From a virus, in IMG/VR virus record IMGVR_UViG_3300005841_000071, positions 1-30,857 of that record: a stretch of 30,857 nt of DNA. One strand, given 5' to 3'. The position numbers were made by a program, and so were the translations under genes. Shown one piece after another: positions 1 to 30,857 of the stretch (the first letter of the stretch is position 1; each line of letters opens with the position of its first letter). The notes under the pieces were generated by a model. It made no database searches. It was not told the origin of the DNA and saw only the letters and a program-made list of their open reading frames with translations.

Positions 1-32
1 AAATTTAACCAGTCGGAGCGCTGGTGTCCAGC

Positions 33-305
33 TTACTCGAAACTGGGGTTCTCGTAGCGTCCTTCCGCAAGCTGGCGCGCGACTCGGATGCGCGTAGCAA
101 GCACAACGTCGCGAGCAACGTTAGCCCAGTTCACCGAGCCTGCACCCATGATCTCAGCCAGAACGCCTTCTGTACCTAGACTGCTAAGGTAGCTGGTGAG
201 TCGCTCCTCGGGCCAATAGGACATGCACAAAGCAATGTCCTCGTGACTCGAATCCTTGTTCTCCCAGGTCGCAGCTTGCTCTTGTTCGGTTGCGAAAATT
301 TTCAT
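33..305 (-). CDS. hypothetical protein, 90 aa
   Basis: I do not recognise this protein. It is small, soluble and mostly helical in appearance, with an acidic N-terminal half and no Cys motif, signal peptide or membrane segment. Its ATG shares an ATGA overlap with the stop of the upstream methyltransferase gene, so it is probably translationally coupled to it and belongs to the same early operon. The 32 bases left of its stop show no gene. Confidence 0.7.
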   Translation of the reverse strand: MKIFATEQEQAATWENKDSSHEDIALCMSYWPEERLTSYLSSLGTEGVLAEIMGAGSVNWANVARDVVLATRIRVARQLAEGRYENPSFE

Positions 306-850
306 ATCTCATCTCCGTATTGTTGCCAGCCTGTGCGCTGGGTTCTTGCAAACAGTTCGACGTAGGGGCCTTTGCACATCGCCTCTACGGCGTTATAGAA
401 CTCGTCGGGTTTGGCCGAGTGACGGCCGCGTGGTGCAATGATGACAGAACGCGTGCTGTGAGAGTCGACATGGCCACGGCCTCGTCGACCAATCATGCAG
501 ACCTCGTGAGCTGCGCGCACATAATGACCGTTGCCAAAAGCAAGGAGAGCTTCAGGAAGTTCTCCTTCACGCTCGACGGGCTCGAACTCTTTCGTGGTCT
601 TGACCCACACGAGCTCCGTCTTGTACGTGTATCCCCACTTCTTCATGACGTCGAAGGCGATCTGAGGACGCGAGGCGAGACGCCACAGGAAGAGCAGCGA
701 ATCGTCTGCCATGATGGGCAACTGAAAGTTGAGGATATCCTCGTCTTTCATAAGGTCGTAATGCTTCTTCGCCGCTGTCGTTTTGAACGCCTGCCCGATC
801 ATCCAAGGCGGGTCAGCGACGAGCACGCGAGGAAGCTTAGAGGTGCTCAT
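302..850 (-). CDS. MT-A70-family adenine N6-methyltransferase
   Basis: This is a predicted SAM-dependent methyltransferase that adds a methyl group to the N6 amino group of adenine in DNA. The catalytic DPPW motif lies at residues 13-16, a GNGHYVR...E segment follows mid-protein, and the C-terminus has the family ending ELFAR...GW. The length of about 182 aa is normal for phage MT-A70 orphans. I chose the ATG at 850 because it overlaps the upstream gene by only 14 bases; an in-frame ATG at 889 would add 13 residues. No restriction partner is adjacent. In a phage predicted to replace adenine by 2-aminoadenine, its true substrate (A or Z, both with an N6 amino group) is an open question. Confidence 0.85.
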   Translation of the reverse strand: MSTSKLPRVLVADPPWMIGQAFKTTAAKKHYDLMKDEDILNFQLPIMADDSLLFLWRLASRPQIAFDVMKKWGYTYKTELVWVKTTKEFEPVEREGELPEALLAFGNGHYVRAAHEVCMIGRRGRGHVDSHSTRSVIIAPRGRHSAKPDEFYNAVEAMCKGPYVELFARTQRTGWQQYGDEI

Positions 851-1172
851 TTTGTCGCTCGAGACGCCACTCGCTCCCGTCGTTACCATAGACCTCGAGG
901 CATTCCTTCTCGCGATACTCGACTCGGTTCATGTAGCTGCCTCGATCGGCGTACGAGTTGGAATTGTAGCCCATAATACGACCGTCAGCCACAGCCGCAG
1001 TGAACCGCACGGCCATATCGTTCGCTGCTTCTTGGCGCTGAGCCTCTACTTCGTGCTGCTTGGCGATGGCGAGCTGGGTCTGCACTTTCGATAGCTCTCG
1101 CTGTAGCTCTTGCTCTCGTGCTGTGAGCTCCTCGACAGTCGGGCCGGCGAAAAGATTGGTGGGTATACTCAT
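837..1172 (-). CDS. hypothetical coiled-coil protein, 111 aa
   Basis: The function is not recognised. Residues about 14-50 form a charged, Glu/Gln-rich helix with heptad character, likely a coiled coil, followed by a short polar C-terminal region. The start overlaps the preceding gene's stop by ATGA at 1169-1172. It sits between a DatZ-side gene and the MT-A70 gene in a tightly packed operon; nothing in it indicates catalysis. Confidence 0.65.
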   Translation of the reverse strand: MSIPTNLFAGPTVEELTAREQELQRELSKVQTQLAIAKQHEVEAQRQEAANDMAVRFTAAVADGRIMGYNSNSYADRGSYMNRVEYREKECLEVYGNDGSEWRLERQNEHL

Positions 1173-1456
1173 AGGTCGTCCTCGTCGTAAACTCGGTTGG
1201 TGTCTTTACGCGCACGCAGCAGAGCGTCCACCAACGGATCACCAGCCAGCGCATCGATCTTGTTGTGGACAGCGTTCCACAGCTTGCTGTTAGCTTCTTG
1301 CCTGTCGTTGCGTGCGTCTTGCAGCATGGGCTTTAGCTCCTCGGCTTGCGTTAGCAGAGCGTTGCGTTGCTCGCAGAGAAGCTCTGCCTTGCGGTCTGCC
1401 TTTGCAACCTCGAGAGCTAGAGCCTGCAGCTCGTCATCCACGAACAGCTTGCTCAC
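1169..1456 (-). CDS. hypothetical helical protein, 95 aa
   Basis: This is an unrecognised protein, highly charged and predicted helical through residues 8-60, with an acidic C-terminus (DEDDL). It is coupled to the DatZ-like gene by an ATGA overlap at 1453-1456, and to the next gene in the same way. Its placement directly behind the HD phosphohydrolase could mean a partner role, but there is no direct evidence. Confidence 0.65.
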   Translation of the reverse strand: MSKLFVDDELQALALEVAKADRKAELLCEQRNALLTQAEELKPMLQDARNDRQEANSKLWNAVHNKIDALAGDPLVDALLRARKDTNRVYDEDDL

Positions 1457-2040
1457 CGCGACACCTTGTTAATGCGCGCGTAACGCGAGAGGAACTCGAA
1501 CTCTGCCTGCTGGGGGGCCCAGGGCACGATGGTAAAAGGCAGCGGTTTGGGCATACGCGGCTTGACTTGTTCCCAGTATTCGGTTTGCGTGAACTTGGTC
1601 ATGAGGTCGCGGAACTCGGTGGACAGCGACACCACGTCGGCCTGTTTCACTGCCTCTGGCTCGTTGTCTGGGCTGAGCTTGAACTTAGCGACGATGGCGG
1701 CCATCGCCTGCTTTTCGATCGCGTGGTAGCCCTTGAACGCAGGCGAATACTTGAGCGGTCGGGACACGTCGTTTAGGTACGCCTCGGAAGCATCATGCAG
1801 CAGGCCCCACAGCTTGAGCTCGTCGGGAAGCTGATCCGAGACGATGCAGCTGTGTTGTGCGACTGAGAACGCAAACTCGCCGTCCGTGTGACCGGTGAAG
1901 CGAGCAATGCGAGAGAGCGCATGCGCGATATCGGAGATGTCGATGTCCTCAGGCCAGAGGTTCAGAGGATCGACGTTCCGGCCAGAAAAAGTCGGAATCT
2001 TGGAGACACCTTTCACGGTGCCAGCGGTTTCGAAGTTCAT
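1453..2040 (-). CDS. datZ: DatZ-like HD-domain dATP triphosphohydrolase
   Basis: This is an HD-superfamily (YfbR-like) phosphohydrolase of 195 aa. The metal ligands are visible: His63 in VAQHS, His82-Asp83 in LLHDASE, nearby Glu86, and Asp135 in KQAD. The N-terminal DIAHALSR..RFTGH segment is typical of the YfbR/DatZ group. In Z-genome phages DatZ removes dATP from the pool (dATP to deoxyadenosine plus triphosphate) so that dZTP is used instead. YfbR-like phage proteins also include general dNMP 5'-nucleotidases, so the fold alone does not prove dATP specificity. The purZ-like gene 600 bases upstream on the same operon makes DatZ the best reading. The start is coupled by ATGA to the upstream gene. 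Confidence 0.8.
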   Translation of the reverse strand: MNFETAGTVKGVSKIPTFSGRNVDPLNLWPEDIDISDIAHALSRIARFTGHTDGEFAFSVAQHSCIVSDQLPDELKLWGLLHDASEAYLNDVSRPLKYSPAFKGYHAIEKQAMAAIVAKFKLSPDNEPEAVKQADVVSLSTEFRDLMTKFTQTEYWEQVKPRMPKPLPFTIVPWAPQQAEFEFLSRYARINKVSR

Positions 2041-2258
2041 TCGCTGATCCTCACTACAACGCAGTAATCCTTACCGATGATCTTACGCAACTGGTGCGCG
2101 ATCGACTTCTGGCGGAATCTCAGCCTGTCGAAACGAGGCGAGTCAACCACCACGTCTTCTAGCTTTTCTGCTCTCTCGAGGTCTTTGGCACCGAGCCAGT
2201 AGTTCATGTCGTCGGTGCCGTCGAGCTCTGCAATGTCTTTGTATCGGATGGCGTACAT
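2037..2258 (-). CDS. hypothetical protein, 73 aa
   Basis: The protein is not recognised. It is a small alpha/beta-looking protein with a basic centre (residues about 42-62, rich in Arg and Lys) and a hydrophobic beta-like end (CVVVRI). It has no Cys pairs or membrane segment. The stop overlaps the datZ-like start by ATGA, so the two are probably coupled. The start is three bases after the upstream acidic protein's stop. Confidence 0.65.
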   Translation of the reverse strand: MYAIRYKDIAELDGTDDMNYWLGAKDLERAEKLEDVVVDSPRFDRLRFRQKSIAHQLRKIIGKDYCVVVRISE

Positions 2259-2261
2259 ACT

Positions 2262-2390
2262 CTAATCCTCGTCGTAGTCGGGCTCGTCGCCCCACTCGTC
2301 ATCGTAGTCGTCGGTGTCGTCATCGTCGTAGAAGTCGTCGTCGAAGCCGTCGCCGCCGTAATCCCCGTCGCCAGGTCCCATGGCTACCAT
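2262..2390 (-). CDS. very acidic 42-aa protein
   Basis: This tiny protein contains 18 Asp and 3 Glu in 42 residues, concentrated in a C-terminal run broken by Tyr, Phe and Trp. No fold is recognised. The density of acid plus aromatics resembles phage DNA-mimic or inhibitor proteins, but this is inference from composition only. The start at 2390 overlaps the preceding gene's stop by 7 bases; an in-frame ATG at 2381 is the alternative. A longer version reaching further upstream would run through two better-supported small genes and is unlikely. Confidence 0.55.
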   Translation of the reverse strand: MVAMGPGDGDYGGDGFDDDFYDDDDTDDYDDEWGDEPDYDED

Positions 2391-2503
2391 CCTGTCACCG
2401 CCTGAAAGAGCGTCTTTGTGATCCACAGCCCGAGCAGTCCGCCCGTGAAGAGCAGCCACGCCAAAAAGATGCCCGTGATTATGTTACCGATTAGCTTGCC
2501 CAT
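2384..2503 (-). CDS. small single-span membrane protein, 39 aa
   Basis: The 39-residue product has one strong hydrophobic segment from residue 5 to about 33, rich in Ile, Leu, Phe, Gly and Trp, so it is a predicted membrane micro-protein. A perfect AGGAGG ribosome binding site lies six bases before the ATG, one of the best in the window, which is why I call it despite its size. It overlaps its upstream neighbour by 20 bases and its downstream neighbour by 7. The function is unknown. Confidence 0.65.
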   Translation of the reverse strand: MGKLIGNIITGIFLAWLLFTGGLLGLWITKTLFQAVTGW

Positions 2504-2651
2504 TGGCTTCCTCCTGTCGCTTCTCGTTGCCTGCGAGCTTGGCCAACAGTCTCTCCCTGTGGCACCGTTCGCACAACACAGGGTCTTGTACGTAGCGCTG
2601 CTTGCCAGGTCCGCCGCAGTCTTCGCACATCGTACCGGTCGTAAACCACAT
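2484..2651 (-). CDS. small zinc-ribbon-like protein, 55 aa
   Basis: The protein has two CxxC knuckles, Cys9-Glu-Asp-Cys12 and Cys27-Glu-Arg-Cys30, followed by a basic helix. This pattern predicts one structural zinc and possibly nucleic-acid or protein binding. Its ATG overlaps the purZ-like stop as TGATG, so it is very likely translated by coupling to purZ. It is not a recognised member of the Z pathway. Confidence 0.65.
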   Translation of the reverse strand: MWFTTGTMCEDCGGPGKQRYVQDPVLCERCHRERLLAKLAGNEKRQEEANGQANR

Positions 2652-3769
2652 CACACGTACTCCTCTCTGACGACCATGTCTTCATGATCTGCGCCTGTGC
2701 CGATGAGCGCCACGGGCAGCCCAGTCCTCGTCTCGATCTCGTCTACGAATTCGCGCGTGTTGCGCGTCAGCTTGTCGAAGTCTCGCTTACCGTTGTCGCT
2801 CCAATCGATGTACTGGGCGAAGTTGAGGCACAGCTTGGTCGCGCCGTTCGTGCGCACAGCGTCCTCGAGGTTCTGCCACGAGAACGTTGCTACTCGACGT
2901 ATCCGCTTGGTGACGGTAGTTCGTTCACGCTCGGCGAGTTTGATGGTCTCATCGTAGGGCATTCCAGCTCTTGCCGCCACTTCTGCCCATGTGATTTCCT
3001 GGCTGTCGGGATAGAAGTCGCCAGAGCTACCCTGGGCGATGTTTCCGACACGGATTGGATAGCTCCTGATATTGAGCCAGACGTCGCCGAGTCTCTGAGG
3101 TGCCACGCCAAGATAATCCAGAGCGGCAGCGGTAGTGCAATTGCGGCTAGTACACTGAGGATAGTGCGAGCCGTGGTCGATAGAGAGCGCATATCCTTGT
3201 GATCCCTCGTGCAAGATGTCGTCGTAGCTGAGAATGTCGTGGATGGCGTCACGGAACTTCTGGGCTTGCAGGATATGAACGCCCTCCAGAGCGAGAAACG
3301 CATCGCTGTACTGGGCAGCAACAGGAGCGTTCTGCTTGCGGAGGATCTTGTCGGTCATCGCTGCAGCCGTGCCCTGCATGGTGCTGGCGATGTGCGCTGT
3401 GCTTTCGGCCCCTTCCCTCTCACGCGCCGCATGCTCGTCGGTGAGGACACACGCTCTTTCGTGGATGTAGATGGGAGGCTTGCCGCACTCCTTCCATTCC
3501 TTCGTGAGCTGTGACCAGGTGAAGCCTGAACCAGGAGTGAGGAAGAACGCGCAATCCCAGGCTTCGCAGTCGCGCCACAGCATCGCCGCCGTGGGAATGG
3601 CCTTGGCTACGAACTTGAAACCGTTACGGAGCGCCGTATGGCCGGCGTTCGGGAAGTTGGCTGACGAAACACCAGCGTAGCCCTTATGATCGGCGAGCCA
3701 GGTAGACAGCTTGCCCTTGCCAGAAGAGCCGTACGCCGCATCGAGAACAACGTCAACATGACCGCGCAT
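2651..3769 (-). CDS. purZ: PurZ-like N6-succino-2-amino-2'-deoxyadenylate synthase
   Basis: This is an adenylosuccinate-synthetase-fold enzyme of 372 aa, predicted to join dGMP and aspartate to give dSMP, the committed step to 2-aminoadenine (Z). The P-loop YGSSGKGK (residues 13-20) has Ser15 where PurA has its catalytic Asp, the replacement described for PurZ. The remaining motifs are intact: NAGHT (41-45, catalytic His44), EGSQG (188-192), TSRNCT (207-212), YPIRVG (237-242) and TVTKRIRR (285-292). At the PurA guanine-specificity site (TKLD) the sequence reads LNFAQ (315-319), lacking the Asp, which fits ATP rather than GTP as phosphate donor. At 372 aa it is shorter than bacterial PurA (about 430), as phage PurZ is. 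The ATG at 3769 follows GGAGG by seven bases; an upstream TTG at 3775 is less likely. PurZ0 is the alternative identity. Confidence 0.93.
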   Translation of the reverse strand: MRGHVDVVLDAAYGSSGKGKLSTWLADHKGYAGVSSANFPNAGHTALRNGFKFVAKAIPTAAMLWRDCEAWDCAFFLTPGSGFTWSQLTKEWKECGKPPIYIHERACVLTDEHAAREREGAESTAHIASTMQGTAAAMTDKILRKQNAPVAAQYSDAFLALEGVHILQAQKFRDAIHDILSYDDILHEGSQGYALSIDHGSHYPQCTSRNCTTAAALDYLGVAPQRLGDVWLNIRSYPIRVGNIAQGSSGDFYPDSQEITWAEVAARAGMPYDETIKLAERERTTVTKRIRRVATFSWQNLEDAVRTNGATKLCLNFAQYIDWSDNGKRDFDKLTRNTREFVDEIETRTGLPVALIGTGADHEDMVVREEYV

Positions 3770-3771
3770 GA

Positions 3772-4065
3772 TCAATCCTCCGCGTAGAGCGATCGTTCGA
3801 GCTCGTACACGGCCGCGCGCATGGCGTTTTTCGCCTCTGCGAGCTCACGTTTCGAGTCGTTGTAGATCACTTCGTCACAGTTAAAGCGCTTTTGCACTTC
3901 TGTCAACACTTCGCGCGCCTGGCGCACTTCTTCCATCGCCTCGTCCACCGGCTTGCGGATCGGGATGAGCTCGCCCATGTTCTTGGGGCTGACCTGAGCC
4001 GGCTCTTCCAAATCCATTGTGTAGCCGATGAGCGTTTTGCCATCCGGCCCGTAGATCTCTGCCAT
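3772..4065 (-). CDS. hypothetical protein, 97 aa
   Basis: The protein is not recognised. The N-terminus (IYGPDGKTLIGYTMD) looks like a small beta hairpin, and residues 40-95 are a long charged helix likely to form a coiled coil. It lies directly upstream of purZ: its last codons carry the GGAGG that serves the purZ ATG, so purZ translation should depend on this gene being translated through. The start shares TAATG with the upstream stop. Confidence 0.65.
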   Translation of the reverse strand: MAEIYGPDGKTLIGYTMDLEEPAQVSPKNMGELIPIRKPVDEAMEEVRQAREVLTEVQKRFNCDEVIYNDSKRELAEAKNAMRAAVYELERSLYAED

Positions 4066-4256
4066 TACAGGTACTCCGTTTGTAGCAGCGCACCAAGCGC
4101 TCGTTCTGCTTCTTGCACTTCGAGGTCGAGCGTCACGCGCTGCACGAGGAATTCCCGCACCTCGGTCCGCTTCTCGTAGGGAGTGACTTTGTACATCATG
4201 CTGTTCTCGACGATGGTTTGTGCACGATCGCGAGGGAGGGGACCAGGCCAGTTCAT
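4065..4256 (-). CDS. hypothetical protein, 63 aa
   Basis: The protein is unrecognised. It has a short Pro-rich N-terminus and then an amphipathic helix rich in Glu, Arg and Leu (residues 28-60). I chose the ATG at 4256 because it makes an ATGA overlap with the preceding membrane protein gene; an in-frame start at 4283 would intrude further into that gene. There are no catalytic motifs. Confidence 0.6.
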   Translation of the reverse strand: MNWPGPLPRDRAQTIVENSMMYKVTPYEKRTEVREFLVQRVTLDLEVQEAERALGALLQTEYL

Positions 4257-4378
4257 CGATCGTAGGGTCGCCCCTTCAACCACGACGAGAACTCGATGTA
4301 GAGCATGTGGCCGACAGCGAGCAACAGTACGGGCATCGCTGCGACTTTGTAGAGACGGACGACGTTCTTAGTTTTCAC
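4253..4378 (-). CDS. small membrane protein, 41 aa
   Basis: A GTG start at 4378 gives a basic N-terminus (KTKNVVRLYK) followed by one hydrophobic span at residues 12-31 and a short basic tail, the layout of an N-in single-pass micro-protein. It overlaps the upstream gene by 11 bases and couples to the next by ATGA. The ribosome binding site is weak. The function is unknown. Confidence 0.5.
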   Translation of the reverse strand: MKTKNVVRLYKVAAMPVLLLAVGHMLYIEFSSWLKGRPYDR

Positions 4379-4592
4379 GGGCCAGGTCCAACAGGTTCTC
4401 GACTGGATAGTGTATCTCGCCGATGTACAACACACCTGGGAATCCCCAAGACTGGTAGCCATCATCGGCTAGGGCAAGGCACGTGTAGCGCCACGCTCCG
4501 CACACGCACACCTCTTTGGTGCGGATGCGATTATCGTTCTCATGACGCCAATCTTCTTCCCAGTAATGAATGAGGAAATCGGAGTCGTTCAT
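4368..4592 (-). CDS. hypothetical protein with Cys cluster, 74 aa
   Basis: This is a small acidic, aromatic-rich protein with Cys29-Val-Cys31 and Cys38, which may bind a metal, followed by a beta-rich segment (SWGFPGVLYIGEI). The family is not recognised. The start makes an ATGA overlap with the preceding PPC-motif gene. Confidence 0.6.
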   Translation of the reverse strand: MNDSDFLIHYWEEDWRHENDNRIRTKEVCVCGAWRYTCLALADDGYQSWGFPGVLYIGEIHYPVENLLDLAREN

Positions 4593-5158
4593 CGTTTTGC
4601 GTCCCTCGCCATTTCAATCAGCCACTCAGCAAATGCGAGAGGCGTTCTGTTTCGTTGAGCCTTGCTACAGACCTTGATGCCAGGTGGTACAGGGCCTCTG
4701 GGCGCAGTGCGCGAGCCTGAGCACCAGTGTGTTGGAGTTCCGCCAAAACGGCACGTGCGATCCACGAGGTTTTTATCCACTCGGACAAAGTAGAGCCACG
4801 TGGTTTTTCTTGCGACGTGTCCCCACGCGCATTGATCGACGACGATAGAGAAACCATACGCATCGTGTTCTCCAGGACGAGGCAAGCCGGCTGCATCCCA
4901 GAGCTTGGAATTAGCCGGCTGCTCGAGCACGCCACCGTTTTTCCTCACCTGCTCCACGGCCAGCAAGCCCAGCTCTGCTTCCTCTGGCTTCTTGTGGAGG
5001 TGCTTCAGTCGCGACCATGGGCCGCACGGCGGATGCGCAACAACAGGCTTGCCGCCTTGGTACGTGCGAGCGTCGCGCTTCTCGTCGTACCACTCTCTCA
5101 CCAGCTTAGGGTACGGGCCCCGTGGCTCGACGTAGAGAGCCACGACATCTTCTGTCAC
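4589..5158 (-). CDS. PPC-motif protein of methyltransferase-like phage family
   Basis: The 189-aa protein matches, from memory, a widespread uncharacterised phage/actinobacterial family with the layout ALYVEPRGPYP..VREWYDEKRDARTY.G..PVVAHPPC. The Pro-Pro-Cys at residues 43-45 followed by Trp-Ser resembles motif IV (PC) of cytosine C5 methyltransferases and lies after a beta strand, as it would in a Rossmann fold. However, there is no clear SAM-binding FxGxG motif at the N-terminus. Later segments (GGVLEQPANSKLW, GHVARKTTWLYF) are family hallmarks. It may act on DNA or nucleotides, but the reaction is unknown. The GTG start at 5158 overlaps the upstream stop as GTGA and follows GAGG by seven bases, so I prefer it to a longer ATG start at 5254. 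Confidence 0.65.
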   Translation of the reverse strand: MTEDVVALYVEPRGPYPKLVREWYDEKRDARTYQGGKPVVAHPPCGPWSRLKHLHKKPEEAELGLLAVEQVRKNGGVLEQPANSKLWDAAGLPRPGEHDAYGFSIVVDQCAWGHVARKTTWLYFVRVDKNLVDRTCRFGGTPTHWCSGSRTAPRGPVPPGIKVCSKAQRNRTPLAFAEWLIEMARDAKR

Positions 5159-5340
5159 TCGAAGACCTCGTCCTGGCACTTTTGACAGAGACGCGAGATG
5201 CTGTACTCTTTGCGCGAGAGCTCGTCGCGGAAGTTGAGATCGGGTGTCTTGCACCCAGCACAGCTAGCGCACGTCTCACCGTAGGCTGCTTCTCGCACGA
5301 TCTCGAGAAAGTCGACCAGCGCTTTGGGCTTAGTCGACAT
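5155..5340 (-). CDS. small zinc-ribbon-like protein, 61 aa
   Basis: Cys pairs occur in a CASCAGC segment (residues about 24-30) and in CQKC near the C-terminus, predicting a zinc ribbon. An N-terminal helix precedes them. The ATG at 5340 overlaps the upstream nucleotidyltransferase gene by 11 bases; the longer in-frame start at 5409 would lie deep in that gene and is unlikely. The function is unknown. Confidence 0.6.
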   Translation of the reverse strand: MSTKPKALVDFLEIVREAAYGETCASCAGCKTPDLNFRDELSRKEYSISRLCQKCQDEVFE

Positions 5341-5953
5341 AGAACACCTGTTGCTCGGACAGGTCAGCCTTCTGAATCTCGCGAGCGATCGTGAGCAGAC
5401 CACCAGCACAGATGGTGAAGCCCTTCTGTGTGTACTTCTGCAAACGACGCAGCGTCGACATGGGATGACTGACTGTGTGGCAGACGAGCTTGCGGTGGGC
5501 CAGGTCCTCGAAGAACCGCTTGTGATAGAAAAAATCGCCCTTGCGGTTGAAGGCAGCAGCAGCGATGGTGAAGTCGAAGCTGTCGACCGTCGCCTCTACC
5601 GTTGCGAAGGTGCGCTTGCACAGATCGATCTGCCCGAGATGCGTATCGACTTTGCAGACGAAATTGTTTTCGAGCACGATCTTCGACGTGCCTGTGTTGA
5701 CCGCATCCGTCACGCCTGGTTTTGTGATGCCGAGCACGAGCGGTTTGGCTTCCAGCCACTGACCCGCGTTGGAGAAGAAGAGGTCCCAATCGGTGTGGCA
5801 CTCGCCGGTCAAGCAGAGATCACGGATAGCACCGCCAGCGATGCAGCAGCTGATCCCGGGAAGCTCGTTGAAGATCGGCTTGCACTTCTCGAAGGCGTAC
5901 GATACCGCGGCCGGCTGTTGTCCAGGCTTGAGCACGAGGATGTCAGTTAGCAT
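5330..5953 (-). CDS. nucleotidyltransferase, CCA-adding/poly(A)-polymerase-like
   Basis: This 207-aa protein has the class II nucleotidyltransferase signature. GGAIRD lies at residues 40-45, DWD with Asp55 and Asp57 as likely metal ligands, and a third acidic strand at Asp110 (GQIDL). The SFDFTI segment is typical of the CCA-adding superfamily head domain. It is about half the length of a bacterial CCA enzyme and lacks a full neck/body/tail. It may therefore act on an RNA, protein or small substrate rather than on tRNA 3' ends. Phages carry such short enzymes with unknown roles. It sits between the MazG-like and PPC-motif genes and shares a TAATG junction with the MazG-like stop. Confidence 0.7.
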   Translation of the reverse strand: MLTDILVLKPGQQPAAVSYAFEKCKPIFNELPGISCCIAGGAIRDLCLTGECHTDWDLFFSNAGQWLEAKPLVLGITKPGVTDAVNTGTSKIVLENNFVCKVDTHLGQIDLCKRTFATVEATVDSFDFTIAAAAFNRKGDFFYHKRFFEDLAHRKLVCHTVSHPMSTLRRLQKYTQKGFTICAGGLLTIAREIQKADLSEQQVFYVD

Positions 5954-6441
5954 TAGATGTCCGAGCCTCCCCAGGTGTGAGTTACTTCGAAAGGCTGGCT
6001 GCAGCTGGCTACTTGGTCATGCAGAATCTGCGCAATTTGCGGAGGTTGCCAGCCTTCGGGCTTGAGCTGCTTGCCGTCTTCGCGTTTGGCGCCACCGCGC
6101 TTGTTCATGTTGGTACGATGAATTTCGTCCAGCACAGGCTCGGAGTTGATGCCGAAAGCCTGAAATGCTGACTCTACGACATACGCTGTATCGCCCAGCG
6201 CATCGGCAGCCTCGACAAGATCGACGGCTGGCTGGTCGTAGCCAATGCAGTCGGCCAGAATGTCTTTAATCTCATCGATCCAAGGTTGCTTGCCGTACAC
6301 GGCCTCGAGAAACTCGCAGAACTCCTCCGCGATGAGACGCACGGCCTTGTGCACCGCTTCCTCGTTGGGAACCATCGGGAACTCTGGGTTTTTGATCCCG
6401 AAAGCAGCGCAGAATTGCTTGAGCATTTGTCTGATGGTCAT
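5953..6441 (-). CDS. MazG-like nucleoside triphosphate pyrophosphohydrolase (MazZ candidate)
   Basis: This all-alpha NTP pyrophosphohydrolase of 162 aa has the metal-binding pattern ExxE (EEFCEFLEA, residues 39-47) and ExxD...D (EAADALGD, 77-84). The C-terminal segment (EIHRTNMNK..., then a KPxGWxPP stretch) is common in phage MazG/phosphoribosyl-ATP-pyrophosphohydrolase-like proteins. It would hydrolyse a dNTP to dNMP plus pyrophosphate. In the Z pathway MazZ supplies dGMP to PurZ from dGTP, so it is a candidate for that step. Generic MazG house-cleaning of other dNTPs is the alternative. A GGAGG site six bases before the ATG is strong. It lies 32 bases after the DNA polymerase gene. Confidence 0.75.
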   Translation of the reverse strand: MTIRQMLKQFCAAFGIKNPEFPMVPNEEAVHKAVRLIAEEFCEFLEAVYGKQPWIDEIKDILADCIGYDQPAVDLVEAADALGDTAYVVESAFQAFGINSEPVLDEIHRTNMNKRGGAKREDGKQLKPEGWQPPQIAQILHDQVASCSQPFEVTHTWGGSDI

Positions 6442-6473
6442 CGCGAGCCTCCGTTGAACAGTTTAGGGACGCG

Positions 6474-8819
6474 CTAGAATAGTGTCAACTGACCAGCCGT
6501 CTCGAGCCGGTTGTACTTCGTGTAACGGGCGAACCGGTCAAAGCGCACGTCATGAGGGAACGCTGCTTTGACAATACGATACGTTCCCGGGTAGACCCCT
6601 ACGGTCCAAAACCAGACACGATCGAAATCGCCCTTGTAGTCCTCAGCGAGAATGACCTGCTGGCCACCTTCTTTGTTGTACTTCTTGCTCTTCTCGCCGT
6701 TAACGACAACGAACTGCACTTTGGTTCCCTCGCGAACCTCTCGCCCCTTGTTTTGCAGTAGACGCGCAGCTTTCACGTGGGGCAGGCTCTTGTCTCCGAA
6801 ATCGGCCAGCTCTTTTTTGATCGCCTTGCTGATCATGACAGCTTCGACGGGATGATCCTCGTGGAACACGCGTAAACGGAACTTCTCGATCAGCGCAACA
6901 AGCTCGTCAGCTGTTGTAGGCTTTGAGCCAAGCAACTTGTCTATGACTGCTTTTTGTAACTCTCTAGCAAGTCCGCACGAGTCTCCTCTTTTAGACTCAA
7001 TACCAACAACGTCAACCTCTTTTCCTGGCTTAGGCGGCGTAAAACCCTTGTGAGCCAGGCGATATGCGTACTTCTTCCTATTGTACTTTCGCTTTTTGAC
7101 GTCGTAGGTGAACGCGATCCCTTCGAACGCTTTTTCGTAGTCGAGATAGAAGATGTTGTCACGGCAGCCCCATTCTTTCGCCAGCTTCGGAAACAACTCT
7201 GCATTGCACCACGAGGTGAACTCCTTGAACTGCTCGACTGTGGGCCCCACCACAAACAGCGAGTCTGTGTCGATGTAAATGACGCGCCATCCTCGAGCTC
7301 TGCATGCATCTCGAGCTGCGTGGATCAGCGAAACACCTGTGCGCGTGATAGCCAGCCCGATCTCTACGCTGGAATAACGCGAGTAAGGCGAACACGCAAC
7401 ACCCATGAAAGCGTTCCCAGCCATCTTGTAGGCCATTGATTTGCGTGACGCTTCCTGCTCCTCAGGCGATCCCTTGGGAAATTTTTTGCTGCGCTGTTTC
7501 CACTCTTCGCGCAACGCGAGCATGTCTTTCACGCATTCGGGCAGCACGCCTTCGTCATCGGTGCCGAAAGTGATCGGCTTCGTTACGCCGTACTTCTGCA
7601 TCGATGCCTCGTCCACAGGACACGTGGAGCCAGGCAAACCAATCAGCTCTGGCGAGATGTTCAGCGAGATCATGATCGACGGATACAGTGACTTAAAGTC
7701 GGCCACATGCACGTTGTGCACAAGCCCGTCTTCAGAGCGCAACTCGTCCACGTGGTTCGGTCCCTCGCAGTAAGCACCAGCGAAAGACTGATCTGGGTTG
7801 ACGGCTTCATGATCTTTGGTCTTGAAGTGAACGCCTCGCCTGTTGCCGTAGCTCATCATGAGCCCGTCTACTTGGCGCATTGGCTGCAACCCTGGCGTAT
7901 CAGGGAAAACCCAGGTCGCCTCGCACAGAGACTGAAACACAGACAGGTAGTCGGTCGCCTTCTCTATGTCGCTCTCAAGCACAACGTCAGCCACGTTGTA
8001 ATCGCTGAGATCTTGCCTGCTCTTGCCTCCGGCATACCAGGCTTCCCACGTGCGCGAGCTGTCGAAATGCGACTTGCCTCGCCCGACCTTAGCCATACCG
8101 ATGTTCTCGAGGGAGAAAGACACCTTCTCTGAGGCATCGCCCGAGTTCATGTTGTTGCGCTTGAAGCACGCAAGGTGATCGAGGTAGAGCTTGCGTCGCC
8201 ACCATTTGGGTAGCACGCCTAGACGGGCCGAACGTCGCACGATGACATAGAAATCGAATCCGTGCTTCGCGTGCTCAGTCTTCAGGATATCGCTGTCTAT
8301 TTGGCCACCGTTCCAGGCGAGAACCTGATCATAATGCGCGAACGTTTCCCAAAATGCAGCGAGTAGTCGACGCTCGTCGGCGTCGCTGTCTGACTGCAGG
8401 CAGCGGTGGACGATCTTTCCAGTCTCTTTGCCTTGCGTGGTCCAGCAAAGCACGCGCGCGTGGCCAGCGGTGAGATGGAAGAAATTAGCTCTGGAGTCAG
8501 CCTCAATGTCGAGATAGCACGCATAAGGCTTGCCGATTTGGGTGTCTGGGTGATCGACGAAATAACGACGGATGGGCGAAACGTCGCCTTCGAACGTCTG
8601 CACTCCCAGCTTGTGCCAGTAGCGTATTTGATCGCTGCGCTCGGTCCAGCTTCCACAGCTTACTCGGTACCAGCCGTTCTCTTTGCGGCAGTTGGCTACC
8701 GGATGCGGGTCGCTGCCTGGGATGAAGAAGTCGTAAGTGCAAGGCACCCAGATAGACGACCCGCCTGGTTGGATGAATTCGATCTTGTCTCCGCGCGACA
8801 GCGCGTTGATGACAATCAT
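6474..8819 (-). CDS. family B DNA polymerase with 3'-5' exonuclease
   Basis: This is a replicative polymerase of 781 aa, normal for family B. Exonuclease motifs: DIE (104-106), WNGGQIDSD (Asn170 with Asp175/Asp177) and YNVAD (274-278), so proofreading looks intact. Polymerase motif A is DFKSLYPSI (374-382), motif C is YIDTDS (515-520), and a KKYAY thumb motif is at 582-586. Motif B is unusual: the family pattern KxxxNSxYG reads KMAGNAFMG (465-473), so Ser becomes Ala470 and the minor-groove-sensing Tyr becomes Met472. The product should copy the phage genome, which the neighbouring purZ, datZ and MazG-like genes suggest contains 2-aminoadenine. No family A DpoZ is present in the window. The start overlaps its upstream neighbour by ATGA. 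Confidence 0.95.
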   Translation of the reverse strand: MIVINALSRGDKIEFIQPGGSSIWVPCTYDFFIPGSDPHPVANCRKENGWYRVSCGSWTERSDQIRYWHKLGVQTFEGDVSPIRRYFVDHPDTQIGKPYACYLDIEADSRANFFHLTAGHARVLCWTTQGKETGKIVHRCLQSDSDADERRLLAAFWETFAHYDQVLAWNGGQIDSDILKTEHAKHGFDFYVIVRRSARLGVLPKWWRRKLYLDHLACFKRNNMNSGDASEKVSFSLENIGMAKVGRGKSHFDSSRTWEAWYAGGKSRQDLSDYNVADVVLESDIEKATDYLSVFQSLCEATWVFPDTPGLQPMRQVDGLMMSYGNRRGVHFKTKDHEAVNPDQSFAGAYCEGPNHVDELRSEDGLVHNVHVADFKSLYPSIMISLNISPELIGLPGSTCPVDEASMQKYGVTKPITFGTDDEGVLPECVKDMLALREEWKQRSKKFPKGSPEEQEASRKSMAYKMAGNAFMGVACSPYSRYSSVEIGLAITRTGVSLIHAARDACRARGWRVIYIDTDSLFVVGPTVEQFKEFTSWCNAELFPKLAKEWGCRDNIFYLDYEKAFEGIAFTYDVKKRKYNRKKYAYRLAHKGFTPPKPGKEVDVVGIESKRGDSCGLARELQKAVIDKLLGSKPTTADELVALIEKFRLRVFHEDHPVEAVMISKAIKKELADFGDKSLPHVKAARLLQNKGREVREGTKVQFVVVNGEKSKKYNKEGGQQVILAEDYKGDFDRVWFWTVGVYPGTYRIVKAAFPHDVRFDRFARYTKYNRLETAGQLTLF

Positions 8820-8998
8820 CGGCGGAAGTAGAGCTGCTCACAAGCGTAAAGAGGAGCTCGCCCGATCATGACAGACTTGGTACCAGCACCACCTTCGCTC
8901 CTGTACTGCATGTGACACCGGTCGCATTCTAGCACGCATGGCCCAGACACGTGCCCTTTGACGACGAGACTACCGCACTCGGCGCAGTAGAAACCCAT
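8816..8998 (-). CDS. small zinc-ribbon protein, 60 aa
   Basis: Two knuckles, Cys5-Ala-Glu-Cys8 and a later CDRC, predict a zinc ribbon, with a beta-rich C-terminus. The ATG at 8998 overlaps the upstream DUF3310-like stop as TGATG, and its own stop overlaps the polymerase ATG. Coupling suggests co-expression with the polymerase, but no role is known. An in-frame upstream start at 9088 would lie inside the upstream gene. Confidence 0.65.
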   Translation of the reverse strand: MGFYCAECGSLVVKGHVSGPCVLECDRCHMQYRSEGGAGTKSVMIGRAPLYACEQLYFRR

Positions 8999-9231
8999 CA
9001 AATTGACGGTAACTGTCCGTTCTTCATTTGTACGATCTTGCGGTTCAGGTACCATGCAGCTTTCTCCAGATCTTCGAGTGGCGCGCATTTCTTGTCGTGA
9101 CGAGCGATGTACTTCACCACGTTAAAAAGGTAAGCGTCTTTCTCGAGGCCCCAAGCCTCCAGCACCTTGATTACTTCGTACGGATTGTCTTCGCCGCCGT
9201 AGTGCGCGGGATGATTAACAGCTTCCATCAT
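8998..9231 (-). CDS. DUF3310 (SaV-like) family protein
   Basis: The sequence begins with the hallmark VNHPAHYGG and continues with YEVIKVLEAWGL, YLFNVVKYIARHDKK and DLEKAAWYLNRKI, the typical layout of DUF3310 proteins found in many phages. Members are about 70-100 aa and sometimes annotated as nucleotide kinase-like, but no function is proven. The ATG at 9231 forms ATGA with the VRR-NUC stop and has an AGGA site seven bases upstream. Confidence 0.85.
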   Translation of the reverse strand: MMEAVNHPAHYGGEDNPYEVIKVLEAWGLEKDAYLFNVVKYIARHDKKCAPLEDLEKAAWYLNRKIVQMKNGQLPSI

Positions 9232-9623
9232 CGTTTTCCTTTCCAATCGTTGATCCCACGCTGTCCAGCAATCGCTGCATCAACAGCAGCATCGCATTCT
9301 GCGAGAGTAGTGCAGACTCGTCCGTAACCTCCGCCAATGTTAACAAGTTGGAGAAAGCGTCGCTGGTCGTCGGATAGCCTGCCTCCAGGAAGCTTGAGCT
9401 CAATAACAGTGAGTCGGCCAGACGGGCGTACGAATCCAACCAGATCGCTACTACCTCGGCATAAACCGTAACGAACTGCATGACCCCCGTGCGTTTTAGC
9501 AACTCCGACTGCGTTCCTCCAAAAAACACAGTCAGCTCTTTTTCCAAGGTGGAGACGAGCTCTTGCTTGAAATTCCAACTCGGATTCGTTAAGTCCCTCA
9601 TCGTTATCATCGTCGTAGCTCAT
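9228..9623 (-). CDS. VRR-NUC domain nuclease
   Basis: This is a 131-aa stand-alone VRR-NUC (PD-(D/E)XK) endonuclease. Catalytic residues are visible as Asp60 in GSSDLVGF, Glu75-x-Lys77 in VIELK, and Gln87 in the downstream helix; Arg51 lies in RYGL. Phage members of this family are thought to resolve branched DNA during replication or recombination, like the related FAN1 nuclease domain. It lies beside the DUF3310 and DNA polymerase genes and belongs to the replication set. Confidence 0.88.
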   Translation of the reverse strand: MSYDDDNDEGLNESELEFQARARLHLGKRADCVFWRNAVGVAKTHGGHAVRYGLCRGSSDLVGFVRPSGRLTVIELKLPGGRLSDDQRRFLQLVNIGGGYGRVCTTLAECDAAVDAAIAGQRGINDWKGKR

Positions 9624-9774
9624 AGTTCTTCCTCAACAGCTCTACCTGCTCTGGCGTGAGACTGATTTGGTGGCCCTCATCGTACATGTACATTTGCCCG
9701 CATACGGAGCATTTGTAATCTTCGTAGGGATTGTACCTCTGCTCATGCAGGCAGACCAAGCACCTAGAAATCAC
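9607..9774 (-). CDS. small zinc-ribbon protein, 55 aa
   Basis: CLVC and CSVC knuckles about 20 residues apart predict a zinc ribbon, followed by a C-terminal helix (TPEQVELLRKNYEL). The GTG at 9774 makes GTGA with the preceding gene's stop and has AGGTGG just upstream. A TTG at 9798 is an alternative start giving 63 aa. The function is unknown. Confidence 0.55.
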   Translation of the reverse strand: MISRCLVCLHEQRYNPYEDYKCSVCGQMYMYDEGHQISLTPEQVELLRKNYELRR

Positions 9775-9929
9775 TGGCCACCTGTTTGTTGAAACCAATC
9801 ATCCAGAGCCCTCTTCATCCTCTCCAGCCACGCTTTCTTCGCGGCTGTACCTGCGGCGCACTTCAACTCGTCGAGAGATGAGATCAGGTAATCGAACAGC
9901 CGACGGTCTGCTAATCTGTCCATTGTCAT
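9771..9929 (-). CDS. small helical protein overlapping the upstream gene
   Basis: This ORF encodes about 50 residues of well-formed amphipathic helix (RRLFDYLISSLDELK, KAWLERMKRALDDWF). A GGAGG lies three bases before the ATG at 9929 and nine before the next ATG at 9923, so the latter may be the actual start. It overlaps the upstream gene for about 131 bases in another frame. The function is unknown. The overlap may be real dual coding, or may mark a sequence error joining the two frames. Confidence 0.55.
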   Translation of the reverse strand: MTMDRLADRRLFDYLISSLDELKCAAGTAAKKAWLERMKRALDDWFQQTGGQ

Positions 9930-10242
9930 AAGCCTCCAAAGCCGCAACCTCAACACGAGTATTTGGCTTACGCTCGAGCCTGGCCACATAACCGATCGCT
10001 GCATCGGCTGCTTGTAGCCAGGCTAGAGATGGGCGCTTGTCGTTGCATTGCCCGAGCCTGTAGTTGGCCCAGACAGCTTGCTGTATCTGACGTGGAACCA
10101 TGCGCCAATGGTTGAAGCACATCAGTTTTTCTGGCGGAACAGCTACCTCGCAACCACGCGCGTGGCAGCAATGCTCAGTCGTCGGACAGGTCGTCTCGTC
10201 TTCCGGCAAAGCGATCCCTGGCATACTCAATTGTTCCGTCAT
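9799..10242 (-). CDS. conserved phage protein with Cys/His finger
   Basis: The central part (CCHARGCEVAVPPEKLMCFNHW followed by VPRQIQQAVWANYR) matches a common uncharacterised phage family with the pattern Cx...CxxHW..VP..L...VW..YR, which probably binds one zinc. The last 45 residues are rich in Arg and Ser and overlap another, more protein-like reading frame, so they may be non-essential. Start choice is uncertain: ATG 10242 (GGGGA ten bases upstream), ATG 10224, or TTG 10272. The gene overlaps the cupin-like gene upstream. Confidence 0.6.
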   Translation of the reverse strand: MTEQLSMPGIALPEDETTCPTTEHCCHARGCEVAVPPEKLMCFNHWRMVPRQIQQAVWANYRLGQCNDKRPSLAWLQAADAAIGYVARLERKPNTRVEVAALEAYDNGQISRPSAVRLPDLISRRVEVRRRYSREESVAGEDEEGSG

Positions 10243-10708
10243 CTTTGAGAAATCCCCAATCTTCGCTTGCAAACGGGCCGGCGAGAAAGAGCGTCACACA
10301 CGGCTTCTCGTCATAAAGATCGACACGGTGGAAGCAATTGCTATCCAGCTTGTTGATCGAGAACATGCGGAACCGGCGTTCGATGATCTTGCGATTGGCC
10401 TTGCACAGATGATCTTCACAAGGCAGACCGGTACGCACAGCGTATCCGCAATTGTTTTCTACTCGCTGTTCGCTGTATCCGCGCCACAGGATGAGGCCAT
10501 AGCTCCACTTCCAACGGTGGTTGTGAAACTCGGCGTCATCGCTTGAATGAAACACGTGGATGTACGGGCGGCAGTGGAACAGATCCCTGAACCACTGCCC
10601 CACAATGTACAAGCGAGTCAGGTACTTTTTCGCATCGCTACGCCAAATGGTGTAGCGCTTACGTGTTGCCACGTAAAACGCTACCAACCAAAGAGCGACG
10701 AGCATCAT
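10175..10708 (-). CDS. membrane-anchored cupin-like protein
   Basis: The product has about 177 aa. The first 14 residues are hydrophobic (MMLVALWLVAFYVA) and may anchor the protein. The body looks like a small cupin of a type found in phages, with FHNH followed by a SYGLILWRGY strand, then CFHRVDLY and VTLFLAGP strands. Histidines in FHNH and CFHRV are candidate metal ligands. No substrate can be assigned. The ATG at 10708 forms ATGA with the upstream stop; a longer in-frame start would merely read the upstream gene out of frame. Confidence 0.6.
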   Translation of the reverse strand: MMLVALWLVAFYVATRKRYTIWRSDAKKYLTRLYIVGQWFRDLFHCRPYIHVFHSSDDAEFHNHRWKWSYGLILWRGYSEQRVENNCGYAVRTGLPCEDHLCKANRKIIERRFRMFSINKLDSNCFHRVDLYDEKPCVTLFLAGPFASEDWGFLKDDGTIEYARDRFAGRRDDLSDD

Positions 10709-11094
10709 TGTACTTCTGCTAGCTCCGCTGTTTCGACGGCCTCGATGCACGGCAAGAACAGACGCCCAGGCAGTGTCACTGGCTCTTTCGTGGTCGGGTC
10801 TTCCAACGTCATGAAGAATCCTTCCGACGGTCCCTCGAGGAGCGCATCCCTGAGCAGCGTCCAGTCGGCCTCGTCGAGCTCTACGATGTCGCCTGGTCCT
10901 TTGCCCCTGAACGCGGCTGCAATGCGCGCACTTGTTTTGATACCACGACCCGTGTTGTTGAACGGAACGTGTGTATCGCAAACGTAGCCGATCACCAGCG
11001 CTTGGCTGAGAGGCTGCTCACCAACTTGCAGATCAGCACCGTCCTCGCTGACTTTGACGTTGGGGCCGATCTTTACTCTGCGTACTTTACGCAT
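10705..11094 (-). CDS. conserved hypothetical protein, 129 aa
   Basis: This is a small beta-rich protein with a basic N-terminus (MRKVRRVKIG), a segment on nucleotide-free ground (GKGPGDIVELDEADWTLLRDAL) and an acidic C-terminus. It resembles phage hypotheticals of unknown role. The ATG at 11094 has GGAG seven bases upstream and overlaps the previous gene by 8 bases; an in-frame start at 11109 is less well placed. Confidence 0.6.
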   Translation of the reverse strand: MRKVRRVKIGPNVKVSEDGADLQVGEQPLSQALVIGYVCDTHVPFNNTGRGIKTSARIAAAFRGKGPGDIVELDEADWTLLRDALLEGPSEGFFMTLEDPTTKEPVTLPGRLFLPCIEAVETAELAEVQ

Positions 11095-11473
11095 TGGCAG
11101 ACTCCACATGCTTCTTGGCGAGCCGACGCCCGAAATTGAACGCGTCTTTGTGCGCCTTCAACTTGTCGCCCATCTCGCTGAACTTGTCGCCGTCGAACCC
11201 GTTGATGAACGCGCTAACCCAAGCGCGCGGCTTGCCGAGGATACGAGCAGCAGCAGACTCGTAATCCGAACAGCGAAGATCGACCTTTTTGCCGCACATC
11301 ACAAGGGCAAGAGGACAGCCACAGCTCTGCGGCAACGTATACCGCATTTGCTCGCTTACGCCGAGGCCCCACGTGCTTTTTTTGAGCTCCACACCAGCAG
11401 CTTTGTTCTGTCGGATGGCGCGGTTGATGATACGATAAACGTTCTTTTTTCCTTTTTCGATCGTCATTTTCAT
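11087..11473 (-). CDS. hypothetical basic protein, 128 aa
   Basis: The protein is lysine-rich with four Cys, including CGC and C...C around residues 52-70, and a helical C-terminal third. The family is not recognised. The stop of the upstream helicase overlaps its ATG (ATGA at 11470-11473). A second ATG at 11467 sits eight bases after GGAG and may be the true start. Placement behind the RadD-like helicase suggests a DNA-related role, as inference only. Confidence 0.65.
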   Translation of the reverse strand: MKMTIEKGKKNVYRIINRAIRQNKAAGVELKKSTWGLGVSEQMRYTLPQSCGCPLALVMCGKKVDLRCSDYESAAARILGKPRAWVSAFINGFDGDKFSEMGDKLKAHKDAFNFGRRLAKKHVESANA

Positions 11474-12840
11474 TTCTCCAGTTCAAAACGTAACTGATAA
11501 TCTGGCCATTGTCCAGTGTATGATTTGATGATAACAGAAGCTTTATTGGCTCCGAACTTCTTCTCGAGTTTGAACCACTCTTGTCGGATTGCCTTCGGTC
11601 CGAGGCGCAGCCACTGGGCTTGAGTCGGTCGGCTGCCGAACAGCTTCTCGAACTGCTCTGCTGCAGCGGCCCATCGCCAGCCTATCGTCGTCATGCGCGC
11701 GAGCTCGGTCTGCTTCGCGTCTTCTGGCGTCTCTGACCCGTTGTAGACCTCTTGCAGAGCTACGTCTTTGATCTTGGGGGGCCTGAACACACCAGGGATA
11801 AAAGCGGTATCGCACGTAATGCAGCTCTTGCGCCACGCCTCCATTACAGCCCCACACTCATAGCACTGCCTCACCGGTATTGGATTGCTCTGCGAGATCG
11901 CTGTGCCGGTCAAGCTGTACGCTCTATCTGCGGTCGGCATCCCATGGCGCTCGCTTGCGCTCGTGAGATCGAGCAGCACGCCGTAGGGCTTGCCTGGAGA
12001 CGGGCGCAGCACACGTCCTGTCGTCTGAATGTAGATGCCCTCATGCCCGCATTTGCGCGCTAGAATGCACACCTGAGCGGAGGGAACGTCTACTCCCTCG
12101 GTCATGGTGGCGCAGTTTATGATCAAGCGGATATCGCCTGACTCGAGCTCTGCCATAGCACGCACTCGATCTTTCTCCGAGCTCTTGGCGTGCACAATGG
12201 CTGTTTTGACTCCAGCCTGATCGAAGCTCTCTTTTACCATCTGCGCGTGCTTATTGTTCTGCACGAAGCAGAAGCCACACATTCCAGGCGTGTAGCGCTG
12301 GTACGCAGTCAGCGGGTCTTGTGCTAGCCCGCGGTTGATGTCTTTGTTCGGCCGAAACACGCGGCAAGGCACGAGATGCCCCTGCGCCATGAGCTCGCTA
12401 TAGTCAGCGATCTTCACCATCGACTCGAACAAATGATCGAGAGGACGGCCGTCGTAGCGCTCTGGCGAGGCTGTAAGCCCAATCACCTTCGCGTTCGGGT
12501 AGCGACGAAGAACGTATTCCCAGCTATCAGATGGCGCGTGGTGGCACTCGTCCACAACAAGCACGTCAGCTTCGGGCCAGTGCCACCTAGCGCGCGTCTT
12601 GAAGCCTTGTATCGTCCGCACGGGCCAGTCAACGCCGTAGCTGTACACGCGTTGCTGCGTCTGCCGGCAGAGGTCGCGCCTGTTGCACAGCCACAGAGCT
12701 TTACCGTACTTTTGTGCCAGCGCTACTCCGGTGTTAGTCTTGCCGCAACCCGTGGGGCCAACTAGGCAAACTGACCGGTGTTTTTCGAGCTCAGCAGCGC
12801 CGTTTTCTACGGCTCGCTCTTGGTAATCGCGCAGCGGCAT
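11470..12840 (-). CDS. RadD-like DEAD/DEAH-box (SF2) helicase
   Basis: This 456-aa SF2 ATPase has a Q-like motif LRDYQERAV (residues 3-11), Walker A GPTGCGKT (28-35), DECH (97-100), TAS (123-125), and motif VI QTTGRVLRP (272-280). A CYEC...CITC zinc ribbon (Cys326, 329, 340, 343) follows. This arrangement matches the RadD/YejH group, which remodels branched DNA and interacts with SSB. It may act in phage recombination or replication-fork restart with the SSB, Sak4-like ATPase and nuclease genes. The start overlaps the small upstream gene as TGATG. Confidence 0.9.
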   Translation of the reverse strand: MPLRDYQERAVENGAAELEKHRSVCLVGPTGCGKTNTGVALAQKYGKALWLCNRRDLCRQTQQRVYSYGVDWPVRTIQGFKTRARWHWPEADVLVVDECHHAPSDSWEYVLRRYPNAKVIGLTASPERYDGRPLDHLFESMVKIADYSELMAQGHLVPCRVFRPNKDINRGLAQDPLTAYQRYTPGMCGFCFVQNNKHAQMVKESFDQAGVKTAIVHAKSSEKDRVRAMAELESGDIRLIINCATMTEGVDVPSAQVCILARKCGHEGIYIQTTGRVLRPSPGKPYGVLLDLTSASERHGMPTADRAYSLTGTAISQSNPIPVRQCYECGAVMEAWRKSCITCDTAFIPGVFRPPKIKDVALQEVYNGSETPEDAKQTELARMTTIGWRWAAAAEQFEKLFGSRPTQAQWLRLGPKAIRQEWFKLEKKFGANKASVIIKSYTGQWPDYQLRFELEK

Positions 12841-12986
12841 CAGAAGCCATGACCGCTCTTGAACAGAAACGCTAGATACTTCACCAGATGCTTATGGCTC
12901 CAACCGTCGTAATTGACGTGGAGCCAGTTCGCAAGACGACGCACGTTTTCTGGACGAGCTTTATTAAGCTGTTGTCTGGTCAGCAC
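12840..12986 (-). CDS. small helical protein, 48 aa
   Basis: A GTG at 12986 opens a 48-residue helical, basic protein (RPENVRRLANWLHV, HKHLVKYLAFLF). Its stop overlaps the helicase ATG as TGATG, arguing for genuine translation. It overlaps the upstream dGTPase-like gene by 23 bases. The same frame is open further upstream, but that part is only a shadow of the dGTPase-like gene. It may be a DNA-binding peptide; the function is not known. Confidence 0.55.
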   Translation of the reverse strand: MLTRQQLNKARPENVRRLANWLHVNYDGWSHKHLVKYLAFLFKSGHGF

Positions 12987-13404
12987 GCTTCGCTTCTTCG
13001 ATTTCGAGCAAAAAACCCAACCGACACCGCGCATGCGCCAAGTGCGGCTTGCCGGTCTCAGGGTCGAGGTACTCACCACGTCGGTACGCCGAGATGTGCC
13101 GCATGAGCGAGGCGAAATGCTGGTCCACGCTCTCGTTCCGCCACTTCTGCACGCCGTTATCTTCGTGCTTGCCCACACCAAAAGCCATCACGTCAGCTTC
13201 GAGCTCCATCGCCCGGAAGCTCACCAGGTCCCAGCGTGCCTTCTTCATTTTGTCTTCTTTTTGAGGAGCTGCAGTATTTTTCATTTCAAGCGGAACCTCA
13301 GGCGGCGAGGGAAATTTGTCAATAGCTTCAGCATCGTTTGGGTTGAACCAACCGAAGCTGCGCGCAACAGACTCTGATTTGTAAGGCCACGATCCTGTTG
13401 GCAT
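12964..13404 (-). CDS. dATP/dGTP diphosphohydrolase-family protein (second MazZ candidate)
   Basis: The C-terminal 95 residues match, from memory, the dATP/dGTP diphosphohydrolase N-terminal-domain family (previously DUF5664). Family features are ARWDLVSF (57-64), an acidic helix, MAFGVGKHE, SLMRHISAYRRGE (99-111) and GKPHLAHARCRLGFLLE. His103, Glu111, His121 and His124 are candidate active-site residues. Members from Z-genome phages convert dGTP to dGMP for PurZ and may also act on dATP. The first 55 residues are not conserved. The ATG at 13404 overlaps the upstream micro-gene as TAATG, which fixes the start at 146 aa. If correct, the window encodes two independent enzymes able to provide dGMP. 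Confidence 0.8.
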   Translation of the reverse strand: MPTGSWPYKSESVARSFGWFNPNDAEAIDKFPSPPEVPLEMKNTAAPQKEDKMKKARWDLVSFRAMELEADVMAFGVGKHEDNGVQKWRNESVDQHFASLMRHISAYRRGEYLDPETGKPHLAHARCRLGFLLEIEEAKRADQTTA

Positions 13405-13517
13405 TACTGGCACACTTTTGCAAGCTCGTGCAACAAATAAACAGCGCGTAGCGAGGTGGCCATGGCCGCTGCTGTCACGAGCATCCACATCACAACAAAC
13501 ACGCGACCCGGAGTCAT
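13404..13517 (-). CDS. small membrane protein, 37 aa
   Basis: A 37-residue ORF encodes a single hydrophobic span (VFVVMWMLVTAAAMA, residues 6-20). It is bracketed by exact coupling on both sides: ATGA with the upstream gene at 13514-13517 and TAATG with the dGTPase-like gene at 13404. This makes it a convincing micro-gene despite its size. The function is unknown. Confidence 0.6.
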   Translation of the reverse strand: MTPGRVFVVMWMLVTAAAMATSLRAVYLLHELAKVCQ

Positions 13518-13741
13518 ACGTTCAAATTAGCCATTTCTGCTGGTCCTGTCAACACGCCGAAGCCATCGACGACCGCATAGCGACGCCACCGTTGACACCG
13601 AACGTAGACGACTTCGTCAGGTCTTAGTTCTACTACGTCGCTTGGTCTGATAGGCGTCTTCACAGATATCACAAAGACAGCGCCACCATCCATCAGTGTG
13701 CAGCGTTCCAGGCTTTCCGCAGGTTTCGCAGGTGCGTTCAC
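13514..13741 (-). CDS. hypothetical protein, 75 aa
   Basis: This is a small beta-rich protein (VFVISVKTPI, VVELRPDEVVYVRC) with no recognised family. The GTG start at 13741 has GGAG seven bases upstream, although this means a 125-base overlap with the upstream gene in another frame; an ATG at 13693 shortens the overlap to 77 bases but has a poor ribosome binding site. Its stop forms ATGA with the next micro-gene. Confidence 0.55.
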   Translation of the reverse strand: MNAPAKPAESLERCTLMDGGAVFVISVKTPIRPSDVVELRPDEVVYVRCQRWRRYAVVDGFGVLTGPAEMANLNV

Positions 13742-14030
13742 TGTCGTACTCCGCTTGTGAAATGAGCTTTTCGATCTCGTCGTGATGCGACGTCATGTAG
13801 AAGCGGAGACCGCCGAACTTCTCTTTGACCTGCATCGCTACGGGACGTTCTTCTGTCGGTAGCTTAGTGACGATCGCCTCGATCTTGCGCGAGAGCGTGA
13901 AAATGAGGTCAAACCAGCCGTCACCGCACTCGAATCCCCAGCACATGCAAGTCTCTCGCATCGACTTGGTGTGATCACCGAAGAGGATTGGGCACTCGCG
14001 ATAAAGCTGCTCTGTGTGCGCTTCGTTCAT
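13617..14030 (-). CDS. conserved phage protein with zinc-ribbon C-terminus
   Basis: The 137-aa protein belongs to a widespread uncharacterised phage family recognisable by ETCMCWGFECGDGWFDLI near residue 30 and VKEKFGGLRFY in the middle. The C-terminus carries CETCG...CLCDIC, a zinc ribbon. Its role is unknown even though homologues are common in many tailed phages. The ATG is coupled to the upstream stop by ATGA at 14027-14030. Confidence 0.8.
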   Translation of the reverse strand: MNEAHTEQLYRECPILFGDHTKSMRETCMCWGFECGDGWFDLIFTLSRKIEAIVTKLPTEERPVAMQVKEKFGGLRFYMTSHHDEIEKLISQAEYDSERTCETCGKPGTLHTDGWWRCLCDICEDAYQTKRRSRTKT

Positions 14031-14215
14031 GGCTGTGCAATAGTCTGCTTGGCGTTGAACCAGAAGCTATCGAACCGATTGAAGTCCGGATAGAAAGGCT
14101 CGACGGTCTTGAGCCTCACATTGCAATATTCTTCTGTCGCCGATGTGTCTTCCACGATGAACTCTACGATTACCCTGCTGCCCTTAGCGATCGGCGTACC
14201 GTTTTTGTCGTGCAT
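14027..14215 (-). CDS. hypothetical small beta protein, 62 aa
   Basis: A small, mostly beta-stranded protein (GTPIAKGSRVIVEFIVED, CNVRLKTVEPF) resembling SH3-barrel-like phage hypotheticals. The ATG at 14215 follows GGAGG by five bases. A TTG at 14227 in the same frame overlaps that ribosome binding site and is unlikely. It is the first gene after the 14216-14369 gap, so the gap may carry its control signals. Confidence 0.65.
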   Translation of the reverse strand: MHDKNGTPIAKGSRVIVEFIVEDTSATEEYCNVRLKTVEPFYPDFNRFDSFWFNAKQTIAQP

Positions 14216-14369
14216 TTTATCCTCCAAACAAACAGCTGCGCCGTCTTTTATTAGAGTCGGACGGCGCGTAACCGACTAGCCCGTTGAAATTGGGCCGATG
14301 ATGGGTGGGATGGCGCCATCAGCACCTGGTCGTTAGACTATGCGTGGTTACACGCATTCCCACGTTGGA
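14216..14369 (-). promoter_or_regulatory. non-coding region with three inverted repeats
   Basis: This 154-base gap is one of only two sizeable gaps in the window. It contains an 8-base perfect repeat GCGCCGTC/GACGGCGC (14238-14245 and 14260-14267) with a 14-base loop, a 12-base palindrome GATGGCGCCATC (14309-14320) flanked by GGTG and CACC, and a 7-base hairpin ATGCGTG-GTTA-CACGCAT (14340-14357). None is followed by a clean U-run in the transcript direction. A TCTAAT in one loop could be a -10 box, but no -35 box is evident. It is likely a regulatory or processing site, type not determined. Confidence 0.55.
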
Positions 14370-14792
14370 CTAGAATCGGTCGAAGCTCTCTTCTTCCTCT
14401 TCACCACCAGCAGAGTTACCACCGCTCTCCTGCTGTTCGCTATTGCTGCCCTCCGCTCGAGCACCACCGCAGAGTACGATGTTGTTCGCGACGACCTCGG
14501 ACTTGTAACGCTTGTTACCGTCCTTGTCCTCGTAGCTCGAATTGCGGATGCTTCCCTCGACGAGAATCCGCGATCCCTTCGTGAGGAACTTGGCGAGAGC
14601 CTCGCCACGCTTGCCCCACAGAGTGACCGTGTGCCACTGCGTGCTTTCCTGCCTGACCTTGTTTGCATCCAGATAGCTCTCGGTCGTAGCGAGCCTCATG
14701 TTGAGGACGGCTTTGCCCGAGTTTGTGTATCGAAGCTCCGGATCAGCTCCGAGGTTTCCAAGGAGTGTCGCTCTGTTCAGTCCATCAGCCAT
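14370..14792 (-). CDS. ssb: single-stranded DNA-binding protein
   Basis: This 140-aa SSB has an OB-fold sequence beginning LNRATLLGNLGADPELRYT and continuing with VLNMRLATTE, STQWHTVTLWGKRGEALAKFLTKGSRILVEGS, all SSB hallmarks. A Gly/Ser/Asn-rich linker leads to an acidic tail ending ESFDRF, the partner-binding tip equivalent to DIPF in bacterial SSB. It coats single-stranded DNA during replication and recombination and likely recruits the RadD-like helicase. The ATG at 14792 has GAGG eight bases upstream; an in-frame ATG at 14810 is possible but poorer. It overlaps the nuclease gene by 8 bases. Confidence 0.95.
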   Translation of the reverse strand: MADGLNRATLLGNLGADPELRYTNSGKAVLNMRLATTESYLDANKVRQESTQWHTVTLWGKRGEALAKFLTKGSRILVEGSIRNSSYEDKDGNKRYKSEVVANNIVLCGGARAEGSNSEQQESGGNSAGGEEEEESFDRF

Positions 14793-15759
14793 TTTCGTTT
14801 CCTCTTTCATTTCGAACGCGGGTTTCCTTGTAGGATCCCTTGTCTTTCATGTACATTTTCCCGTTGGGAAGTAAAAATCCGCCCGATTGGTCAACGTACA
14901 GCTTCAGTGATTTTTTAACCGCGTCGCCTGTCTTTGTCAACAGAGCCTTGATCTCGTACAGCTTGTTGGCTTGCTCGTCGTCTTTGATGTCACACGACGA
15001 GTCGATGTTGCTCAACAGATCAGCGCCCGTGTATTGCTCGAGCTTGCTCAAAGTAGCTGGGCAGGTACTAGCCATAGGGCAGTACAGATTCACGCAGTGC
15101 GGGCCAGGCGATGGTTCGCTGCCTGGCACGTGGAGGAACGCTGTGATAAAGCGTCCTTCGAACTCGTCGATCCTCTCCTTCTCCAGTACCCAGTGATGCG
15201 GGTAGCACTCACCAGACGCAACCTTCAGCACGATGCACACAACGCGTGTGGCATCGTAAATCCTTGCGGCTGCTAGGCCCAGGAAGTTCAGCTGATCCTT
15301 GTAAATTTCCCACGGGGTGTGCCCGGTTTTGTAGTCAACCACGCAAACTGTGCCGGGCTTAACTGCAATAAGATCTGCAGTACCGGGGAATTCTCCGTCA
15401 ACACAGCCTGTATAATCTCGCGGCTCTGGCTCGGTGAGTACCCGCGCCGTGCGAGTGTTGACATTATAGGCGACTTTCTGCTCGTGATACTTCGTGCCAC
15501 CGATGTGCTCTTGGTGCCACGTGTACAACGCCCAGCCGTCGACTTTCGCTTGCTCGAGCTTTTCTGGTGTGAGCTCGTGTTCATTGGCGAGAGCTTGCAG
15601 GTCTAGTTCAACGCCTGTGCTGTGGTGCTCAGCGATAGCGTGCGTTACGATGCCGTAATGCGCTCCTTCGCCTGTGTCATTGGGCGGAGCCGGGATGTCC
15701 GACCTCGCCCAATAACCGCACTTCATCAGCAGATTCGTTCTACTTGCCGACGCTTCCAT
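14785..15759 (-). CDS. Cas4/RecB-like PD-(D/E)XK exonuclease with Cys cluster (DUF2800-like)
   Basis: This 324-aa nuclease has Asp129 in GTADLIAV, Asp142-x-Lys144 in VVDYKTG and Gln156 in DQLNFLGLA, the PD-(D/E)XK core of RecB/Cas4 nucleases. One Cys near the N-terminus (Cys14) plus three near the C-terminus (Cys222, 227, 233) match the spacing seen in Cas4 and AddB iron-sulfur nucleases. It probably resects DNA ends for the Sak4-like ATPase encoded immediately upstream, forming a phage recombination pair. The start overlaps the upstream gene by 20 bases. No CRISPR genes are nearby, so an adaptation role is unlikely. Confidence 0.85.
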   Translation of the reverse strand: MEASASRTNLLMKCGYWARSDIPAPPNDTGEGAHYGIVTHAIAEHHSTGVELDLQALANEHELTPEKLEQAKVDGWALYTWHQEHIGGTKYHEQKVAYNVNTRTARVLTEPEPRDYTGCVDGEFPGTADLIAVKPGTVCVVDYKTGHTPWEIYKDQLNFLGLAAARIYDATRVVCIVLKVASGECYPHHWVLEKERIDEFEGRFITAFLHVPGSEPSPGPHCVNLYCPMASTCPATLSKLEQYTGADLLSNIDSSCDIKDDEQANKLYEIKALLTKTGDAVKKSLKLYVDQSGGFLLPNGKMYMKDKGSYKETRVRNERGNENG

Positions 15760-16468
15760 TTTCCGTCTTGGGTGCGCCGTCGGAGAGCCAAGCCTTCACA
15801 AGATTTGCGAAGTTTTCACCTGGTTTCTCGAAGACCTTACCGTCGACGTCAGGACAGCGTGTCTTGCCGATGACGAAGTTGTGCTCCATCGTCATCATAC
15901 CCTCGATGTCGAGGTTGTATACGAAGTTGTCGCGCATCTCGCCAGCAAGGCCCAGCTTCTTAACCTGCTTCTTGCCGTTGGCGCCTTCCTCGATCACGTG
16001 CTCGGTCTTCGCTCGGACCGTCATGATCAGGTGGATAGGCGCAGACAGAATCTGCTGAACCATCCGCTGATAGATCGGGTCAACGACCTTCCACGCACCG
16101 AAACTGTCGTATTTACCACCACGAGCAGCAGCTTTCTTCGCTTCTTGGTCGACTAGCGAGAGAAAGCCTCCTTCGCTGTTCCAGAAGTGCGTGAGGCTGT
16201 CGATGACGAGCACATCATACTCGCTTGCGGCTTCTTTGATGAGCTTGCCGATCTTGTCGGGATGGTACGGCTCGGTGAGCTGGCACACATCGAATTCGAA
16301 CTCCTTAGCGTACTTGCTAGCGGAGCCGTACTCGGTGTCGCCGAAAGCAACACGGCCAAACTGAGAAGCGATCTTGAGAGCGGAATACGTCTTACCAGAG
16401 CCGGAAGGACCCTGGATGCCGAGACGCAGCTTTGCTTGTGATTTTGTCGCTCGTTGAAAAACTGACAT
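15740..16468 (-). CDS. Sak4-like RecA-fold ATPase (annealing/recombination)
   Basis: This 242-aa single RecA-like domain has Walker A GPSGSGKT (20-27), Walker B VLVIDS (86-91) and an arginine-containing segment IMTVRAKTEH. It matches phage AAA_24/Sak4-type proteins, which function as single-strand annealing or recombinase factors, often near SSB and a Cas4-like nuclease as here. Acting on single-stranded DNA, it probably supports replication-linked recombination. A GGAGG lies about eleven bases before the ATG, and a 27-base gap separates it from the upstream gene. Confidence 0.88.
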   Translation of the reverse strand: MSVFQRATKSQAKLRLGIQGPSGSGKTYSALKIASQFGRVAFGDTEYGSASKYAKEFEFDVCQLTEPYHPDKIGKLIKEAASEYDVLVIDSLTHFWNSEGGFLSLVDQEAKKAAARGGKYDSFGAWKVVDPIYQRMVQQILSAPIHLIMTVRAKTEHVIEEGANGKKQVKKLGLAGEMRDNFVYNLDIEGMMTMEHNFVIGKTRCPDVDGKVFEKPGENFANLVKAWLSDGAPKTENGSVGK

Positions 16469-16495
16469 TTGGTGTTCATCCTCCAGCTACTAAAT

Positions 16496-16684
16496 TTAAG
16501 TAGCGAGAACGCCAGTGTCTAGTTCTTCCTTATCGGCTGGCGAGAGAGCGTTCTTTTTGTTTTTGTAAATCCGGTTGAAATGCTCAGGATCACACACTGG
16601 GCATTCAGGCTCGAATGGGCGATAACGCTCTCCCGACTTGGCACGCCTATATCCTTTTTTGTTGGGTCTTCTACTTCTACTCAC
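16496..16684 (-). CDS. small basic protein, 62 aa
   Basis: Its N-terminal 25 residues are strongly Arg/Lys-rich, suggestive of nucleic-acid binding, followed by a CPVC pair and an acidic C-terminal half. No family is recognised. The GTG start overlaps the upstream metalloprotease-like stop by one base (TAGTG). The next gene downstream is the Sak4-like ATPase. Confidence 0.55.
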   Translation of the reverse strand: MSRSRRPNKKGYRRAKSGERYRPFEPECPVCDPEHFNRIYKNKKNALSPADKEELDTGVLAT

Positions 16685-17013
16685 TATCGAGATATCTGAT
16701 CCAAATAGAAGGCGAGCCGGCTGGAAAGCTTTTCTACAAACTCTTCTTCGATCATCTGATCGAGGCCGAGATCGCGCATGGCCACGTGCACCAGCTCGTG
16801 AATCGTGGTATCCAGCTTGTCGTGCTCTGGCTGTTCGCTGTCGATGTAGATCTTACCTTTGCGCTTACCACCAAAGTAGACCTTACCAACGACCCAGCGC
16901 TTGCCATCTTTGAAGATACCAGGAAATTTACGTGCAGGAGCGTGAAAGATTCGCCACTCCTGCCCGTCCACGCCTGTGAACTGCGTCTTTAACTCTGGCT
17001 TACCGCGGCGCAC
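16684..17013 (-). CDS. HExxH zinc metalloprotease-like protein
   Basis: The protein has the motif IHELVHVAMRDLGLD with HELVH as the zinc-binding HExxH, flanked by a conserved acidic helix. This layout matches short SprT/WSS1-like phage metallopeptidase domains whose substrates are unknown. The GTG at 17013 (109 aa) overlaps the serine protease stop by 14 bases; a 122-residue start at 17052 would extend further into that gene. It could cleave DNA-protein crosslinks or phage/host proteins, which is inference from family only. Confidence 0.65.
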   Translation of the reverse strand: MRRGKPELKTQFTGVDGQEWRIFHAPARKFPGIFKDGKRWVVGKVYFGGKRKGKIYIDSEQPEHDKLDTTIHELVHVAMRDLGLDQMIEEEFVEKLSSRLAFYLDQISR

Positions 17014-17689
17014 GGGTAAGAAATCCTCGCAGAGCAGGCAGAGGGATAGCATAGCCCAAACCAGGCGTACCACTCTTCATGCTAACAATGCCCACGAGAT
17101 TCCCAGATCGATCGAACACCCCAGACCCACTACCGCCGTTGTTCATGACGAGAGAGGCAACGCCCATGAACGGACCAGTTAGATCGTGTGCAGGCCCCAC
17201 ACCAATCTCGCTGTAGTAGTTAGTGACGAGGCCCGTGCAGAACGTCCAGTAGTTGAGAGTTGGATGCGCCATCATGAGGAGCGAGCTCCCAACAGGAGGC
17301 CCCTGCTCGGCGAGCTTCGCTACGGGATGCAGCGGTGGCAACGCCACATCAATAAGCGACAAGTCGTATTTGGGGGCCAGCGCTACCACTGTAGCCTCAT
17401 GCGTGGCTTTCGGGTCAGACACGATGCCAGAGACCTCACCCGCCGTCAGAACGTAAATCTTGTCCTCGCCGTCCGTACAATGCTTGGCCGTCAACACGCG
17501 CGATCGACCGACCCAGACTCCGCCGCAGTAGGGGAACCATTGGCCGTCGTCGTTCTGTTTGACTAGCGCAACCGTCTCGTTCTGTAGATCAGAAACCGTC
17601 GGCTGCTGGCCGCCTGCTCCACAACGCGTGCAAGCTGTCGTAGCGAGTACAAAAATCGCCACCAAAAAAAGAGCCCAGATCTTTCGCAT
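17000..17689 (-). CDS. trypsin-like serine protease lipoprotein
   Basis: This 229-aa protein has a signal peptide (MRKIWALFLVAIFVLATTAC) whose lipobox Cys20 predicts lipidation. A chymotrypsin-fold domain follows, with His70 in LTAKHC, Asp109 in YDLSLID and Ser187 in NGGSGSGV as the expected triad. The mature enzyme should sit at the inner or outer membrane of a Gram-negative-type host, or at the membrane of a Gram-positive host. Phage-encoded secreted trypsin-like lipoproteins are uncommon. It might aid lysis, cut surface receptors or exclude superinfection, but there is no direct evidence. The ATG at 17689 has GGAGG five bases upstream. Confidence 0.85.
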   Translation of the reverse strand: MRKIWALFLVAIFVLATTACTRCGAGGQQPTVSDLQNETVALVKQNDDGQWFPYCGGVWVGRSRVLTAKHCTDGEDKIYVLTAGEVSGIVSDPKATHEATVVALAPKYDLSLIDVALPPLHPVAKLAEQGPPVGSSLLMMAHPTLNYWTFCTGLVTNYYSEIGVGPAHDLTGPFMGVASLVMNNGGSGSGVFDRSGNLVGIVSMKSGTPGLGYAIPLPALRGFLTRAPR

Positions 17690-17741
17690 GAACGCCTCCA
17701 TTTTGAGGTTAACCATCTGACGAGCGTGTGTCTAGCACTGA

Positions 17742-17860
17742 CCACCACCTATTATTTGTTCTCCAACTTTTCCCTATCTCTTTTTTTTTCTTTATTTCTT
17801 CTCTCTCATTTCTTTCTTAATCCAATCTCAATATTTTCCAGATAAAATAGTAGGTGGTGG
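17742..17860. repeat. 16-base inverted repeat around a polypurine/polypyrimidine tract
   Basis: Within the non-coding stretch 17690-17861, CCACCACCTATTATTT (17742-17757) is mirrored by AAATAGTAGGTGGTGG (17845-17860), a 15 of 16 complementary pair. The 87 bases between are almost pure pyrimidine on the plus strand, including a nine-T run, and so purine-rich in the minus-strand transcript. The arm abuts the transglycosylase stop codon at 17862. A long-range stem holding a purine-rich loop, a replication origin or a late-transcript boundary are all possible. The A-run lies on the transcript side, so it is not a U-tract terminator. Confidence 0.6.
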
Positions 17861-17861
17861 G

Positions 17862-18587
17862 TTATCTGGCGAACAGCTTGACAATGAAGGACCACAAGAC
17901 GGAGATCCAAGACGCGGGCTTGACAGGAGCTGGAATCTCGGGGATGGTCGGCAAGTAGACTTCGTACTCGGGCACGGGCGCAACTGTCGGCTCTGCTGGC
18001 CCCACAGGTCGAGGCGTCGCCTCGATTTGGATGCGTGGCTTGGCTTCAGCAGCAATAAGAACGTTCCTCACAGCCTGGCAGATCTCTCCTCGAGTTATCT
18101 TACCATCTTTGTTTCCCATCGTGTCGAAACCAGCGTTCTGTCGATACGTGATCGGCTTGCTGTTCTTATCAGCAATGACATAGTCGTTGTCCTTGTCGAT
18201 CGCTGCAGGCCAGAACACGGCGCAATAGAGAGCTTCCAGCGTGTCGAGTTTTTTGCCCTTTTGCTTGAAATACTTCACTACGTACATCATCTGCTCGGTG
18301 AAGCTCATTTTAGCGAACTTCTCCGTAGCGAGTTTTTTGTTCTCGTCGGTCACTTTCCAACCGAGGAGACCGCACGCGATCTCGGGCATAAACTGGATCA
18401 AACCAACAGCGCCCGAACCTGCGCGGTTGAGTTGGGAGGTCAGCCAGCTGCCTCCCGTCTCGAAACGAATGACAGCAGCAAGGTTGTCCACATGCGTGCC
18501 GATTTGATCCGCCGCAGTCGCGAGCGTTCGGAGCTCTGGCTGTGTGAGACGATCGATTCCTGTTACATGTGCCACTGTCGTTTCCAT
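17862..18587 (-). CDS. endolysin, SLT-type lytic transglycosylase-like
   Basis: The 241-aa protein contains a lysozyme-like domain in which Glu43 (AVIRFETGGSW) is the candidate catalytic acid and AVGLIQFMP (60-68) is the typical SLT/transglycosylase motif, so it should cut peptidoglycan glycan strands. A second region, GFDTMGNKDGKITRGE, resembles an EF-hand/calcium loop. A Pro-rich linker follows, and a hydrophobic C-terminal end (SWISVLWSFIVKLF) may be a membrane anchor, which is unusual for endolysins. It follows a holin-like gene directly. The ATG at 18587 has a weak ribosome binding site; a longer start at 18629 overlaps the holin. Confidence 0.8.
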   Translation of the reverse strand: METTVAHVTGIDRLTQPELRTLATAADQIGTHVDNLAAVIRFETGGSWLTSQLNRAGSGAVGLIQFMPEIACGLLGWKVTDENKKLATEKFAKMSFTEQMMYVVKYFKQKGKKLDTLEALYCAVFWPAAIDKDNDYVIADKNSKPITYRQNAGFDTMGNKDGKITRGEICQAVRNVLIAAEAKPRIQIEATPRPVGPAEPTVAPVPEYEVYLPTIPEIPAPVKPASWISVLWSFIVKLFAR

Positions 18588-18588
18588 T

Positions 18589-18762
18589 TTACTTCTTGCC
18601 GAAGGAAGAGAACACCTTGTAAAGACCAACCGCGTCGTTGGCCGCAGTCACGATGATTTTGCCGACCGCGGTGTCGTCCTGCTTGAAAGCGTGAACGGCC
18701 ATAGCAGCAGCGGAGAGGAGGCCAGTCACAGCACCGTAGTACGTAAGAAGAGTTGTTAGCAT
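18589..18762 (-). CDS. putative holin, 57 aa
   Basis: The 57-residue protein has one clear hydrophobic segment (LLTYYGAVTGLLSAAAMAV, 5-23) and a Lys-rich C-terminus, the size and layout of small holin or pinholin candidates. It sits immediately before the endolysin and directly after another membrane protein, with a TAATG overlap at 18762. Its identity rests on context and hydropathy only. Confidence 0.55.
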   Translation of the reverse strand: MLTTLLTYYGAVTGLLSAAAMAVHAFKQDDTAVGKIIVTAANDAVGLYKVFSSFGKK

Positions 18763-19052
18763 TATTTTTGTCCTTTGCTACGCACGGAGTCGGCAATCAA
18801 CTGCGCCATTGCAGTTAGATCGTCGCGCCGTACCATGTTGTCGCGAATATCAGACACTTCTGCTTTGAGCTCGCCCAGCATAGCTGTTTGACCGCTAGAC
18901 TGAGCTTTCAGCGTGGCGTTGTCTACTTTAAGCGCTACAATCTCGGCTTCTGCGGTTTTGAGTCGGCCAGAGTAGCTGGCCATGATCTTCCCTAGAATGC
19001 CGGTTATGAAAGTCAGCGCTGCAATAGCGACTGAAAGAAGTTCAAGTGACAT
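18762..19052 (-). CDS. membrane-anchored coiled-coil protein (possible holin or i-spanin)
   Basis: The protein has an N-terminal hydrophobic span (LLSVAIAALTFITGILGKIMA, 4-24), then a coiled coil at about 30-75 (GRLKTAEAEIVALKVDNATLK...). This type II membrane layout fits inner-membrane spanin components or hemolysin-XhlA-like holins. It is placed at the start of the lysis cassette, 9 bases after the fibre gene. Confidence 0.55.
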   Translation of the reverse strand: MSLELLSVAIAALTFITGILGKIMASYSGRLKTAEAEIVALKVDNATLKAQSSGQTAMLGELKAEVSDIRDNMVRRDDLTAMAQLIADSVRSKGQK

Positions 19053-19061
19053 ATGCTGCCT

Positions 19062-20771
19062 TTAAGCGGTAGTGCTATCAGTAACCCAACCAAGGTTGGC
19101 CATAGCTGTTAGAAGAGATGCTAGTGCTGCGTTTCCACCTCTAGAACCAGTGACTGTTGGTTTGGCCACAGGAGTAGCACCGAACACACCAATACCGGTG
19201 GCGTTTGCTGCAATTTTGATACCATTATCCACTGCCAATCCAACAGAACCGCCCGATGGTACGTTTAGAATCGATACAGTGGCGCCATCTGTTAGAAGCG
19301 TATAGTTTGTCGCTGTAGGAGATGCAATAGCTCCTTTGGCAAAAATTGCCCCATAAAATGCAGAAAACCTTCGGAAGGCTAAGAGGTTGTTACCAGCATG
19401 TTTAACAATCAGAGCGTCCTCATCTGTTTCTACAGCACCAGATACAGGAGCAAACAGATTGACGACTACGTCTCCGGACTTTTTGTTATTAGGTCCAACA
19501 GCCTGCTGCGGCGTGATATTCAAAGCTGTGGCAGCAATGTCTGTAGTAAGAGCGCCGTGTTTCAAAATAGGAGCAGAGATCGATTTATCAAAAAGAATAT
19601 TACCAGCCACTTCCAAGCGTTCTGTTGGCGCTGTGCTATCATTGGCGACTCTAAGCCCGTTAGGTCCTGCTATCGCGCTAATGCGATCTCCCACAGTAGA
19701 CTGCGCTGCTCTTAGGAGGATTTTACCGATTGAGTCTAAATAAATATTACCAACGTCTGCTCGCATTTGAAAAATAGATGCAAACGGCGCGCGAAAGCTA
19801 AATTGACTAGTAGTAGGATCTGGGCCGCATGTTACTTGTGGGCTAACACCTTCTGAGTAAAACTGGATGATGTCAAAGTTCTCTTCTCGAATGCGGACTC
19901 CAAAAGAGTCAATAGCACCAACGCCTCTACGAGATCTGATGACAACTCCACCACCGTTTCTAGTACCGCCGGGAAAGTTAACGGCTTGACCTTCCAAGAT
20001 AAGGTCGCGGCCATGCTCGTCTGCAACAGTTGGCTCAACTCTAAGAGTGAAAGGATTTCCTTTTTGGAACTCCAAAACGTTGTCAATTAAAGAAGCTCTC
20101 AGATTACCCGCTATTTTTAGTTGAACTTGCCCAGTGACGAATCCGCTACCAGCTTCCAGAACCAGAGTGCCTCCAGTTGTCGATCCTGTGCCCGTAGCAT
20201 TAGGAGCTTTAATGGTAAGAGATGGTGCTGTGCCTCCTGCTACAGAGTAATCTAAGCCAGACAATGACCCAGCTACACCTGTATCCCATTGAAGGTTTGT
20301 GCTGACCAGCGGAGCCTGTAATAGCTGAGTAACTGTGCCAGCTGGGCTCTTGAAACTCAGAGCTCCGTTGTTGGCTGCATCACTGAAAATGACTTGCCCA
20401 GCTGTGGGAGCCGCAACAGCTGTGCTTGGTACATACGCTGGCCGCAGCGGCCCGAAGGCTGCGGTAATAGCAACGCTCTGTACAGCTAGCGACAAACTAT
20501 ATACTACGGCTGCTTGATCCACCAAGATTATGGTGTAATTTCCAGGCTTGTCTGGTGTGAACTGTGGGGCAGACCCATTAGTTGTGTTGAGCTCTGTCTT
20601 GCTATCTTTCGGTACGCCTAGAGTCCACAAGTACGAGGAAGGTGTTGTACCAACAACAGACAATTGGCACAAGATGCCAGTTAACACAGTGCTAATAGGA
20701 GCCGGATTTTGAACTCCAGCAGAGTTAACAACGCCGGCACCGCCGGTTTGTATAAGTTGAATACCAGGCAT
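19062..20771 (-). CDS. tail fibre protein with N-terminal Ig/PKD-like domain
   Basis: This 569-aa, Ala/Gly/Ser/Thr-rich protein begins with a region (about 28-100) reading like an Ig/PKD-fold domain with SYLWTLG and GNYTIILVD strands. Repetitive beta-rich shaft modules follow, such as NATGTGSTTGGTLVLEAGSG. The C-terminal part resembles the shaft rather than a known peptidase. It probably forms trimeric receptor-binding fibres. It is paralogous in shaft motifs to the 686-aa fibre encoded just upstream. Confidence 0.75.
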   Translation of the reverse strand: MPGIQLIQTGGAGVVNSAGVQNPAPISTVLTGILCQLSVVGTTPSSYLWTLGVPKDSKTELNTTNGSAPQFTPDKPGNYTIILVDQAAVVYSLSLAVQSVAITAAFGPLRPAYVPSTAVAAPTAGQVIFSDAANNGALSFKSPAGTVTQLLQAPLVSTNLQWDTGVAGSLSGLDYSVAGGTAPSLTIKAPNATGTGSTTGGTLVLEAGSGFVTGQVQLKIAGNLRASLIDNVLEFQKGNPFTLRVEPTVADEHGRDLILEGQAVNFPGGTRNGGGVVIRSRRGVGAIDSFGVRIREENFDIIQFYSEGVSPQVTCGPDPTTSQFSFRAPFASIFQMRADVGNIYLDSIGKILLRAAQSTVGDRISAIAGPNGLRVANDSTAPTERLEVAGNILFDKSISAPILKHGALTTDIAATALNITPQQAVGPNNKKSGDVVVNLFAPVSGAVETDEDALIVKHAGNNLLAFRRFSAFYGAIFAKGAIASPTATNYTLLTDGATVSILNVPSGGSVGLAVDNGIKIAANATGIGVFGATPVAKPTVTGSRGGNAALASLLTAMANLGWVTDSTTA

Positions 20772-20776
20772 TTTTT

Positions 20777-22837
20777 TTACTTTCTGATAGCTACGAGGTA
20801 GCTGTTTTGCTTAACAACTGTAGCTGTGCCAGAGGAGTTGTTTTGTGCAAACTGGAATTGAACGTTACCCGCGTTCGAGCTGTTAACAACCAAGATGTCG
20901 ATAATGATGATAGAGGCCGTAACAGCTTCTCCAGGCTGCAGCGAGAGAGAAGCGCCAGCCGTTGTAGAGTTCGTGACTCGGAAGGATGTCGCTCCGTGCT
21001 CGTACAATTGAGAGGTCAGCATGCACGTGGCGCTGGTCGGCAGAGTGATAGCGAACTTGATGCCGTCCGACGTAGCAAACGTGGTGGACAGCACGTAGCG
21101 CACAGCCCAGACCTCGTTGGCTAGGATGGCGAACACCAGGTCGTCATCGTTCTGCAGAGTAGTAGAAGATGTTACGCTCTCGTCTGCGGGTTTGTTCTTT
21201 ACCACCATGTCGTTAGCGCTAGAAATGACGCCACCAGACGTGGTGATTACGTGACCGGCCACAGTGAGCAGACCAGTTTGCAGCTGATCGCTGGCGTTTG
21301 CCTTCCACAAATCCAGGTTGCCGCTATTAGCAGCGTTGCGTGCAGATATGTAGCTGTTGTTAGAGAGCCTCACCATACCAGCAGTAGCGAAGTTCGTACC
21401 CAATGCGAAGAACGCGCTCGTTGCGTCGACTCCGAATTTGGCGAACTCAGTAGAGCCCTCGAGAATGCTCAGCTTGGCGTGGTTACTGCCAGCCGCTGCA
21501 GGGATCGTAAGCTCAATATTACCGCCGACAGTTGTACCTGTGCCTGCTTTGAGGATAAGCTTGCCGCCAGTCGCGGTGGTACCCGTGGCGTTGGCTGCTT
21601 GAAGAGTTAGTGGTTGAGCTGTAGCGCCGTTGGTGACATTGTCTGCTTGGTTAATGATGGGAGCTGTAACGCCGACCGCGTATTGCATAGCGGCGATATC
21701 CAACCTAATCAGTGACGCAGTCACCGTCATGACACCAGAGTTGTTAAGACACAGCTGAACTGTTGAAGTAGCGTTGAGTAAAGTCAATCCAGCTCCGCTA
21801 ACCAACGTATAGTTAGTAGATCCAGGCACTACACCCATGTAGACAGCGCCGAGATTGACCATATCGGCTGTATATCCGCCGACAGTCACATCAGCGCCAG
21901 CGATATTTAGTCCTAGCTGTCCGTCTTGTGTTAAGTACGCAGCCAGAGCACCAGCTGTGTTGTAGAACTCGCACAGCTTGCTGGTTTGTGTCGAGTGCGA
22001 CGATACCTTGAGCTGTACGATGTCGGCTTTACCGACCACGTCCAACTTGGCTGTCGCAGTCGTGCCGTCGCCGAGCCGCAGGTTGCCGTTCGACAGATCC
22101 ATGTTCGCGCGAGTTGTCGGCGAGAACGAGTTACCGTTCGTCAGGCCTGTGCTACCATCAATAAACAGCTTGGCTATGGTTTTGTAGATGGTACATGCGC
22201 TGGTTGCTCGAGCTATCCAAGCACTGGCCGTCCAATCCGCGTCGAACGATACGTAGTTGGAGTCAGCACCCAGACACGTAAAGGCGATACCTCCACCAGA
22301 GCCAAGAAATTTGGCCGTGCTGTGCGTGGTTAGCCCAACAGCCTTCAGCTGGAAGTTCGCGTCAGCGGCGACGCCAATACCGAGGCGCGTCAACTGCGGA
22401 GTAGCAGTGAACGACGGAGCGCTTGCGCCCACAGACTGCAGCACGCCGTTAGTGACGTTCGCAGCCGAGGTAATATTGCCGCTGTTGTCGGAAACGAGAG
22501 CGCCAACCGTCGTAGGCAGTGCGAGCTGTCCAGACGATTTAATGCGCGCGAGGATCGTACCAGCAGAGTCAATCCACCGCTGCAAGTCTGCGGTTTGGAC
22601 AGCCGCGCCTTGGAGCGTGAAAGGCACCTGGGCAGCGTTAGCTGCTTGCAATACGACCGGAGGCGTGAGGCCACCACCTGCAGCAGTCAGCGTATAGCGA
22701 TCGTTCGTAGGATCGTCGGTTACCGTGAATCCAGTCGAGAAGTTTAGATAGCGACGAGGAGTGAGCTTCGTCCCATTGTTTTGGACTTGCGCGCCAAGCA
22801 GCAAGTCGAGGAATGAAGCGGTGTTGTTGCCAGCCAT
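20777..22837 (-). CDS. long tail fibre protein
   Basis: A 686-aa fibre with N-terminal segments (LLGAQVQNNGTKLTPRRYLN) typical of virion attachment, repeated shaft motifs (VTNGVLQSVGASAPSF, ANATGTTATGGKLILKAGTG) and a C-terminal beta-sandwich with KPADESVTSSTTLQNDDDL, a domain known from other phage fibres. It likely joins the baseplate to the receptor. The shared AxATGTxxTGGxL shaft module with the next gene suggests duplication. The start overlaps the upstream stop by TAATG. Confidence 0.8.
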   Translation of the reverse strand: MAGNNTASFLDLLLGAQVQNNGTKLTPRRYLNFSTGFTVTDDPTNDRYTLTAAGGGLTPPVVLQAANAAQVPFTLQGAAVQTADLQRWIDSAGTILARIKSSGQLALPTTVGALVSDNSGNITSAANVTNGVLQSVGASAPSFTATPQLTRLGIGVAADANFQLKAVGLTTHSTAKFLGSGGGIAFTCLGADSNYVSFDADWTASAWIARATSACTIYKTIAKLFIDGSTGLTNGNSFSPTTRANMDLSNGNLRLGDGTTATAKLDVVGKADIVQLKVSSHSTQTSKLCEFYNTAGALAAYLTQDGQLGLNIAGADVTVGGYTADMVNLGAVYMGVVPGSTNYTLVSGAGLTLLNATSTVQLCLNNSGVMTVTASLIRLDIAAMQYAVGVTAPIINQADNVTNGATAQPLTLQAANATGTTATGGKLILKAGTGTTVGGNIELTIPAAAGSNHAKLSILEGSTEFAKFGVDATSAFFALGTNFATAGMVRLSNNSYISARNAANSGNLDLWKANASDQLQTGLLTVAGHVITTSGGVISSANDMVVKNKPADESVTSSTTLQNDDDLVFAILANEVWAVRYVLSTTFATSDGIKFAITLPTSATCMLTSQLYEHGATSFRVTNSTTAGASLSLQPGEAVTASIIIIDILVVNSSNAGNVQFQFAQNNSSGTATVVKQNSYLVAIRK

Positions 22838-23511
22838 TAGGAAGCTCCTGGATCTTGAGAAGTAACCGTGCTAGCTGTTTGGCAGGCCCAGTATTGCAGG
22901 CCAGCTATTGAACCGCCACCGGCTTCTCCAGTAACAGCGACCACGTATTTGTACTGCGTGTTGTCGATCGTTTCGTTAATACCACCACCGATCGAAATGA
23001 AATGATACGCCTCGTACGCAGCAAGGTTGCTTGGATCACCGGTGGTGATACCCACTTGCGTTAACACGCCTGTGGTAGCGTTCATTTTGAACAGTCGAGC
23101 CGTTGGCATCGTGCCAGGCAATCCACCGTGACCGCCCGTGGCTATAAGGTAGACGATTACACTTGTGAGAACACTACCGTCCGGAAGATCTAGCGGTTGA
23201 TAGATAACTGCTGTTCCAGCAAGCGTTACCTGTGCCATGATAGAACAGTTGAATCCGTTCTGAGGCGCCCAATCGTTTACGCCTGCTGTTTGACTCGTCG
23301 AGCACACGCATCGTTGAATTCTACTGAGCCCGCGAGAAGCTAGTGGGTATTTTTTGGTGTTGTCAGACTCGGGCCATTGAGCGTGAGCTACTTTGTCCGC
23401 AAGATCACCAAAGGGGCTGTCGACGCTGAGAGCGCTAGCGAGATCGCCATCGCTGGGCAGAGTTACGGTAGCCGGGTTGTTGCTTGGTACAGGCGTATAA
23501 GGGAAACTCAT
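22837..23511 (-). CDS. virion structural protein, tail-tip/fibre region
   Basis: This 224-aa beta-rich protein has an N-terminal polar section and a globular jelly-roll-like part (VIYQPLDLPDGSVLTSVIVYLIATGGH, ARLFKMNATTGVLTQVG). No catalytic motifs are present. Its position between the gpI-like baseplate gene and the fibres suggests a fibre connector or baseplate decoration protein. The start shares TAATG with the gpI-like stop. Confidence 0.6.
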   Translation of the reverse strand: MSFPYTPVPSNNPATVTLPSDGDLASALSVDSPFGDLADKVAHAQWPESDNTKKYPLASRGLSRIQRCVCSTSQTAGVNDWAPQNGFNCSIMAQVTLAGTAVIYQPLDLPDGSVLTSVIVYLIATGGHGGLPGTMPTARLFKMNATTGVLTQVGITTGDPSNLAAYEAYHFISIGGGINETIDNTQYKYVVAVTGEAGGGSIAGLQYWACQTASTVTSQDPGAS

Positions 23512-24305
23512 TATTTAACTCCATCCCAGTACAGAGCGCCGTTCCAGCGCTGTCTGAAATCATACCAGTTGCCTGCGGGGAACGGTGCTGTTCCACCACC
23601 ACCAGGCACCCAAATATTAGAAGGATCGTTGTGCACAACGATAATGTTAGTGCAGTCTGAGCCAGAGGCTTTCCATTTAGAGACGATCGAACGTATGTCG
23701 CCAACTAGAGCCTGAGTGGCTGTGCTGCCCCACGATGACCCGTCTCCCCACGTCCACGTGCCCCAGTTTTTCGGCAGGATCAACCCAGTAGCTGGTGCGT
23801 TCAAAATGTAGAGAATGATCCAGAAGTGGAAGTCTCCAGGATCTGATCCGAACCAATCCCAGTCGCGAGGTTGCGCACGCGTGTAAGTCGTTGAGCCTGC
23901 TTGCAGCGTAATCCAGTCAGAGAATCCGTCGCCTTGATCGTCTTGGCCATTTACAACGTAACGGATAGTAGGCACAAACGGCGAGACGTAACCAGCAAGC
24001 TGCCCGATGATCGCGTAGGGATTGCCCGCAACCTTCCACGTCGGGATGGCTTGCTGCAAGCGCGCGATGTAAGCCGCATCCGTCTCTTGGAATCCGCGCA
24101 GGATTTGCCTGTCGTGGCCAATAAACGGCAGAGCCTCGCGTGTCCCGTACCCGGGCATGCGCGCGAGCACGCCTTGCTTCAGCGCTTCACTCACAGCATC
24201 GATATGAGTAGCACAGTTGTACATAAAGCGATATCCCCAAAAGCCCTGTAGCCAGCTAGGGCAGATGGTTTTGACGGACTCGCGGAAGGTGGTCGTTTCA
24301 GCCAT
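23511..24305 (-). CDS. baseplate distal protein, gpI-like
   Basis: This 264-aa protein follows the J-like baseplate gene, the usual position of gpI in P2-type and Mu-type baseplates. The sequence has the aromatic-rich layout typical of such proteins (YIARLQQAIPTWKVAGNPYAIIGQLAGY, WTWGDGSSWGS, DIRSIVSKWKASGSDCTNIIVVHN). The RSIVSKWKASGSDCTNIIV segment resembles gpI-like terminal domains. It should connect the wedge to the fibres. The start shares TAATG with the J-like stop. Confidence 0.72.
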   Translation of the reverse strand: MAETTTFRESVKTICPSWLQGFWGYRFMYNCATHIDAVSEALKQGVLARMPGYGTREALPFIGHDRQILRGFQETDAAYIARLQQAIPTWKVAGNPYAIIGQLAGYVSPFVPTIRYVVNGQDDQGDGFSDWITLQAGSTTYTRAQPRDWDWFGSDPGDFHFWIILYILNAPATGLILPKNWGTWTWGDGSSWGSTATQALVGDIRSIVSKWKASGSDCTNIIVVHNDPSNIWVPGGGGTAPFPAGNWYDFRQRWNGALYWDGVK

Positions 24306-25471
24306 TATGTGCTCGTAATCGTGAAGTTCGCGCCAACAGACGTGATAACAGCCACTTCGTTCTGTGCAAGAGCAACGGAAGCGCCACCAGGCGACGAGAT
24401 CGTTACCTCAATGAACTCACCCGAGGCTTGATAAATCTGGCCAATAAGAGCGTCCACGAACACCTTACCACCAGAGCCGATGTCGAATCCGCCGATCGGG
24501 ATCGTCTTGAAGTAGTTTTGCAACTGGACCAGGATCTGATCCTGAGCTACGCTGGGAGCGAGCGTCGATCCGTGTTTGAGATAGACGGTAGCCGACACGA
24601 GGATGTTGTGCGCTACAGCCGAAACGGTCGTCTCTGCAAAACCCGTAGGCACGCAATTTTTCTGGATCTCGTCGTGGATCGCACCCAAGTCTGTCGCTGG
24701 GTTGCCCATCGTACCCGCGATCGCGCCCGTGGCGCTGGCTACGTACACTGTCGTCGAGCCGTTCCCAGCCGACACGACGAGCGTTCTCGTGACCCCCACG
24801 TTAGAGCCGTCAGAAAGCCGTGTCGCCGCCTTTGCGAAGAAGTCGTAAGCGTCGCCTGGCCCATTGGGGCTGGCCGCTGCCAAAGACTCACGGCAGCGTT
24901 CCCGGAGCTCCTCGTCGGTCTCCTCGTCATTGGCCGTCAGGGGCGAGGCGTTCGACATCGTTACGCCGAGAAGAGGCGTCACGAGGGAGTTAATCGCGCT
25001 AGCCGTGGCGTTGAAGCTGGTGCCTGACTGGTCAGCGATGATTTGAACGTCTAGCGTTCCACCAGAAGCGCCCAGCGTGCCTCCGGTCGTGTTTGTGTAC
25101 GTCGCGCCCGTGCTGCCATTGAGGAAGTGGAGATCACCAGCGTTGATGACGTACGCCACGCCAGAGCTGTTAGACAGGCTCTCCGTGGTTGTGCCGAAAG
25201 TCGCAGGCGTGCGCGTTAGCCCGTACAGCGACCTCGCTAAGAGGGTCAGCCATCCACCAGTAGCGTAGTCCAACAATCCGCCGCTAGCGATGGCTGAAGT
25301 TGTCGTGGTGAAGTCGGCGATTTTTTGCGCGATGACCTCCAAGATCTCTCGCGGTACGCTGCCTGACTGCCACGCTGTGATAGGAAATCCCAAAGACTGG
25401 GCAACGCTCAGCATAGACGAAAGGATGGTGTCCTTGTCTAGCGGCGTGAACATTTCAGAAAGAGTGAGCAT
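24305..25471 (-). CDS. baseplate wedge J-like protein
   Basis: This 388-aa protein matches the baseplate J family (P2 gpJ, Mu gp47, T4 gp6). LLDYATGGWLTLLARSLYGLTRTPA occurs in the N-terminal part, NDEETDEELRERC at about 180-195 and PNGPGDAYDFFAKAA after it, followed by the conserved core with VTRTLVVSAGNGSTTVYVAS and the C-terminal PIGGFDIGSGGKVFVDALIGQIY. It forms dimers in the wedge ring around the hub. It lies in canonical order after the gp25-like gene, with a 9-base gap. Confidence 0.9.
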   Translation of the reverse strand: MLTLSEMFTPLDKDTILSSMLSVAQSLGFPITAWQSGSVPREILEVIAQKIADFTTTTSAIASGGLLDYATGGWLTLLARSLYGLTRTPATFGTTTESLSNSSGVAYVINAGDLHFLNGSTGATYTNTTGGTLGASGGTLDVQIIADQSGTSFNATASAINSLVTPLLGVTMSNASPLTANDEETDEELRERCRESLAAASPNGPGDAYDFFAKAATRLSDGSNVGVTRTLVVSAGNGSTTVYVASATGAIAGTMGNPATDLGAIHDEIQKNCVPTGFAETTVSAVAHNILVSATVYLKHGSTLAPSVAQDQILVQLQNYFKTIPIGGFDIGSGGKVFVDALIGQIYQASGEFIEVTISSPGGASVALAQNEVAVITSVGANFTITST

Positions 25472-25480
25472 TATGACCTC

Positions 25481-25888
25481 TTACGTTGACGAGAGGACTT
25501 GCACGGTGACTTCCCCAAGCGTCACAGAGAGGACGAGTGAGAAGGGACCAACGGCGCCAGTGCCTTGGATTTGGAAGGTGAGCATTTTTGTAGAGCTGGT
25601 GTACGTGGCCGTCACGTTAGCTTGATCAATGCGCTCGTCTCGCTCGAGCTCGGCCTTGACCTGGCCTTTAATACGCGCCAGCGCAGCCGAGTCGATACGC
25701 CCGTTGAGAAAGTCTCGAATGTCGATGCCATAGAGCGGATCACTAAGCAGCGAGCCCTTGCGGCACGTGAGCCTGCGAACGCAAACCTGCGCCATCATTG
25801 TAGCACCAGTGACAACCGACATCATCGGATCGAGATCCGTAACGCAGCTGATATCGCTACCATAATCCGGCTCGAATTGCTCAGCCAT
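25481..25888 (-). CDS. baseplate wedge gp25/gpW-like protein
   Basis: This 135-aa protein fits the gp25-like lysozyme-fold wedge proteins that attach to the sheath. It has VCVRRLTCRKGSLLSDPLYGID in the middle, AALARIKGQVKAELERDERID helices and a beta-rich C-terminus. The gene order gpV-like, small proteins, gp25-like, J-like, gpI-like is that of simple contractile tails. The start overlaps the upstream stop by TAATG. Confidence 0.82.
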   Translation of the reverse strand: MAEQFEPDYGSDISCVTDLDPMMSVVTGATMMAQVCVRRLTCRKGSLLSDPLYGIDIRDFLNGRIDSAALARIKGQVKAELERDERIDQANVTATYTSSTKMLTFQIQGTGAVGPFSLVLSVTLGEVTVQVLSST

Positions 25889-26133
25889 TAGCTTATTGCT
25901 CCTGTGATCGGTACCGGCGCTGCAGAAGGGCCGATCGGATTGCCCGGAGTAGTAGTGGTACCGAGTCCAGCAGTGCCGGCTGGAACGGTAATTAGAGCGA
26001 GCTGCACTTCTGCCACAACAGCAGCGGCAATGTCATCGCACAGCTCGGTAAGCTCGGTACTGTTGTTGGCCCATGCTCGCGCAGCGATCAAAGCTCGTAA
26101 TGCAGTCGACAGGTGAGACGCTGACATAGCCAT
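25888..26133 (-). CDS. hypothetical baseplate-region protein, 81 aa
   Basis: The protein is small and Ala/Thr/Pro-rich, with an N-terminal helix (ALRALIAARAWANN) and a low-complexity C-terminal tail (AGLGTTTTPGNPIGPSAAPVPI). The family is not recognised. It sits between the spike and the gp25-like gene with TAATG overlaps on both sides, so it is probably a structural or assembly component. Confidence 0.6.
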   Translation of the reverse strand: MAMSASHLSTALRALIAARAWANNSTELTELCDDIAAAVVAEVQLALITVPAGTAGLGTTTTPGNPIGPSAAPVPITGAIS

Positions 26134-26270
26134 TAGCGCTTCTCCTCTGCAGGCGTCTGCTTCTTCTCGTCGTTGGGGCCAGTGAACTTACCTTGCTTGT
26201 CGCGCTCTTGCACAGCCTCGGTGAACTTAGCTGGATCGAGCCCGACCCACGTGTAACCAGCGTATTGCAT
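26133..26270 (-). CDS. small hypothetical protein, 45 aa
   Basis: This 45-residue ORF starts with GYTWVGLDPAKF and ends in a Lys/Glu-rich tail. TAATG overlaps at both ends (26133 and 26270) fit the uniform junction style of this tail operon and support it as a gene. Its function is unknown. Confidence 0.6.
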   Translation of the reverse strand: MQYAGYTWVGLDPAKFTEAVQERDKQGKFTGPNDEKKQTPAEEKR

Positions 26271-26719
26271 TAGCGTGACTTCACTTTCAAAGAGCCAGCG
26301 GTGATGAGGAAAGGTCCTGCAGCGTCGCCTACTCGAGCTATTGGCGCTCCCAGAGGAGGAACGTCTGTCGGTAGAGCACCAGCAAGACCGGTGAAATCGG
26401 GGACGAACCCGTCACTAGCTTTCTTGTCGAAAAAAGCAATAAAAGGCTTCGTGGGATCGCTACCTTCGAAGCCAACGAGAACGGAAGAGCCGGGAACCAG
26501 GCTGTAGTTGACGCCACCGCTGCGTACGGGAATTTTAGTCGCTGTGGGCAGCCCGATATCTTTGACCGGCTGCAGATCGGCTGTCTGATTAACGCTGTCG
26601 AACGAAGCGACCGTGTACTCGTAATAACCCATGTAATCCAGCGTTGGGAAGAGTTCTCGCACAAACGCAGCAATCGCGCGCTTGAGCCTGTCTTGCGGCA
26701 TTGAGTTGAAAGACGCCAT
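26270..26719 (-). CDS. baseplate spike/assembly protein, gpV-like OB-fold
   Basis: This 149-aa protein looks like the simple spike proteins of Mu (gp45) and P2 (gpV). A helical N-terminus precedes an OB-fold core with YYEYTVASFD, KDIGLPTATKIPVRSGGVNYSLVPGSSVLVGFEGSDPTKPFIAFF, and then a Gly/Pro-rich stretch and a C-terminal strand. It should form the membrane-piercing spike tip on the hub trimer. Gene order, directly after the hub, supports this. Confidence 0.8.
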   Translation of the reverse strand: MASFNSMPQDRLKRAIAAFVRELFPTLDYMGYYEYTVASFDSVNQTADLQPVKDIGLPTATKIPVRSGGVNYSLVPGSSVLVGFEGSDPTKPFIAFFDKKASDGFVPDFTGLAGALPTDVPPLGAPIARVGDAAGPFLITAGSLKVKSR

Positions 26720-27378
26720 TAGAGCACCCAGACCTCAGTGCGCAGCTTGTCTTTGTCGAGCTTGTGAATTACCGCAGAGGCCGTTTGCTCAGAAAGCGTA
26801 ACAGAGCTGAACTTCGAGCCAGGTAGCCAATCCTCGGGTTTGTCTGTGGCGATGTGCACGCGCCCAGCACCGAGATCTGTAGAGTTGTGGTCGAGCACAT
26901 CGAAAGCCGAGGTAATCGTGGTGCTGGGCCTGTCTCCTACGACAGTGACTCCGTCAGAGCGCATCCACCACACAGGGGCAAAGATGTCTAGCGATCGCAC
27001 GGCTGGCCCAGACTTCCGCTCGTAGAACTGGCCAATGCCAAAGTCGCCAGATACGCTGAGCTGCTCTCCGCACTCGCGTGCTGCGTCGCCTGCAACGACA
27101 GAAAAGTTGATGCCGAACGAGGATCTGTACTCTTTGCCAGGGATCGTCTTCAGCCAACCAGCGTAGCCACCAATAATGCGAACTGTTGTGGAGCCAATGA
27201 AGGAGCCGATACGATAGACGCTCCCCTTCAACACCAGCCCTGCAATTTGAACGGTAACCAACCCAGAGAGAGACACAATATCGGTGAGCTGGGCGTCCAC
27301 GTGCCAGATACCGTGGTACGGCAACACAACGCTAGCTGTGTTCAGACGATTACCGTTGATCTCTGCGAACTGTGCCAT
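26719..27378 (-). CDS. baseplate hub protein, gpD/gp44-like
   Basis: The protein is 219 aa and rich in short beta strands, with IGSTTVRIIGGYAGWLKTIPG, FERKSGPAVRSLDIF and TITSAFDVLDHNSTDLGAG segments suggesting a split-barrel hub. It lies between the LysM-position gene and the spike gene, the site of the late-control D (gp44) hub in Mu-like contractile tails. It is shorter than classic gpD (about 350), so the assignment is by position and fold style. Confidence 0.65.
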   Translation of the reverse strand: MAQFAEINGNRLNTASVVLPYHGIWHVDAQLTDIVSLSGLVTVQIAGLVLKGSVYRIGSFIGSTTVRIIGGYAGWLKTIPGKEYRSSFGINFSVVAGDAARECGEQLSVSGDFGIGQFYERKSGPAVRSLDIFAPVWWMRSDGVTVVGDRPSTTITSAFDVLDHNSTDLGAGRVHIATDKPEDWLPGSKFSSVTLSEQTASAVIHKLDKDKLRTEVWVL

Positions 27379-27938
27379 TAGATTGGTTGCTGAGCGAGCG
27401 CCAGCAGCTTTTGGATTTCTTGGTCTTGAGCGTCTTGCACCGTAGGCTTGCCCGCGGTGTTGGTCGTCGTCTTGGTCTTGTTTGGAGTGGTGGTGACGTT
27501 CTTCTTTTTGGCCGGGTTGTACTCTTTGAATTCGACCGTCACTCCCCAGAGCTGCTTATCGAGATGCTCTAGCGGGCCCACGCTCGTAGTAATTAGAGAC
27601 GTGATGCCGTTAGCAGCAAGCACAGGATGCAAAACGTCGACGGGCAGAGCGGTTTTCTTTGTAGCGTCGTAGTGCAGCAAAACGACGAAGCTCTCGTAAA
27701 ACTCCGTGACTTGGTCTGCAGTCCAGAACAAGAACTGGCCCTTGATGTCTTCGCTGGGGCGCAAACCACGGTAAGTCTCCGTCGCGCCTTGAACGCCTGC
27801 TGCGTCCTTTATATCCCACTTGTACGGACGACTGCCTCCCTCGAGCTTGAACAGCCCAGGAGAGATCACGCCAGACACGTTGAGGAAGTCGTACTGCTCA
27901 GGCTGCGTGAACGGGTTAGCAAAAAGAACACCGAACAT
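27378..27938 (-). CDS. baseplate/tail protein following the tape measure
   Basis: This 186-aa protein has an N-terminal globular domain (GVISPGLFKLEGGSRPYKWDIKDAAGVQG, LLHYDATKKTALPVDVLHPVLAANGI, QLWGVTVEFKEYNPAKKKN) and a low-complexity Thr/Lys/Asn C-terminus. The conserved core resembles phage proteins encoded just after the tape measure in contractile tails, at the position where LysM-type proteins such as gp53 occur. A clear LysM motif is not visible. Confidence 0.65.
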   Translation of the reverse strand: MFGVLFANPFTQPEQYDFLNVSGVISPGLFKLEGGSRPYKWDIKDAAGVQGATETYRGLRPSEDIKGQFLFWTADQVTEFYESFVVLLHYDATKKTALPVDVLHPVLAANGITSLITTSVGPLEHLDKQLWGVTVEFKEYNPAKKKNVTTTPNKTKTTTNTAGKPTVQDAQDQEIQKLLALAQQPI

Positions 27939-29692
27939 TAGGCGGCCACTCCCTTCTCGAGCATGATCTGCTCCATCAAGTTAGCCATCATTTCAGGCAG
28001 CATTTCAGCAATCTGCTGCGCGCCAGTGACGCCGCTGATGACGATCGATCCTGGGCCGAACGTGACGGTTACTGTACCGCCACCGCTGCTAGCTTGCGGC
28101 TTGGCTGCAGGCGGAGGCGTAGCAGCTTCGCTCATGGCGTCGCTGGCCCCTGTGCTGTTCTTGTCGATGCCTTGCTCGAGCCCGCCCATGAGGTGGCTGC
28201 CCATTTGGGCCATGACCTTGGACGGAGAGTGGATGCCAAACACACTCTTAAATTTATCGAGTCCAGCAGAGGCCATGTTGCCCAGAGCGTCTGCGAACAA
28301 CCCAGGTCCTTGGGTGATGCCGTTGATAAGACCGTTAACGATCGCAACGCCAGCATCGTAGAACTTGCCAGGCAGCGAGATTAGGTAGCTCTCAACTCCC
28401 ATGAACCAATCGAAGATCTGCGCGCCAGTCTGAACCCAGCTAGCGATGACGCCGACCACTACACCGATGACTTGAGCAAGGTAGCTCATAGCTGCAGCCA
28501 TCTTAATCGGTCCATCTGCCGTTGGGCCAAGCAGATCGAACTGCTTGAGTAGCGGCTTGAGCGCGATATAAGCTTGCAGAGCCATGATAATTAGGCCCTT
28601 GAAGAAGACCTTTACGTAAGGTCCTGCAGCCTCTACGGCTTTGAAGATCCGATCGAACGTCTCCGTAACGATGAATTTGAGCGCCTTGCCAGAGATCGTG
28701 CTTTGGTTGAACACGTTCAGCACGTCGTGTAGCTGGCTCAAGAAGCCGTCAACCTTTACGTCCTCGAACAGAGACATAAAGTCGTCTTTCAAACGCGCGA
28801 CCTGAAAGCCAATGTCCAGCACTTGTTTGGAAGCAGCGCCACCGAACTTGCTGCTGATAGCTTTGGTGAGTGCAGCGATTCCCTTCTCTGCGGTAATCGT
28901 GCCAGCTTTGATCTGAGCTTCGAGCTGAGGCTGCGTAATACCGAGAGCCTGAGCGATCGCGCTCATCTGAACGCCAGTGCCTTTTAGCGCTTTGGCGTTA
29001 ACATCGAACTTGCCACCGGCCGTGGCTTTCTCGATGATGCTCTGGATCTTCTCGCCGGCACCAGATCCGAGCACAGACTCCACCATCCCGATCGATTCGA
29101 TCGCATCGGTAAGAGCGTCTGCATTTGTAACGCCGGCTGCTGAGAGCTCGCGCGCCAACTGCGATCCTCGGTTCTGAGTGATCGCAATATGATCGGTCAT
29201 GTCGGTCAGGCGATTGTAGACCTTGTCTGCATCGTCTGCCGTGTCGAGAAACGCTTCGAGTGCATCGAGCGTATCGTTCTTCGCTTCAGACGCAGCCAAC
29301 GAGAGAGCCATACCGCCTGCAACTGCAGCTCCCTCGAAGGCTATCGCCGCACCAATACCCGACTCGCCGAGAAACGTAAAAGCCGCGCCCAGATTGAGGG
29401 TCGGCTTTTCCGCTTGGTTCATTTTGCTGGCGAGGCCCAAGATCTGCTCTTGGTAGCCGGCCGCTGCAGACTTGTTTGCCTGAAGAGCCTTGTTAAGCTC
29501 CATCCATTTGCTGAGCGCAGTTGGATTCAGCGGCCCCTTTTGCAACTTAGCCATAGCAGCTTCGGTCTGCTTTACCGCTTTTTCAGCGGCACTAAGTTGC
29601 AACTTGAGCTTCTGCATCTGGGAAGCCATTTCCTTCCCAGGCTTAGTAAGCTTGTCGATTAGCTGGATTTGAAATTTCAGACTGTCCGGCAT
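27938..29692 (-). CDS. tail tape measure protein
   Basis: This is the longest tail gene here, at 584 aa. It has an N-terminal coiled coil (about 15-100, Lys/Gln/Ala-rich), hydrophobic spans near 105-135, 355-375 and 395-425, and a Pro/Ala/Gly-rich C-terminus. Such proteins set tail length at about 0.15 nm per residue, so a tail of roughly 85-90 nm is expected if all of it is used. It follows the chaperone genes, as usual, and its stop overlaps the next gene as TAATG. Confidence 0.9.
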   Translation of the reverse strand: MPDSLKFQIQLIDKLTKPGKEMASQMQKLKLQLSAAEKAVKQTEAAMAKLQKGPLNPTALSKWMELNKALQANKSAAAGYQEQILGLASKMNQAEKPTLNLGAAFTFLGESGIGAAIAFEGAAVAGGMALSLAASEAKNDTLDALEAFLDTADDADKVYNRLTDMTDHIAITQNRGSQLARELSAAGVTNADALTDAIESIGMVESVLGSGAGEKIQSIIEKATAGGKFDVNAKALKGTGVQMSAIAQALGITQPQLEAQIKAGTITAEKGIAALTKAISSKFGGAASKQVLDIGFQVARLKDDFMSLFEDVKVDGFLSQLHDVLNVFNQSTISGKALKFIVTETFDRIFKAVEAAGPYVKVFFKGLIIMALQAYIALKPLLKQFDLLGPTADGPIKMAAAMSYLAQVIGVVVGVIASWVQTGAQIFDWFMGVESYLISLPGKFYDAGVAIVNGLINGITQGPGLFADALGNMASAGLDKFKSVFGIHSPSKVMAQMGSHLMGGLEQGIDKNSTGASDAMSEAATPPPAAKPQASSGGGTVTVTFGPGSIVISGVTGAQQIAEMLPEMMANLMEQIMLEKGVAA

Positions 29693-29704
29693 TTGCAGAA
29701 GCTC

Positions 29705-29938
29705 TTATCGCGTGTGCGCTTGAATGATGAGGTTGACAGCCGTTGCTAACTCAAAAGCAGCGGTGTTGGCCATCTCATCGCTTGTTTCGCCGTCAAACTG
29801 TCCAGTGGGATGGAGCAGTTCTTGGTAGCAACAAGCTGCGAAGTTCAAATCCTTACGAATCTGATCCCGAGCTTTTGCGTACCTCCGGTTCAGCGACTTG
29901 ACCAGCCAGTTCGAGCACAGCGCCCGAACACGTAACAC
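29705..29938 (-). CDS. tail assembly chaperone, frameshifted extension (T-like frame)
   Basis: This frame lies +1 (equivalently -2) to the upstream chaperone and overlaps its last 86 bases. The part beyond the overlap is a real-looking helical protein (RDQIRKDLNFAACCYQELLHPTG, ANTAAFELATAVNLIIQA). No convincing ATG start is present, only a GTG at 29938 inside the upstream coding region, so it is probably made as the C-terminal part of a frameshift fusion, in the manner of lambda G-T or P2 E-E'. The tape measure begins 12 bases after its stop. Confidence 0.65.
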   Translation of the reverse strand: MLRVRALCSNWLVKSLNRRYAKARDQIRKDLNFAACCYQELLHPTGQFDGETSDEMANTAAFELATAVNLIIQAHTR

Positions 29939-30185
29939 AGATGCCAGGAGCTTCCTGGATCATCTTGTCGAACTCTTCGCCCGTCGGGTAAATGCGGCAC
30001 GATCGCACGATCACCTCTTGCGCCTTGGGGCGCTTCTTCTCGTCAAACAAGAAGCTGAGGTATCGATCGTACTCGGCGCGCTTGGGACGGCGGAACGCCA
30101 CGTCACCAAGCTTCGTCGTCACTACCGCGATTTCACCATGCTCGGACTCGAGCTCTGCGAATTTCTCTTCTGAGATCTTTTCCAT
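29853..30185 (-). CDS. tail assembly chaperone (G/E-like)
   Basis: This 110-aa acidic protein (EKISEEKFAELESEHGEIAVV) has a core with VAFRRPKRAEYDRYLSFLFDE and ends SGAVLELAGQVAEPEVRKSS. It has the size and place of the first tail assembly chaperone, between tail tube and tape measure genes. The overlapping second frame and an A-run preceded by GGAGG indicate a programmed frameshift making a longer product of about 160 aa. Confidence 0.8.
   Translation of the reverse strand: MEKISEEKFAELESEHGEIAVVTTKLGDVAFRRPKRAEYDRYLSFLFDEKKRPKAQEVIVRSCRIYPTGEEFDKMIQEAPGICVTCSGAVLELAGQVAEPEVRKSSGSDS
29871..29890 (-). promoter_or_regulatory. putative programmed ribosomal frameshift site
   Basis: In the transcript, GAACCGGAGGTACGCAAAAG crosses the overlap of the two chaperone frames. 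The upstream frame reads CCG GAG GTA CGC AAA AGC. Moving +1 on the AAA codon gives GCT and enters the second frame. The GGAGG element five bases before the A-run is Shine-Dalgarno-like and could stimulate slippage as in prfB. The frame relation excludes a simple -1 shift. Confidence 0.5.
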
Positions 30186-30212
30186 TGTTGGACTCCTGTT
30201 ATAGGAAATGGA

Positions 30213-30452
30213 TTAAGACAAGGAAGTAACCCAGTGCAGCTCAGCGGCTGCCTTTTCTCTGGGACGATAAGCGTTACAGCAGTATTTCTCTGGGATCACG
30301 GGCAGTCTCACAGGCGTACTCGTCTTTTTCATGAACTTTGCGAAATCTTCGTTCTCGCACTGTTGTTTTCCGACGAGGAATGCACATGTCGAGCAGTGGA
30401 AGTCATCGCCTTCCATTGCAAAGTGAGAGCTGCCCGGACCGTAGTCAGACAT
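30213..30452 (-). CDS. small Cys-rich protein in tail module, 79 aa
   Basis: This protein has Cys20-Ser-Thr-Cys23, Cys32 and Cys58-Cys59, near an FHCSTCAFL segment and a C-terminal YCCNAYRP. The pattern suggests a metal centre (zinc or iron-sulfur). No family is named with certainty. It lies between the tail tube and chaperone genes, an odd place for a metalloprotein. Its start shares TAATG with the tail tube stop. Confidence 0.65.
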   Translation of the reverse strand: MSDYGPGSSHFAMEGDDFHCSTCAFLVGKQQCENEDFAKFMKKTSTPVRLPVIPEKYCCNAYRPREKAAAELHWVTSLS

Positions 30453-30857
30453 TACGCGCTAACTTGAGCCTGAGGAGGAAGCGAGCTGACGCCGTTCCAC
30501 AAGATATCCAAGCATTTGAAGGGAAGCTTGCGAGCGGAAGGATCAGCGTTACCAGAGGTGTTGTTACCCTCTGTGCTTGTGATGCGAGCGCCTTTGATCG
30601 TGTCGACGATCGTCGAAAGGCCAGACTTCGACTCATCGTACGTGACGATGATGTCGAACTGTACAGTCTTCCAACCTTCGCCGAGCTTCTGGATTAGAGT
30701 GTTGAACTCCTCGAGAAGGATGGTAAAGTCGCCGTCAGCCTCGTAGTTACCCGTTGTGAAAGCGATCGGCCGCGGGCCAGCGCCACGCACAATAGCCGGG
30801 TCGAGGTTGTCTTTGTAGTTGATCTCGGTAAGGCCGAGGATGATGTCGTCGCCAAGC
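30452..30857 (-). CDS. tail tube-like protein, partial (5' end outside window)
   Basis: The reading frame is open to the window edge, so at least the first part of the protein is missing; the visible 134 residues run from LGDDIILGLTEINYKDNLDPAIV to the stop. The segment DFTILLEEFNTLIQKLGEGWKTVQFDIIVTY and the later ARITSTEGNNTSGNADPSARKLPFKCLDILWNG look like the beta-rich core of tube proteins in simple contractile tails. It lies directly upstream of the chaperone and tape measure genes, the expected order. A GTG at 30790 is not the true start, because coding continues upstream. Confidence 0.7.
   Translation of the reverse strand, partial: LGDDIILGLTEINYKDNLDPAIVRGAGPRPIAFTTGNYEADGDFTILLEEFNTLIQKLGEGWKTVQFDIIVTYDESKSGLSTIVDTIKGARITSTEGNNTSGNADPSARKLPFKCLDILWNGVSSLPPQAQVSA

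What the first reader, a model, noticed from the sequence alone, without database searches (positions are those of the whole stretch)
1453..6441. A PurZ-DatZ-MazG set predicts a 2-aminoadenine (Z) genome in a contractile-tail phage
Seen: an adenylosuccinate-synthetase-fold protein with Ser15 in place of the PurA catalytic Asp, a compact YfbR/DatZ-type HD hydrolase, and a MazG-fold pyrophosphohydrolase, all in one operon with the DNA polymerase. Known: PurZ makes dSMP from dGMP, DatZ destroys dATP, and MazZ provides dGMP in phages such as S-2L and phiVC8. Inference: this phage replaces A with Z in its DNA. To my knowledge the characterised Z-phages are siphovirus- or podovirus-like, so a myovirus with this set would be new or rare.
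Basis: partly seen in the sequence, partly recalled or inferred. Interest (0 to 1): 0.95.

Follow-up and report, generated by a model that had tools for sequence, protein, structure and literature searches.

The report
PurZ-like phage, possibly 2-aminoadenine DNA
A contractile-tailed phage carries a new, diverged relative of the enzyme that some phages use to swap adenine for 2-aminoadenine in their DNA, but its helper enzymes and DNA polymerase are not the known ones, so the swap is plausible and not yet shown.

Summary
A PurZ-type protein (Ser15 for the PurA catalytic Asp), an HD hydrolase, a MazG-fold protein and a DNA polymerase do lie on one strand. A second contig completes a ~62-kb circular map with a tail sheath, so the tail is contractile. 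But the HD protein is not in the DatZ family, and the MazG protein matches neither MazZ-1 nor MazZ-2. The polymerase is family B, not DpoZ (family A). The PurZ-like protein falls in a well-supported clade, sister to the known PurZ, yet scores below NCBI's curated PurZ cut-off. Of 45 IMG/VR loci of that clade, 28 lie on contigs of 100 kb or more and 18 on 200 kb or more. A PurZ myovirus (Burkholderia phage Bm1) is already in GenBank. A MT-A70 adenine methyltransferase in the same gene run speaks against full replacement of A. Best reading: a third PurZ lineage in a family-B-polymerase myovirus, with Z in its DNA likely at least in part. Only LC-MS or an enzyme assay can settle it.

The parts
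2651..3769 (-). PurZ-like succino-aminodeoxyadenylate synthetase, 372 aa from ATG 3769 (374 aa from TTG 3775); Ser15 replaces the PurA catalytic Asp
1453..2040 (-). HD-domain hydrolase, phrog_318 / Atu1052 type; not DatZ
5953..6441 (-). MazG-fold (PRA-PH, DR2231-like) pyrophosphohydrolase; not MazZ-1 or MazZ-2
12964..13488 (-). DUF5664 / PF18909 dATP/dGTP diphosphohydrolase N-terminal domain (match 12988-13266); best candidate for removing dATP and supplying dGMP; exact start codon uncertain
   Evidence: activity of homologues in PMC12884076
6474..8819 (-). family-B DNA polymerase, exonuclease motifs present, motif B reads NAFMG (Met472 where 5 of 5 compared enzymes have Tyr)
302..889 (-). MT-A70 family N6-adenine methyltransferase with DPPW motif (motif recalled)
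11470..12840 (-). SF2-type helicase of the replication module
14370..14810 (-). single-strand DNA binding protein
14785..15759 (-). PD-(D/E)XK exonuclease
15740..16468 (-). AAA_24 ATPase with weaker Sak4-like match
24305..25471 (-). baseplate J-like protein
25481..25888 (-). gp25-like baseplate wedge protein (just under the Pfam cut-off)
27938..29692 (-). tape measure protein
30452..30857 (-). tail protein, cut by the window end (tube by position, inferred); the sheath gene follows on contig G001 (48267-49682)

Best explanation
The phage makes dZTP and puts Z (2-aminoadenine) into its DNA, at least in part. Steps: the PurZ-like enzyme joins aspartate to dGMP to give dSMP (inferred from residues and tree); host PurB and kinases turn dSMP into dZTP (described for other Z-phages, inferred here); the DUF5664 protein, perhaps helped by the MazG-fold protein, cuts dATP and dGTP to monophosphates, lowering dATP and supplying dGMP (activity shown for a homologue in another phage, inferred here); the HD protein may clear dAMP (weak inference); the family-B polymerase copies with dZTP (inferred). 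It is a differently assembled Z-system, not the S-2L/phiVC8 triad.
For: Ser in place of Asp in the window and in 40 of 44 clade rows, the other 4 having a gap there. Of 20 columns in which at least 7 of 8 known PurZ share a residue that both PurA controls lack, the window matches PurZ in 13, PurA in 1, neither in 6; three PurZ0 controls match PurA in 6 each. Tree: 41-row clade with the window, 99/97, sister to 8 known PurZ, jointly 98/91. Without three rows flagged as long: 97/95 and 99/92, and a grouping with PurZ0 is rejected (p-AU 0.0005; group named after seeing the tree). Foldseek's first five PDB rows (four entries) are PurZ. DUF5664 at 81 bits, cut-off 27. One pattern scan of GTDB contigs found no relative.
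Against: NCBI's PurZ model scores 201.6, below its cut-off of 300 and only 18 bits above the archaeal-type PurA model, while phiVC8, S-2L and a PurZ0 score 397, 350 and 368. No DatZ, MazZ or DpoZ. HD, MazG and DUF5664 relatives are found in 275, 171 and 233 GenBank phage records; of the 20, 20 and 25 rows listed none is among the 60 PurZ records listed. A MT-A70 adenine methyltransferase is present here and in 0 of 41 other PurZ-carrying records, some of them fragments. VIA-align ranks an archaeal PurA first (Z 44.0) over phiVC8 PurZ (42.6). The first tree joins PurZ0 with PurA and both trees flag that as a possible long-branch join, unlike PMC12884076, which groups PurZ0 with PurZ. PMC12884076 also reports Ser or Gly in four archaeal sequences, so Ser alone is not proof.
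Confidence: 0.55

Rival explanations
1. Partial or mixed Z-DNA: dZTP is made but dATP is not fully removed, so the DNA holds both A and Z, and the MT-A70 enzyme still methylates remaining A. (A part of the best explanation's range, listed because it predicts a different experiment.)
For: MT-A70 in the same gene run; no DatZ; a polymerase family not known to prefer Z.
Against: PMC12697855 (passage) notes that protection would require near-complete substitution; a DUF5664 homologue does remove dATP (PMC12884076).
Confidence: 0.35
2. The enzyme is a phage adenylosuccinate synthetase with ordinary or altered purine use (IMP, or dIMP) that boosts purine pools; the DNA is canonical and the HD, MazG and DUF5664 proteins are ordinary pool enzymes.
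For: Below the PurZ cut-off and near the archaeal PurA model; helper enzymes of families found in many phage records; adenine methyltransferase; in 16 of 49 loci clustered a ThyX-type gene lies near PurZ (one representative tested), so the gene may belong to a general nucleotide set.
Against: Catalytic Asp replaced by Ser in every clade row that covers it, whereas PMC12884076 reports Asp conserved in 99% of its prokaryotic PurA group; tree places the clade with PurZ.
Confidence: 0.3
3. The PurZ-like gene is a capture from large phages and makes Z nucleotides for a purpose other than the genome, for example to disturb host purine pools.
For: Its 22-row starred set otherwise holds contigs of 44 to 436 kb, many of them large; a family-B polymerase in a PurZ-carrying record was found only here among the records tested.
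Against: The gene sits inside the replication run with PolB, SSB and DUF5664.
Confidence: 0.1

Closest known systems
PurZ of Vibrio phage phiVC8 and cyanophage S-2L
   Same: Ser for Asp, TTVTK motif, NF(A/C)(N/Q)Y motif, fold
   Different: separate sister clade, 35-36% identity to phiVC8 in structure alignment, below NF038379 cut-off
Burkholderia phage Bm1 (PP183292; myovirus by TEM)
   Same: contractile tail, similar genome size (67.5 kb), PurZ (37% identity), a primase/polymerase gene
   Different: true DatZ (phrog_7076), family-A polymerase, a MazG-domain protein
S-2L/phiVC8 Z-cluster (datZ-mazZ-purZ)
   Same: PurZ-type enzyme with pool enzymes nearby
   Different: HD and MazG proteins belong to other families
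PurZ0 phages (Arthrobacter phage Herb)
   Same: DUF5664 dATP/dGTP diphosphohydrolase domain
   Different: PurZ0 lies apart in the tree; polymerase annotated as DNA polymerase I
IMG/VR PurZ clade, mostly on large contigs (L003-L009, L061-L097)
   Same: same PurZ clade, 37-58% tblastn identity
   Different: contigs up to 436 kb, no family-B polymerase found in those tested

Membership tests
PurZ (succino-aminodeoxyadenylate synthetase) | Ser in place of the PurA catalytic Asp | tested here: met
PurZ (succino-aminodeoxyadenylate synthetase) | groups with characterised PurZ, apart from PurA and PurZ0 | tested here: met
   as a separate sister clade; PurA represented by two sequences (one), PurZ0 by three
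PurZ (succino-aminodeoxyadenylate synthetase) | NCBIfam NF038379 curated cut-off (300 bits) | tested here: not met
   201.6 bits. Controls: phiVC8 397, S-2L 350, Bm1 320, ZP6 384, Bhz9 419, Herb PurZ0 368 pass; Ochrobactrum OH 241, Bacillus BpsS-140 211, large-phage L004 198 and L087 222 fail
PurZ (succino-aminodeoxyadenylate synthetase) | uses dGMP and aspartate to make dSMP | not testable with these tools
   needs an enzyme assay
DatZ | member of the DatZ family (phrog_7076, PF12917) | tested here: not met
   known DatZ of phiVC8, S-2L, Bm1, Bhz9 hit phrog_7076 best; phiVC8 and Bhz9 also hit phrog_318 weakly, so the families are distant kin. Window HD hits phrog_318 best and not phrog_7076, 12 bits with a DatZ HMM of 8 sequences, 17.2 bits with PF12917, cut-off 25.9
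MazZ-1 (DUF550) / MazZ-2 | match to MazZ-1 or MazZ-2 profiles | tested here: not met
   MazZ-1 HMM -1.8 bits, MazZ-2 HMM 1.5 bits, each built from 4 proteins, some assigned by gene position; best Pfam family PF01503
DUF5664 dATP/dGTP diphosphohydrolase | PF18909 over its cut-off | tested here: met
   81 bits, cut-off 27; phrog_801 94 bits
DpoZ | family-A DNA polymerase | tested here: not met
   PF00136 family B; no PF00476 match in G000 or G001
contractile-tailed phage | tail sheath gene | tested here: met
   PF10758 125 bits, phrog_907 tail sheath, on the overlapping contig
Z-phage | dZ in virion DNA | not testable with these tools
   needs LC-MS of virion DNA; the window is a metagenomic virus record

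The most novel reading that the evidence does not exclude
The window belongs to a third PurZ lineage found largely on big phage contigs (28 of 45 loci on 100 kb or more, 18 on 200-436 kb). If these enzymes work as PurZ, 2-aminoadenine DNA extends to phages several times larger than the Z-phages described in the papers read, and in this phage is copied by a family-B polymerase beside an adenine methyltransferase that may act on Z itself.
Probability: 0.35. Interest if true: 0.87.

Novelty: new variant of a known kind. Interest (0 to 1): 0.6.

Why it matters
The papers read report a family-A polymerase in most or all known Z-phages except S-2L, which has a PrimPol, and mostly DatZ/MazZ or DutZ/DUF5664 to manage the pools. 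A phage with a diverged PurZ, a family-B polymerase and other pool enzymes would show that Z-DNA can be assembled from yet another set of parts. It would also give a test of which parts are really needed, and the large-phage clade would widen the known reach of base replacement.

Tried and rejected
Rejected: DatZ and MazZ identities. Rejected: first myovirus with PurZ, because Bm1 precedes it. Led nowhere: single-protein scans of IMG/VR with the window's PolB and HD protein found only the phage's own second contig. The genome scan with A2 gave 43 pattern stretches and no relative, so host and cellular origin stay unknown. A tree of the large-phage family-A polymerases was considered and not built; the first-ranked GenBank row for one covers 66% at 36% identity. 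PF04984 is insensitive here: it missed Bm1's annotated sheath. Tyr to Met in motif B of PolB is only suggestive, since dG also carries a minor-groove amino group (recalled). The 20-column test rests on 8 PurZ and 2 PurA sequences, and the HD alignment misplaces the first metal histidine of the window protein (compare). I did not check how many of the 204 PurZ records also hold HD, MazG or DUF5664 relatives; 15 of the 233 DUF5664 records are Arthrobacter phages, which may be PurZ0 phages.

Rows dropped: L012 (partial) and L002 (same as window) from A1; L070, L095, L096, L097 (partial or apparently intein-split) from both trees; E. coli PurA, OH and S-2L from the second. L073 has one in-frame stop, entered as X in the trees. 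References were 12 phages fetched of 204 GenBank records with a match.
Full report
What the window is. The window is a whole IMG/VR virus record of 30,857 bases. A second record, IMGVR_UViG_3300005618_000022 (G001, 52,121 bases), matches window 1-18390 at 99.995% and 28485-30857 at 100%, in circularly permuted order. Together they give a circular map of 62,215 bases. That map carries a tail sheath (PF10758, phrog_907), a Mu-type portal, major head protein and protease, and gpJ and gp25-like genes. The phage is contractile-tailed by gene content.

The PurZ-like protein. It matches NF038379 (PurZ) at 201.6 bits, against 183.4 for the archaeal-type PurA model, and phrog_1211. In a 62-row alignment the PurA Asp is Ser in the window and in 40 of 44 clade rows, the other 4 having a gap there. 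Of 20 columns separating 8 known PurZ from two PurA, the window agrees with PurZ in 13, with PurA in 1 and with neither in 6. The tree puts it in a clade of 41 rows (99/97) sister to the 8 known PurZ (98/91 jointly). This stands without three rows flagged as long, and a grouping with PurZ0 is rejected at p-AU 0.0005, the group having been named after the first tree was seen. The first tree joins PurZ0 with PurA, and both trees flag that as a possible long-branch join; PMC12884076 groups PurZ0 with PurZ. The model (pLDDT 93.8) has four PurZ entries as Foldseek's first five rows; VIA-align puts an archaeal PurA first by a small margin, so fold alone does not decide. Against membership: phiVC8 and S-2L PurZ score 397 and 350 with NF038379 and pass its cut-off of 300, while the window and two large-phage relatives score 198-222 and fail. 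I therefore call it a sister lineage of PurZ that probably works like PurZ.

The helper enzymes. Known DatZ proteins hit phrog_7076 best (4 of 4 tested; two of them also hit phrog_318 weakly). The window HD protein hits phrog_318 and the solved Atu1052, and scores 12 bits with a DatZ HMM built from 8 sequences and 17.2 with PF12917, under its 25.9 cut-off. Its relatives occur in 275 GenBank phage records. The MazG-fold protein is PF01503 and DR2231-like and matches neither MazZ HMM; its relatives occur in 171 records. None of the 20 and 20 rows listed is among the 60 PurZ records listed. A DUF5664 domain (PF18909, 81 bits) lies at 12988-13266. A homologue of it in a PurZ0 phage turns dATP and dGTP into monophosphates (PMC12884076; abstract, sections 4, 15, 24, 25, 26 and a term search seen). 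DUF5664 relatives are present in 233 phage records, so the domain is not a mark of Z-phages by itself.

The polymerase. It is family B with the exonuclease motifs present. Family B was found in 0 of 32 other IMG/VR records with PurZ-like genes and in 0 of 12 GenBank PurZ or PurZ0 phages. PMC8342488 (passages and section 8 seen) says that all ZTGC phages then considered except S-2L have PolA. Motif B reads NAFMG, with Met472 where 5 of 5 compared polymerases have Tyr. In RB69 this Tyr567 helps hold minor-groove waters (PMC3799440, passages), and Y567A is less discriminating, as seen with a 2-aminopurine:dC pair (PMC3377560, passages). This is a hint, not a proof. The genome also has a Prim-Pol/VapE protein, so PolB may not be its only polymerase.

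Evidence against full replacement. A MT-A70 adenine methyltransferase lies at 302-889. Of 43 PurZ-carrying records searched, only the two records of this phage have one; some of the others are fragments. Either A remains, or the enzyme acts on Z or on host DNA.

The large-phage clade. A profile scan of IMG/VR found 45 loci (the phage's own G001 among them), 28 on contigs of 100 kb or more and 18 on 200 kb or more, up to 436 kb; a GTDB scan found none. Long family-A polymerases occur in G003, G005, G015, G018, G020, G026, G033, G040 and G047; G006 has a family-A match in two pieces and many of the others only short, weaker ones. YfbR-like HD proteins over the cut-off occur in 8 of the 50 IMG/VR records searched; they keep the DatZ metal ligands but 7 of 8 have Ser or Thr at the Ile22 position, so they are not plain DatZ. 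Sheath genes were found in 9 of 25 large contigs, all outside the 22-row set that holds the window. For two such PurZ proteins no listed GenBank phage row exceeds 32.4% and 38.2% identity (10 rows listed of 76 and 213 records). Paper searches gave no report of PurZ in jumbo or huge phages among the rows listed: 1 of 1; 15 of 98; 15 of 75; 15 of 47. Two jumbo-phage overviews hold none of the terms aminoadenine, adenylosuccinate or PurA (PMC13282480, PMC7824862; term search only). The library holds only open-licence papers, so this is weak evidence of absence.

What is known. Bm1 is a myovirus by TEM (PMC12003559, passages and section 18 seen) and carries PurZ, DatZ and a family-A polymerase; the terms adenylosuccinate and aminoadenine do not occur in its main text. 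So a contractile Z-candidate exists already. PMC8342488 (passages) and the abstract of PMC8599892 name siphoviruses and podoviruses. PMC8065100 was seen in passages (DatZ residues), PMC12697855 in passages.

Verdict. A new variant of a known kind, probable but unproven. I put about 0.75 on dGMP use by the PurZ-like enzyme, 0.55 on Z in the DNA, and less on full replacement.

Noticed in passing
IMG/VR loci L003-L009, L061-L097: The PurZ clade of the window lies largely on big phage contigs, 28 of 45 on 100 kb or more; by clustering, a ThyX-type gene lies near PurZ in 16 loci and DNA polymerase III delta-like genes in 16 and 15.
   Followed up: partly
L070, L095, L097: PurZ-like genes seem to be interrupted, with intein-like endings (pattern recalled) at the PurZ reading frame.
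   Followed up: no
window 302-889: MT-A70 adenine methyltransferase in a phage with a PurZ-like gene; none in 41 other PurZ-carrying records.
   Followed up: partly
L002 14327-16552 (G001): Prim-Pol/VapE-like protein in the same genome, so two polymerase candidates exist.
   Followed up: partly
window 4589-5254: phrog_12600 protein of unknown function with a PPCGPWSR stretch that looks methyltransferase-like by eye.
   Followed up: no
window 17000-17716: Protein that looks like a secreted trypsin-type protease by eye.
   Followed up: no
MH884512.1 (L050): Bacillus phage vB_BpsS-140 has a PurZ-like protein with GSEGKG that joins L010, L011 and L013 in a further branch outside the known PurZ and the window's clade; it also has a gene annotated as adenylate kinase.
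   Followed up: partly
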